DNA from: Scolanthus callimorphus
Taxonomy: Eukaryota > Cnidaria > Anthozoa > Actiniaria > Edwardsiidae
Assembly: GCA_033964015.1 (NCBI GenBank)
Contig: CM066923.1
Location: 7,677,978-7,741,977 of the forward strand
Direction of reading: 5' to 3'
DNA: 64,000 nucleotides
Shown here: positions 1 to 64,000 of the stretch, piece by piece
Position numbering within the stretch: position 1 is the first letter of the stretch
Layout: each line of letters starts with the position of its first letter
Translations under genes and position numbers: made by a program
Notes under the pieces: model-generated
What the model was told of the DNA's origin: nothing
Seen by the model: only the letters and a program-made list of their open reading frames with translations
The model's database searches: none

Positions 1-485
1 AGCCAGGCGCGATTAAAGTGTTTCTAGGCGCAAGGTGGCGTTAGAAAAGCTAACGCTTGTAAAAAACACATGTACGTTTTCGCGTGAGAGGTCACATGTA
101 GATGTAGATGTGTTGTAGATGTGTTTATTCGACACTCTAGCAGTCAAGACTGAATTACAGTGCGAGTCAGAGCGGACAAGGCAATAAGTGTGAACAAACA
201 TTACAAATATTTTATGGATACGAAGTCCCCAAGACGTGTATGTGTACTTTGTTTCTCAGACCTACTGGGGCCAGACCTCAGGCAGTAGCCATGATGGACA
301 GTTGAATTCTATTTTGTAGAAAGTTTAGGGGCTGCGTGCCTCTCGCTTTGTACATTTGTCCCAAGAGTTTATGGCTCATTTTGGGGACTTCCTCAAATTT
401 AAAAGTTTTTTACCAGGGATCAAGGCATTTCAATTTTTCTGATCTGCTATCTAAAAGTGATCATGTTTTTTTTTTCTGATTTAAG
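1..485. other. Intron or upstream sequence, no exon recognised
   Basis: No coding exon that I can support. The stretch precedes a 3' splice site (pyrimidine-rich tract then AG at 484-485), so it is probably intronic to the nuclease-like gene whose last exons follow. Confidence 0.4.
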
Positions 486-578
486 ATATGCAAGGAAGAA
501 GCAGAATTGCTCGATGGGCTGAAAGACCATTTCTACAGCCCCTTGAACACTCTGAAAAGTGCCTACAAACAAGTAATG
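486..578 (+). CDS. Penultimate exon of an EEP-fold nuclease/phosphodiesterase (PDE12/Angel-like)
   Basis: The 93-bp exon is flanked by a polypyrimidine tract plus AG at 484-485 and a GTAAGG donor at 579. It is exactly 31 codons in phase 0 at both ends and encodes a segment ending FYSPLNTLKSAYKQVM. Residues like LKSAY followed a little later by a T.DYIWY motif are characteristic of the C-terminal half of the endonuclease/exonuclease/phosphatase domain in the CCR4/Angel/2',5'-phosphodiesterase group, which hydrolyses RNA 3' ends, poly(A) or 2-5A. It joins in frame to the exon at 1461. The rest of the gene lies to the left of the window. Which subfamily it belongs to is not certain from about 98 residues. 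Confidence 0.6.
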
Positions 579-1460
579 GTAAGGAAGATATTTTTCTTTC
601 ATTCTAGGAATACTGAAGTCTTTCAATATAGTTACCCTACTTACAGCCTGTCGTCCATATAGAATGGAAAAGCCAGAGTTTACATCCATAACGTAGCCTA
701 CATGTACATGTACATCTAAAACAGAATTAGTTTTTTGCCAGGACCAAAATTTTGAATAGGGAAGTAAAAAAAACCCTGTTGAGGACCTGTGAACCATTCG
801 CTGAGGACGCCTTAGTTTAGTTACTATTTAATCATGATTGGTCCAACCTTCGTTCTACCAAACAAAGAAAGCTTTGTGACGCAGCTGGTGAGTTCTTACA
901 CTGGAGATGAGCAGAAAGTCCTGGAAATCTTTCTGTATGAGCAAAAAACTCGAAATTCGAAGATTTTTAATGAATTCTTCAGCTTTTTGTGACGAAAATA
1001 TTAAAACTCATATACTATTATCAAACTTCTAACACTTTCCTGCAATTGGTGTATTTTCCACGCCTTATGCCAAAGTAAAATGTTGGCTTGTCCAACGTAG
1101 CATCAGTAACTAGGAAGTAGAACAATGAATGTGGGATCGATCAATTACATGGATGCATCCATACCAAAGGGGATGACTTATAATCTACTTTTGTTATCTC
1201 AGATATTCAAACATTTTATTCAGATAAACAAATACTGGAATTCAAACATTTATTCAGATAAAGAAATACTGGAATCCGGATTCTTTGAGAGTTATGGAAT
1301 CCGGAATACAAGATCTGCTTGGATTACCTTACATGGGGCGATTTATGTGTTCAACAATATCTAAATGATGCGGCCGTCTAGACGATGTAAATTTGGCTTT
1401 TCACACTCTCGCAAAATTTCCCCTGCAATATTTCTTTGATCCTGATCACTTTGTTTGCAG
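579..1460 (+). other. Intron between the two nuclease exons
   Basis: A GT...AG intron of 882 bp with phase 0 at both ends. Inside, 1206-1240 and 1241-1274 are an imperfect tandem duplication of about 34 bp. Nothing else is recognised. Confidence 0.55.
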
Positions 1461-1661
1461 GAAGCGGATTCAGCTTTCACTTCATACAATCTCAAGAAAG
1501 GTTCAACCCTCGACTACATTTGGTACTCTTCTGATTCACTAAACCCAGTCTCCGTTCTAGAGATGCCCAGCCCGGACAGCCTTCGGCCCCAAGGAGTAAT
1601 GCCAAGCAATATCTACCCTTCGGATCACTTCTCGCTCATGGCTCATCTGGCTTTTAAATAG
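1461..1661 (+). CDS. Terminal exon of an EEP-fold nuclease/phosphodiesterase (PDE12/Angel-like)
   Basis: The exon starts after a TTTGCAG acceptor at 1460 and ends at a TAG stop at 1659-1661. It carries the end of the catalytic domain: a TLDYIWYSSD strand, in which the family has a conserved Asp, then a variable loop, then YPSDHFSLMAHLAF. The SDH motif supplies the catalytic His near the C-terminus of exonuclease/endonuclease/phosphatase enzymes. The protein stops about 10 residues later, the usual end in Angel, CCR4 and PDE12 relatives. The reading frame is continuous across the predicted splice. I read this as an intact 3' end of a conserved gene; target RNA and compartment (PDE12 is mitochondrial, Angel/CCR4 are nuclear or cytosolic) cannot be decided here. 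Confidence 0.65.
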   Translation, partial: EADSAFTSYNLKKGSTLDYIWYSSDSLNPVSVLEMPSPDSLRPQGVMPSNIYPSDHFSLMAHLAFK

Positions 1662-1784
1662 TATCAAAAAATAGCCAGTCCCCTTGTGACTCAAAAGGGC
1701 TGATTTGGTAAATAGTATTTGTATTGGAATGGGTGCAACACTATCGGATGATAAAAATTGGGGTCTGTTTCGTCTTCAGTAAAA

Positions 1785-2113
1785 TGGCTGATTGCATTTT
1801 TAAACTGCACGGGGGGGGGGGGGGGGGGGGAGAGAAATTCCCTTATAAAGACCCCCTCCCCTGGATTTCCACTCATGAAACGGACCCCCTCCCCTGGAAT
1901 TTCCAACCTCATAAAGGATCCCCTCCCTTGGAATTTCCATTTCATTCTGGCACAAAACCCTGGAAAATCTATTTTGGGATAAAATGTCCCTGGAAAGTCA
2001 ACTTTTTTACCCCTCCCCCTTGGAATTTCCAGTCTCCAGACCCCCTGGAAACTTTTCAGTAGGTGCTCCCCCCCCCCCCCCCCCCCCGTTGCGGTTTAAA
2101 AATGCAATCAGCC
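1785..2113. mobile_element. MITE-like element with G-run/C-run terminal repeats
   Basis: The terminal inverted repeats are 1785-1810 and 2091-2113 (core GGCTGATTGCATTTTTAAAC). They are followed inward by a run of exactly 20 G (1811-1830) and a mirrored run of exactly 20 C (2068-2087). The interior contains about five imperfect units built around CCCCTCCCCTGGAATTTCC. It is non-coding; open frames across it are low-complexity artefacts. It abuts the minus-strand exon at about 2114-2316. Confidence 0.6.
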
Positions 2114-2316
2114 AATTGGGATTACTTTTGCAATTTTGGGTTTCTCAGGAAAAGTTCCACAATTGAAAGAAGTATTAAGAAGAAATCCGCCAGCAGTTCG
2201 AGTAAGCAGTGCGGAACAAAAATCTTGTACCAAGATCATTTGCATTGAATTGTAAACTTCTTTGAGTCTGTTTTCAATATCTTGTGAAAAGAATCCTTTT
2301 CTAATAACACCAAACA
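2114..2316 (-). CDS. Possible internal exon of an unrecognised gene (downstream exon)
   Basis: On the minus strand an acceptor (TTTTCAG ending at 2317) opens a frame containing FGVIRKGFFSQDIENRLKEV and then LVQDFCSALLTRTAGG. It is not low-complexity and looks protein-like. It begins with the two bases needed to finish the codon left open by the exon at 2561-2683, so the pair is splice-phase consistent. I do not recognise the family. The 3' end is uncertain because the frame runs directly into the G/C-run element at 1785-2113, suggesting either a missed donor or an exon damaged by insertion. Confidence 0.3.
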
Positions 2317-2560
2317 CTGAAAACGAAATTCAGAGTTCTTACAAAACACTGGGAAATGGTAGTGGAATGAAATTGACAACGTTTGTTTTCTTGCACTTTT
2401 TTAGATTTTTACAGGCTCCAATGGGCATTTTTTTGTTGTTGTTACTACAGTTAATGACTAACACCTATAGCTTCTCGATAATGCTTGAACAGAATCTGAA
2501 TATCTTTAATATTACTAAGAATGGATTGAAATTGAACTTTTAGTACACTGGATAGCTTAC

Positions 2561-2683
2561 CATACTCTGGTACAAGATTTTGTCCTCCAAAATGTAAAAT
2601 TGCTCTATATTTAAATGGATTTCCTCTTAAATATTCATTAACTAATGGAACTGTTAAAATATTTCTTGCACACTTTAAAAGAA
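2561..2683 (-). CDS. Possible internal exon of an unrecognised gene (upstream exon)
   Basis: Minus-strand frame containing LKCARNILTVPLVNEYLRGN and ending at a GTAAGC donor (complement of 2555-2560) in phase 1. The upstream AG at 2684-2685 is a plausible acceptor. It joins in phase to the exon at 2114-2316 across a 244-bp intron. The helical, leucine-rich character would suit a large scaffold or ligase-type protein, but I cannot name it. No other exon of this gene was found upstream to 2940, where the CD39-like sequence ends. Confidence 0.3.
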
Positions 2684-2939
2684 CTTGACAGGAATACTTA
2701 ACCATGAGATTTGTTGGATGGCAATGCAAGGATCTCCTTTGTGACCTCAGTGGACAGCATGGAAAACGAAAGAAACATTAGTGCCCCCCCTCCCTCCTTA
2801 GTGTCCTTAGTCGTCTTGTCTCGGAAGACATGCATGTATTACCTGAATTTTAACATAGCAGGTTTAACATTTATCCCAACCACTCGCCTACAGTTCCCAC
2901 CATCAGCAATTCTTCCAATTTGAAAGCAACTTTCAACTT

Positions 2940-4266
2940 TTAATCTACCGCCAGAAGATTCATATTCGTCAGGATTCCACCCAAAGCAGGATTCATCTTT
3001 CTACCGTTGATTTCCCTAATTATTTTTATTTCCTGGTTCTTGTCCATGTGGTACGCCTCTGTCATCAGCACGTACAAATAATTCGCATTGAGGCAATCGA
3101 TCACCCCAGGCGAAATGTCCTTTTCCTCATCGGAGAATTTGGCGGGAGTCTGAGAATTTTTGGCGGGAATCTGAGAGTTTTTAGCGTGAATCTCATACTT
3201 TTTGGCGGGAATTGTTTCGGTGACAGAGTTTCGTGTGCGTTCATCCGCTTCAGCAAGAAAATCTTCTTCATCTGCGCCACATGAACGTCTCGTCAGAGCG
3301 TCGAGTTTTGACGGAGTCAGCACGTGATCACAGTCATAACATCCTAGTGAATCCATAAGCATCGCGATATTGTCGAAAGCCACGAATCGCCCCTTAAAAG
3401 GAGTTTTCAAAAAAGGACAACCTCTGAGTTTACTACATAATTTAAGATACACTTTATGCACTAATCTCCTGCACTCTGCGACATCGCCAGTTCCAACAAT
3501 GTATCCGTGTTCCATATTTTTCCTAACGAATTTTTCTCTCAGTCCTTTAGGTCCGCACGGACTTCTAGTCTCGGTTTGTTTCGGCTTCGAAATTTCATCG
3601 AAGTATTTTTGAGGTTCAAACTTTCAGTTCCTTCGATAAAACTGGACGTTTTTATGAAATGAGTGAAGTGCTTTATCGTTGTTAAACTACTGACTTCACC
3701 ATCAAAAATATTCTGCTCAAACGAGAGCTCGGATTTCAAGTTCCCGTCAAAGCTCAAAACGCCCACTGTTTTCTTGACTCCTTTTTTCGCGAATTTTCCG
3801 AGTAGAAAATTCACCGTGATCCATTGCGAAAGACCTTTGGTATACGGTGTATCTGATAGCACGCTGAACGAATTCGCCATAAACGGTACCGTCTTGTTTG
3901 TGAATAGAGCATTCACTTTATTCAAGACCTTTAACCAACCTATTGGATATTCTGCTTTCACCTCCGGTGGAAGTGAAAAAAATATTGGACTGCTTATCTG
4001 ATTTTCTCTCGGAATGACTTTTTCAGCAGCTCTTACAAGCTCCAAGACGAGGTTGTTAATTGTGACACTGTTTCGGAGCAGTTTTTCGACGTCGTAGGTA
4101 ATTTCACTTGGATTCGTTTCAATCTGAGTGACATCTCGAGGCTTCAGAATGGTGTTCTTTTTCCGCTTGAATTTATAGACAAAGAGTTTCAGACAACTTT
4201 GCTGCCCCTGAGGTGTGATCAACAAGGCGTATTCTGTGCATGGAGGTATGCAAGGAGTTATTTTTC
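2940..4266 (-). pseudogene. Divergent CD39-like NTPDase (GDA1/CD39 family), frameshifted
   Basis: GDA1/CD39 enzymes hydrolyse nucleoside tri- and diphosphates outside the cell or in the secretory pathway. The minus-strand exon opens after an ATTTTTCAG acceptor (exon from 4266) and reads with 228 codons open to 3539; a second frame covers about 3625-2940. Family hallmarks seen in order are LFVYKF after the usual position of ACR1, SQWITVNFLLGKF, TVGVLSFDGN at the ACR4 position, then in the second frame SPCGPKG, VGTGDVAECR, GRFVAFDNI and DCLNANYLYVLMTEAY. The frame switch lies at about 3560-3626. Catalytic motifs are eroded: the ACR1 DAGSSGT-type loop is replaced by TPQGQQSC and the ACR4 DLGGAS-type loop by SFDGN. 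There is no C-terminal membrane helix before the stop at 2940. Members normally have many introns; here over 1.3 kb is uninterrupted, so a retrocopy-derived or degenerate gene is likely. A sequencing indel could explain the frameshift but not the motif loss. Confidence 0.65.
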
Positions 4267-4435
4267 CTGAAAAATAAAATTATTTCCAAGTTTAGGGATT
4301 TTTGGCCCACTATTCCATTTAATTTTTGAAACGTGGTTAGATATATGTGGGCGTTTTTGTCAATGCCAACCCGTGCGTAACGCGGGCTACCCGTGTAGGT
4401 ATTTCCGGGCTGTGGCCCAAAACAAAGATGGTTTC

Positions 4436-4603
4436 ATTAGCATCTATAGAACCATAACTCCATAATAATAATAACTCCATGATAGAACGAAGCTATATGA
4501 ATGATAAAAACGACCATTCTGAAAAGGCATCGACCGTTCACAGAAATGGCAACGACCGTTCTAAAAGGCATCGACCGTTTACGAAAGGGAAATGCGCGGA
4601 CCC
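4436..4603 (+). repeat. Dispersed repeat, second copy at 52828-52982
   Basis: Begins AGCATCTATAGAAC and contains tandem phrases such as GGCATCGACCGTT and GGCAACGACCGTT. A second, well conserved copy lies at 52828-52982. No ORF supported. Confidence 0.6.
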
Positions 4604-4611
4604 GAATTTAC

Positions 4612-6049
4612 AGGGGGGTGAAGGGGGGGTTGCGATCACGAATCACGAACCGATTTTTCGTTATTTCACGGATTACGGTTTTCATGAATCACGGAAGTAA
4701 AATCTTAAAAACGATTATGCAAGTTGTGTTTTAAATAAATATAGTGATAAAAGTAGAAAAGCAGAACAGATACTCCAAAATAAGAGGGCGCGTACTGAGC
4801 GGAGTAAGAGGGCGTTCAAGGTCGCGTTTACTGAAATGGCGCAGTAAAAGTTAATATTTGAGACCATTTTGGTTCGAAATTTTTTTCGCGTCCAGTTTTG
4901 CTGCTCGATGTTTTTTCCCTAGAACGTGACGTCTGTGCTCGATTTTTTTCCTGATAATTCTTTTGATGGTTTGAGATATCACTTAAATTATTCGCCATCA
5001 AAACGACAATTGATCACAATTCAATAAAGTACGATTTCAAGCTCTCCTGTTATTTTATCATTTCGCGAAATTGGTTTCCTCATAGCATCCAGATTAGTTC
5101 AGGTTTTTGATCACCGGATTTAGGATTTTCGCTATTATGAAGATGTTCGGTTCAGTACCGAGCTTGCTTGTATGTTTCTGGATGCGCGCGAAGCGCGCTG
5201 CAATTTTGAAAATCAAACTACGCCGTTAATGAAATTATTATTTCTGGGACACGAAAGTCACGGTGAAGAAATGGAGTCACGGAAGAAAACAATAGATATT
5301 TTCCGAAATTAAACATAGCCCAGTACGATGTTTTAGTTTCTAAATGCTACACCAAAGTATCCTCTTTGTGCGCGCAAAGCGCGTGGCAAATTTTGGAAAA
5401 GTCCAGGAGTAAATGAGAACTTGGTGTTTCACGAATTGCGCTTCCTATGCTAAACCTTTTACTGTTTGCTGATTCTAAAGTTCTAAAGTTCTTTATAGCG
5501 TGACGCTAATGCAAGATATTTTGGGGCGCACGCTTCAAAGGCGGCGCAGGTGGGCAGGCGCCTGCATTGATGTTTTTGCAGGCGCGGCGGTCAACTTGAA
5601 CGCTTCGATGGTGCGACAGGACCTCACTTCTTCAGGCAACAGATTCCATGATCTGATCGTTCTTGGGAAGAAGGAGGTCCCGTATGCGTTTAAGCTGATA
5701 GTAAATTTACCCAATTTAAAAGGACATTTTAATGTTGTAGATAGCGAGCGCGCAGCACGAGCCGACCAAAAAAACAATCTATTTATAAGGACGTCAGGTT
5801 CCCTAAAAAGTAGTCAGGAGAGAATGAGCCTGCTCGATATTGGTCCAAATGGTCCGTCTCTAATGACCAGCTTTCGCATTTCACGAATCTCTAGGCCTGT
5901 AATCACGAGTCACGTGAGAGAAATTCGTAAAATCACGGGTCACGAGGGCATGCGATTTCACGGATCACGGCAATAATTTTCCTGTTTTCACGAGTCACGG
6001 AGCAAATTTGGGGTGAATCACGGATCACGGAGAACCCCTTCACCACCCT
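4612..6049. mobile_element. hAT-like non-autonomous DNA transposon, 1.44 kb
   Basis: An exact 8-bp direct repeat GAATTTAC flanks the element (4604-4611 and 6050-6057). Ends are imperfect inverted repeats, AGGGGGGTGAAGGG on the left and the complement of CTTCACCACCCT on the right. Subterminal regions are packed with short repeats of the type ATCACGGATCACGG on both sides (about 4632-4695 and 5886-6032). Eight-base duplications and subterminal repeats are typical of hAT elements. No transposase is encoded; a LINE scrap sits inside at 5535-5777. Confidence 0.7.
5535..5777 (-). mobile_element. LINE reverse-transcriptase C-terminal fragment
   Basis: The minus-strand frame contains LNAYGTSFFPRTIRSWNLLP followed by EEVRSCRTIEAFK. 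This SFFPR...WN.LP block is the very common extreme C-terminus of ORF2 proteins in CR1/L2/Jockey-type non-LTR retrotransposons. Only about 80 residues remain, with neither the RT palm nor the endonuclease. It lies inside the hAT-like element at 4612-6049, so it was captured by it or inserted into it. Confidence 0.6.
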
Positions 6050-6811
6050 GAATTTACGCAGGTCGAATGCGATTACCTTGAACTCCGAAGAAGGCAGCCT
6101 CTGATGGAGCGACTGCATATAGAAGTACACACAGAATGAGCACAAGGAATCCCATTGTAACGTCTTTTCTACACTAAAATAAAAAAAAAAATAGTGTAAG
6201 TCGCACTCTCATTTTTGTGGGTACTACCGCTTTGGAAGACAGGATTTGTTCGCTTCTTAACATGTCTTTCTTTAATTTGACGTAACATTTTTTTACGGAA
6301 TCTACGAATTTGAAAATTACGAAGTCTACTTTCTATTTCTTTTCTTTGTGAAAATTTGAGATATTCAAATTTATTATACGACTGTGACGTCATGTCATCA
6401 TATAAAGTCAAAACCAAATGAATGATGTCTTCACGCTAATTTATCATTTTGTGTTTGTCTTTTGCCAACCCTAAATTTCAATAATTTCCCACAAATTTCT
6501 AGATTACCCGTTCGGTAAATCAAAAAGCACTTAGACCTGTTACTAATCTGATTACTGTGATTTTTAAAATATGCGAACTCACACGTACTTTAACATTCCG
6601 AACGTAAAACTGCGTTTTGGCTTCCGTTCATCAAACCTTTTAAGAGAGTCGTATGGATTTGTTTTCCAAATTTCGTTTGCATTTTATAGAAGAAAAATTG
6701 GTTTTAAGGCCTACCTCGTCCTTGTTCAAAAACTCCCAAAGCCTGCGTAAAATCACCCAGATCTGTTAACTTGTTTGTTTGACAGAATAGAAGCCAAACC
6801 GTGTTTTGTTA
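6050..6811. other. Non-coding, A/T-rich, no gene seen
   Basis: No supported coding sequence. 6540-6640 resembles sequence at 57500-57790 (a TGCGTTTTGGCTTCCGT phrase), pointing to an old dispersed repeat. Confidence 0.4.
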
Positions 6812-7132
6812 GGCCAGTTTTAGACGTCGAACGTAATTCTGTCGCGCTAAATAGATTAGGTTCATTAGCCAGTAAAAACAAGTAATTTCGATAGGAGTGA
6901 TTTTATGAGGTTAGTATAGCATGTCTGGCGAATTGAGAAGATCTCAGCCCTGATTTTAAAAGCGCTGGAAGGATTCAAAATTTTAATTTAGCACGGCAGT
7001 AGCACGGCGTTGGCACGGCAGATAGTGCCGTTCCTAATGCAAATGAGCTCAAGACAATAGCTCTAACTAACCAAACAATAGGAAATTGACATTTAGTGCG
7101 ACAAGAATTAAGTTCGACGTCTAAAACTAGCC
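6812..7132. mobile_element. PIF/Harbinger-like MITE, 321 bp
   Basis: Inverted repeats of about 41 bp begin GGCCAGTTTTAGACGTCGAA at 6812; the right end is the complement ending 7132. TTA is present on both sides (6809-6811 and 7133-7135). A three-base TTA/TAA duplication with GG-starting ends is the signature of PIF/Harbinger elements. No ORF. Confidence 0.65.
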
Positions 7133-7674
7133 TTAATTGGATTGTAAGTCAGCTTTGAGGCAATTGAATTGTTTTCAGGAATGAAACATAATATGTCGTC
7201 GCAGTTTATAGTGTTCTATGCGTAAAATACTAATGTGATCGACAATTTCTCCGGATGAACACGAACACAAACAAACGCGCCCTAGATTAATAGTAATCCT
7301 AATACAAGAAACTGCAGAAAACAAAATCGTCAGAGCAATGTTTTTTTAACTAGGGAGAAAACATTTAAACACAGTTATGCAACCTCGTTAAAACCTTCCG
7401 CGAGGAATTACATCTCCCCTTATTTAACTGAATGTATAAACACCATTTTAAAAATGTTATGATTATCATTAATAAATATAAAAAATAATAGTTAAAACAT
7501 TTGTTTCGCTACGTTACCGTTAAATGGCTTTCTTTCTTGCTGTGGAGGAACTATGTTATTCGAGGTAAACACTCGAGGTAAACACTGTTGGAATTTAGCT
7601 GTTTCATGATGAACTTTTCGATTTTGTTGTGCGATAGAACAGAGGTGGCATATCAACAGGTGGCCGTAGTGTTT

Positions 7675-7835
7675 AATTAAGGAGCCTGTGTCAGCCGCCA
7701 TTTTGACACCATAGCAACACACCAAGTCGGAGAAAGCATCCATTTCCGCAGTCCACTTCGCTGATTTCGAGAATACAGAGCAATTTTCTCGATTGAATTT
7801 GTCAAATCAAATTTGAAACTTTGTTTTTAGATATT
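7675..7835 (-). repeat. Dispersed repeat family R1, copy 1
   Basis: The minus strand contains ATGGATGCTTTCTCCGACTT and AAAATGGCGGCTGACACAGG. Related copies on the plus strand are 11085-11728 (interrupted), 25900-26130 and 59860-60090. The ATG-starting frame is short and not conserved between copies, so I treat it as a repeat, not a gene. Confidence 0.6.
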
Positions 7836-8539
7836 GATTTAGAGATTTCTACACGTAATTTGTCTTCTGGTATCGAGCGAAAACAATATTACAAAGGAGT
7901 CGCTGACACGGGCTCGTGTGGTTCCTATAAAATCCGAGAAAAGGATGTGCAATTTCACAAGGGAAAAGAACAGCTATGTTTTCTTATCGCGCGCGTTGAC
8001 GTTGAAAAGGGGGTCCGTTTTGGTCAAGATACATATATTATTAAAATATTTAGGCCAAACTATCGCCAAAGGGTTGCCTTGAACGTTCATTAAGTTTGAT
8101 ATTTTTCATGCATTTCTTTCAAAAGTTATGAGCAAATATCTGTTTTCCTCAGTCTTTATAGGTACCCACCCAACTAAGGTTTGGTTTACAAAAAGAAACT
8201 TGTGCGAGAGCTAGAATTCCAAGGATTGGCGAAATACAGTTTTGACCTGTAAAATATTTCATATTTAAAGGCTCAATTATAATTTTAAGGAAAATCGTTA
8301 AATCTTATATAACTGCTTCCTACTTTGGCTATTTTCACAATGACTTGCGAAAACTGAAAAGGAAACTTTTGAATTTCGAGGAATTGGAATCAAATATTTT
8401 CCTCTTCGATGCGGTTGTAGTATTTCTTGAGATATCCTCGCCTGCGGCTCGTGAGTCTGAAACATTTTAATGACGTAAAGCGTGGGAAATAAGAGTACAT
8501 ACCACTGTAACTGAACCCTGAAAATTTGTTAATTTTACC

Positions 8540-8934
8540 ATTGCTGGATTTCATACCGCGAGTGCCTGGGGCGAATCGGTTAATTTGACGATTATCCGTT
8601 CAAGACCCACATAAGGAGAAAGGGCGTGCTGAACTGTACAAAATATCCCCAAGCTTGGTATTAATAGAGCAAATATTGATCGAGAAACAGACATTCAAAA
8701 AGTCTAAAAGTTTACAAGGTTTGTGTGAAAGCCGGACGCGGGCGTCAAACCGCTTATTGAAATTCCGGCATCTTGGAATGACTGTATCTCGATCGGAATT
8801 TACAAATCAACGCCAAACTTTAGGATAATTTTTCTATAGTATGAATATGATCGTCCTCTTTATGTGTATCTCGTTTCGATAATGGTAATATTAAGAGATT
8901 CGCCCCAGGCACTCACGGTATGAAATCCGGCAAT
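8540..8934. mobile_element. MITE with 39-bp inverted repeats
   Basis: Left end 8540-8578 (ATTGCTGGATTTCATACCG...) is the inverted partner of 8897-8934. The interior is non-coding. Confidence 0.6.
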
Positions 8935-8950
8935 AACAGTTAGCTTAAAC

Positions 8951-9087
8951 AGGCCATGTTCGAATTACGCTCCAATGCCTACAAACAATAACCTCAAGTC
9001 GAGGCTCTCTTCTAAAATTACTCTGTAAATGTATTAGAACTTGGAGAGAGCCGATTTGGGCATTGGAGCGTAATTCGAACCCGGGCT
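8951..9087. mobile_element. Short hairpin MITE, copy 1
   Basis: Inverted ends share TTCGAATTACGCTCCAATGC. A second copy of the same family lies at 12855-13010. Confidence 0.6.
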
Positions 9088-9536
9088 ATTCGCAAAATGA
9101 TTGGCTGATTTGCCGTTCTTTAGAGAGAAAACAGAAAATGGGAGAAAGGTATATTTGCTTGTATGAGTTTTTAATTAGTGTGACGTCATCTGTGCGGAAC
9201 CTATGAAGAAACGCACGGTTGGGTTCCCTGTTTTTTCCCACCAACAATGGCACGTGCGACAAACTCTTTTAGTGCTTTTCCAGATGCAAGTCTTCTGAGA
9301 AAGTTATCCGAGTCATCCCCCTCTTGCATACCTGCCAACTCTCCAGGTTTTCCAACTCTCCAGGTTTTCTTGATCTCCCGGGAAAAAAAGTTAAACTTTC
9401 CATATATTTACTGTATGTCTCCCGGGTAAATTTCTCAGGATTTTCTCATACAGTTGTTGTATTTGAAACCGCATTTGAACATATTCATATGATAATTTGC
9501 GGTATACAAATACATACATTTCATTTTCATTTCATG

Positions 9537-10285
9537 TCTATGCCCAAGTTATACCCCGTCATGTCTAAGCCTGAGTCATCCCCCCTGTCTTGTCTATGCC
9601 AGTCATCCCCCCTGTCATGTCTATGCCTGAGTCATCCCCCCTGTCATGTCTATACCAAAGTCATCCCCCCTGTCTTGTCTATACCCAAGTCATCCCCCCT
9701 GTCATGTCTATACCTGAGTCATCCCCCCTGTCTTGTCTATACCCAAGTCATCCCCCCTGTCTTGTCTATACCCAAGTCATCCCCCCTGTCATGTCTATAC
9801 CCAAGTCATCCCCCTGTCATGTCTATACCCAAGTCACCCCCCCCTGTCATGTCTATACCCAAGTCACCCCCCTGTCATGTCTATACCCAAGTCATCCCCC
9901 CTGTCATGTCTATACCCAAGTCATCCCCCTGTCATGTCTATACCCAAGTCATCCCCCCTGTCATGTCTATACCCAAATCATCCCCCCTGTCATGTCTATG
10001 CCCAAGTCATCCCCCCTGTCATGTCTATGCCCAAGTCAATCGCCCCTGTCATGTCTATACCTGATTCATCCCCCCTGTCCTGTATATGCCCGAGTCATCC
10101 CCCTGTCTTGTCTATACCCAAGTCATCCCCCCTGTCATGTCTATGCTTAAGTCATCCCCCCTTGTCGTGTCTATGCCCGGGTCAACCCCCTTTTCATGTC
10201 TATACTTTGAGTCATCCCCCTGTCATGTCAGCGCTCGAGTCATTCCCCCTGTCATGTCTGTAACCGAGTCTTTGTACCGAGTCTT
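9537..10285. repeat. 29-bp minisatellite, about 25 units
   Basis: Tandem units of about 29 bp with consensus start ATGTCTATACCCAAGTCATC, followed by a run of 5-7 C and TGTC. All three plus-strand frames stay open for long distances because the unit lacks stops and the C-run length shifts the frame; the resulting proline/histidine repeats are artefacts of the satellite. Confidence 0.9.
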
Positions 10286-11084
10286 TGTTAGAATACCAGA
10301 ACGTTTTGTTTCACGCATAAATCTTCACTATTTATCTCAACTTCCTAAGGTATTGTTTTACAAGCTAGATATATTTTGATTTGATCTTTTTGATATGTTT
10401 TGCTTGCCATGAACAGCAACATCTTAAAAATCACATTTCTAATATATTTGATATATCTTTAAGATACAATTTATCTATGGATTTTCACAGAAATTGTATT
10501 GCATCGTTTTCCCATTTACAAATACTTTGAAATTCCTGTAATACAATAAATATAACTGAGAAAACCGTAGTGTTTTTTTGCCCGCATTTGTTTTTGTATT
10601 TTTCAAGGTAACTAAATACCAAAATAGTTTTGCTATATATTTTATGCACAGAATTGTTGCATTCATTGAAATTTGTAATGGCTTTGTTTTTTTTGTAGCT
10701 ACATTTTCTTTGACAAACGTTTCAAGTAATACCTGATAAGAAAACCCGAATTATGCGCCTAGATTGCGACGACTGTTCAAAAACTATGATGGTTATCAAA
10801 GGTTTTCCCTGCACTCAGAGCAACCACAAAACAATTTGACGAGTGCGGATACGTATTTTTACAAAAAATTGCGCAAAATATGGCCATAAGTTCTCGACTT
10901 ATACGTGTTCTCTCAAAAATGTTTTTAATCATATTATTTAAGCAATAAAAGAACTTTCCGCGTGCTCTCTGCTTTCTTACAAACACGAGGGGGATGTTGG
11001 GAGAACTGATCAAAACTTGAAAGACACAAGCCGAAGGCGTCTGCCACATGTTGTACTGGAGAGCAAAACAATTGACTGTAATCA
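10286..11084. other. Non-coding, no gene seen
   Basis: A/T-rich sequence with only short, random-looking open frames. Confidence 0.4.
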
Positions 11085-11728
11085 GCCACTCCTTTATTGT
11101 TTTCGTTCGATATAAGAGGACGAATTACCACAGGTGACCCAGGACAATTGTTTGTGTACTACAACATCGAAGTATTGACAGTAATATAGGGTTTATATGG
11201 GGATTGTGGTAAGAGATGTTTGGATCTGGAATTTTTTAGGAAATTATCAATAAAAGTTACTGAAACTTACCATGTTGTTAGTTGTGGTTGTCCTTGATGC
11301 TCGTGTGAAGTTTCACGGATTTATCTTCAATTCGCAAGATAAATCCGTGAAACTTCACATGAGCATCAAGGACAACCACAACTAACAACATGGTAAGTTT
11401 CAGTAACTTTTATTGATAATTTCCTAAAAAATTCCAGGTCCAAACATCTCTTACCACAATCCCCATATAAACCCTATATTACTGTCAATACTTCGATGTT
11501 GTAGTACACAAACAATTGTCCTGGGTCACCTGTGGAATTACGTGTAGAAATCTCTTAATAAACATCTAAAAACAAAGTTTCAGATTTGATTTACCCAATT
11601 CAATCGAGAACATTGCTTTATATTCTCTAAATTGCTCTATATTCTGTAAATCAATGGATCGAAATGGATGCTTTCGCCGACTTGGTATGTTGCTATGCTG
11701 TCAAAATGGCGGCTGACACAGGCTCTTT
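11085..11728 (+). repeat. Dispersed repeat family R1, copy 2, split by a fold-back element
   Basis: Matches the copy at 25900-26130 in its left part (11085-11127, TTTCGTTCGATATAAG) and right part (11541-11728, through AAAATGGCGGCTGACACAGG). The two halves are separated by the palindromic element 11128-11535. Confidence 0.7.
11128..11535. mobile_element. 408-bp full-length fold-back element, 200-bp arms
   Basis: Arms 11128-11327 and 11336-11535 pair base for base without any gap around an 8-nt loop (11328-11335), with only about two mismatches seen by eye. Ends are CCACAGGTGACCC and its complement. A 5-bp AATTA lies on both sides (11123-11127 and 11536-11540), and other copies of the host repeat lack the insert. 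Superfamily not assigned. Confidence 0.85.
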
Positions 11729-11877
11729 AACCTGCTGGTAAAAAATACTTGTCAAATCAATTCGACTATTCGGACTCACTAGAAAGTGAGTCATCTAGCA
11801 CAGTCAACTATAAAGTTTGTTTGCTCTCCATTCATACTCGCTACCAACCGCTAGGAAGTATGAATGGAGCTACCAAC

Positions 11878-12361
11878 CGCTACCAATCTGTAAAGCCTAG
11901 TGCACACTTGCGACATAACGACATAAGAAACATGTCACGCGAACAAAATTTAGTGGTTTCAAGAAGTTGAAGTCGTCAAAAAATAACATAAGATTGCTTT
12001 GGTGAAGTAATCTAATGAAGATCCATGGAAAATATTGATTGTTTCAATTATTTTCCCGTGCTTTTTTCGTTGCAACATAACGTCCTTATGTCGTTATGTC
12101 GCAAGTGTGCACCAGGCTTTAGTCCCGGTGCACACTAGCGACATAACGACATAAGGACGTTATGTTGCAACGATAAAAGCATGGGAAAATAATTGAAATA
12201 ATCAATATTTTCCACGGAACATCATTAGATTGCTTCACCAAAGCAATCTTATGTTATTTTTTTGGACTTCAACGTTTTGAAACCACTAAGTTTTGATCGC
12301 GTGATATTTTCCTTATGTCGTTATGTCGAAAGTGTGCACCAGGCTTTACAGGTTGGTAGCG
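11878..12361. mobile_element. Head-to-head pair of MITEs forming a 484-bp inverted repeat
   Basis: The left unit (about 11889-12120) starts AAAGCCTAGTGCACACTTGC and ends with the complement of the same end. The right unit (about 12122-12352) is its inverted copy. Flanks on both outer sides also match (CGCTACCAA), so the whole arrangement pairs around about 12120. Ends carry GCGACATAACGACATAAG. Confidence 0.75.
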
Positions 12362-12854
12362 AAATAACAAACACATGACAGTTCAGCTGCATAGAGCCTA
12401 TACACGTGTGTTACAGTAACATTTTATGTTAAATTTAAAAAGGTGTGATCTGGTGCGGCCCTCTCCCACGTCTCATCTTTTTAATACAATTACTCAAGTT
12501 AATGAAATAAGTTCTGCGCGATGATTGGTGACCATAACTTTGATTGAAAGCATATAGAGTGCGCGCGGGAGTTTGATTTCGATCACGAAAAAAAATCTTA
12601 GCCCTGGGGCAAGTGTCGAACTAGAGTCGCGCGTATATTAAAACAATAGATAATTTATTATTTGAAAGTGTAATGAGTCGGTATGTTTTCAAAATAATGT
12701 AATCGACGCGACTTTGTTTGCCCTAGGCCTTAGTATGTCACTTAAGTATACTAATACAAAAGTCATATCAGGCTCCGAGAATATCGTCGAATAGCCACCT
12801 CGTCCTTTTGTCGGTGACTATTCACCGATTTTCATGTCGCATTCGGCCATTGAC

Positions 12855-13010
12855 AGCCCAGGTTCGAATTACGCTCTAATGATCACAAGACAAAAGCTTC
12901 AAATCGAGGCATTAATAATACATTTACTAATACATTTACAGTAATTTTGAAGTGAGCCTCGACTTGAGGTTATTGTTGGTATGCATTGGAGCGTAATTCG
13001 AACATGGCCT
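12855..13010. mobile_element. Short hairpin MITE, copy 2
   Basis: Same family as 8951-9087, with TTCGAATTACGCTCTAATG on the left and its inverted partner on the right. Confidence 0.6.
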
Positions 13011-13063
13011 ATTGTTTCGACAATAACTTGTAAAACACTAGCCTGTGTACTAGTGGTGACGCT

Positions 13064-13086
13064 CCCCCCCCCCCCCCCCCCCCCCC
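13064..13086 (+). repeat. Poly-C run (23 C)
   Basis: An uninterrupted C homopolymer; similar long C or G runs occur at 1811-1830, 2068-2087, about 23770-23790 and about 60744-60776. Confidence 0.9.
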
Positions 13087-13477
13087 TTATAAAACACACA
13101 CTTGCAGCACTTTGTTACCGAATTCCCCTCTCAGTGCCCGCAAATCGACATCATTTATCGGAGGATTCGTCGCCAGAATTATTCGTTATTTGGACTGTTT
13201 ATCTGAGGCTCTAGTGCCACACAATGTGGGAATAATCTAGGAATATGTTCCATTGTTACCCCAATGCAATCATTGAGCAAAGGGGCCAATCATATGTCAC
13301 TCCTGATCTACAGCCACCAGAGCAACCGAATAACATTCAAACGGAGGAGGTCACGCAACGAGAATGCAAAACGACAAATCAGGCTCCAAACATCAACACT
13401 TAATTTTCCTTCATGTACTTCACAGTGTCATGTTCGCTTCTAGTTTTCAAAGACTGGCTTGTTTTGGAAGAAGCTAG

Positions 13478-14010
13478 CTCTACCATATGCCAGTTGTGTT
13501 GACTGCACTTCACTGTCCGCACATTAGGCAGGTGCTCATCAGATAGTAGCTCCCTGCACTCATATCCCTACATCACCTCCCTGCCCGATGTACATAGGGA
13601 TAATGATTCTGTCTCGATGAACCAACGGCTGTTCATCGTCGAACGCTTCATAATTATTGCTCCATCATTTGATGCCAATTGTGTTGACTGCAACTCACTG
13701 TACGTATTAGACAGGTGTTCACATAGTAACTCCCTCCACTCTTTCTCCCTACATCACCTCCCTGCCCGATGTATATAGGGTTAATGATTCAGTCTCCGAC
13801 AAACTAACGGCTGTTCATCGAAAGCTTCATGATATGTATTGCTCCACCATTTGATATCGATTGTGTTGACGTGTCCCACTGTCCGCATTAGGCAGGTGCT
13901 CACGCCCTCCACTCTTTCTCCCTACATCACCTCCCTACCCGATGTATATAGGGATAATGATTCTGTCTCCTATAAACGAACGGCTGTTCGTCGAAAGCTT
14001 CATAATTATT
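13478..14010. repeat. About 184-bp tandem repeat copying the 3' end of GT31 gene A
   Basis: Units begin near 13499, 13684 and 13866 (period 182-185 bp). Each contains the phrase CCCGATGTA(C/T)ATAGGG followed by ATGATTC(T/A)GTCTC and GCTTCAT. In the third unit this sequence is the minus-strand coding sequence for the last about 25 residues of gene A. The first two units are therefore duplicated 3' coding ends lying downstream of the stop codon. Confidence 0.75.
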
Positions 14011-15515
14011 TGGTAGAAAAGCCACGGTTACGTAAACCAGAATCATTGATAAGGATATTAATATTCCATAGACAGCAGACAGGATATTATCATTTCTAGG
14101 TATGTTCCTTCTATGACAAGCCTGCCAGTCCTTAGAGGACAACCTTGAGGGGTCAATCATAGGTAATTTGCTATGGACATATTCTATTGTAGAACCTTCT
14201 AGCCTATGACCTATAGCAACAGCAGTTGCCCATTCACAGGGCTTGAAGTTCCGAATCAAACCTGGCATCCAATTATTAATATAAAACCCGGGTATAAAGA
14301 CCGGTCGCATGCCCATATATCTTAGCAATACACCCATGTAAACATCCTCTATGTGGAACGGTCGAATGTGGCTCGTTAGGCGAATAAAATCCGGTAATAA
14401 ATTCTTCGTGAAGACATAAAATGCCCCCTCGCAGTATGGCGGATAGACATTTTCATTGAAAAACAATTTGCTAATGCCATGCTTGTTATTCACATCACGG
14501 AATACCTGTGCGTTGACGATAGGGTAACCTCCGAAGAAGCGATCTGGGGCGGACTCTAGTAAAGTAGTTAACCTTGGAATGTAAACATATGTATCATCAT
14601 CGGCTTTGAGAATAAATTTACTTTTCACATTGTCTTGTGCCCATTTGAATCCCATATATACCTTGATGATCAAATTTACGTAATTATCAGGGAACTCCCC
14701 AATCACGAGATCGTTATGCTCTTTCGCTTCGTTTTCGATTTCCGTATCAATCGTTTCATTGTAGCTCTTCCCAAGCAAGAAGACCAGCCTAAAGGCCTTA
14801 CAAGCGGGGTTTTAAACGGAAAACCGTGTTTAACTCCCGCGCCGAAATTTTCGAGCTGTATTTTTTTATGAGCCCACGTCCTACGGATTGCATGACGGCG
14901 CTCTGTGTGCGATTTCGATTGCACACCCGAGTTGATCATCACCAGGAGATATAAATTGTCTTCTATTTTCGGCGCAATATGCGGAGTCACTAGACTAAAA
15001 TTCACAGGTGGCCAGTATTCGTGTAAAATTCTATAATCTAGCGTTGGCCGCTCAGTGACATTTGCATTTCTACTGATATTTCCACCTATATTTTTCACGC
15101 TATCTACGACGCTAGGAAGTATCGTGCTCGTAGATCGAGTGACACTTTCTATTTTACGAGTAGTCGCGATGACCTTTTTAGAACGAAGTCGCATAAATCT
15201 TTTGCGAAATTTCCAAGATCCGTGTTTCCTTGAACTTGGAGAGTTATCTACTCCGGTAATGTCTTGATTTTTCTGTATATTCCCGGACCATTCTGAGGCA
15301 GGTGGCGTACCGTTCAAAGCTACTGTAGATTCGACACTCCGCAAGCGACTTCCAGTTCGCACGAATAATACTCTAGAAACGATCACGACTTGGAAGAATA
15401 TCACAATCGTTAGGAAAACCAATAAAGCGAATTTTCGTCTGTGAAGCCCATTAAATAAAGCCATTTGGGTTATCCTGTGGAACAGACGCGTGAACGCTCC
15501 TCTTCCTCGTAACAT
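13927..15515 (-). pseudogene. GT31 gene A: beta-1,3-galactosyltransferase-like, one frameshift
   Basis: A predicted type II Golgi glycosyltransferase of CAZy family GT31. The first frame (15515 to about 14790) gives a short cytosolic tail, a membrane anchor at residues about 29-52, a Ser/Thr-rich stem, the cluster motif YWPPVNF and the donor-binding ERRHAIRRTW motif. The second frame (about 14790 to 13927) gives LVFLLGKSYNET, the metal-binding KADDDTYVYIPRL, YPPYCEGAFYVF and EDVYMGVLLRYM. A single missing base near 14788 switches the frame; everything else is intact, so the loss may be recent, polymorphic or an assembly error. After the catalytic region is a second hydrophobic segment (SAVYGILISLSMILVYVTVAFL) and a short basic/aromatic tail, as in gene B. 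The start is ATG at 15513-15515; an internal Met 18 codons in is an alternative. No introns are seen. Confidence 0.8.
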
Positions 15516-15925
15516 ATTATTTGTACCGCGATGTTATATTTTCAGATAGCAAACTAAAAGGTGATCTGCATAATTCATCGATTGTTACTAAATTACTTAT
15601 TAAATTCAAACCAGACCGAGTATTCCCCGGAACGTGGTTTTCGCACTAATCCTGACCCCCGGATCGAAAAATAGAGAAAATGTTTTACTTTTGGATTTTG
15701 ATGGAACGACATACATGTATAATGTTATGAAATGAGAAATATCAATAATTTAATGGGGATGAAAACGATATACTGTGTAGTGCAGTCAGTGGTGATTTGG
15801 ACCAACTCGGAGTTTCATTAGACATTTTTTGTTATATAAATCTTGCAATTGCTCATTGCTTGTTCATCAGAAGAATGTATATTCTCAAATGATAGTCATA
15901 TTTCGTAGTCAGCAACTCCTTTGAT

Positions 15926-17590
15926 AAATATTATACACTTAATGACTGCTCCCGAGGGAAACATCAGTTTTGTTTCCCGAGAATCTCGATGTTTCCCGAG
16001 ACGAAGTCGAGGGAAACATCGAGATTCGAGGGAAACAAAACTGGTGTTTCCCGAGGGAGCAGTCATTAAGTGTTTTGTTATATAGCAAAAAATAAACTGT
16101 AATTATTAAATCAAAACAAATGTATTTCAAGAATGAAAGAGACGTCACAAAGTCTGTGCGCGACTGCATCGTGTAAAATAAAAACACTCCTAAAATCCCA
16201 CAATTTTCTTGCATTAGCAAAAACTTATCAAAATTAGCAAAGGTTTTTAAAGAGACACGCGTGTTTACAATAAACTTCTATTTTTTCCGCTCTCAAACGC
16301 GACGCGCGAAAGCAATATTCCCCGACCAGTCAACAATTTTTTCGAAATATTGACTGATCGGGGAATATTTGATTTGTACTTCACCACGTGACCTTGATTA
16401 AGCCAATAAGAGCGCGCGCTCGGTTGGAGTGAGCACTCGCTATATAACAATCTCAAATGGTAGTCATATTTCGTGATCAGCCAACACTCCTAAATAACAC
16501 AATTTTCTTGCATTAGCAAAAACTTATCAAAATTAGCAAAGGTTTTAAAAAAAAAACTCGCTTGTTCACAATAAACTTTTTTTTCCCGCTCTCAAACGCG
16601 ACGCGCTAAAGCAATATTCCCCAACCGGTCAATAATTGTTCGAATTGACTGATCGGGGAATATTTGATTTGTACTTCACCACGTGACCTTGATTTAGCCA
16701 ATGAGAGCGCGCGCTCGGTTGGAGTGAGCACTCGCTATATAACAAATAGAGGGTATTACAAAGGCGCGCGGAGATACGAATTTTATATCTTCAAGTGTTG
16801 AAAATTGATCTCACGAAAGCGGCCATGTAATGCTCTGATTATTATATAAACATCAATGAAATACTAAATGTTAATTTTATTTGAGTAAAACCTAAAAATC
16901 GCCCATTGAGCACAGGCATGTGTGTTATTTTCACGTGAAAATATCAAGTTCTCGCTAGAGGGAGGAATCACCCGATTCTTTGTTGCTTATATAATAATAT
17001 ACACTTAATGACTGTTCCCGAGGGAAACAAAACTGGTGTTTCCCGAGGGAGTAGTCATTAAGTGTTTTGTTATATAGCAGAAAATATACTGAATTATTAA
17101 GTCAAAACAAATGTATTTCAAGAATGAAAAGACAAGTTACAAAGTTTGCGCGCGACTGCATCATGTAAAGGGAAAACACTCATAAACAACACAATTTTCT
17201 TGCATTAGCAAAAACTTATCAAAATTAGCAAAGGTTTTTAAAAAAGACTCGACGCGTGTTTACAATAAACTTTCTCTTTTTTCCCGCTATCAAACGCGAC
17301 GCGCGAAAGCAATATTCCCCGACCAGTCAATAATTTTTCGAAATATTGACTGATCGGGGAATATTTGATTTGTACTTCACCACGTGACCTTGATTTAGCC
17401 AATAAGAGCGCGCGCTCGGTTGGAGTGAGCACTCGCTATATAACAAGTTGCATTTATTATATAGCTCTTGTTTATTCGATCAAAGCGCGCGCTCTGATTG
17501 GCTCCACTTCGTCTCCGGGAAACATCGAGATTCTCGGGAAAACAAAACTCCCTGTTTCCCTTGAGAGCAGTCATTAAGTGTATAATATTT
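15926..17590. mobile_element. Nested inverted-repeat element complex
   Basis: Outer ends are inverted repeats: AAATATTATACACTTAATGA at 15926 and its complement ending 17590. Inside are repeated blocks: CCCGAGGGAAAC-rich hairpins (15950-16070 and 17010-17065), and two or three copies of a unit that starts GTTATATAGC and ends GCTATATAAC (about 16076-16449, a partial copy about 16490-16742, and about 17070-17445). Each carries GAGCGCGCGCTCGGTTGGAG near one end. No ORF. I read it as MITEs inserted in one another. Confidence 0.6.
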
Positions 17591-18571
17591 CATCCCTTCT
17601 GCATGGGAAGTGAGACATTTCCCTAAATATGGCGTTTTGTTAATTGGTTTTGGGATGTTTTTGCTACTTAGTGTTGGATGGTTGTTGTTGCCTCTGGGTT
17701 AGTTTTTTGTCAGCGGATAGGGTGGGGGGAGGGGGAAGTACGCAATGTATTATTTGTTCATATAACAAACACACGAATTCATCGAAATCCACATTGAGAC
17801 TGTAAGTTCAACCGGCGAAGAGGTTGAGAGTGAAGGAAAAAAAAATCGATAACAGCTGTTCCTCTTACAAAATTTATTTGTATTAAAGATGATCAACTGT
17901 CCACTTGGATACATTTACATTATTTATATCTTACCTAAATTCTAAGTAATTTTAGTACATATCCTTTTATATAAATAATATGTATTTTATCTCAGCGTTA
18001 AAATAATACGCTCCCATAGTAATATAGTTCCTGAAAGGATTTACCCATTTGGCGGCAATTATGTAAAAACATTGTAGAAATCCTGCAAATAATTCGCAGC
18101 AAACTTAACCACTATATATAATTACTGTAGAAGTGCGTCTTTCCATTTATACTTCACAACTTTTCTATTACCTACTTGAATTCTGTAGTATACAAAAGTA
18201 GGAATGCCCCTGGATGTATGCGCACGTCTCCATATAAGCACAGTGTGTTTCTATTTTATTTTAATATTTTGATTAACATTATTTCTACAATATTTTTACC
18301 CACATATTTTCCCCATACATCTTCTTGATAATTATTTTGTTTTAATGCTACATATCCCTTTACTTTGCAGAGATAATCCACGGCAGATCCCTTTTCTCTG
18401 CTGGAGAAGTCATTGTTAAGTAATCACGAATACAGATATTGTCTATGGAGTGATATGCAAATGTGGAATGTTGATGGTCGAACTACGAAACATAGCAATT
18501 AGAAAAGGTAACCATTATTTTTATATCATTCCTTTTACATCTATTATTCATGCTTCATTTTAGCACACTTA
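17591..18571. other. Non-coding, no gene seen
   Basis: A/T-rich sequence without a supported frame or repeat. Confidence 0.4.
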
Positions 18572-18854
18572 CTGCCGAATTCGTAGTATCGCGACGATCA
18601 CGTGAAGATTACGATTTCGGTTGGGCGATTCTGCGCTGTCCGTCAAAAAGTCAAAATATGAACATCAGAATTCAAGACATATTATGTATTCAAAACAACT
18701 TCCAAAGTCTTGAATTCTGATGTTCTTTTTTTGACTTTTTTGAACCGTACGAAATGGCGTGCAGGAGTACGAATATTTTGATTGACGGCACAGATTCACC
18801 CAAACGAAATCTGAATCTTGACTTCGGATCATCACGATACTACGAATTCGGCAG
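18572..18854. mobile_element. MITE with TA duplication, 283 bp
   Basis: Ends CTGCCGAATTCGTAGTATCG and its complement; the inverted match extends inward for about 70 bp with substitutions. TA flanks both ends (18570-18571 and 18855-18856). A second inverted pair (AACATCAGAATTCAAGAC) forms the inner hairpin. Confidence 0.65.
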
Positions 18855-20952
18855 TAAATTTTCTCATCATTTTCCTTAAATGTCTATAGAAAGGAGGCTA
18901 CAATGCGAAGATTTTTAGTGCGTGCATTTTGACCTTTTTCCTTAGGTATGGTGCTCCGCTCTGCGGCCTTCGGCCGCTAAGGAGCTCCGCTACAATGCGA
19001 AGATTTTTAGTGCGTGCTGACAAGCGACGCCTCAAGCTACTGATCACGTCAATGTATATTTGTCTTGAACTATTGCATAAATTTGAAACAACAATAAATT
19101 ATAAATTTCCTATGGATGATTTAAAAAGCTTGTTGAAAAAAGCAGAAATTTGATGAATGACCCTAAAGGCGATCCCGTAAGTTACAGAAGCGCAAGTGTA
19201 TCAGGCCCCGAGCCAGGGATTTTTCTTGTGGGGTGCTAATCTAGAAAAGGCGCGGACCAACGTGGTCCCCCCCCCCCTCCTGACTACGGGCCTGTATATT
19301 TTAAGCCTTTGCATGGCCATTTCATGATTTCACTCACACCTTTCTGTACGCTTTTCAAACAGAAGTTCGAAAATTTTCAATATCTATGTGATGTCGTTCG
19401 GGCACTGCAGCGAAAATGATTCAGGTTGATCGGGCGAGACTGTTGTTATGATTATATTTTTTTGCATCAGGTAAAGATTTTAAAAAATGAGGACATTTCT
19501 GTCTGGAACTGAAGATTTGAAAAATATGCATGTAGATGGTAATTTGACGTTTTTGGACAAGGAAAATGCTATGGGAAGGCACTATATTTTATGAACTTCT
19601 GTTTGTTGTTTCTGATACGATGTGGCTGGATAAAAAACTCGGATCAAAGCAACAGCATATACTATACCTTTAATAATAACTGTCAATAATATTTCATGAT
19701 AGGAGCCAGTTAGATTTTGGTCGTGTTAAAAAATAAAAATGACATTGGGCCTTGACCAACCGCAGTTAAAAAAGTAAAAAAAAAAAATTCCTGTTATAAT
19801 TGAAGCAAAAGTCAACTCCAAAATATTGACAGAAAGCCTAGCCAAGAAAAAGCGACTCCACAGCTGAGACAGCTCTACCGCATTTTGCGAGAGACTCACG
19901 TATTTTTAACCTTTTATGACATTCCCACGAGTGACAGTGCGAGACAGTCGGTTTTCTCAACTCAAGTGTGCTGCGCTGTTGAGCTCCGGAAATCTCCCAC
20001 ATTTGATAGAAAGACTATAGGTTTTGTTGATATATTTCTTCATAAACCAAGGACACTATTTAGGGGTATAAGAACTATACCCCTTGATCTCCCGCGTTTT
20101 AAAGGTCGAACGTTGGCATCTCTGCTATTTAATAGCAGGCTTCGATCATAGAACAAGCCGTGGGGTTCACAGCTATGGCCGAAAATCGAGCTTAGAGTAA
20201 AATGAAATAAAAAAAAAACGCTTCGATTATTTATTTCCATAAACGTGAAGAGAATGACAGCCGGTCGCTTCGCAACCTCTCGCGCGAGAGGATTGTCCAA
20301 TCGGAAGTGTTTCGTTTTGAGATAAATGAGCGCTCGGAAATATTAAATCGGCAAAGCCTTCACTCGCGTGAGAACTTTGGCATGAAATTAATTATGTGGC
20401 TGTTTTCTAGTAACACAAGAGCTGTAAACTAGCATGTAGCTCTTGATCTCAGAAGACTCCCCTGTTATAAGAGTTCGTTCCCCCAATATACTTTTACTTT
20501 TAGACAAGGTGGTCTGCCTTCAAAACGCAGGACACGCAGTATAGTATAAATAATGTATAAATAATTTAGATATAATATTTACTCTTGCATTATATATATG
20601 CAAAGTGGGTTATGTGTTGTTTTCAATTATTGTATCAGGGCGAAATTATATAACATATGAAATATATAGCATATGCCCATTCAATACTGGAAATATCAAG
20701 CAAGGTCTCGCGCCGGAAATTGATATCGTGAAACGTGAAAAAACATGTAATTTCTCTTATGTCATTTTACTGGCTGGTTATAAAACAAAACATTACATGG
20801 CCGCTGGAAGCATTTATTTTTTTGTCGAAAAAATATCTCGAACAAGCTTACGGGTCCGGGACTATCCCCTCTCACTGGAAAATATCTCCGTTTTCAACAC
20901 TTGAAAATCAAATTCGCGCCTCCGCGAACAGACATGTTATAATTTTTATGCC
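18855..20952. other. Gene B downstream region, no gene seen
   Basis: No coding sequence supported. A short CGGCCTTCGGCCG hairpin at about 18962-18974 sits in a phrase (GGTGCTCCGCTC...GGAGCTCCGCT) that also occurs in inverted order near 58015-58045, indicating a small dispersed repeat. Confidence 0.4.
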
Positions 20953-22518
20953 CTATCTATTATACCTACCCCTGTGTAAATATGGGTAATAATTCCTTCG
21001 GTTTTGCAGAAATCCATAGTCCTCCTCATCAAATTGACTAGGCAGAAAGGCAACTATTATGTACACAAATATTAAGGTTATCGAAATAAAGATACCCATT
21101 ATTGCAGCCACAATATTTTCATTCTTTTCAACAGGCTTTCGTCTTCGACAAACCATCCAATCGGAATGCGATAACTTTTCTGGGTCAATACTAGTCAGTT
21201 TATTGTGCACTTTGTGAATGTGTGAACCATTTAAGCTGTGTCCTACACAAATGGCTATCGCCCACTCGCAAGCGGGAACGTTGTGTATGTTCGAGGGCAT
21301 CCATCCATTGAGAATTATACCAAACATCAGCGAAGGTCTAACTTTCATATGACGCAGTAATATCCCCAAATACGCATCCTCCACGTGGAAAGGGCGAAAT
21401 TTTGAGGTCAGGTCTATGAAGTCAGGAAGCAGGTTCTTTGTGAAGGCATAAAAGCCCCCACCGCAGTATGGGGGATAGCGATCTTCACTGAAGTATAACT
21501 TGCTGATCGCGTGTTTGCTCATGATGTCGCGAGAAACTGGTGCGTCCCTCCATACCAAACCGCCAAAAAACCGCGACGGCGCCGTCTCAAGGTGTTTGGT
21601 CAACCGCGGCAGATAAACGTATAAATCGTCATCTCCCTTTAGAACATACTTGCATTTGATATTTTCCGCAACCCATTTGAACCCCATGTAGACCTTTATA
21701 ACCAGATTAGTGTAGTTATCAAAAAAATCCCCAACAACTAAATCATTGTGTACTGCTGCCTCCCGCGCTATATTTTGGTTTATCGTCTCGTTATCGCTTC
21801 TCCCCAATAAGAAAACTACTTTGAACGAATGTCCACCGGGATTCCGTGAGGAAAAACGAGTCGAGTTCACCGCACTGGAGCTTACATTTCTCACATTAAC
21901 GGAGTCCGTTGCCCACGTTTTTCTGATAGCGTTTCGCCTTAATAAATGCACGTCTGAGTGAACACCCGAATGTATCATGACTAAAAGAAATAACTCTCTG
22001 TCGTCAATCCGCGGTGCTATCACTGGTGTCTCGATTCTAAAATTCACTGGAGGCCACAACTCATGTAAGATTCTGTAATCTAGAGTTGGCCGTGCACTTG
22101 TTGTCCTAACTGTTTGATTTTTTACTTCACTTCTGTTCCATGTGCTTAGAAAAGTACTAACAGTAGTAGTTTTAAGTACAGGTTTCGTCCTTTTTTTCCT
22201 CATTTTCCGTAGTTTTATCGATTTTAAAGACACTCCTGTAATGTCATTATCAAGATGTTTCCCTGCTAGCAGAGGTCGTTGACTTGATGTATCATTTAGA
22301 GCCTCAGAAACCGACGAAGAGCTTGAGTTAGTTATCGTATCGCGTGATCGTAAGCGACTTGCCGGATCAACCATTAAAACGTGTTTGTTGATGATCACAA
22401 CTTGGCAGAAGATGACTATGGATAGAATCAACAGAATGGCGAACTGCTTTTTCTTGAATCCTCGTAAGGACGTAAATATGCTGATTTTCCGAAGAAGTCG
22501 CTTAATAACAGCCGCCAT
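20953..22518 (-). CDS. GT31 gene B: beta-1,3-galactosyltransferase-like with two membrane segments
   Basis: An intact 521-residue intronless ORF, predicted to transfer a sugar from a UDP donor in beta-1,3 linkage in the Golgi lumen. I chose the ATG at 22516-22518 (AACATGGCGG context); in-frame sequence further upstream has no ATG. N-terminal anchor at residues about 25-44, then a stem of about 120 residues rich in Ser/Thr and basic residues. The catalytic domain shows LWPPVNF, LLRRNAIRKTWA (about 194), VVFLLGRSDNET, KGDDDLYVYLPRL (DDD about 296-298), YPPYCGGGFYAF and EDAYLGILLRHM (about 380). A second strongly hydrophobic segment lies at about 468-492, followed by an about 29-residue tail. 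Most animal GT31 enzymes end without a C-terminal helix, so the fold would put the tail back in the cytosol or hold the enzyme by two anchors. Closest relative in the window is gene A. Acceptor unknown. Confidence 0.85.
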   Translation of the reverse strand: MAAVIKRLLRKISIFTSLRGFKKKQFAILLILSIVIFCQVVIINKHVLMVDPASRLRSRDTITNSSSSSVSEALNDTSSQRPLLAGKHLDNDITGVSLKSIKLRKMRKKRTKPVLKTTTVSTFLSTWNRSEVKNQTVRTTSARPTLDYRILHELWPPVNFRIETPVIAPRIDDRELFLLVMIHSGVHSDVHLLRRNAIRKTWATDSVNVRNVSSSAVNSTRFSSRNPGGHSFKVVFLLGRSDNETINQNIAREAAVHNDLVVGDFFDNYTNLVIKVYMGFKWVAENIKCKYVLKGDDDLYVYLPRLTKHLETAPSRFFGGLVWRDAPVSRDIMSKHAISKLYFSEDRYPPYCGGGFYAFTKNLLPDFIDLTSKFRPFHVEDAYLGILLRHMKVRPSLMFGIILNGWMPSNIHNVPACEWAIAICVGHSLNGSHIHKVHNKLTSIDPEKLSHSDWMVCRRRKPVEKNENIVAAIMGIFISITLIFVYIIVAFLPSQFDEEDYGFLQNRRNYYPYLHRGRYNR

Positions 22519-23640
22519 GTTTTGGTAAAAATCATATTGCGAGTTGTGCGTAATCAAGTACAGCTTTTGAATAATTCATTCTTTGCGGTGAAAAATGCAA
22601 ATGAAAGAGTAATGATCTAAATTTATGTATTAAGTGGTTAATTCTTTACCGAAGAAAAGCTCCCAAGCGATAGTCTGTGACAGAATAATCACAAACAGAC
22701 TTCGCAGTTTGTTGTCCCAGAAATAATTGTCATCAGATAAACCTGTTTCCTTGTGATGATAAAAAAAAAAAATTAAAACCTTAAAAAAATTTCTAATTAT
22801 GAAAAAAGTATTTCTTTTTGCCGTAGTTCGGTAGTCCATTCTATAAGCTTTCCAACGATATATAGGTTGATATGTTTGGTTAAACTAAGGACGTGTATCA
22901 TTTTTTTTTTCGAACACGTGCGCGAAGGTTCTCAGTAACCTTAAAGAAGGATTTCGGCAAAATCCATGTGCAATATACACCTATTACAGAAAAGGTTGCA
23001 CCGTCACAACTGTCAGTTTGTAGCCCACCAAAAACAAATCATGGACACAGTTTTTTTTAGGATACATAGCCCGATACTTATTACCCTGCTTATAATATAC
23101 AGGGCAAAATTACTCGATGCTGATTGGCTAAGAGCGAGGGCATTTTTTCTTTATTGAGGGCAAAACTACTTTGCACACGTCTGAATACGTACACGTACAG
23201 TCAACTCGCGCGCTGAAGTTTGCCCTTTTATATCATAAACATGTAATCACATGGGTTCCTCGTAAAATTAGGGATTTCACTTGTGTTTTCAGTTTTTTCA
23301 AATTTTGGAAAAAAATTGAAAACACTCGTGAAATTAATCCCTAATTTTACTCGGCCCCATGCGATTACCTATACTATACTTTTTAGCCTAAAAGCATCAG
23401 TATAGCGTATTAGTATTTATAATAATTGTTTTTGTTTTCATATGTATATACACCTGATGAGATTACCGTGGGTAAATAAAGTTTATTAGTTTACAGTTGA
23501 CGCGGTTTCCATTGTTATTCGTAGGGAATTAACTCGGATAATGAATCTCAACAAACTAAAAGTCGGGGAGGGATTTGAATTCTCCAGGGAAAGGTTGGGG
23601 TTGATCAATAGAATTGAATTGAATTTCTAGGTAAATATAT
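22519..23640. other. Upstream of gene B; dispersed repeat, no gene
   Basis: 22835-22945 (CTAAGGACGTGTATCATTTT) occurs in inverted orientation at 26695-26810. 23270-23350 is an inverted repeat around TTTTTCAAATTTTGGAAAAA. No coding sequence supported. Confidence 0.45.
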
Positions 23641-23756
23641 TGCTCATTATGGATTAATAGGTAAATATATGGCTCATTATGGATTAATAGGTAAATATCT
23701 AGTTATTTACCTATTAATCCATAATAAGCCATATACTTACCTGTAAATCAATAATG

Positions 23757-23917
23757 TGTGGTTCCAGAAAATACCCCCCCCCCCCCCCCCCCTCCCGGAA
23801 GAGTGTTGAAAAGTGACCCCCCCACCTCTCTGGAATTCCAGAAGAAAAATACAGTATTTGTATGGAAAATATATCCTTTCCTATTATCCTTCCTAGGGAT
23901 AATTTCTGGAACCACAC
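23757..23917. mobile_element. Short MITE with internal C-run
   Basis: Inverted ends GTGTGGTTCCAGAAA (left) and TTTCTGGAACCACAC (right). A C-run of about 20 bases follows the left end, resembling the architecture of 1785-2113 but with different ends. To its left, 23640-23750 carries repeats of TTAATAGGTAAATAT. Confidence 0.6.
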
Positions 23918-23942
23918 AATAAGCCATTTTTACCAAGACTTC

Positions 23943-24294
23943 AAGGGGCACTGTCACGTTTGTTTCATCAAAATGTTTTAAAATAAGACAAGTGTTCTAC
24001 AGAAACAACTCCGAGCCTATATTCTGTTTCAAATTAGTCTTAAAAAGAAAAAGAGGCTTGTTCAGCCTGTTCGAAAATCAAAAATGCCAATTAGCAATCC
24101 AATTCCATCCGCTCGATTATACACGAAAATACTCCAAATTTATATTGATCTAGCAGCTGAAAGGTTGGTTAAAAAACGTAGACCATTATTTTGTTGATTT
24201 GTAGGGAGTTTGACTGCATTTAAGCTACTTAAAATGACCCCAAGTTAGACCAAATTTATGATAGACCATGACAGTTGCCCCTTTCACAATGACT
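23943..24294. mobile_element. MITE family R2, copy 1
   Basis: Ends AAGGGGCACTGTCA and the complement of TGACAGTTGCCCCTT. The interior has the phrase GGTTATTTAACAAACC-like and CCAATTCCATCCGCTCGAT in common with 56711-57132 and 63736-64000. Confidence 0.65.
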
Positions 24295-25276
24295 AAATTC
24301 AATTATCAACCCAAACATTTTACTAGTGAATTCAAATCCATACACTTACCCCGAGAAAAAAACATCCAATAATCTCAGTTTATGCATCTATGCTGACTGT
24401 CTGTCTATAACCAATATTTGCTCCTGATTAGCCTTTATGCGAATCCCGTTGAACGCCACAAAACACGATTTCCGAGAACGCCTTCACTTGAACCATATTG
24501 AGAAGCGTTTGTCCAGTCTACTTGCTTGGTCTCATTGCCCATAGAGTGTGTTTAAGACGTAAACCTGAAAATACAGATAAAATCATGCCCAGGTTAATTG
24601 CATATCTAATCGTAGAGAGCAACCAACGAGCGCAAAATACCTGAAACTTGCCTTCAGTTTCTCCATCTTGAATCAGTTCCATCCGTTTTGCTGGACACAA
24701 CGTTATGCAAATTGAGCTGTAGCTGTCAGGGCGTGGTACAAATGAAAATAACCAGTAAGGACGTAGTTGCTTTTGTCTCTATTATTTTCGTTCTACAAAG
24801 GAGTTCTTTTGTCTCTAGTCTATTATCCTCGTTCTTTGTGTTGAGGTATAGGGTATTGTTGTATTATCCAACCAGAGAGGAGCTTTACGCAGCTACGTAC
24901 CGACCAAAATAACAGCGCTTAAATGAGTTGCGCTTTTACAAAAAGCCGCTTGATTGATTGGACTGGCTGTTGTACGAAAACAAAAGACGTAATTCGTGTT
25001 TGGAAACCTTTGTCAATCATAGTTGAATAAAAGTTGTCATTCATTTTCTTCAGCATCACAACTTTATTGTGCATGGTAAAAATTAATTGCAATAAGTTTC
25101 TCTGGGGAACCCACTTCTGTGAAAGCAGCTAAATAACTAACAATAGTTCCTATTGGAATCCGCTATCTTTTTCAATTGTAAACTGTACTCCTTTTCAAAA
25201 CTGTTAATTTCAATGAGAAGAATGTATTTCATTTGTCCCTTTTTTTTTAAAACCTTGTCAACTGTAAACTAAGTCC
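24295..25276. other. Non-coding, no gene seen
   Basis: No frame or repeat that I can support. Confidence 0.4.
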
Positions 25277-25375
25277 GTTAATTACCTCGATTCTCGGCAA
25301 TAACCCCAATACATCCCTCGGGCCTACGGCCCTTGGGATGTATTGGGGTTATTGCCTTGAATCTCGGTAATTAAC
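25277..25375. repeat. 99-bp perfect-type hairpin
   Basis: Arms pair GTTAATTACC with GGTAATTAAC, and CAATAACCCCAATACATCCC with its complement, around a CGGGCCTACGGCCC loop. Probably a tiny MITE. Confidence 0.7.
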
Positions 25376-25439
25376 TCTAACTTATTATTTATTATAATAC
25401 GCTGCCTGGGTTGTGTTTCGGTCCTAGTTGTTTATCGTT

Positions 25440-25510
25440 GGTAGAAATGACTCCTATCATTTCTCCTGTACTTTACCTTCTTTCGGGCGAGACAATAAAC
25501 CTAGGCCCTG
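25440..25510 (-). repeat. SINE-core fragment
   Basis: TCTCCTGTACTTTACC and GAGACAATAAACCTAGGCCC match the SINE-related segment at about 44586-44640. Only a fragment. Confidence 0.4.
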
Positions 25511-25899
25511 TCTCCCCTATTAGCCGGCGGAAGGCTAAGCTAGAAGATGTCAGAAGTGCAATTTTAATAAACAAAATTGCTTATTATGTTCTATCCCAGT
25601 TTCCCCAACGTTTCAAGTATTCACTGCCCTTCAAACCCCCAGAGTATCAGACGTTCGTGCTCCACCTTTTAACGCCACAAAACACACTCAAGCATGAAAG
25701 AGTTTGCTCAAGAGCCCTTTGATTATGTTAGGATATTGATACAATTCTTATTCTAGAATCTCCAAAATATATTTATAGCTGGGAAAACTACTATTGATTG
25801 ACTCACCAAATTAATCTAAGCGCGTCCGAATGTGTCGCCGACGTTGTACCGAATGAGTTACGAAGTCGAGTCGCGATTGCATCCGAACTTAAAGTGATC

Positions 25900-26130
25900 G
25901 TGTCAGCCATCCTTTGTTGTTGTTTTTGTTCGATATTAGAAGACGAATTTCGTGTAGAAATTTCTTAATAAACATCTAAAAACAACATTTCAGATTTGAT
26001 AAACCAGATTCAATCGAGACTAAATTGCTCTATATCATCTCTAAATCAGCTGATGAAAATGGATGCTTTCTCTGACTTTGGTGTGTTGCTATGCTGTCAA
26101 AATGGCGGCTGACACAGGCTCTTTGAGGTG
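25900..26130 (+). repeat. Dispersed repeat family R1, copy 3 (uninterrupted)
   Basis: Contains GTTCGATATTAGAAGACGAA through AAAATGGCGGCTGACACAGG without the palindrome seen in the copy at 11085, so it shows the empty target site. Confidence 0.7.
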
Positions 26131-27998
26131 GATCGACCCAGTAATTTTCACGGCACCCATGCCAACCAATTTTGAACCTCTCATAAAAACAGGTTGATTT
26201 CTAAAGCGCGACCAATCTGAAGATATTTTAGGATTTCTTAATCAGGGTTATAATTTATGAAGTTGGTACTTATGGTTATAAATTGAAGGTTTTTATAGCT
26301 CATTCTATTTGTATTAAATATTTCTTTTTGATTTCGAAAAGGATACAACTTAAAAGTATCAACATAATTGCCTCACGCATCACCTTTCACGAAATATGGT
26401 CTGATAGTTTTTTTTACATCAAATTGATCAATGTAAAGCTTGTCTCCAACGTTTCATAGCAATTGAAAACCTCTATGGTTATCACCTTTGGACGATTGAT
26501 AAATATTAGATGGAGGGAACTTATGTAGCTTCTGCCATATGTTTAATCAAAACTCAGCACCTTGGTGGATTTTCTTCTAGGAAATTGTTCGGCGCTATTA
26601 GCAACTTGCTCGACACACTTGCAAATTGATCGAGCAAGTTGATAATCAATATTGCAATGTTGTTCAGCAATGTTACAAAGTGGTGAGGAAACGGTTTGAC
26701 TGTAAGGTAACTGAGAACCTTCGCGCACGTCCTCGAAAAAAAAATGATACACGTCCTTAGTTTAACCAAAACATGTCAACCTATATTGGAAAGCTTATGA
26801 AATGGACTAGCAGGCTATGGCAAAAATTTTTTTTTATTAATAAATATAATTTTGTTAAAGGTGTGCCAACTTTACGAGCGATCGCATCCGAACTGCTGGA
26901 CCTTGACTCTCAAGTAACACATTATTTAAATCCTTGAAGGTATTTCTCGAAAACCTTATCCGGTTTTTTTTTAATTTCGTTTAGTTCCAAAGTTATGAAA
27001 CTTTTAAATTTTTAGAGCGTGAAATCTATAAAATTCTCGCCAAAATACGAACCACGGCTCGACCAAGCTCGCCTGATATTTTGCCGAATCAAACCCCGAA
27101 TCGACCCCGAACTAAAACTACCTTGTTTACTTGAGAAGCTCCAGACCATTAGCTATTTGTTGCACATTTCAAACTTTGTCGGATTTTAATCTTGGAGAAA
27201 TGAACAAGAAAACCGTGTGAGCAATTTTCGATATTTACGAAAAAATTAGGTCGCAAAGTTGAAAGTCGCATTTTTTTCAATTTGCTGCCGCAAAATTTAT
27301 CATAAAAACGTTTTCAAGTAAAAATAAAAATTTCCTCACACGGTTTTTTAGGTGTTATCATCTTCTAACGGCACAGAAAATTTGACGCCGATATCTTAAA
27401 TCGTGCGAGGTCAGGAGCTTCGCGAAGGTGAAAATTTGACCTAAAATTTAAGTGCTAGAAAAAGCGAGTAAAGTTAAATTAAAATACAGAAAATGAGTGG
27501 CGGGCAATACAAATGAATGGGCTATTGAAACCAAGGGAAAACAGTTGACGCGTCATTTTGGGATTTAGAGATGTACTTTAGGACTCTATTAACTGAATTT
27601 CAGGAAAAAAGTCGTATTATGGATTTTTAATTATTTACCCTGATCGAGACCTTAAAGTAATAATAATAACATAATAAAATAATAGTGCAACCCCTAATAT
27701 TTGTGTTAAGTTATCTGACTTACTGTCGAATAGAACTCGACTGTTCAAAACGTACATAAGCAGGGGAAGTTGTCGAGTGGTTTTCCAAAAAGTAATTTGT
27801 TTCTCCGGCCTCGGTCAACATTTTCCAGCCCTCAGTCACAGTTTTTCTCTCCCCAGGCGGTAAATAACACATATTCCTGCAAACGGCACTTATATCCGGC
27901 AGTGGTACTTGAAGATCTTAGAAATGAACATTTAATGTCATTACTTTGCAGCACGGGCGAAGTATAAAATGAACGATGCAAGAAAGTAGAAAAAATAT
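26131..27998. other. Non-coding, no gene seen
   Basis: 26695-26810 is an inverted copy of 22835-22945. The remainder is A/T-rich without supported frames. Confidence 0.4.
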
Positions 27999-28230
27999 AT
28001 ACCGTTTCCGGGAAGCGTTGTCACCCAAAAAGCCTATAAGCTTGAGGCGCAAAGGATAATGGGTGCATCTAAAATGATACTGTTTGATCTGAATTCAGAC
28101 AGTTATCGCAACCACAGGTAAAAATTATTAAATTTCAGCACATTTCTAAGTATGTTTGTTTGTAATATTTTACAGAAATTCAAATAAATTCAAATAAATT
28201 CAAAATAAATTCAATAAAAATTCAAATAAA
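27999..28230. mobile_element. MITE family R3, left part, plus A/T microsatellite
   Basis: Starts ATACCGTTTCCGGGAAGCG, matching the full element at 33630-33889 for about 190 bp, but lacks the right end. It runs into short tandem AATTCAAATA repeats at 28165-28230. Confidence 0.65.
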
Positions 28231-29166
28231 TGTAGTACTATATCAAACACGCGACAGATGTCCAAATACCATCGAAGTGGATTAAAAAGCTCGGTTTTGC
28301 TTCTTTTTTTTAACTTCTTGAAGTAGGTTGAAAAAAAAACGAGTCAAAGATTTTTTTTTTTATTAACCCACTTCGAAGTGTCTGGAAATCCTAAAAACAC
28401 CTGTCGAGTGTTTGATATAGCTTGTCAAACAAATCATTTATTGTCGAAATACAGGATTGATTCAGGCGCCATGTTGGTTTTCATTTCGCAAACGGAAACC
28501 AATATTACCAGCATTCGCGTTTAATCTATTATGACTTGTACCGAGAGAGCCTTTTTCAGGCTTTCTAAACATCTATAACTATGGCTATTTAAAAAAAAGT
28601 TTCCATGTAAGGCCTCGAGTCTCGACTGCGACTTTGTCAAGGTCTCGAGTTTGGAAAGCTTGAGAGTGAGTTTCAAGCTTTTCGAGGGTTCTCCCAAAAT
28701 AAATCTGTGTTTTATTGCTTTATTTCTATGACTGTAACAAAGTAAACCACAACTCTCGGCCAATCAGAGCGCGCGACGCCATAGCTTGCCGTGAACAAAA
28801 AGGTACGAGTTGACACGTTATGACCAACGAACGAAAAATGAGATCTACTTGTACCCACATCAACAGAAATGCAAATAGCCGCGCGCGTGACAAACGGTTT
28901 TAAAGTGAACCTATTCTTTCTGACACTGGTATAGGAGTGTCACTAAGTTTGAGTTTTAAAAATTTAACTTCTCGGCCTAGGGTCTTTTCCCTAGTTTGAC
29001 GTGGTTCTCATTGAAAACTGAGCAATCTATAGCCGCTCACGGGAAATAATTAGCGCCTCATTTATGTTCTTATTGCTGTTCTAAATGTTCATGTTGTATT
29101 AAGTCCTTTTCTGCACTTCCAAACCGTGCTGAATTTACTCAGAAAGACAATGGGTCCCCTCGAGGA
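28231..29166. other. Gene C downstream region, no gene seen
   Basis: 28255-28415 is an imperfect inverted repeat with AAGTGGATTAAAAA-type arms. No coding sequence supported. Confidence 0.4.
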
Positions 29167-30687
29167 CTACGTCGGATAACTGAAGGAGGAGCCATAGAGG
29201 ATTTTCTCTACTTCTCTAAAAACTTTCACTGAATATCTTCTGCGACACTTTCTCCAATTCACTCTCTTAGGGATAACCCTCAGTATTCTTCTGTGCACCT
29301 GATAGATTTGCGTACCATTTAGCTTGTGCCCAATACAAAGGGCGGTCGCCAACTCACAGGGGAAGATATGATTGATTGCTTTCGGCATGCGGTCGTGTAT
29401 AATCGTTACATACATGTATGTAGGTTTAACTTTCATGTGTCGTAATAAGATTCCCAGGTACGCATCTTCGACGTGAAATGGTGTGTATGTGTTAGTCAAA
29501 TTTATCAATTCTGGAGTTAAATTATTAGAAAATGCGTAATACCCGGCACAGTAAGGAGGATAAAACTTCTCCTTAAAGTACTTCTTACTGATTGCGTGCT
29601 TGTGTTTCAAATCACGTACAACAGGAGCTCCCTTCCAAACCAATCCGCCATAGAAGCGTGGTGGGGCTTTGTCTAAATGTTTTATCATCCGTGGTAAATG
29701 TAAATACATATCGTCATCCGCCTTGAGGACAAATTCACAGTTTATATTCTCTTGAATCCACTTGAGTCCCATGTAGACTTTGATAATTATGTTGATATAT
29801 GTGTCGCGGAAGTTTCCAATAACTATGTCGTTAAATATTTCAGCTTCTCTAGCGTTTCCTTGGTTTACAGTTTCGTTTAAACTTTTCCCAAGCAAAAACA
29901 CTACTTTGTAAGGTCGATGAGCTAGCATTTTCGCTGTAGTATTATTCCTTTGAGAGAAAGTATTGAGCATCAATTCCTTCGCCCCCCATGTTTCTCTGAT
30001 CGCATTTCTTCTCCCGACATGCGGTTCTAAGTTGGCACCAGAGTGTATCATCACGAGCAAAAACAATTCTGTCTTCTCCATCTTAGGTGCGATAATCGGT
30101 GTCTCGAATCTAAAATTCACAGGTGGCCAATACTCGTGTAACATTTTATCGCGTGTTGTTGGAAGAGGTTCTTGAGTTCTAGTATTTTTCCATCCAGTTT
30201 TCATTTTCAACTCCATCCTCTTTTCATTTTTGCTCGCCCTTGTCGTAGATGGAGTAGCCCTTCCAATTTTCTCGTCATACTGTACTTGTTCCAAGATCTC
30301 TTGTCTTGCCTTTTTAAACGTTTGTTTTTTTAACATTTTATCACATGTTGTTGGAAGTGGTTCTTGAGTATTTTTCCATCCAGTTTCCATTTTCAACTCC
30401 ATCCTCTTTTCATTTTTACTCCCCTTTGTCTTAGATGGAGTAGCCGTTATATTTTTCTCGTCATACTGCGTGGTCTTTTCTTCCATGGTCTTTTGTGTTG
30501 CCTTTTCAAGCGTTTGTTTTTGGATGTTTTCGACCGTTTTCGTTTTGGTTTGCCCTCGTGCGGGTCTTGCAGAGCCCATAAGCAAATCCATGCTGACATA
30601 ACAGACAAGATAAATACAAACAAGGCATAAGAAGTACAGCTGCTTTCTGCAACCACGTACAGTAACTTTGCCAATCCGCGGCATCAT
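29167..30687 (-). CDS. GT31 gene C: beta-1,3-galactosyltransferase-like, repeat-containing stem
   Basis: Intact 506-residue intronless ORF with adjacent ATGs at 30687 and 30684. Short cytosolic tail, anchor at about 16-36, then a highly charged lysine-rich stem to about 185 containing two direct repeats of about 70 residues (landmarks SKNEKRMELKM, GWKNT and EPLPTT). The catalytic domain follows the cluster motif YWPPVNFRFETPIIAPK: GRRNAIRETW (about 226-234), VVFLLGKSLNET, KADDDMYLHLPRM (about 322-334), YPPYCAGYYAFS and EDAYLGILLRHM (about 407-418). Unlike A and B it ends without a C-terminal helix. Predicted Golgi lumenal UDP-sugar:beta-1,3-transferase; donor and acceptor are not deducible. 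Genes C, C' and D share upstream DNA as well as coding sequence, so they arose by segmental duplication and probably share regulation. Confidence 0.85.
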   Translation of the reverse strand: MMPRIGKVTVRGCRKQLYFLCLVCIYLVCYVSMDLLMGSARPARGQTKTKTVENIQKQTLEKATQKTMEEKTTQYDEKNITATPSKTKGSKNEKRMELKMETGWKNTQEPLPTTCDKMLKKQTFKKARQEILEQVQYDEKIGRATPSTTRASKNEKRMELKMKTGWKNTRTQEPLPTTRDKMLHEYWPPVNFRFETPIIAPKMEKTELFLLVMIHSGANLEPHVGRRNAIRETWGAKELMLNTFSQRNNTTAKMLAHRPYKVVFLLGKSLNETVNQGNAREAEIFNDIVIGNFRDTYINIIIKVYMGLKWIQENINCEFVLKADDDMYLHLPRMIKHLDKAPPRFYGGLVWKGAPVVRDLKHKHAISKKYFKEKFYPPYCAGYYAFSNNLTPELINLTNTYTPFHVEDAYLGILLRHMKVKPTYMYVTIIHDRMPKAINHIFPCELATALCIGHKLNGTQIYQVHRRILRVIPKRVNWRKCRRRYSVKVFREVEKILYGSSFSYPT

Positions 30688-30779
30688 GTTGGAAATCCGC
30701 GAAAACTAATTCGAAAAACGTTTAATGATACTTTCATAATAATAATAAGTAAGCTTCATAAATAAGATTACATCTGTTT

Positions 30780-30877
30780 GTTTAGACAAATATTGACAGT
30801 TATATTTACCATAACACGTAAGCTGATTGGCCATCGAGATCTTGAGTAGAGAGGTAATGACTTGAGGGATATTTGAC
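30780..30877 (-). promoter_or_regulatory. Conserved upstream block of gene C (candidate promoter)
   Basis: A block with AGCTGATTGGCCATCGAGAT and GGTAATGACTTGAGGGATAT is conserved upstream of the fragment C' (32318-32383) and, more weakly, of gene D (36738-36775). ATTGGCCAT/ATTGG resembles a CCAAT-box. Shared descent alone could explain the conservation. It is separated from its continuation (31311 onward) by a 433-bp insert. Confidence 0.4.
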
Positions 30878-31310
30878 CCGGGGGGACTCCCATATTTTTT
30901 GGTCGGGATGATCGTCGGAAATTTTCAGTTTCACCCCTAAAAGATACCAAACATGGCGTGGCTCAAATAATTTGTTACCCTAGAAGCCCAAAAGATGAGG
31001 CGTTATGTGCCAAGTAGGCGCGTAGGAGACAGGTAACAGGTAAAAGATACCCATCATGAAATTTCCGCGTTTGACTAAAATGCTGCAGCCTTCTAATTTA
31101 TCGTATTCTCGTCGAGTTATCACAGTTTTTAGAAACACCATCATGAGAGAAAACAATTTGGACTCATATTTCTGCCCTAAAAGATACCAATCTCCCTAAA
31201 TTTATCGAAGATCACGATCACCCTAAAAGATACCAAACCCCGTGATTTTAACCCCTAAATTAGATACGACGATCATCCCCGACCAAAAAATATGGGATAA
31301 CCCCCCGAGG
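30878..31310. mobile_element. 433-bp MITE inserted upstream of gene C
   Basis: Inverted ends share CCCATATTTTTTGGTCGGG and ATGATCGTCG. An 11-bp direct repeat GGATATTTGAC flanks it (30867-30877 and 31311-31321). The paralogous upstream region at 32372-32390 reads straight through the site with one copy. The interior repeats CCCTAAAAGATACCAA. Confidence 0.75.
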
Positions 31311-31570
31311 GGATATTTGACTGCTATTCGCGTGTCCAGTTTTTGCATTCAGGCGCTGAAGTAAAACTGTCACACCCCGTGTCATACATTCACCGTTACA
31401 CATAGCGGTCCTTTTCCCCGGGAATCCTGTTCCACACCACCTGTGGCTCGGCTTGCTGACAAGGAGTCAAGAAGTCCTCTTTCTGGGACTAAAATGTCTT
31501 TATGTCTTGACTTTTCATGCACAATATTTCATGTGCCACTAGGAAATTTCAGCTCTCAGAGAATACGAAT

Positions 31571-31751
31571 ATAGGCAATATTCGTATTCAAACGGTCCGA
31601 CATTCGTGTGAGGCTAATGCGGGTAATTATTTTGTTTCACTATTTCCAGTTTAGTGCACTTGAAAAAGGCGAAACAAAACTAATCCCCCGCATGTGCCAC
31701 ACGTGAGTGTTCGTCCCAGTCTGACCGTTCGAATATACGAAGACTGCCTAT
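31571..31751. mobile_element. MITE at the breakpoint of the GT31 fragment C'
   Basis: Inverted ends ATAGGCA(A/G)TNTTCGTAT on both sides, with inner inverted sequence GTGAAACAAAAT-like. Its right edge coincides exactly with the loss of GT31 homology in C'. Confidence 0.55.
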
Positions 31752-32208
31752 TGTTTCTCTGATCGCATTTCTTCTCCCGACATGCGGTTCTAAGTTGGCA
31801 CCAGAGTGTATCATCACGAGCAAAAACAATTCTGTCTTAGTTAGGTGCGATAATCGGTGTCTCGAATCTAAAATTCACAGGCGGCCAAAACTCGCGTATC
31901 ATTTTATCGCGTGTTGTTGGAAGAGGTTCTTGAGTTCTAGTATATTTCCATCCACTTTTCACTTTCAACTCCTTCTTCTTTTCATTTTTGCTCACCCTTG
32001 TCGTAGATAGAGTAGCCCTTCCAATTTTCTCTTCATACTGCACTACTCCCGAGATCTCTTGTGTTGCCTTTTGAAACGTTTGTCTTTGGATGTTTTCGAC
32101 CGTTTGCGTTTCGGTTAGCCCTTGTGCGGGTCTTGCAGAGTCCAAAGCAGATAAATACAAACAAGACATAAAAGTACAGTTGCTTTCTGCACCCACGTAC
32201 AGGTACAA
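31752..32208 (-). pseudogene. GT31 fragment C', truncated copy of gene C
   Basis: Minus-strand sequence closely related to gene C from the membrane-anchor region (SARPAQGLTETQTVENIQ) through one stem repeat and FWPPVNFRFETPIIAP. A small deletion at about 31836 brings a stop. Homology then resumes out of frame through the RRNAIRE segment and ends abruptly at the MITE boundary near 31752. The start codon region, the second stem repeat and the whole catalytic domain are absent. Non-functional remnant of a tandem duplication. Confidence 0.8.
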
Positions 32209-33629
32209 ACGTTAAATGATATTTTCATTCAAAGTGAGTTTCATGAATAAATAGCCTTATGGTAATACTTGCAAAAGATTACAAGGACTGGTTAACCACC
32301 AACTATTTATATTTACCCTAACACATAAGCTGATTGGCCATCGAGATCTTGGGCAGAGTGATAATGACTTGAGGGATATTTGACTGCTATTCGCGTGACC
32401 TGGTGCGGTTTTGTATTAAGGCGCTGAGAGTAAAACTGTCGAACATTCACCGTTACAAATAGTGGTCCTCTTCCCCGGGAAACCTGCTCCACGCCACCTG
32501 CTTGCTGCAAAGGAGTCAAGAAGTCCACTTTGTGGGACGGAAATGTTTTGATGTGCGTGTCTTTTCAAGCAAAATATTCCATGTGCCACTTTGGCAAATT
32601 TCAGCTCTTTCAGCTTGTCCTCAGATTTGTTGTTGGCCGCCGTCGTACAACTAAGTTGTTTAGACTATTACAAACAACGGAAACATTGAGGACAATTATA
32701 AAAATGTGGTCGACAATTTTACCTTCAGTAGCTGGAACAAGGCTTGAAGAATTTCAGGTTTAGACAAAGACAAGAGTAAGCTAGAATAAGCGCCAAATGT
32801 AACCTTTTTAATGTTTAGATCAATGAAACGAGTCGGTGTCTGTCAATCGGAATCAGCGCCCTCCTTGTTTGGTTACTACAGTAACGTTGAATAGTGTGAA
32901 ATATGAATTTAATCAAAATTGTAATATTTCTTCCTAAGCAGTCCAAATTAGAAACTAATGAAAGTTTTCATGGCGGGGTTACCGTCGTATAAAGTTCTAC
33001 CATGCCGTGACCTATAATGCGCGTGATAATTAACAGTAGTCAGTCATTCGTTGAAACTTCCTCTCTTTCAAACAGTATTTTTGAACGGAAAAAATATTCT
33101 ATTATTTTATTAGCTTCGCGCATAGATTACAATAACAGAATACGCTATAAACAAGCAAGTAAAAAGACATATCAAAAATACCCTGATCAAAACCGTCGTT
33201 TTTGAAACACTCACGGCCAAAACCAAAATTTGGAAGTATTTACCTTATTTGGTAGATCCCCTTCTGATACGAATTTCGGCGACATTTGCCAGAAAAACTC
33301 TGCATTTTGAGCGAGAACTTCCAGGCATTTCAGCGACTCGATATTTCAAAGCATCCTCCATGTTGCATCTAGCTTAGCAGCCAGGCAAGATCTATTTTGA
33401 GACTCCACAGGGAACCCGCGCGGCTCGCCCCAGTCTCCTTATAGGCATTTTGCAAAAACGACTGCTTATTTTTGATATGTAGAGAAACCACAACAGCCAT
33501 AAGCCAATTACTCTGTCTTCGTGATTACGATTAATAATTTTATAACCGTGTTGTCAAAAATGTTGTTAAAAATGTTATGTTATGTTATGTTAACTCTATG
33601 TAAATGTTATGCAATGCAGTCAGAAACAT
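32209..33629. repeat. Upstream region of C', duplicated from the C/D ancestor
   Basis: 32286-32980 matches the upstream regions of gene C (30780-31500, outside the MITE) and gene D (36705-37580). Landmarks are CCCGGGAAACCTGCTCCACG, GTCGTACAACTAAGTTGTTT and GGTTACTACAGTAACGTTGA. It marks the extent of the segmental duplication. No separate gene seen. Confidence 0.6.
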
Positions 33630-33889
33630 ATACCGTTTCCGGGAAACGTTGTCACCCAAAAAGCCTATAAGCTTGAAGCGCAAAGGATGATCTGGGCATT
33701 TAAACTGCTACTGTTTGATCTGAATTCAGACAGTTATCGCAAACACAGGTGAAATGATTAAATTTCAGCACATTTCCAAGCATGTTTGTTTCTAATATTT
33801 TACAGAAATTTAAATAAATCTTTACCCATACTCCCTAGCGCACCAAGCTTATAGGCTTTTTGGGTGACAACGTATCCCGGAAACGGTAT
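33630..33889. mobile_element. MITE family R3, full-length copy
   Basis: Ends ATACCGTTTCCGGGAAACG and its complement, with the inverted match continuing through CCAAAAAGCCTATAAGCTTG. Flanked by AT/TA. Partial copies at 27999 and 34534. Confidence 0.7.
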
Positions 33890-34207
33890 ATAAGTGAGTT
33901 GAAACGTGTAACAGTGCGACAACGCGCGAACGACTCGCGATCAATAAACACCATATTTGGAAAGCATCACGTTCTTCGTTTAGCCAATCAGCAACGGGAG
34001 ATTTGATTCGTCATATTTTCTAAAAATAACGCGCGCGAACTCCTCACAACAGAACAGAAGCACAAAATGAGTTTAGTTCACTGTTTTACTTCCATGCTCA
34101 AAACTAAGTGTTTCTGACGCAGTGCAAAGCAATGCAATGCAATATTTTGTAACAAGAGTACATCGGATAATAATTTTATAACCGTGTTGTCGAAAATGTT
34201 GTTAAAA

Positions 34208-34420
34208 ATGTTATGTTATGTTATGCGTCTTCTCGGATAAGGACGTTAAACCGTAGGTCCCGTCTCTCACATGCACTACATTAACCTGAACCAGAGGGAC
34301 GTTAAAGAACCACGGGGACGTCGGAAGTTGCCCATCCTCAGTGCAGGACTTACTAACCCACTACACCGACAAGGGAACCTCGTAATTGGCAAATCATATA
34401 AATAAAATAAATAAAGCATT
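34208..34420 (+). mobile_element. SINE family copy, 3' part
   Basis: Contains GTCTTCTCGGATAAGGACGT, GTCCCGTCTCTCACATGC and GACGTTAAAGAACCACGGGG, then an A/T tail with AATAAA-type repeats near 34400. It is the same family as the minus-strand copy at 38040-38705 and carries the uninterrupted target site for the MITE found in that copy. Confidence 0.7.
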
Positions 34421-34459
34421 ACTTGATGTTTTTTTAAAAATCTTTGTGCATTTCAATAT

Positions 34460-34640
34460 TTAAAACAACTATCCCCGGAAGGGGAGGCAAATAGTGGTAG
34501 ATATATACCGAGACGTGAAGCGTCGGGGTATATACCGTTTCCGAGAAACGTTGTCACCCAAAAAGCCTAATAAGCTTATGAAGCGCAAAGGATAATTGGG
34601 GCATCTAAAGTGTATTTCAGTCAGCAAATCAGTGAATATT
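34460..34640. mobile_element. Composite of two MITE ends
   Basis: 34462-34520 matches one end of the element at 56124-56212 (AACAACTATCCCC, TATATACCGAGACG). 34526-34610 is the left end of family R3. Both are partial. Confidence 0.55.
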
Positions 34641-34873
34641 CAATTCCACGCGCTCTGATTGGCGTCTAAAACTCGGAATATCCGCCATTATTATTCAGCA
34701 CATCGATGCACTGCCCAAATATGGTCATTGGAACGCCAATAGCTGTCTTCTGTAAATGACAGCTATCCTGCGATATCCGTTTCTGAGGGAAATATGATGT
34801 TTTGAGCTCGTAAATAATACACAAAAGTCATGTTTTTCGGGGGTTTTTGTGCTATCGATGTGCTGAATAATAA

Positions 34874-34990
34874 AACCATTATCCTGCTCGATTTTGCAGA
34901 ATATCGTCTGATTTTAGCCAACTCGGGACTTCGTCCCTCGTCGGCTAAGTATCAGACGATATTCTGCGCAATTTCGCAGGATAATGGTTA
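34874..34990. repeat. 117-bp hairpin
   Basis: AACCATTATCCTGC pairs with GCAGGATAATGGTT, and AGAATATCGTCTGAT with its complement, around GGGACTTCGTCCC. Confidence 0.75.
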
Positions 34991-35024
34991 AATATTCATC
35001 TCCCCCTTCAGGGAATTAGTATTA

Positions 35025-35150
35025 CCTTATTAAATTACCTTACATAACATTCATTACATGAGTATGACATTACATTACATGACATTAAATAACATTACAT
35101 AAACATAACCTAACACATTAACATAACATTATCTTGAATTACATCAAATT
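35025..35150. repeat. ACATT-rich low-complexity tract
   Basis: Irregular tandem ACATTA/ACATAAC words just downstream of gene D. Confidence 0.7.
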
Positions 35151-35169
35151 AAATTCTTCAGATTCTGCA

Positions 35170-36630
35170 TCAACCAAGAAGGGCACGAGTCTGTATTTCT
35201 TTAAAAACGTCCCCTGAGTATCTACTGCGACACACATTCCAGCTCGACGTATCCAGCGTTTTAGGATAAACACTCAGCATTCTTCTATGCACCTGATGAA
35301 TGTGTGTGCCATTTAGCTTGTGCCCAATACAAAGGGCGGTTGCTAATTCGCAGGGGAAAATTTCCTTTATTTCTTTTGGCATGGACTGGTCAAGAAAAAT
35401 CAAATGCATGTACGTAGGTACAATTTTCATGTGCCGCAGTAATATACCAAAGTACGCATCCTCGATGTGAAATGGTGTGTATGTGTTTGTCAAGTTAATG
35501 AGCTCGCGGATTATGTTTGCAGAAAAGGCGTAATACCCGCCACAGTAAGGTGGATAAACCTTCTCGTCAAAGTACTTTCTACTAATTCCGTGCTTGTGTT
35601 TAAAATCACGTTCCACAAAACCGTCTCTCCAAACCAATCCGCCATAGAAGCGTGGTGGGGCTTTGTCTAGAGATTTCATCAATCGTGGTAAATGTAAATA
35701 CATATCGTCATCCGCCTTGAGTACAAATTCACAGTTTTTATTCTCTTGAATCCACTTGAGTCCCATGTAGACTTTGATAATTATGTTTATGTAAGTGTCG
35801 CTGAAGTTTCCAATAACTATGTCGTTGAACACTTCAGCTTCTCTTGCGTTTGCTCGATTCACCGTTTCGTTTTCATTTTTCCCAAGCAGAAACACTACTA
35901 TGTAAGGTCGACGATGAGCTTGTAGCGATGTAGTATTATTATTGAGCAGTGAGTCCTTCGCCCATGTTTCTCTGATCGCATTTCTTCTCCCGACATGCGG
36001 TTCTAAGTTGGCACCAGAGTGAATCATCACGAGCAAAAACAATTCTGTCTTCTCCATCTTAGGTGCGATAATCGGTGTCTCGAATCTAAAATTCACAGGC
36101 GGCCAAAACTCATGTACCATTTTATCGCGTTTTGTTGGAAGAGGTTCTTGAGTTCTAGTATTTTTCCATTCAGTTTTCATTTCTATCTTCTTTACATTTT
36201 TGCTCGGCCTTGTCGTAGCTGGCGTAGCCCTTCCAATTTTCTCATCATACTGTTCTTGTTCCAAGATCTCTTGTCTTGCCATTTTAAGCGTTTGTTTTGC
36301 TAACATTTTATCACTTGTTGTTGGAAGTGGTTCTTGACTACTATTTTTCCATCCAGTTTTTATTTTCAACTCCATCTTTTCATTTTTGCTCACCTTTGTC
36401 GTAGATGGCGTAGCCCTTCCAGTTTTCTTGACCTCTTGTGTTGCCATTTGAAACGTTTGTCTTTGGATGTTTTCTACTTTTTTGGTTTCGGTTTGCACTT
36501 GTGCGGGTCTTGCAGAGCCCACTTGCAAATCCATGCTGACATAGCACAATATTAAAATGCAAACAAGGCTTAAAAAGAACAGTTGCTTTCTGCAACCATG
36601 TACAGTGACTTTGCCGATCCGTGGCAGCAT
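35170..36630 (-). CDS. GT31 gene D: beta-1,3-galactosyltransferase-like, paralog of gene C
   Basis: Intact 486-residue intronless ORF from ATG at 36628-36630; the frame is open 25 codons further up, but alignment with gene C (MMPRIGKVTV versus MLPRIGKVTV) sets this start. Layout as in C: cytosolic tail, anchor at about 17-37, charged stem with two copies of the GWKN...EPLPTT repeat, then FWPPVNFRFETPIIAPK. Catalytic motifs GRRNAIRETWA, VVFLLGKNENET, KADDDMYLHLPRL, YPPYCGGYYAFS and EDAYFGILLRHM are all intact. No C-terminal helix. The stem repeats are present in both C and D, so the internal duplication predates the gene duplication. Predicted Golgi UDP-sugar:beta-1,3-glycosyltransferase of unknown acceptor. 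Confidence 0.85.
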   Translation of the reverse strand: MLPRIGKVTVHGCRKQLFFLSLVCILILCYVSMDLQVGSARPAQVQTETKKVENIQRQTFQMATQEVKKTGRATPSTTKVSKNEKMELKIKTGWKNSSQEPLPTTSDKMLAKQTLKMARQEILEQEQYDEKIGRATPATTRPSKNVKKIEMKTEWKNTRTQEPLPTKRDKMVHEFWPPVNFRFETPIIAPKMEKTELFLLVMIHSGANLEPHVGRRNAIRETWAKDSLLNNNTTSLQAHRRPYIVVFLLGKNENETVNRANAREAEVFNDIVIGNFSDTYINIIIKVYMGLKWIQENKNCEFVLKADDDMYLHLPRLMKSLDKAPPRFYGGLVWRDGFVERDFKHKHGISRKYFDEKVYPPYCGGYYAFSANIIRELINLTNTYTPFHIEDAYFGILLRHMKIVPTYMHLIFLDQSMPKEIKEIFPCELATALCIGHKLNGTHIHQVHRRMLSVYPKTLDTSSWNVCRSRYSGDVFKEIQTRALLG

Positions 36631-36704
36631 GTTGAAATTATAGCGATTTCCAGCAAGCTTAAATCTTGAAGGAAAAAAACCGTGTTTGTTTGTGCAGTTA
36701 GTCA

Positions 36705-37580
36705 TATTTACTCACCTCGAGATATTTACTCAACTCAAGATCTTGTGCGGAGTGGTAATGACTTGAGGGATGATGCTTGACCGCTATTTTCATGACCTGA
36801 TGCATTGTTTTTTTTTATTCGATGTGATACTCTCAAATATTCACCGGTACATAGCTAGCGGTCCTCTTCTACACCCCCTGTAGTTTTTTGCTGACGAAGA
36901 ATCGAGAAGTTATCTTTATTGTTTTTATGCCTTAGCTTATCAGTCAAAATATTTCATGTAGTTCCTTTGTCAATTTTTAAGGCACGCCCTCTCTCTTTCA
37001 GACTTGAACAGCCACAGAGAGCTCTCTCTCTCTCTCTCAGACTTGTACCTGTCCTCAGACTGCGGTCGTATAACTGAGTTGTTTAGACTATCACAAACAG
37101 TGATACCATTGAGGAGAATAAGATGAATGTACCGCTTTGGCAAATTTGAGGCTAACTGTTCATCATTTGAAAACGCTGTTGAGGAGCCTCTCGGCGTCTC
37201 CTCATTCTTGAGGTTGGCGGTCGTACAACTGAGTTGTTAGACTAACAACAATGATACTATTGAGGACAATGAGACTGAGCGAAAACGTGATTGAAAATGT
37301 CACCTAGTAGCTGAAAATCGGCTTGAAGAATCTCAAGTTTTTAATCTCGATTGCTCAAGGATAACAGGATAAACAGGATAAGCGCTATATGTGTCCTTTT
37401 CAAAGTTCAGATCAATGAAACAATGTTTATGTCAATCGGAAACAGCACCCTCCTATTTTGTTACTACAGTAACATTGAATACAACATTAAAATATGAATG
37501 ATTTACTCGAAATGTTATTATTTCTTCCAAAGTGATACAAATTTCAAATTAATGAAAATTTTATGGCGCTGTTACAGCCG
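36705..37580 (-). repeat. Upstream region of gene D, shared with C and C'
   Basis: Contains GGTAATGACTTGAGGGAT (36754-36771) and the GTTGTTTAGACTATCACAAA block twice (about 37065-37125, and a second version at about 37210-37275), plus GTTACTACAGTAACATTGAA (about 37460). A CT microsatellite lies at 37023-37040. Candidate promoter sequence, but the conservation may only reflect duplication. Confidence 0.55.
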
Positions 37581-37756
37581 TGTTCTTGTCTAGCCTGCGC
37601 AGCAAGCGTTCCCGCGTGTTTTCCAGGGACGAAAAGAAACCCGGAGAAACAGAGGAGAGCGGGGAACGCTTGCTACGCGGGGCTATTTAAAACAAACGTT
37701 GTCTAGGAAATGGTATTGAGACACCCCCAGCATTCAAGACCCCCGTTCAAGACCCT

Positions 37757-37890
37757 GCACGAGGTACAAAGAAAGTGCTGTCGTTTTTATGGCAAATCCG
37801 CGCGGGTTGCCTGTGGTGGTTGAAATGTCGTCCCAGCCCCCCTCGTCGGGAAACAAAAATAAAATGGCGACCAAGAGAACGATGTTTTGA
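37757..37890 (+). repeat. Dispersed unit R4, 5' half (second copy at 53026)
   Basis: GTGCTGTCGTTTTTATGGCA through AATGGCGACCAAGAGAA matches 53028-53137. The matching 3' half of the unit resumes at about 38831, so about 940 bp has been inserted in this copy. Confidence 0.65.
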
Positions 37891-38039
37891 GATATTTTTT
37901 TTGAGATATTTTTAAGTATAAAATAAATAAACGGACTGACCCGCAGGTAGTACAAACTAATCGAGGCGGGCCAGTCTTACAGATTTCTCAGAGTAATTAA
38001 TTGTGATCAACAGATTTATATTTCATATAGCTTTAAAAT

Positions 38040-38705
38040 TTGTAAATGATGTAAATGTAAATGATTTATTTTAAGTCGATAACGTGGGGAGTAGTCACCC
38101 AATCTTCCGAGCTAGAAGCTCATGTATGAAACGCTCGACCATGTTAGTATGAGTGTGAGTCCTATACACTGGGCCGGGATGGTCACTCCCGCGTCCCCGT
38201 GGTTCTTTAACGTCCCTCTGGTTCCGGTTAGTGTAGTGTATGTGAGAGACGGGACCTATGGTTTACTGTGCGACTACGTCAACCGGGCCATTCTGTAAGA
38301 AGTTAGCCAATCAGAAAGCGGGTACAGAACAAAGGATCTCGACTTTCTTGAGATCTGAGACACCGAAATATTGCTTTTCTCCTAGAAATTATGGGCAGAA
38401 ATAACTTCAAAACACTTAATTACTCATCGTCAGATGTATTGCAGGTATTAAATTTGTTTAAAATGGTTGGAATCTCTGAATGACAAACTTTTTACGGGAT
38501 GGCCCGGTTGACGTAGTAGCACGGTAACCTCCTTGTCCGAGAAGACGCGAAGGTCTAACCATTTGCAGATATTGGGGCAAAGGCACCTTCTACTCAATTA
38601 TTAGAAAAAGACCCTGAGTGTTGGTCCGGCCGGGGTTTGAACTCCCAACCTCCCGCACATAAGCCCGGCGCTCTAACCACTGCGCTAACCGGTCGTCGGT
38701 AAATT
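38040..38705 (-). mobile_element. tRNA-derived SINE interrupted by a MITE
   Basis: Read on the minus strand, the 5' end (38690-38622) is tRNA-like: an A-box-like TTAGCGCAGTGGT (38676-38688) and a B-box-like GAGTTCAAACC (in 38632-38646) appear 30-40 bases apart. The body has GACGTTAAAGAACCACGGGG (about 38200), shared with 34208-34420 and 44870-44975. The 3' end near 38040 is an A/T-rich tail with ATTTACATC-type repeats. Sequence 38266-38524 is a foreign insert. Confidence 0.7.
38266..38524. mobile_element. MITE family R5, copy 1, inside a SINE
   Basis: Inverted ends CTGTGCGACTACGTCAACCG (left) and the complement of GGTTGACGTAGTAGCACGG (right), with TA on both sides (38264-38265 and 38525-38526). 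The related SINE at 34208 has a single TA at the same point (34247-34248). Confidence 0.85.
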
Positions 38706-38830
38706 TAAATTCAAAAAAGAGATTTCAATAAGGTAACGAATTAAGTGAGGAAAAAGAAGAAATGAGAAAGTGAGCATAATCTATGTCTTCTTTGAAATCA
38801 ATACAGATATTTCATCTGCATCGATATATA

Positions 38831-39000
38831 TGTTTCTCGAGTATCTGCAAGTTTTGGTAAATTTACCTGCTTATATTTTCGCTAAGATGTGAACAAAAAT
38901 ACTCACAGACCTTCCAAATAAGGTAAGGGGGAAATTCCTAATAAGGACGTTTTGCAACGTCGGCAAATCGACAGTTTTTGGCGAAATTTTCTTGATATGG
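38831..39000 (+). repeat. Dispersed unit R4, 3' half
   Basis: TTTCTCGAGTATCTGCAAGT through GGCGAAATTTTCTTGATATG matches 53132-53298, where it is contiguous with the 5' half. Contains a donor-like AAATAAGGTAAGGG. Confidence 0.65.
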
Positions 39001-39042
39001 CCTCGGCTTTGCATGAGTGTAGGTTTTACAAGCGATTGATTA

Positions 39043-39310
39043 CTGTGCGACTACGTCAACCGGGCCATCCCGTAAAAAGTTTGTCATTTAGAGATTCAAA
39101 CCATTCTAAGCAAATTTGATACCTGCAATACATCTGACGATGAGTAATTAAGTGTTTTTAAGTTATTTCTGCTCATAATTTCCACAATTTTTACGAGAAA
39201 AGCGATATTTCGGTGTCTCAGATCTCAAGAAAGTCGAGATCCTTTGTTCTGTACTCGCTTTCTGATTGGCTAACTTCTTACAAAATGGCCCGGTTGACGT
39301 AGCCGCACAG
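39043..39310. mobile_element. MITE family R5, copy 2, opposite orientation
   Basis: Ends CTGTGCGACTACGTCAACCG and the complement of GGTTGACGTAGCCGCACAG. TA at 39041-39042 and 39311-39312. Internal sequence is the reverse complement of copy 1 (CTCATCGTCAGATGTATTGC versus GCAATACATCTGACGATGAG). Confidence 0.85.
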
Positions 39311-39772
39311 TAAAATGTAATTGTATTTTCATCAACGCGTATATATGGCTGCCGTTTTGCAGAGCGCCGACTGGGGCATGTTTTTGCGATCGTTGCGATA
39401 ACATCGTAAAAGCGCCCGAGAAGAATGCCCCAGACTCCCCACGGAGAACGCCCGCTGGTGTCATCAAAATGCTAACTTCTAAACTAAAGCCTCTACGGAG
39501 ATGCACTTTAAATGTTGATTTTAACTCCGCAGAGGGAGTCTGCACACAAAATTTTATCACTTTCTGACAAATGGTTCCGGAAAGATAGGTGAGAGCATTT
39601 TCGTACCTAGAGCTTCCCGGCACGTCTGCTCGCAGGGGAGCCAAACCAGTCAAGTACGTCAACGATCCTGTGTGACATTTGTGTGCAGAGGCTGGCCTCA
39701 GTCAGCAGGGAAAGAACCCGATTGAATGGATTTCAACAATAATGATACTATGCGTAAAACGTTTGTCTTTTA

Positions 39773-39902
39773 CTACGGAAATCACTAAACTGTTGCCACC
39801 CGGGGTACAAACGATCGCCTCGCAGTTGTGAAAGCGATCGACCGCTTTTTGATTTCGGTTAACTCACGTGACCATTTCGATTGATCGAAATTGTCACGTG
39901 AT
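39773..39902 (+). promoter_or_regulatory. Left terminal inverted repeat with two CACGTG boxes
   Basis: Carries CACGTG at 39865-39870 and 39895-39900 and several CGATCG-type words. It ends 68 bp upstream of the ATG of the 525-codon ORF, so it may serve both as transposase binding site and as promoter (E-box, bHLH-type). Confidence 0.5.
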
Positions 39903-39969
39903 ATTGCACGCTGTGTGTGGCGCGGCGCCGACTGTTGTTGCGAAGAGTGCGAATGGTGAATAACTTGAA

Positions 39970-41547
39970 ATGGCAGCTTTCCAAGTAAAAGTATTTTACG
40001 GAGAAGATTTTAAGAGATGTGGAACATTTTTTATTAATTTTACCGAATATGTTGACTTTTCTATGGATAAATTTCTAATGAGAGTGAAGGATGTGACCAA
40101 AGTATTTGAGACAGTGGCGCCCAGTCAAATCAGGCTCCGCTACTTGGATGATGAAAGCTGCTTTGTCAACCTCGAAGAACAACTGATGGAGGAATTGTTT
40201 CGATGCGCCAGAAATGTTAACGGTGTGGATTGGAAGCGAATAACTGTACAAGCTGAGGTATGGAATTCTCCAGCTCCAAAACCGTCGAAAAGGCAGAAGC
40301 AAGAATTGCACGATACTGATAGTGATAGCTGCGAAGCAACAAGCGACAACAGTCGGAATGAAAGCCAAACACGAGAACTACTTGGAGATCGCTATTTCAC
40401 ACCAGTTGAAAGGCTCATCAGATCAAAGGAAAGTGAACTCAAGAAACAGGAACAATTAGTATCAGGCAAAAAGAGGTCACTGATTTCTCTCGAAGAGCTA
40501 TTTTCTACAAAGCCTTTCCATGCGACACGGCCAGCCTGCAGCAAGTGTCACTTGCGCTCAGGTCATATTAGAACAAACTGCACGAATGAACAATGCACTT
40601 CAGCTCGATTCTGTGGGGATCTCAAAAGACACCCTGAAGACAAGAAAGAAATTAGAGAGTTGAAATCGGATCTGAGTCATCACAATACACAACTACGCAG
40701 AATGAAAGACGAATTACACAGTTTAAAAGAGAGTGTGCAGTCTTCGAAAAGATCATTTTCACAACAAATACATTCAAACTTAGTCAACAGCAACAAAGCT
40801 AAATACATGTCTCCAGATGGAATTATTGATTGGATGACGTTAAATACCGATTCTAAAAAAGTCGAGAAATTTTTTCATGGAAAAATTCCTGGGCAAAACG
40901 AAGATTTGCAAGCGGCAATTGAAAAACATGACTTACAAGAGCAGGCTTGTATTCCAGTGTGTAGAAGTGCGACGAGCTCTGCAGTGAAGGGGTTGTGGGC
41001 GAAGAAAGGACTGAAATTTCCAGGTAGCGGCCCAATTTATTCATCGACCTCGGAAAAATATTCACATATACCAGCGCCTAGTAATCCTGCAGAGGAAATG
41101 TATCAAATAGAACTAGCTATTCGGGAAAGCGAGAGAGTGGATAACACTCAAACTCTAACAGATCATTGTAGCGATGGCGCCCTGAAAACTACAACTCCAC
41201 AGGATCGTTCGCAGACTATGGCTACGAATGTTTTGAGAAATGAGTGCTCATATCCATCATTGCCCCGTCCTTATGACTATCCGTACTTCGCTGGTGCAGG
41301 GCCTACGGCGCCGATAGTTTATAATTTTCCCACTGGCAATCCTTTTGTTTACAATCGCTACGGGGAGTATTCCCACACTGCTACAACGCAAGTTTTTCCT
41401 CCTCATAATAACCTTGGAAATGGCTCAGAATATACGCAAAGCGAAATGACTCCAGTGCCAAATGAAGTCGAAGTAGCAGAAGAAAAATCAGAAGAAAATT
41501 CTCTCAATGTTCTGGCGAGCGCGGCAAATTTCTTATCAAGAGAGTGA
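39970..41547 (+). CDS. Transposon-encoded PB1-like / zinc-knuckle-like accessory protein
   Basis: 525 codons, uninterrupted, start ATG at 39970 shortly inside the left inverted repeat. Residues about 5-96 resemble a PB1 domain: a strand with a conserved-type Lys (VKVFYGEDFKRC) and an acidic OPCA-like stretch (RLRYLDDESCFVNLEEQLME). Residues 101-165 are polar with a basic patch (KPSKRQK) that could be a nuclear localisation signal. Residues 190-221 hold a Cys/His cluster, CX2CX5HX4C followed by CX5C and HPE, close to a retroviral-type CCHC knuckle. Residues about 222-262 are predicted coiled coil. The C-terminal half is low-complexity with Tyr/Pro-rich and acidic segments. PB1 domains mediate oligomerisation and CCHC knuckles bind nucleic acid, so a transposition partner or assembly factor is a reasonable inference, not shown. 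It is not a transposase: no DDE motif. Confidence 0.7.
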   Translation: MAAFQVKVFYGEDFKRCGTFFINFTEYVDFSMDKFLMRVKDVTKVFETVAPSQIRLRYLDDESCFVNLEEQLMEELFRCARNVNGVDWKRITVQAEVWNSPAPKPSKRQKQELHDTDSDSCEATSDNSRNESQTRELLGDRYFTPVERLIRSKESELKKQEQLVSGKKRSLISLEELFSTKPFHATRPACSKCHLRSGHIRTNCTNEQCTSARFCGDLKRHPEDKKEIRELKSDLSHHNTQLRRMKDELHSLKESVQSSKRSFSQQIHSNLVNSNKAKYMSPDGIIDWMTLNTDSKKVEKFFHGKIPGQNEDLQAAIEKHDLQEQACIPVCRSATSSAVKGLWAKKGLKFPGSGPIYSSTSEKYSHIPAPSNPAEEMYQIELAIRESERVDNTQTLTDHCSDGALKTTTPQDRSQTMATNVLRNECSYPSLPRPYDYPYFAGAGPTAPIVYNFPTGNPFVYNRYGEYSHTATTQVFPPHNNLGNGSEYTQSEMTPVPNEVEVAEEKSEENSLNVLASAANFLSRE

Positions 41548-41572
41548 ACGCGCGAAATTTTGCCTCTCGCCC

Positions 41573-41940
41573 TCGGATGAGTATTCAACACAGCAGTCCA
41601 GAAAATATAAACGATATTCCATTGCATTTCTAGCTTGTGAACATTGTGCGGTACGCTTATTTTACTAGAAACTGATATTACGTGTAAAACTGTTATTGTT
41701 TGGGTAGCTTGTGTTGGATTTGACAGAAACATTTTGCGTCTCGGATGAGTGTTCAACAATCGAGAAAATGGTTGTGCTTTGTCTTTGTGTTTGCTTTTAC
41801 TAGACTTATAAAACGTATAAGACTTATAAATATTTCATTGCGATTTCTAGCTTGTGAACATTTGTGTGGCAGTCTAATTTTAGAACTCTTTTTGTTTGGG
41901 TAGCTTGTGTTGGATTTGACATAAACACTGAGAAATGTAA
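41573..41940 (+). repeat. Tandem duplication downstream of the accessory ORF
   Basis: Two imperfect copies of about 175 bp, both with TTTCTAGCTTGTGAACAT and TTTGGGTAGCTTGTGTTGGA. Possibly the 3' untranslated region duplicated. Confidence 0.65.
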
Positions 41941-42126
41941 AAAAAAAAACACTTAAACAGATATAAAGTTGAGTTCTGTATCATAGCATTTACTGTGGAC
42001 TTCTATCTAGCATTTAAAGTTTTCAGTGGCAGATGTTTATCTTTTTATGCATTGTAGCTCAACTCCTGGCTTTAAACCAAAATAGACACCAGCAAATCAA
42101 TGCGTCTTCTCTGAGAAAAGCTGATC

Positions 42127-43984
42127 TTAAAGCCTTCCAAAGTATTCAACATGGTTATAAAAACCACGTAAATCGCTAGGAGAAACCTCCCGTAGCGCGC
42201 GATAAATACCAACGTCAAGGTTGTACCTTAGAAGGTATCGATACTCGTACCTATGTAGCACGGTTTTAAGTTTATTGAAAACAAGTTCCACTGGGTTGAG
42301 CTCCGGTGAGTACACCGGTAGGTACAACAGAGTGACGCCAAATGTGTCAAACCATTAGGCCAATATCTGTCCTCCCTCGAAACGATGGAACGCAACATTG
42401 TCATGGGCTGACCGCCTGGTTGCGTGTGTTGGCTGGCTTCGTGAAAGAAATTCAAAAATTCAAGTGTGTTGCTTGCTCCACCGATAGTGTTCGCATACAT
42501 TACTCCGCTAAGTCCACACAGTAAATTTAATGTGACGTTTGGAGTTTGTGTATTTCTCATTATCTCCACACAAGGTGTTCCTTTCACCGAATGTCCGTAC
42601 TTGGGGTTCGCACAGTCAGGGAGTTTGAATCCAGCTTCGTCGAAAAACTTGACGCGATACGGGTCAAGTGTGCTCATAAAATCAATAAAGCTTTGACAGT
42701 AAGCGATATTTTCAGGCGTAAACTTCTCAGCTGCTGGCCTAATCATTTTTTTCCAAGTCATTTGTCCATCGGGTAAACGATCTCTAACGGCCCTTCCGAT
42801 AGCAGAAATAGACGGCTGTGCATTGGAGTTAGCCTGCGCGCATCCGGTACACACGAGCTTAACCTTTAGGGTTAGTACCGTCTGCGAATTAACGGTCAAT
42901 CGCTTGTGTTAGACCCCCTGCATGCTAGTGGGAATATCTATAACACGCTGTCATTGGCTCTCGTTCTATCGGAGTCACTGATTGGTGAAACACACTCGGG
43001 CCAGTATTTTCCGGTGCTCGCTAGGTGCAATGTTTTGATTGCGTTACCTGAGTTTTGACGGCGGGACGAACGACTTCTAATTTCTTTCAACTATAGGCTA
43101 TTCAAAAGCAATTGTTTCACGCAAAACGAACGGTACCTGTCGACGCAAAACTAAAAATTTGGTTTTGATATTCCTTCGGAGTTGCGAACTTTATCCTTCG
43201 TTAATTCCACGTACCCTTCGAAGTACCCTTCGAAGTTGATTTCAGCATCGCGGCAAGCACTGATAAATCAGCGATTTACTGTATCCTGTCAGTCCTGTTG
43301 GCAAGTTTACAAGTATAAAGAAGGCTTTTATTCTCTCCTATTGTTCTGGAAAGAGATTCTCGATTTAGAATTGGGTTCGTACCGACTCAAAGGCCCAGAT
43401 CGAGAAGCTCACTGTATTTTACTTAGGGCCATTCCATTTTTTATCCGCACCCCCCCCTACGGAAGAGGTTTTCCTCCAAGAGTCATGTTGTTTATGATCC
43501 CAGGCCAAGTTTAACCGGAAGTTTGTTAATCTCCTACGCCGCAGGGGATGTAACACAAGCGGCCGACCGTTAATGCGCAGACGGTACTAACCCTAAAGGT
43601 TAAGCTCGCGTGTACCGGATGTTCGCAGGCTACATTGGAGTGTGCGTCGACATTCTCTTTTATCTCTTTATATGTAATGGAGGGTCTTTGCTTTACCAGG
43701 AGCTGCACCAAATCCAATTCTGGTTCCTCTAGTTTTTTCGGTTGACCTCTAGCTGTGTGGCTAGGGAGATACGTTCCGGTTTGACACAAAGTCTGCCAAC
43801 TTTTGGAAATTGTAGGTCGACTCACTTTGTATTTCGCGCTCAGAGCTCGAATACTGCCGGGAAAATATCCGATTGCCGCATCTCCACCACTGCTTAACAT
43901 GTCATCTAAAATTAGCGATCTCAAGTCTTTTCCTATTGATTTTCCTTGGTTATACGTTCTTCCGTGTATATTTGTTTTCGACAT
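42127..43984 (-). pseudogene. Tc1/mariner-superfamily DD37E transposase, triply disrupted
   Basis: The N-terminal part (43984-43642; ATG at MSKTNIHG) has a paired-type helix-turn-helix, IRALSAKYKVSRPTIS, followed by a second basic HTH region. After a foreign insert (42830-43632) the frame continues exactly, VDAHSN to AQPSIS, with the catalytic domain: first Asp in VKFFDEAGFKLPD, second Asp in DNVAFHRFEGG, Glu in YSPELNPVELVF, with 37 residues between the last two. Damage: (1) the 803-bp insert, (2) a one-base frameshift at about 42400 just before the second Asp, (3) a stop codon in place of a sense codon at about 42358. The restored length would be about 345 residues, normal for the superfamily. 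Would have bound the terminal repeats and cut and pasted the element into TA sites. Confidence 0.85.
42830..43632. mobile_element. 803-bp Mutator-like non-autonomous element in the transposase gene
   Basis: Inverted ends of about 80 bp start TAGCCTGCG and continue with ATCCGGTACAC and CTTAACCTTTAGGGTTAGTA. A perfect 9-bp direct repeat CATTGGAGT borders it (42821-42829 and 43633-43641). Removing it with one repeat copy restores the transposase frame. Nine-base duplications with long inverted repeats are typical of Mutator-like elements. No ORF inside. Confidence 0.8.
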
Positions 43985-44036
43985 TTTGAAGAACAAAACT
44001 ACCGCGCCGTTTTTTTGCAAACGATGCTTTGAGCGA

Positions 44037-44166
44037 TGTCACGTGACAATTTCGATCAACCAAAACGGTCACGTGAGTTAACCGAAATCAAAAAGCGGTC
44101 GATCGCTTTCACAACTGCGATCGATCGTTTGTACCCCGGGTGGCAACAGTTTAGTGATTTCCGTAG
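44037..44166 (-). promoter_or_regulatory. Right terminal inverted repeat with two CACGTG boxes
   Basis: CACGTG at 44040-44045 and 44070-44075, mirror images of the left repeat. It lies 53 bp upstream of the transposase ATG (43984), so both genes of the element would use the same promoter sequence. Confidence 0.5.
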
Positions 44167-44299
44167 TAAATTGGTTATAAGCACTAGAGTGATATTACGC
44201 GCCCTCGGGATTTTGTCAACTAGTGTTTATTAGAGATAATAACGAAATTCTTCTCTTGCGTATGGGCTGTCTAGCGATCCACCTCTTGCGCATTATATT

Positions 44300-44360
44300 C
44301 ATGGCTTCTAATAATGATATAATAATAATAATAATAATATGATAATAATAATAAAATATT
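44300..44360. repeat. ATA microsatellite
   Basis: Tandem AATAAT/ATAATA words. Confidence 0.8.
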
Positions 44361-44559
44361 AGAACTCATAGGAAGTAATATTAGAAAAGTAATGTTAAAC
44401 TCAGATGAACTCTGTTTTATTATTAGATTTTTATTAGTTTCAATTTTCTTTTCCTTTTTAAATATATTTATTTACATTGACAATTGTAATATAATTTTAT
44501 CCATACATCCTGCAGGCTACGCCCTTGGCGTATTCATAAGTTCCGTGACCAATGGATGA

Positions 44560-44700
44560 AGCCAATGGTTGAATTGATTCGTCATTTCTCCTGTCTCTTC
44601 ATGTCTTTCTAATGAGACAATAAACCGAGGCCCCATCTCTCAGTCCACTACACATAACATGACCAGAACGCGAAGGGCGTTAAACAACCACAATACTCGC
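44560..44700 (+). mobile_element. SINE-related fragment, plus orientation
   Basis: GAGACAATAAACCGAGGCCC and GCGTTAAACAACCACAATAC are degenerate versions of the SINE body at 34208-34420. Confidence 0.5.
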
Positions 44701-44799
44701 CACATATCTATAACAACCAGTACTCATGATTGTAAACTACCGTACCGTACCGTACCGTATGTGCGACCGACTCCCCAAACTCGCAGCTCGTAAGCTGAA

Positions 44800-44980
44800 T
44801 TGCGTTGGGTCCCAAGGGCGCCACTGGCTGCCAAGCGGTCATAAGCACAGACACTGAGGGTGCTCACTGCCAGAGGGTTTATTACGTCCCCAGTGGTTCT
44901 TTAACGTTCCCCCTGGAACTGGGAAGGGTAGAAAGGCGAGACAGGACCTCGGTTTTGTATAAATCGCAGTCCGCATCTGT
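44800..44980 (-). mobile_element. SINE-related fragment, minus orientation
   Basis: CCCAGTGGTTCTTTAACGTT, followed by GACAGGACCTCGGTTTT, matches the complement of the SINE body. A GTACC-rich microsatellite (CCGTACCGTACCGTA) lies just to the left at about 44741-44758. Confidence 0.55.
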
Positions 44981-45016
44981 AAACCGCATTTGAACACATC
45001 CATATGATAAATTTTA

Positions 45017-45150
45017 TTAGATGTTTTTTTATGTAATACGAGCGGATATTTCACGAGTTGCTGACGTATTTTTCCGAGCCCCGCAGGGTGAGGAAAAATG
45101 CGAGCAACGAGTAAATGTCCGCCAGTATTACATGAAAAAACATCTAATGA
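45017..45150. repeat. 134-bp hairpin
   Basis: ATTAGATGTTTTTTTATGTAAT pairs across with ATTACATGAAAAAACATCTAAT (allowing mismatch), with a CGAGCCCCGCAGGGTG centre. Confidence 0.7.
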
Positions 45151-45296
45151 GTTATTTATCATACGACAAACAAACCTTTTTTCTTTTCTTTTCAAGATTC
45201 ACTAGAAAACGTACGTGATTTGACTAGCACCTGATCGGGAAGCCATTCAAGTGCGCGCGCGCAAAACCGGTTCGTAACCGGCTTCCTACAGTGTAA

Positions 45297-45839
45297 AGCC
45301 CTGGCCAAACGAAACGCAAGTTCACGCAAGTCGACGCAAGTTGTGACTTGCACTGACTTGCGTTGAGGTGGCCAAACGAGATGCAAGTTTTGATGCAAGC
45401 TGAGTGTTTTGGTGCTTTGCGCCCGCTAATGACGACATGATCACGCCACTTTCGAACACAGAGCGCGCGCTCAAGCTGGGGTTTTTCTTGCTAAAAAAGA
45501 CAAGAAAAATAAAGAAATATCATCCAGTTTCTCGTAAATAACAGCTAGAAATATAAGAGCAAGATTTTCATGATTTATTTTGGTCATTATATTTCGTTAA
45601 TGTTGAAAAAGAGGAAAATTGAAAAACTTGCATCAACTTGCGTACACTTGCGATGTGGTGGCCAAACGAGACGCAAGTTGTCGCAAGTTGCGTGGAAATT
45701 TGAACATGTTCAAAGTGGACGCAAGTCATCGCAACTCCGTGCAAGTCATCGCAAGTTGGTGGCCAAACGAGTGCAAGTCGACGCAAGTAGCAAAACTTGC
45801 GTCGACTTGCGTGAACTTGCGTTTCGTTTGGCCAGGGAT
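45297..45839. mobile_element. 543-bp MITE with TAA duplication and subterminal CGCAAGT repeats
   Basis: Inverted ends of about 45 bp: CCCTGGCCAAACGAAACGCA onward through CAAGTCGACGCAAG. TAA at 45294-45296 and 45840-45842, as in PIF/Harbinger elements. The word GGCCAAACGA(G) with ACGCAAGT recurs several times inside on both strands, a possible binding-site array. Confidence 0.75.
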
Positions 45840-45866
45840 TAATACGGCTTTCGACCGTGTAATACA

Positions 45867-46531
45867 TAGAGGATATTACACGGTGGTGCAAACATATGAG
45901 TTTTATTTTCGAGTGGCAAGAACAATATTTTACGAATGAGCGCAGCGAATGAGTAAAATATTGTTTTTGACACGAGAAAATAAAACTCATATCTTTGCAC
46001 CACCGTGTAATTTTCTTTTTATTATATAGACAAACCAGAAAAATTATTCCCAATTGATTTCCAAGCACTTTTGTTTTGACCGATATCCTCACTAGTGAGG
46101 ATATGGAAAATATGTCACTGAGGACCCGGATGTAGCTTCGTATGAGATCTACGAGTGGCGTATTTCCCAGTAAAACACTCGTGTCTATATAATAAGGAGC
46201 CTTATTATATAGACACGAGTGTTTTACTGGGAAATACGCCACTCGTAAATCTCATACGAAGCTACATCCGGGTCCTGAGTGACATATTTTCCATATCCTC
46301 ACTAGTGAGGATATCGGTCAAAACGAAGTGCTTGAAAATCAATTTGGAAGATTTTTTTCTGGTTTGTCTATATAATAAAAAGAAAATTACACGGTGGCTT
46401 GAAGATATGAATTTCATTTTCTCGTGTCAAAAGCAATATTTTACTCACTCGCTGCGCTCGTTCGTAAAATATTGCTTTTGCCACTCGAAAATAAAATTCA
46501 TATCTTCGCGCCACCGTGTAATATCCTCTAT
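45867..46531. mobile_element. 665-bp palindrome with about 330-bp arms
   Basis: 45867-46197 pairs with 46200-46531 around a 2-nt centre; outer ends TAGAGGATATTACA and complement. Each arm contains its own hairpin (GTAATATT.../ACACGGTGG) and an inverted TTATATAGAC border. Open frames in the two arms encode the same peptide (MAYFPVKHSCLYNK) merely because of the symmetry. Confidence 0.85.
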
Positions 46532-47220
46532 ATATCTGCACTCAATTTTTACCTTTTATGGTAAAATGACGCCACAGTCGTATAATAATTTGCGAAAAAA
46601 AAAGTGCATACATTTCATTTTTCATTTCATGGACACTTATGTTTATTAATGAGTATCTATATCGTAGGCAAAGACACGGTATATATCCCGTGTTTTTATC
46701 TACGATGTCTTCACCCTGGTTGGGAAAAATTGGTACTGACAGATTGGAACTCAATTTACACTCGAATTTAAGAGTAGCATTTGCAAGCTAGTGTCTTCGA
46801 GAAAACAAAAAAAAAATTACATAAGAAAAGATGCGAATAAAGCTATAAATAATACTGAAAAATGCACTAATATGATATTACAAATAATATGGGGAAAAAA
46901 TTTAATCGCAAAAAAAGTGGAGCAAATAAATATACTTATTACAATTCAAATTGCGCAGCCATTTTGTTTCCAGAATGACCCGACAAAGCAAAAAAAAAAA
47001 AAATGCAATGAGCCAATCAACTCTTCGGTTCTTAGACAAATAAGAGTACTTTTTGGTAGCTTGGTCAACTTTTGTACCAAAAATCCCAGCATCAGGCTTC
47101 GCTTTTCAACAACATGAGCAAAAATCCGCACGCTGCTTGGCCTCGTTTCCATGCTGAATAAATCGGTGGGAAAATTCAAGATGGCGCTTGTGTGACAAAG
47201 GCGAACAACCAGAGCTATGT
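46532..47220. other. Gene E downstream region, no gene seen
   Basis: A/T-rich; no supported frame or repeat. Confidence 0.4.
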
Positions 47221-48432
47221 CTAGCGATGCTCATAGCCGTAAAGGGTTTCCTCTACTTCTTTAAAAACTGCCGTAGAAAATCGTTTGCGACACACGTTCC
47301 AGCTGGATCGATCTATCGTTTTATGGTTGACGCTTAACATTTTACGGTGAACCTCACGAATGTGTGAGGCATTCAGCTTGTGCCCAATGCAAAGGGTGGT
47401 CGCCCATTCACACTGGGGAATGCGATTAATTCCGCGTGGTAGTAGCCAGTCGTCCAGTATTATCACATGCATACTCTTAGGTTTAACCCTCATGTACCGT
47501 AATAAAATACCAAAGTAAGCATCCTCGATGTGAAATGGTTTGTATCTGTAAGTCAAATCAATGAGCTGGGCGATCAGTTTCTTCGAAAAGGCGTAATACC
47601 CGCCACAGAAGGGGGGATAAAACTTCTCGTCAAAGTACTTTCTACTAATTCCGTGCTTATGTTTAACGTCGCGTATTACTTTAGATCCCTTCCAAACCAA
47701 TCCGCCATAAAAGCGTGGTGGTGCTTTGTCTAGATATTTCATTGATCGTGGTAAATGTAAATACATATCGTCATCCGCCTTGATTACAAATTCGCAGTTT
47801 ACATTCTCATGAATCCACTGAAGTCCCATGTAGACTTTGATAATTATGTTGATATACGTGTCTGAAAATTCGCCAACCAATATATCATTGAACTTTTCAG
47901 CTTCCCTAGCGATTTCTTGGTTAAAAGTTACATTGTCACTTCTCCCAGTTAGAAAAATGAGTTTGTAAGGTCGGTTAGGTGTTGTGATATTGAAAGTACT
48001 GTTACCTATCGAGTCTGTTTGGTTGCCAATCTGCACAGAGTCCTTCGCCCATGTTCCCCTTATCGCATTTCTTCTCCCAACATGCGGTTCTAAGTTGGCA
48101 CCAGAGTGCACCATAACAAGCAAAAACAACTTTCTGTTGTCCATCTTGGGAGATATAATGGGTGTCTCGAATCTAAAATTCACCGGCGGCCAGTACTCAT
48201 CTAAAACCCCGTTACGTGTTCGCACGCGATTTTCAGTTCCCGTTTTCCATTCACCTTTTGTACTCGCATTTGACTCCGTTTCCTTTTCATTGATTTGGTC
48301 TGATTTCGCTCTTCTGTACTCTCTTGTTCTTGACAAGATTGTACCCAAGCTGACAATGTATAAGATATATACACAAAGACACAAGATGCAAAGTCTCTCT
48401 GCGCAGCGTCTCACAGTTAACTGCTTAAGCAT
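47221..48432 (-). CDS. GT31 gene E: beta-1,3-galactosyltransferase-like
   Basis: Intact 403-residue intronless ORF. The start is ATG at 48430-48432 (MLKQLTVRRC); the frame is open upstream but without another ATG, and the start aligns with MFKQLTVRRC in gene F. Anchor at about 13-33, short stem of about 45 residues without the C/D repeats, then EYWPPVNFRFETPIISPK. Catalytic motifs: GRRNAIRGTWAKDS (about 120), LIFLTGRSDN, KADDDMYLHLPRS (about 218-230), YPPFCGGYYAFS and EDAYFGILLRYM. The ending is similar to C/D (SSWNVCRKRFS), with no C-terminal helix. Lies head to head with F in an inverted duplication. Predicted Golgi UDP-sugar:beta-1,3-glycosyltransferase. Confidence 0.85.
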   Translation of the reverse strand: MLKQLTVRRCAERLCILCLCVYILYIVSLGTILSRTREYRRAKSDQINEKETESNASTKGEWKTGTENRVRTRNGVLDEYWPPVNFRFETPIISPKMDNRKLFLLVMVHSGANLEPHVGRRNAIRGTWAKDSVQIGNQTDSIGNSTFNITTPNRPYKLIFLTGRSDNVTFNQEIAREAEKFNDILVGEFSDTYINIIIKVYMGLQWIHENVNCEFVIKADDDMYLHLPRSMKYLDKAPPRFYGGLVWKGSKVIRDVKHKHGISRKYFDEKFYPPFCGGYYAFSKKLIAQLIDLTYRYKPFHIEDAYFGILLRYMRVKPKSMHVIILDDWLLPRGINRIPQCEWATTLCIGHKLNASHIREVHRKMLSVNHKTIDRSSWNVCRKRFSTAVFKEVEETLYGYEHR

Positions 48433-49218
48433 GTCGAATGCTAAGGCGCATGAAGAAGGAACGAAACGCTTGGCTATGCTTGGTACCTGTAATGCCGCCA
48501 CAGGGAGGTAGATATCTTTACGTTTTCTATTTTATTACCGCATGTTGCCCGATCATCTCGTAATCCTATTGGTCAATAATATGCCTTGGTAAACAACTGC
48601 TGACATCATTTGAACTTCAACTTTGAACTCGAGCCGGTTTCTCGATTCCCGTATTTAAAAAAATCATTTTTTGTCGGTTTTCATCGGGATCCTCCTCGTG
48701 CAAGAATTAATATAGGAGAATACGAATTTACGTAGACTAGGCGTATATACACGTACTATATACAAATAATAATAACAAGAACAAGATTAATAATGATAAT
48801 GATGATAATATTAATAATGATACTCGTGGATTTTTGGCTCGAAATGCTGCTAAATACATGTATAAATAGTAATAAAATAAATGAAATGGCAAAAAAGAGA
48901 TAAATAGATTAAACAAAGAAATAAAGACAAAAAAATATGAGTTTCGAGCTCGGTTCAAGTTCAAGTTCAAAGTGACGCGAGAGTTGTTGACCAATCGGAT
49001 TGCGAGATACTAAATCGACAGTGCAAATTGCAGTAAAATTCAGAATTAGCTTACTACCTAGCAATATTTCTGCTTGTTGAAGCTTACGCCTGAGGGTAAT
49101 TAAGCTGATATTGACGGATGTTTAAGCAAGCAAAAATTTACTCCACTTTGCTGTGGCGGCCTCACAGTTACTAAGCATAGTTTAAGCGTGTCGTTCTATC
49201 TTCTTGTTTGCATTCAAC
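48433..49218. promoter_or_regulatory. Shared divergent upstream region of GT31 genes E and F
   Basis: 786 bp between two divergent start codons. The outer about 75 bp on each side are inverted copies of one another (GGCGGC...AAGCATAG), showing that the duplication extends past the coding regions. An AAT/ATA microsatellite lies at 48765-48830. No core promoter motif is clear. Confidence 0.5.
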
Positions 49219-50495
49219 ATGTTTAAACAGTTAACTGTGAGACGTTGCGCAGAGAAACTTTGCATCATGTGTCTTTGTACGTACATCTTCTACCTTGTCA
49301 GCTTGAGTACAATCTTGGTTTCAAGAAGCAAAGGAGAGTACAGAAGAGCGAAAGCAGAGCAAACCATGCAAAATAAGACGTCTCGACACGAGAAACACAG
49401 CAACGGTTCATCTATGTCAAAAGTGAGAGAAAATACCACGACCGAACCAGAAACCAGCAAAAAAGGTGAACGGAAAACTACTGGAACTCCAAAACCTTTA
49501 TCAGCGCGTGATCAAATGTTAAATGGGTTTTGGCCGCCGGTGAATTTTAGATTCGAGACACCCATTATATCTCCACTGATGGACAACAGAAAGTTGTTTT
49601 TACTTGTTATGGTTCACTCTGGTACCAACTTAGAACCGCATGTTGGGAGAAGAAATGCGATAAGGGGAACATGGGCGAAGGATTCGGTACACAGTGACAA
49701 AGAAACAGCTTCTATGGGTAATACTTTCAGGAACAAAGCATTTGACCGACCTTTCAAACTAGTGTTTTTAATTGGGAAAAATGACAACGAAGGTGTTAAC
49801 CAAGAAATCGCGAGGGAAGCTGAAAAGTTTAATGATATAATGGTGGGCAACTTTCCAGACACATATATCAACATAATTATCAAAGTCTACATGGGACTCA
49901 AGTGGATTCAAGAGAATATAAACTGTGAATTTGTCCTCAAGGCGGATGACGATATGTATTTACATTTACCACGATTGACAAGATATCTAGACAAAGCCCC
50001 ACCACGCTTTTATGGCGGATTGGTTTGGAAGGGAGCCCCCGTTATACGTGAGTTTAAACACAAGCATGGAATTAGTAGAAAGTACTTTGACGAGAAGTTT
50101 TTTCCGCCTTACTGTGCCGGGTATTACGCCTTTTCTGCGAACTTAATCCCGGAGTTCATTAACTTGACAAACACATACACACCATTTCACATCGAGGATG
50201 CGTACTTTGGCATTTTATTAAGACACATGGAAATTGAACCTACGTACACCCATTTGTCAATTCTTTATGAGTGGATTCCACAAACATTGCATCTCGTTCC
50301 TAACTGTGAATGGGCGACTCTGGTTTGCATTGGGCACAACTGAATGGTGCAAATATTCATCAGGTACACGCTAAAATTATGAGTGTTAACCCTAAAACGC
50401 TAGATCGGTGGAGCTGGAATGTGTGTCACAAGAGATATTCAAAGGAACGTTTTAGAAAAATACAGAAAGATCTTCATGGTTTTGAGATTCGCTAG
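49219..50495 (+). pseudogene. GT31 gene F: beta-1,3-galactosyltransferase-like, frameshift near the C-terminus
   Basis: ATG at 49219. Anchor MFKQLTVRRCAEKL...FYLVSLSTIL, stem of about 75 residues, FWPPVNFRFETPIISPL, GRRNAIRGTWAKDS, LVFLIGKNDNEG, KADDDMYLHLPRL, PPYCAGYYAFS and EDAYFGILLRHM are all in frame. At about 50340 one base is missing (CACAACTGAATGG where paralogs have the IGHKLNG codons), so translation stops at IGHN (50343). The expected last about 50 residues (HQVHAKIMS, WSWNVCHKRYS) lie in the next frame and are otherwise clean to the stop at 50495. The catalytic core is complete, so a truncated product could still be made; a base-call error is possible. Confidence 0.8.
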
Positions 50496-51189
50496 GTAAA
50501 GCAGTGGGTTTCAGTACAGCCAAGAGATGAAGTTAGCTCGACATAGCCTGGAGTTTTAGGCGCGTTTTCTCTTTCCTTGGAAAAAGCGCGATCTCTTCCT
50601 CATACTTTGGTCCCAAGCATTTATCGACAAAATGTCGGTAGAGTCTGAAACTTGAGTGAGAGTAAAAATAGGCGTGACCCATTTGCACGTGATACTAACT
50701 GACCGATCTCTCAAACTGACTTTTGTACTGGCATGTATTTTGGTCTATGGGTAGTATGTGTGTTACTCGGTATTTCACGATCTGTACCAACCCCAAGCCG
50801 GTGAATAATATATTTATTTTTTGGTTTACTCTGAAACAGCATAAAACTTCTCAGAAATTGCGCTGACGGCGCGGACCGCTCGCGAGCCAGAGCTTGCGAT
50901 TTGATGGATTCCGGGCCACTGAAAAAATAATTACATGTATGTATAGAAAGTGTTGTATTTATATTTATGTATTGTATTTATTTATTTGCTGACCCTCACT
51001 GTAATTCAGCATTTTGCTGCAATGGTGTTGAGTAAACCATTATTATTACAGTGCCAAAACTGACATGTCATACGAAGTTACTCATGGCATTTCAGGCCTT
51101 TACATGGAACATGTGCATTCATTTGCCATGTGGTTTCCCAAATTCAGAGTGAGGAGATACCCTTCTGGAGCTGGAGACGATCAATGGAA
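50496..51189. other. Downstream of gene F, no gene seen
   Basis: No supported coding sequence or repeat. Confidence 0.4.
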
Positions 51190-51864
51190 CTTTTGATTAA
51201 TAATAATAATAATGTCTTTATTAATTCAGAAGATAAAATTACATATCTTATGTTACATATAAATATATGATATTATTAAAAAGGGCATAAATATAAAATG
51301 TACACTATTTACAAAATATTATACTTAAAAATGATTATATTGAAAAATGTATCCTTAAAACGATCCGTGTTGATGGCGGGCATTGCAGGCGATTTCTTCC
51401 TTAAGTTGTAACAAATATTCTTAAAAGTTGGGATATAAGTTTTGAGGGGATACGTTTTGAGGGGATGACTCACAATACGTTTAGCCTTGTTATAAATACT
51501 CTTGTCTTGAGCCTTAAGTAGCTCCCCTATCTCTAAGTTCTTAGATATATATATATCTTCGTTTGAAACATCGATGTAAAAACTGCTGGACCATAGTAAC
51601 GTCTGATTCAGAGGCCCCATACACAGATAATGCATATGTTATGTTGGGTAAAACTACAGATAAAAATAAATGATCAACCTCTGCTTGACTACAGCCCTCT
51701 TTGCGCAGGCATCTAATGACGTATAAACATTTGTTAGCTTTACACAATTTTTCTTTGATATGAGTACTAAATTTGCAGTTAGGCTGGAATGTGAGACCTT
51801 CGCTAGTCTGTGGTATACCTAAAATACTATTGTAGCCTTCTGCAGTGTGTCCTTTTTTACACAT
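51190..51864 (-). mobile_element. 5'-truncated LINE (reverse-transcriptase C-terminus)
   Basis: Two overlapping minus-strand frames give HIKEKLCKANKCLYVIRCLR, LFLSVVLPNITYALSVYGAS, then after a frameshift SIYNKAKRIVSHPLKTYPL and a tail ending FNIIIFKYN, the usual end of non-LTR retrotransposon ORF2 proteins. The 3' end on the minus strand is an ATT/AAT microsatellite near 51200-51215, a typical LINE tail. The upstream RT palm and endonuclease are absent. Confidence 0.75.
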
Positions 51865-51912
51865 AATCAGTTCCTTACAAGGATCAGTTCCGAATCCTTG
51901 TAAAGGTTTTCT

Positions 51913-52107
51913 TCAGGATTTATCCGTTGGATAAGCGTTTATCCACTGATAACTCTTAACTGGCCTTCTAGGAACCGGCCCCAGGTCTTTGGGTCTTCTA
52001 AACAATACTAGAACCAAAACGACAAGGCAGACGGCATAAACACCAAGCGAAAAGATGCGCAATTTATCTGCGCATCCTCTCCCCGTCACCTGCCGAACCC
52101 ACTGCAT
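51913..52107 (-). pseudogene. GT31 fragment G: N-terminal anchor only
   Basis: The 64-codon frame from ATG at 52105-52107 reads MQWVRQVTGRGCADKLRIFS then a hydrophobic anchor (YAVCLVVLVLVLF) and RRP. The order matches the N-terminus of genes E and F (basic tail with RRCAE, C-rich anchor, arginines). No WPPVNF motif or catalytic domain follows; a LINE fragment lies directly downstream. Probably the head of another cluster member cut off by rearrangement. A stand-alone small membrane protein cannot be excluded. Confidence 0.5.
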
Positions 52108-52169
52108 GTTGAAAGCCGGGCACTGCTAGTGCTAAATACAAAAGTAAACAAGGGAATAACAAGTATTAG

Positions 52170-52349
52170 TCAAATCACACTAGTGGTCTATTGTCAATGC
52201 TGCGTTCTGATTGGTTGAGCTACTAGTAGGCTATAAGTTATAGCCTACTAGTAGCGAAAAGTGTGGGATTTGAAAGCCAGAAAATGGCAAATGACCAGAA
52301 CAAAAAACGTTTTTGGCTATACAAATTGACCTACTAGTGTGATTTGACT
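52170..52349. mobile_element. 180-bp TA-flanked MITE
   Basis: Ends GTCAAATCACACTAGTGGTC and the complement of CCTACTAGTGTGATTTGAC; TA precedes and follows. An inner palindrome ACTAGTAGGCTATAA.TTATAGCCTACTAGT is at about 52222-52254. Confidence 0.7.
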
Positions 52350-52351
52350 AA

Positions 52352-52397
52352 AACAATTATTCCTCTCGCCCTCATGGCCTCTAAGTCAATAGCCCAT

Positions 52398-52428
<31 letters not shown>

Positions 52429-52458
52429 GAGCCCAATCGGGCTCGAGGAATAATTGTT
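52352..52458. repeat. 107-bp hairpin adjacent to the MITE
   Basis: AACAATTATTCCTC pairs with GAGGAATAATTGTT, and AGTCAATAGCCCAT with its complement, around CGGCCTTCGGCC. Confidence 0.75.
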
Positions 52459-52827
52459 AAACACAATGCTTGGTGACTGTCAGGCGACACAGCGCAGTGG
52501 AGAGAAATGATTTATGCGGCGTGTTCACATGATTTAATTCGCTCGTTCTATCGGAAAACATGTTATTGCTCGCATCTTTTTATGAACAGCTCATGCGGCG
52601 AACAATTTTTCCCTTTCGTAAACCATCGTTGCCTTTTGGACGGCACTTTCAAATTTTCCGTTTAGTTTTGTTGTCCAGTAAAAGGAAAAAAATCGTATAT
52701 TAATTCTAGCCTGTTTAGACCCCTAACCCTAATCGGCAACCCGATTACTAACCCAAACCCTAACCAGTGCGCTACGAGTGAATTCGCTGGGTTGGAGGTG
52801 CTTTTTAATTGATTTGTACTATCTTTC

Positions 52828-53298
52828 ATAGCATCTATAGAACGAAGCTATATGTATAATAATGACTAACTATCCCAAAGGATCAGAAATGGCAACGACC
52901 TTTCTGAAAAGGCATCGACCGTTCAGAGAAATGGCAACGACCGTTCTAAAAGGCAACGATGGTTTACGAAAGGGAAACTAGCTGCGGCGAACCTCGATGT
53001 TTCTCTCTAGTTTGAACCATATACAAGTGCTGTCGTTTTTATGGCAAGTCCGCGCGGGTTGCCTGTGGTGTTCAAAACGTGACTCAGGCCCCTCGGCGGG
53101 GGTAAAAACAAAATGGCGACCAAGAGAAGGATGTTTCTCGAGTATCTGCAAGTTTTGGTCAATTTTCCTGCTTTTTTCGCTAAGATTTGAGGAAAAGTAC
53201 TTGCAGACCTTCCAAATAAGGTAAGGGGGGATTTCCTAATAAGGAAGTTTTGCAACGTCGGCAAAACGACAGCTTTTGGCGAAATTTTCTTGATATGG
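52828..53298 (+). repeat. Dispersed repeats: copy of 4436 unit, then complete R4 unit
   Basis: 52828-52982 repeats 4436-4603. 53026-53298 is an uninterrupted R4 unit: ATGGCGACCAAGAGAAGGAT at about 53113, about 24 open codons, TGA, then a donor-like AAATAAGGTAAGG near 53218. Confidence 0.6.
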
Positions 53299-54289
53299 CA
53301 GTACTAAAATCATGTTCTATTCATTTCTGGGCATCATTTGGGTAAAGCTGCTCATTTTAAGAGTGTAGTTCGGTTACGAGATTTCTCGCTCAAAAAGGGC
53401 TCTAGACACAATCACCAGATAAACAAGGGACAGTTACTTTTTAAAATTTGATTACATGTGCTTTTATATGGACTCCTCGCTCCTGTGCGCCGTGTGCTAT
53501 TTTTTTTGGTTATTTTTTCCTCAAGGTCACGGTAACGAATTCTGCATTCTGATTGGTTCTTAGAGCGCGCGCGGGGGGGCAATATTTTCCTATCTCTGAC
53601 CATTTCGCGCACTTTTTTTCAATTTTTTGAGTTGGAAAAAAATCAATAAGTTATCTACCGGCTTTAGGTCGGTCCGTGTAGGGAAAAAACTGTGACCGAG
53701 GGCTCGAAAATGTTGACCCAGGCCGACCAGCCGGTAAATAACATAAATATCATTCAAAAGAGCGTCTAACATTGAGTATAATTGCCAAATTTACAGGTGA
53801 TAGGTTGAAAGCTAGAAAAGACACTTGTAGTTTCAGACAACCGTAGTGAAACCAGTCGCAAAGCGATTACACCAATCCAGAATATAAAATTAAAATAGAA
53901 ATAAAATAGAAAATAGAAAATAGAAAAAAACAGGCATTTGGCATCCCAAAGTGCGGTCAGTATACTATTTAATATCTTTTCACAGGAATATGTACAGGAT
54001 TACACCTCTTAAACCAACCCAAAATATTGGACGATGCATCTGTGCATTGCCAAACAAATCTTGACTTCTTATTATATATCCGCTGCCTCTTGCAAATAAA
54101 CGCTACTGTACAAGGATTATTCATAACTGAGCCACGATAATCGTACGATGTCGAGACACATTAGACGTCACGTCACATATCAGACATAACACCATCACAA
54201 GTGGCATAATTCTGCCTTACTTAGGCTTTCGTTTACACGGGACCGGCGGAACTGGACGATTTTTGCACGGGCACCTGGGCAACTACCAC
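53299..54289. other. Non-coding, no gene seen
   Basis: 53645-53740 is a short inverted repeat (TTATCTACCGGC.../GCCGGTAAATAA). No coding sequence supported. Confidence 0.4.
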
Positions 54290-55265
54290 GTCATCTAAGT
54301 GACACTGTTAGACATCGCCATGACATCAGCTGTCGCATCATCGTGACGCAAGCTATGACGTCACCGATTACTACGCATCAGTGACGATATCATGACGTCA
54401 TTATATCATCATCATCGTGACGCAAACTATAACGTCACCGATTACTACCCATCAATGACGATATCATGACGTCATGATATCATCGTCATCGTGACGCAAG
54501 CCATGACGTCACCGATTGCTACTCAACAGTGACGATATCATGACGTCATTATATCATTATCGCAAGCCATGACGTCACCGATTACTACTCATCAGTGACG
54601 ACATCATGACGCCAGTATATCATCATCGTCACGCAAGTCATGACGTCACCGTTTGCTACTCATCAGTGACGATATCATGACGTCAGTATATCATCATCGT
54701 GACGCAAGCCATGACGTCACCGTTTACTACTCATCAGTGAAGATATCATGACGTCAGTATATCATCTTCATCGTGACGTCTCCGTTTACTACTCATCAGT
54801 GAAGATATCATGACGTCAGTATATCATCTTCATCGTGACGCAAGCCATGACGTCACCGATTGCTACTCAACAGTGACGATATCATGACGTCAGTATATCA
54901 TCTTCATCGTGACGCAAGCCATGACGTCATCGATTGCTACTCATCAGTGAAGATATCATGACGTCATTATATAATCTTCATCGTGACGCAAGCCATGACG
55001 TCACCGTTTGCTACTCATCAGTGACGATATCATGACGTCAGTATATCATCATCGTGACGCAAGTCATGACGTCACCGTTTGCTACTCATCAGTGACGATA
55101 TCATGACGTCAGTATATCATCATCGTGACGCAAGTCATGACGTCACCGTTTGCTACTCATCAGTGACGATATCATGACGTCAGTATATCATCATCGTGAC
55201 GCAAGTCATGACGTCATCGATTGCTACTCAACAGTGACGATATCATGGCGTCAGTATATTATCAT
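54290..55265. repeat. About 70-bp tandem array with repeated CRE palindromes
   Basis: About 13 units of 69-72 bp. A typical unit has GCAAG(C/T)CATGACGTCACCG, then GCTACTCATCAGTGACGATA, then TCATGACGTCAGTATATCAT. I count about 22 perfect TGACGTCA palindromes by eye, two per unit. Confidence 0.9.
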
Positions 55266-55546
55266 CAGCGAGACGGAGAATGACAACAAACTTTTAAAGA
55301 CACGGGATTCCATCTATCAAAACAGCAAACCACGCATCCGGCGGCCCATACCATGGCGATCATGCACGACGTTGAATTTGTTAATAAACTGCAAAAAAGA
55401 AGGGAATAGAGGAAATTTCACATGACTGCAGTAAGATCAGATACACATAGCTAATCATGAAAGAGTGAAAATACAAGTTACTGCTGAATGGCTTCCTCGT
55501 CAGCCAATCACAAGCCAAGTAAAACACTATGTTAATAATACGTTTA

Positions 55547-55843
55547 AGACTGGTTTTCATATGTCGGTACCCGTCAGGGAACGATCGGGGATCCGTGGTT
55601 TCCCGGCCATCCCCGTCAATCCCAGTCTTATGAAAACACATATCGGGAATTGTCGGAGACATCGCCGATTGACTGGGATAAGATCAGGAAAATAGAAACG
55701 GTTTCTATTTTCCCGATCACATCCCAGACGATCGCCGACGTCGGCAATCGTCCGTGAAGCCGTGTTTTCATATGTCGGGAACTGACTGGGATGGACGGCA
55801 AACGGGCCATCGCCGATCATTCCCGACATATGAAAACCAGCCT
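55547..55843. mobile_element. 297-bp MITE with TTA duplication
   Basis: Ends AGACTGGTTTTCATATGTCG and the complement of CGACATATGAAAACCAGCCT; TTA at 55544-55546 and 55844-55846, PIF/Harbinger-like. Interior G/C-rich with repeated CGATCG/CCCGAC words. Confidence 0.7.
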
Positions 55844-56123
55844 TTACTATAATAGTTTCCCGTTTTCAGTCAAGGCTTACCTCGTTTAGACTGTTACATC
55901 CTTTAGTTACAGTTGCCAGGTAACACATAAGCATGACATCATTACATTGCTGTGAACGATAAAACACTCGATGAGAAAACACAGGTAACTGCTATTAGTA
56001 AATACCAAATCAGTGAATAGTAATTTCCGCGATTGGTTCCTGAAATAGTAGATACCCAACACGATTTATTGTTTTGTATCTTTTAATCCACCGTATTTTA
56101 TCCTACTGGTTTGGTAATACTAA

Positions 56124-56151
56124 AACAACTATCCCCCTCAGGTCGGTGCCT

Positions 56152-56210
<59 letters not shown>

Positions 56211-56212
56211 TA
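56124..56212. mobile_element. Small MITE, ends AACAACTATCCCCC
   Basis: AACAACTATCCCCC at the left pairs with GGGGGATAGTTGTT at the right; a related end is at 34462. Confidence 0.65.
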
Positions 56213-56710
56213 ATTATTACTATTAATATCATTATTATAGCTTTGCAATTTGCAGGGCATGATCCTATGTAATAAAATTGAAAATTGAATCTTTTAATAA
56301 AATATAAAAAAACAGTTCTTATTATTCATTAACATTATTTTATTATTGGTGACAAGGCACATGACAACATCTCAAATGCCTGCCACTACTATTTTATTTT
56401 TTTGTAAAAGTAAAAAATCCAATATTTAAAAAAAATTAATAAAAAAATCAATCTGGCAGAACATTTTTTCATAAATGTTCTACAGAAATATTTGTGTTAA
56501 TGAGAATTAAAAAATATAATGCAGATACGAAAAAGGTATAGGATAATTCTAATGATATCGAGCCAAACTCAAAACTAATTCATTGTTTATTAACAGCTGT
56601 CACGGATGGCGAATAAATCCGAGATTTTCCATGACAGCGAAATCAAGGCTTAAAAAATTGAGATCGAGACGATCAAAGACTGCTTCTCATACATTCTCTG
56701 TAATTAGTCT
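56213..56710. other. A/T-rich non-coding, no gene seen
   Basis: Nothing supported. Confidence 0.4.
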
Positions 56711-57132
56711 TTAAGGGGCTCTGTCGCCGTTTTACACGATTTTAGGGTTAATTTAGGTAGCTTAAACGCAGTCAAATTCACAAGAATTGAACAAAATAAT
56801 CCTCTAGGTTTGTTAAATAACCTTTCAGCTACAAGATGAGTACAAATTTGGAGTATTTTCGTGTGTTATCGAGCGGATGGAATTGGATGCAAAATGACAT
56901 TTTTTATTTCGTATCAGGCTGAACAGTTTTCAAACTTGGACATTTGATAGCGAAAGCTATTAAATCTTACGTAAGAATGCGTATATAATGCAAGTTTCAG
57001 TTTCCTTTTCTTTCTACTAAGGACATAATAACAGTATACATAGGATTCTGAGTTGTTTATGTTAGATCACTGGTCTTATTTTATAATATTTTGTTGAAAC
57101 AGCCCGGTGACTCGGTGACAGTGCCCCTTTAA
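56711..57132. mobile_element. MITE family R2, full-length copy
   Basis: Ends TTAAGGGGCTCTGTCGCCG and the complement of GGTGACAGTGCCCCTTTAA. Internal phrases AACCTTTCAGCTACAAGAT and GGATGGAATTGGAT shared with 63736-64000 and (inverted) 23943-24294. Confidence 0.7.
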
Positions 57133-58387
57133 AAAAATCCGAGATTTCGAGACTACCTAGTAAGAAATTGCCACTCCTAGCTGTCACAACCAGTTATACT
57201 GCCAGCTGTTAGGGCTTCCCGGCTTTTAGATTACAATTTTTAGATTACAATTTGCGCAAGGAATAAAAATTATAAAAAAGTCATAACAATATACAACTAT
57301 CTGGTTCGCCAAATCCTATGAGAGGACCAATTCAAAGACCAAAACCAATTTCCGAAGGTTGTTTTCACATGGTTCCTTTCAAATGAAAATACAGGGAAAT
57401 GGAATGAGCTGCTTTCGAAGTGAAAGAAACTAATGCTGTGATTTGGGAAGTTGTAGTTTTTGCTTGAAATGGACATTTTGAAACAAATTTACTGCAATTT
57501 TCATAATTCTGTGAACTCTACGCCAACTAACAAACCGCGGTTTGGCTTCCGTCAATCAAACAAACCGCGGTTTGGCTTCCGTCAATCAGATGAGTAAATA
57601 GCTCTGGGTGATTTCGCCCAGGCTTTGAGAGTTTTTTTTAACTATTTAGGACTAGCAAGGCGTCAAAACGCCCACCATTAGTTTCACCATAAAGTTAAAC
57701 TGATATAAAATCCACTCGCCTGTCTTGAAAGGTTTGATTGACGGAAGCCCCAAAACGCAGTTTGGCGTTCGGAAAATGTGGGAGTTCGCAGAATTATGAA
57801 AATCGCAGTAACTAAAACATACTGATTTCTGACTACTGGCAGTGGTTTTGACTTGTACAATGGATGCATTAAAATCTTGCAATTGGGTAATAAAAGTTAT
57901 TGCCTTATGACAAATGAAAACGGGTTTTGACTTGTACAATGATTAAATCTAGTTTTTGCTTCACAAAACTGCGACAAATTCGGGTCACTGGGCCTGGGAA
58001 CGTTTTGTTTTTAGCGGAGCTCCTTAGAGCGGAGCACCATAGGTATCGCAGGAAGAATACAATAGCTCAAAGTAGAACTCAGGTATAACGATCGACTTCA
58101 TTTTCCATGGTTCAGCGGTATTCCCATTTGGGTATCGCTGGCGCGTCCGTGTCTGCGCGCCTCCACACAGGTAAACCAAGACCCCAACACAGAAAAATAT
58201 GTAACCGGGAGCTCCGCTTTTAGCCAGTGGCTAAGTCTATATATTACGAACAATCCTTTGCGCAACGCGAGGTGAAATCAGCTGGATACACAATGTGCAG
58301 GGGGTCCTTGACAGCCCCCAAAGGCAACTGTCTAGGAGTGGGTGAAAATAGCAGATGCAGTTGGAATATAGGAATTGAACAGGCCTG
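57133..58387. other. Old repeats, no gene seen
   Basis: 57538-57590 is a short tandem duplication of CAAACCGCGGTTTGGCTTCC. 57500-57790 resembles 6540-6850. 58015-58045 repeats (inverted) the GGAGCTCC phrase of 18955-18990. Confidence 0.45.
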
Positions 58388-59230
58388 GGGCCCGTTTCTC
58401 AAAACGCCCGGTAATTAACGGGCCCGTAAAACTTATCAGGAGAGTTTACGGGAAAGTTTATCGGGTACGAGCGAGCGTTTCTCAAAGCTCCCGGTAACCT
58501 CCCGATAGTTATCGGGTCCCCGGAATCAAATTTATAATTTCCGGATATTACAAATAACTTACCCAAAAGATCAATGAATTAACGAAAAACTCAGCAATTT
58601 GTCGACACTAGATTACAAAATGTACCGCTAAGTTTGTATTTCCAGCGAAAAACGTAAAGAAACCAGCTAAAATGTACGAAAACAAGAGCAATTTGTCGTG
58701 AAATTGTGCACTGAGATTGAACATTTGTTTACATTCTTGCAATCAACACGTCAAACTGATTGACAGCTAAGCTGTCAAACGAATCGTTTTGATTGGTTGA
58801 GAAGCGAGATGGTCGCATCTGATTGGCTAAAACTCTCCCGGTTTATCGGAATGGCGGGAAACACAATCCCGGTAAGTTTACGGGAAACCTTGGAACTGCA
58901 AAGCGAGAACTTTTCGAGGCAAAACGAGACAGGCCAGAAAATGGTTAGTTTTGAAGGAAAAAGAGGTAAGTTTTCTGTAATTTTAACTTGGCAGAGTCTA
59001 GTTAAATAACTAAGCTTTACCTAGAGTGAAAATTTTCAGGAAAACAAATCAATTTTCGACCTTATTTTCAGACTTCAAAATGCTCCCGTAAAAAATCGGC
59101 CGATTTAACGGGAACTTTTACGATTTCGCAAATAACGGGAATTTTGAGAAACAGTCAAAATATATCGGGAGGCGTTAACGGGTAGGTTTACGGGTCCGAT
59201 AAGTTACCGGGCGTTTTGAGAAACGGGCCC
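58388..59230. mobile_element. 843-bp non-autonomous element, ends GGGCCCGTTTCTCAAAACGC
   Basis: Perfect inverted ends GGGCCCGTTTCTCAAAACGC and complement, continuing CCGGTAA; inner words ACGGGCCCGTAAA and GTTTACGGG repeat on both strands. CCTG borders both sides. No transposase. Confidence 0.75.
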
Positions 59231-59859
59231 CTGGTTCGATAATTACAACATAACGAGCATAGTTTCGCTGTCAGTCTCGGGCAAGCTTTTACCGTTTCGT
59301 CATTACAAGTCAAAAGCCATCTGCTTACGGCTCTTGTTATTCATAACAAGACGAACTCAAGCAGAAGATAACAGCTGCCATGTAAAGTGAATCAAAATCA
59401 AATTCCTGATCACCAATGGAAAGAGCCTCAGCCTATTTTGTCAGCCTAGCACTGCACTGGGCTCGAAATTAAGAAATAATATAGTCGTAACTATACGCTA
59501 TCCACCAACTTTATAGGCGTAATCTTCAAACATCAAGTGTAAATCAGTTAGAACACTGCAAGAACACTGTCGTTATTTTATTTAGGTGAAAAAAGTTAAG
59601 CGTAAAATGAAACTTTTATTGATAAATTAATCACACGACGAGTGAATTACACGTTTAGTTTCACTTGAAAAACTCGCGGAATTCACGAGTGGTGGTTGTT
59701 AATTTTTTCTTGAATCCCATAGCAAAGATTTGATATTATTATTATTATTTTAGTTTTCAATCGTTCAACAGTCCAGGCTAAATCGAGAGAGCGGAAATGA
59801 CCAAAAATGAAACGTCTTATTCGCCGTATTTCAATATACACCTATTTCAGAAAAGACTG
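59231..59859. other. Non-coding, no gene seen
   Basis: Short ATT microsatellite at about 59737-59752; otherwise nothing supported. Confidence 0.4.
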
Positions 59860-60090
59860 CACCATCCAAACGCCACTCCTTTCTTATTGTTTTCGTTTGA
59901 TATTAGGAATACATTTGAGTAAAAATCTCCAAATAACCATCTACAAACAAAGGTTTATACTTGGTCTACTTTTAAATTCAATGGAAAATGCAGCACTACA
60001 TTCCCTAAATCAGCCGATGGAAATGGATGCTTTCTCTGATTCGGTATGTTGCTAAGCTGATAAAATGGTGGGTGACTGAGGCTCGTTAAT
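59860..60090 (+). repeat. Dispersed repeat family R1, copy 4
   Basis: Matches 25900-26130 through GGAAATGGATGCTTTCTCTG but more diverged. Confidence 0.6.
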
Positions 60091-60726
60091 ACAAGTGTAC
60101 TTACCGGTAATCTATAAAACTGTTATCACTAGGCCCTTACTTACATCATAAAAGTCCTCCTTGAACATATCTGTTCTCATGACTGGTAACCTCTGGATAA
60201 GACTCAGAGTGTCCCGCAAGATCTCATGGTTACATGGTAATTCTCCTGAAAAATAATGATCGACTTTTTTAACATTAAAAGCTTTATTCCTTCATTCATC
60301 ATTCGTATTATTTACATGCTTTTTTATTATTTTTTTTAACATATATATCTAGGCGTGGGTTATCTCAGGTTATTGTTTCGATCTTAGATTTTTAGTACCC
60401 CACCCCCCAAACGCACATCTGGAAGCAACACCCAAACGCACATCTGAAAGCAACATTTAGAACGAACAAACAACAACAAAGATCGTCAATTGTGCAGCCC
60501 TCTCACAACCCCCCTTAAAAAAATTGGAAGCAAATCTGCCCATGGAAATCTAGTTTTTCTCTTTCATGGGCAATTGAGGTTTCAATATTGTAAATTTCCT
60601 GAACAAATTTGAGAAAAAGCTTAAAATTGGGCTTGAGACCTTTGATTTATATATAAAACGCTTTGCTAATAAAATCAAGTGATTAATTAGAGTCCAGTTT
60701 TAAACAGGGTAAAACACTCCTAAGAT
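60091..60726. other. Non-coding, no gene seen
   Basis: Nothing supported. 60110-60250 has protein-like short frames but no conserved motif I recognise. Confidence 0.35.
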
Positions 60727-60909
60727 GGAGGGGCGTAGCCAGTGGGGGGGGGGGGGGGGCACAGGGCCCCCCCCCCCCTTTCTCGGGGTTTTTTCCCATA
60801 CATTTACTGTATTTGCTAGAGGAAACATTAACATTTTCATCCCATGTTTTCACTATTCCCCCCCCCCCCCACACACACACACACAACAAAATTCCTGGCT
60901 ACGCCCCTG
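60727..60909. mobile_element. hAT-type MITE, ends AGGGGCGTAGCCAG
   Basis: AGGGGCGTAGCCAG at the left and CTGGCTACGCCCCT at the right, with long G, C and CA runs inside (60744-60776, about 60857-60883). AGGGGCGTAGCCA ends are widespread among animal non-autonomous hAT elements. An exact 8-bp duplication is not evident. Confidence 0.6.
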
Positions 60910-62261
60910 AGATGACATCATCTTTCCCCAAGTGGTCCACATGCAACCCGTAATCAATCAAAAACAATTCCCAGCTTCTCCAAAACTAGCCTATACCCTA
61001 GGAGGGTCCTGATACTCAGACTACTCCAAAACTCCTAAACTACACGACAATGAAATAATAAATGTTCAAGGGATTCGATAGTTTTACAGCAAAAAGAGCA
61101 ATTTTGTGGAAATGATCGACTTGGTAAACACCAGGGGCATGGTCATCGAAAACATCAAAATTTTCAAATCACCAATTACAAAAATAAAACTCAATGAAGT
61201 AAAGAATGCTTTCAACATGATAGGGTGAAAATTCGAGATCATATTGATGTAGGATTGCAAAGATATTAGTGGATTCCAATTAGGAAAATTAGGAAATTTT
61301 ATCACATTTAAATCAGCCTGTGGGGAACTTTTTCAAACACACTAAATTTGCAATCATCACTTGCCCAACTCTCGAAATGCTTAATCGGAAAAGCTCAATA
61401 CTTGCTTCTCCAAAATATTTTATATTTTTGTAACAATAGTTATTTTCGTGTTTTGTAGGTGACCATGTCCCTGTACAGGTAATGCATTCTTGATTTTAGG
61501 GGCTCTTCTCATTTGACTCACACAAGCAAAGAACAATGCTAAAACTACTGTGTATTATCCTCAAACAAGCAAAGTTTAGAGGATTCAGGAGCCCATCAAC
61601 GGGAGTCTCAATCACCTATTAGAGGGGCGTCCAAAGCACTAGAGTAGAGGCAGAGCGGAAATGACCTGCTTAGTCCACAAAATGTCAAATAGTAAGGTCA
61701 GGTTAACTCAGATAAGCTTGATTTTTGGCATACAGACTCCTTGTTTGATTAAAACCAAAATATCAAATATGACTTTTTTCTAATGGATCCGTCTTTGAGA
61801 TATTGGGCTTTAAACTTTAGTTTCTGTACCATTTTATGGGAGAATTAGTACTTTGATCAGGAATTATGCAAACTTTGCTCAATCATATCTAAAATTCATA
61901 TTCTTCAATTTTCTTAAAAATTTGGAATTAAGCTTTTAGCCATAGAAACTCTTTGTATACAGATTCTTGAGCTTATATATTGAAATATGGCAAAGTTAGA
62001 CATTTCATTTTTGGTCATTTCCGCTCTGTCCTAGAGTAGATGAATCTATTTTAAGATTGTACATTTTGAATCCCACAATAATTAGTTGTAATGTTTATAG
62101 ATTATTACTCCTATCTCAAAAGAATGATAGCTGAAATCATCGCCGTCATCAGGTGCATCCCCACTCTCAAAATGCCGATTCCCCTTTAAACTCAAAATCC
62201 AATCTAAAAATCGACTCTTCTACTCCTGTGCAAATGGCTAAAACAGGAGCTAAAACAGGAG
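60910..62261. other. Non-coding, no gene seen
   Basis: 61635-62035 is bracketed by inverted GCAGAGCGGAAATGACC (about 61651) and GGTCATTTCCGCTCTG (about 62014), so it may be another MITE of about 380 bp. No coding sequence supported. Confidence 0.4.
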
Positions 62262-63080
62262 TTGATGTTGATGGCCTCATGGCTAGACCTAGTGGAGTAG
62301 ATGGAGGCTCCCGTTGATGGCCTCATGGCTAGACCTAGTGGAGTAGATGGAGGCTCCAGTTGATGGGCTCCTGACTAGACCTAGTGGAGTAGATGAAGGC
62401 TCCTGTTGACGGGCTCCTGACTAGACCTAGTGGAGTAGATGGAGGCTCCTGTTGATGAGCTTCTGGCTAGACCTAGTGGAGTAGACCCAGTGGAGTAGAT
62501 GGAGGCTCCTGTTGATGTGCTCCTGACTAGACCTAGTGGAGTAGATGGAGGCTCCTGTTGATATGCTCCTGACTAGACCTAGTGGAGAAGATGGAGGCTC
62601 CTGTTGATGGGCTCCTGGCAAGACCTAGTGGAGTAGATGGAGGCTCCTGTTGATGTGCTCCTGACTAGACCTAGTGGGGTAAATGGAGGTCCCTGTTGAT
62701 GTGCTCCTAACTAGACCTTGCGGAGTAGATGGGGACTCCTGTTGATGGGCTCCTGACTAGACCTAGTGGAGTAGATGGAGGCTCCTGTTGATGTGCTCCT
62801 GACTAGACCTAGTGGAGTAGATGGAGGCTCCTGTTGATGGGCTCCTGGCTAGACCTAGTGGAGTAGATGGAGGCTCCTGTTGATCGGCTCCTGGCTAGAC
62901 CTAGTGGAGTAGATGGAGGCTCCTGTTGATGAGCTCCTGACTAGACCTAGTGTAGTAGATGGAAACTCCTGTTGATGGGCTCCTGGCTAGACCTAGTAGA
63001 GTAGATGGGGACTCCAGTTCATGGCCTCCTGACTAGACCTAGTGAAGTAGATGGAGGCTCCTGTTGATGGGTTCCTGGAG
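62262..63080. repeat. 46-bp minisatellite, about 17 units
   Basis: Consensus GATGGAGGCTCCTGTTGATG, followed by GGCTCCTGACTAGACCTAGT and GGAGTA. Unit length 46 is not a multiple of three, so open frames are coincidental. Confidence 0.9.
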
Positions 63081-63735
63081 GGCCTTATCATCCCAGGGCG
63101 CTTATAAGAATTTACTGTGTATTTCTACACTAAAGGGATTCTTACCTGATTTGACAGCTTTGACATATTCCATGATCATCTTGACTCTGGAGTGTAGCAT
63201 TTTGATGGCATTGTACTGAGCTAAGAGATGATCTGAAACTAATATGAAAATGTCAGTCAGAAGTGCTGGTCAAAAGACTTGAATCAAAATATCCTGGGCC
63301 AAAGCCTAGATGATGTGTCAAAACTTAGACTTTCACAAAGTCCTTCATCGCCACATCGTTTTTAAAAACTCTGTCTCCTATATGATAGATAACAAAAAAA
63401 TGACAATGCTATTATGACACAGGTACTTTTAAGTATAATATATTGAGGACCCTTATGATTCTTCTAGCATATTTAAAAAGTTTAATTTTTTACCGGTTGA
63501 TTTTGCTTTACAACTAGTTGAAAATTTCGACTTAAACAGTTTTTGATTTCCAGCCCATTAACAGGGAAATTTGTGCATACCTGTAGCTCCATCTATTGTC
63601 CCTGAAGATGAAAGCCTAGCCACATGGTCCACACCTATCCTCTCAGCTTCCTCTGTTGCTAGAGTGTATGGGATCTCTACAAACAGCATGGTTGTCTAAA
63701 AAACGGAAATTTGCTGAGGAAAGCATGGGTGTCTC
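63081..63735. other. Possible minus-strand exons, not resolved
   Basis: On the minus strand, sequence around 63230-63150 reads [20 protein letters not shown] and 63670-63582 reads with [20 protein letters not shown], both bordered by splice-like signals (CTTACC at 63144-63149; CATACCT near 63580). The second resembles eIF3 subunit F/proteasome Rpn8-type MPN tails, but I cannot confirm it. The plausible host gene would lie mostly to the right or be spread with the poorly resolved frames at 60110-60250. Confidence 0.35.
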
Positions 63736-64000
63736 AAAGGGGCACTGTCATGGTCTGTCAAGAATTCGGTCGAAATTTGTGATTCTTTTAAGTAGTTTAA
63801 ATAGAGTCAAATTCGCAAGAAATCAGCAAATAATCGTCTATGTTTGTTAAAATAACCTTTCAGCTGCTAGATCAATACAAATTTGGAGTATTTTTGTGTA
63901 TTATCAAGCGGGTGGAATTGGATTGTGAATTGGCATTTTCGATTTCCAATCAGGCTGAACAACTTTCAAACATTTTGATAGCGAAAGCTATTGGGCAATT
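63736..64000 (+). mobile_element. MITE family R2, copy cut by the window end
   Basis: Begins AAAGGGGCACTGTCA and follows the interior of 56711-57132 to the end of the window. Confidence 0.65.

What the first reader, a model, noticed from the sequence alone, without database searches (positions are those of the whole stretch)
39773..44166. Two-gene Tc1/mariner-type transposon with a PB1/CCHC-like partner protein
Seen: about 130-bp inverted repeats bordered by TA, a minus-strand DDE transposase with 37 residues between the second Asp and the Glu, and a convergent 525-codon ORF with PB1-like, Cys/His-knuckle and coiled-coil regions. Known: classical Tc1/mariner elements carry a single gene and usually short repeats. 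Inference: the partner is a dedicated component of a two-protein transposition system, or a captured host gene.
Basis: partly seen in the sequence, partly recalled or inferred. Interest (0 to 1): 0.9.

Follow-up and report, generated by a model that had tools for sequence, protein, structure and literature searches.

The report
Two-gene jumping element with self-assembling partner
This is a Tc1/mariner-type jumping gene that carries, beside its transposase gene, a second gene found with it in all eight long copies detected in this genome and next to many distant transposases there; the second protein is predicted to self-assemble and bind zinc, so it likely helps the element jump.

Summary
The element is real: 39773-44166, ~135-bp terminal inverted repeats (95%), TA on both sides. 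The minus-strand gene is a Tc1/mariner-type (DD37E) transposase, in this copy broken by a nested 803-bp element, a 28-bp deletion and a stop. The plus-strand 525-codon gene is intact.

In the window's own genome, 8 of 8 long copies found (99.8-99.9% identical, TA-flanked, different sites) carry both genes; two have both open. Beyond this family, 57 of 74 partner-like loci have a transposase within 5 kb (about 0.2% each by even scatter): 45 convergent, 12 tandem, none divergent. Partner and transposase distances co-vary over eight lineages (r 0.92). 47 of 104 transposase loci had no partner found.

The partner has a predicted PB1 fold, a zinc-knuckle module (eight Cys/His in 12 of 12 representatives) and coiled coils. 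In two tandem lineages the N-terminus looks SAM-like instead. I infer a self-assembling, nucleic-acid-binding co-factor of the transposase; its function is untested. Multi-gene Tc1/mariner elements are known in ciliates; ten open-access literature searches showed me no such partner.

The parts
39771..39772 (.). left TA target-site dinucleotide
   Evidence: sequence; 8 of 8 long copies TA-flanked
39773..39907 (+). left terminal inverted repeat, ~135 bp
39864..39901 (.). 38-bp imperfect palindrome TCACGTGA...TCACGTGA inside the left repeat; possible protein-binding site (inferred); its counterpart in the right repeat is 44039-44076
39970..41547 (+). partner gene, 525 codons, intact
39970..40263 (+). 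predicted PB1 domain, residues 1-98
   Evidence: AlphaFold2 + Foldseek/VIA; Pfam PB1 the only hit for this piece but under cut-off
40402..40506 (+). first long helix / coiled coil, residues 145-179
40537..40632 (+). zinc-knuckle module C-x2-C-H-x4-H-x4-C-x4-C-x5-C-x5-H, residues 190-221
   Evidence: 9 of 9 proteins checked; eight ligand positions in 12 of 12 representatives
40633..40743 (+). second coiled coil, residues 222-258
41500..41541 (+). conserved C-terminal helix, residues 511-524
42127..43984 (-). transposase gene, broken; stop at 42127-42129, start at 43984; open as 357 codons in three sister copies (L032, L035, L036)
43633..43984 (-). transposase N-terminal piece with paired-like DNA-binding domain
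   Evidence: 66% identical to P0011; profile of relatives matches Pax/PRD
42402..42827 (-). transposase middle piece with the first catalytic Asp
   Evidence: 82% identical to P0011
42355..42357 (-). in-frame stop codon inside the catalytic domain
42830..43632 (.). nested non-autonomous element, 803 bp, 92-bp inverted repeats
   Evidence: empty site in five of five sister copies checked
42821..42829 (.). 9-bp target duplication of the nested element, left copy (right copy 43633-43641)
44033..44166 (-). right terminal inverted repeat
44167..44168 (.). right TA target-site dinucleotide

Best explanation
This is a two-gene Tc1/mariner-type (DD37E) DNA transposon whose second gene sits beside the transposase in all eight long copies found in the genome and likely encodes a dedicated, self-assembling, nucleic-acid-binding helper of transposition. 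Shown: both genes read inward from just inside matching ~135-bp repeats; the copies are nearly identical, TA-flanked and at different sites; many distant relatives keep the same pairing, and the two genes co-diverge. Predicted: a PB1 domain in the partner (SAM-like in two other lineages), coiled coils and a zinc-knuckle module. Inferred: the two genes are expressed together from the repeats; the partner polymerises through PB1, binds DNA or RNA through the knuckles, possibly at the palindromes of the long repeats, and holds the two ends and the transposase in one complex; the transposase cuts and pastes at TA.
Confidence: 0.65

Rival explanations
1. The partner does not act in the DNA-cutting complex but shields the element from the host: it counters silencing or regulates the element's own transcription, binding the element's DNA or RNA.
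For: Knuckle and coiled-coil modules fit RNA or DNA binding; both genes start about 50-60 bp inside the repeats, where regulation would act. The partner diverges faster than the transposase, as expected of a protein that faces the host.
Against: Pairing with one transposase family and co-divergence fit a physical partner at least as well. No chromatin- or methylation-related family was among the Pfam hits.
Confidence: 0.18
2. The partner carries the transposase into the nucleus or stabilises it, as the Myb-like protein of Harbinger3_DR does.
For: Precedent of a second transposon protein needed for nuclear import (PMC3158080, passage read; the original paper was not read).
Against: Tc1-like transposases are reported to have their own nuclear signal (same passage). 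A polymerising domain and a two-zinc module are more than a carrier needs.
Confidence: 0.12
3. Captured host gene or passenger with no role in transposition.
For: PB1 and SAM are common host domains; the PB1 fold matches are host proteins such as p62, NBR1 and Par6. 17 of 74 partner-like loci have no transposase found near them.
Against: A profile search of about 5.8 billion proteins returned only ten proteins, all of this family (only candidates sharing words and of similar length are seen). 8 of 8 long copies found keep it; pairing is shared by lineages with up to 79% partner divergence.
Confidence: 0.04
4. Chance neighbourhood or open-frame artefact.
For: None beyond the usual need to check.
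Against: Homologous proteins with conserved start and motifs; pairing far above even scatter and never divergent.
Confidence: 0.01

Closest known systems
IS630-Tc1-mariner transposons of animals (Tc1, mariner, DD37E groups TRT, L18, Mosquito, L31)
   Same: TA target site, paired-like DNA-binding domain, DDE_3 catalytic domain, DD37E spacing.
   Different: These carry as a rule a single transposase ORF (PMC10379824, passages read); here a second, larger gene is in every long copy found. Which DD37E group it belongs to could not be tested, since no reference sequences could be fetched.
Ciliate Tc1/mariner elements: TBE, Tec and the Paramecium ITm elements
   Same: More than one ORF; repeats of ~80 bp (TBE) to ~700 bp (Tec) (PMC7325037, passages). 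[quoted passage not shown] All 13 Paramecium elements carry an ORF2 of unknown function (PMC5405496, passages).
   Different: Three ORFs in TBE and Tec, up to four in Paramecium, some with a tyrosine recombinase; no PB1 or SAM in the passages read. Homology of their extra ORFs with this partner was not testable.
Kolobok with KolX and other accessory proteins
   Same: Animal DDE transposon with a second gene; KolX shares the P2X7 fold with two zinc ions and seven conserved Cys (PMC9587614, passages).
   Different: Other transposase superfamily; other partner fold and domain order.
Harbinger transposase plus Myb-like protein
   Same: Two proteins, the second needed for nuclear import (passage of PMC3158080).
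   Different: Unrelated transposase and partner (recalled).

Membership tests
IS630-Tc1-mariner superfamily | TA target duplication | tested here: met
   8 of 8 long copies found, different flanks
IS630-Tc1-mariner superfamily | DDE/D catalytic domain of the DDE_3 type | tested here: met
   DDE_3 above cut-off in 6 of 6 relatives scanned; D-D-E with 37 in 29 of 30
IS630-Tc1-mariner superfamily | paired-like N-terminal DNA-binding domain | tested here: met
   profile of 30 transposases matches Pax5 E 2.8e-7 and PRD 1.1e-6; Sleeping Beauty 0.0023
IS630-Tc1-mariner superfamily | single ORF (usual, not defining) | tested here: not met
   two genes in 8 of 8 long copies found
DD37E groups L18, L31, TRT, Mosquito | position in the transposase tree | not testable with these tools
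   no reference sequences available; text descriptions only
PB1 domain | PB1 (beta-grasp) fold | tested here: met
   two predictions from one eleven-row alignment, top ten VIA rows PB1 both times; predicted, not solved
PB1 domain | Pfam PF00564 gathering score | tested here: not met
   window piece 12.9 bits, relatives up to 22.2, cut-off 23.6; still the best hit in 5 of the 7 N-terminal pieces scanned
PB1 domain | basic Lys in strand 1 and acidic loop (recalled as the two interaction faces) | tested here: met
   Lys7 and Asp60 in 11 of 11; the acidic loop is shorter in 6 of 11
CCHC zinc knuckle | C-x2-C-x4-H-x4-C (recalled) | tested here: inconclusive
   window has x5 instead of x4; L066, L086, L089, L091 have the exact spacing; no zf-CCHC among Pfam hits
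SAM domain (two tandem lineages) | Pfam SAM_1/SAM_2 | tested here: inconclusive
Kolobok | TTAA target site (recalled) and Kolobok transposase | tested here: not met
   TA target and DDE_3 transposase

The most novel reading that the evidence does not exclude
A deep branch of Tc1/mariner-type transposons is obligately bipartite: its transposase works only with a Gag- or ORF1p-like protein that polymerises head to tail, through PB1 in most lineages and through SAM in others, and coats the element's ends or transcript by zinc knuckles. Evolution swapped the polymer-forming domain while keeping the nucleic-acid core, so polymerisation itself is the needed property.
Probability: 0.35. Interest if true: 0.9.

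Novelty: new variant of a known kind. Interest (0 to 1): 0.76.

Why it matters
Tc1/mariner is the textbook one-protein cut-and-paste system. A diverse branch that travels with a second gene, one built from polymer-forming and zinc-knuckle parts, would mean that assembly of the transposition complex can depend on an element-encoded scaffold, and it gives a clean test: does the transposase need the partner? The recent, near-identical copies make that test practical.

Tried and rejected
Led nowhere: partner in phage records, no match; partner, transposase and end-repeat scans of viral contigs, no relatives; bacterial and archaeal contigs gave 22 loci with distant IS630-type transposases at 23-47% and partner matches no better than E 0.01; solved structures by sequence gave only one coiled-coil match at E 1.2 for the partner; viral fold library, no match with E<=0.001.

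Considered and dropped: an intron instead of an insertion in the transposase (the 803-bp stretch has inverted repeats, a 9-bp duplication and an empty site in sister copies); a ubiquitin-interacting motif near residues 371-390 (by eye only, no Pfam hit); a single-gene sister lineage at L087/L088 (a knuckle ORF is there).

Literature: ten searches of open-access PubMed Central only; no paper was read whole. None of the listings or passages that I saw showed a PB1 or SAM partner in a DNA transposon. Work on the DD37E groups L18 and L31 by Puzakov and Puzakova is mostly in journals not held; I recall vaguely, unverified, that L31 elements may have been noted to carry a second ORF, so part of this could be in print.

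Counts: for the contig-length coincidence 71 of 72 transposase lengths were used (P0081 left out by oversight; its length matches none). Genome searches score only the best candidates: 40 of 128, 82 of 152, 114 of 295, so totals are lower bounds. The transposase list rests on one query, P0030.
Full report
What is there. The finding's coordinates are exact. The element runs from 39773 to 44166 with TA on each side; its ends are inverted repeats of about 135 bp, 94.9% identical, the outer part perfect. The 20-nt end motif occurs nowhere else in the window. Both genes begin 50-60 bp inside the repeats and read towards each other: the 525-codon partner at 39970-41547 (+) and a transposase from 43984 down to a stop at 42127-42129 (-).

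State of this copy. The partner is intact. The transposase is not: an 803-bp element with 92-bp inverted repeats sits at 42830-43632 between two copies of CATTGGAGT, and five of five sister copies checked (of seven) show the same place with a single CATTGGAGT. A 28-bp deletion and a stop codon in the catalytic domain follow.

The transposase. A search with the natural ORF 42231-42899 (residues 24-178) found 72 proteins. An alignment of 30 of them has D-D-E with 37 residues in 29; DDE_3 is above cut-off in 6 of 6 scanned; the N-terminus is paired-like by profile (Pax5, E 2.8e-7). The window's intact middle piece falls with P0011 and P0012 in a supported group of seven rows. This is a Tc1/mariner-type transposase. 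Which named DD37E group it belongs to could not be tested.

Other copies. After many unanswered attempts the window's own genome (596.8 Mb, 302 contigs) could be searched. The end repeat gave 58 matches (40 of 128 candidates scored), of which 16 are the ends of eight long copies of 3.6-4.4 kb. All eight carry both genes. All are TA-flanked, at different sites, and 99.83-99.94% identical pairwise; partner and transposase are both open in two (L032, L036). So the family appears to have multiplied very recently. The other 42 matches are 18 short head-to-head pairs and 6 single ends, counted by eye; of 12 fetched, both ends were found in 8, and 6 of those have TA on both sides.

Beyond the family. 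The partner protein has 83 matches in this genome, 74 loci after merging. The 15 best divergent loci, fetched with flanks, all have a transposase relative downstream on the opposite strand: 12 within 1.5 kb, the other three 1.8-2.5 kb away. A genome-wide list of transposases (115 matches, 104 loci) was set against the partner list: 57 of 74 partner loci have one within 5 kb where about 0.2% would by even scatter; 45 are convergent, 12 tandem with the transposase first, none divergent. At partner E below 1e-20, 26 of 27 are paired, and the 27th has a transposase fragment (66.7% over 45 residues) in the convergent position. Against this, 17 of 74 partner-like loci had no transposase by that list (16 not opened; many are weak matches that may be coiled coil only), and 47 of 104 transposase loci had no partner found. 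The one such lineage opened, L087 and L088 (99.9% identical), has a diverged knuckle ORF convergent with it, seen only in L087 and cut at its N-terminus, so the misses are at least in part a limit of the search.

Co-evolution. Trees of partner and transposase from 14 linked pairs give the same family groups. For eight representatives the distance matrices correlate with r 0.92; 17 of 40320 permutations do as well. Long branches in both trees make the deepest joins unsure. In six between-lineage pairs the partner's synonymous sites are saturated while dN is 0.35-0.46; within families dN/dS is 0.5-1.1 where defined, on few differences.

A changed N-terminus. In the two tandem lineages opened (L089/L090 and L091/L092; four of the 12 tandem loci) the partner keeps the knuckle and coil core but its N-terminus, scanned for L089 and L091, matches SAM_1/SAM_2 rather than PB1, under the cut-off; the transposases there read DD38E. 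PB1 and SAM are unrelated domains that both are known to form head-to-tail polymers (recalled). I read this as a hint that polymerisation is what the partner must do.

How it most likely works. Shown: two genes, matching repeats, TA insertion, near-identical copies, both genes in every long copy found, pairing and co-divergence in a wide set. Inferred: the repeats drive both genes; the partner polymerises, binds nucleic acid by its zinc module, perhaps at the 38-bp palindrome in each repeat, and brings ends and transposase together; the transposase does the chemistry. Rivals are an anti-silencing or regulatory role and a carrier role. A captured passenger is unlikely.

What is known. Multi-gene Tc1/mariner elements exist in ciliates: TBE with three ORFs, one of them zinc-finger (PMC4724952, passages), and all 13 Paramecium elements (PMC5405496, passages). 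Other animal superfamilies have second proteins, such as KolX in Kolobok (PMC9587614, passages). Tc1/mariner elements are described as single-ORF as a rule (PMC10379824, passages). In ten open-access searches I saw no PB1 or SAM partner. This is a new variant of a known kind, and a striking one.

Noticed in passing
window 42830-43632: 803-bp nested non-autonomous element with 92-bp inverted repeats and a 9-bp target duplication (Mutator-like by size, recalled); no second copy in the window.
   Followed up: partly
L089 3172-4149, L091 1818-2948: Partner of tandem lineages has a SAM-like instead of a PB1-like N-terminus, with DD38E transposases.
   Followed up: partly
L087 41-1219 and 2207-3247: A still more distant two-gene pair (knuckle ORF, split by a stop, convergent with a DD38E transposase), in two copies 99.9% identical, missed by the genome-wide partner search.
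   Followed up: partly
L039-L050: Short elements with the same end repeats (240-293 bp in the eight with both ends found): non-autonomous relatives, possibly moved by this transposase.
   Followed up: partly
window 39040-39313: A 274-bp stretch with 53-nt inverted repeats (83%) and TA-like ends, probably another non-autonomous element, just left of the transposon.
   Followed up: no
window 13930-50340: Six Galactosyl_T ORFs (13930-14778, 20956-22557, 29170-30687, 35173-36705, 47224-48501, 49204-50340), an array of galactosyltransferase-like genes.
   Followed up: no
window 2943-4225: Two pieces of a GDA1_CD39 nucleoside phosphatase gene.
   Followed up: no
window 41500-41541: Conserved C-terminal helix of the partner ((N/S)-x-L-D-x-L-A-x-A type), seen by eye in 7 of 9 proteins; role unknown, a possible docking peptide.
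   Followed up: no
P0071: Transposase relative labelled Candidatus Thiodiazotropha taylori on a 2,073-base contig: probably host DNA in a symbiont assembly.
   Followed up: no
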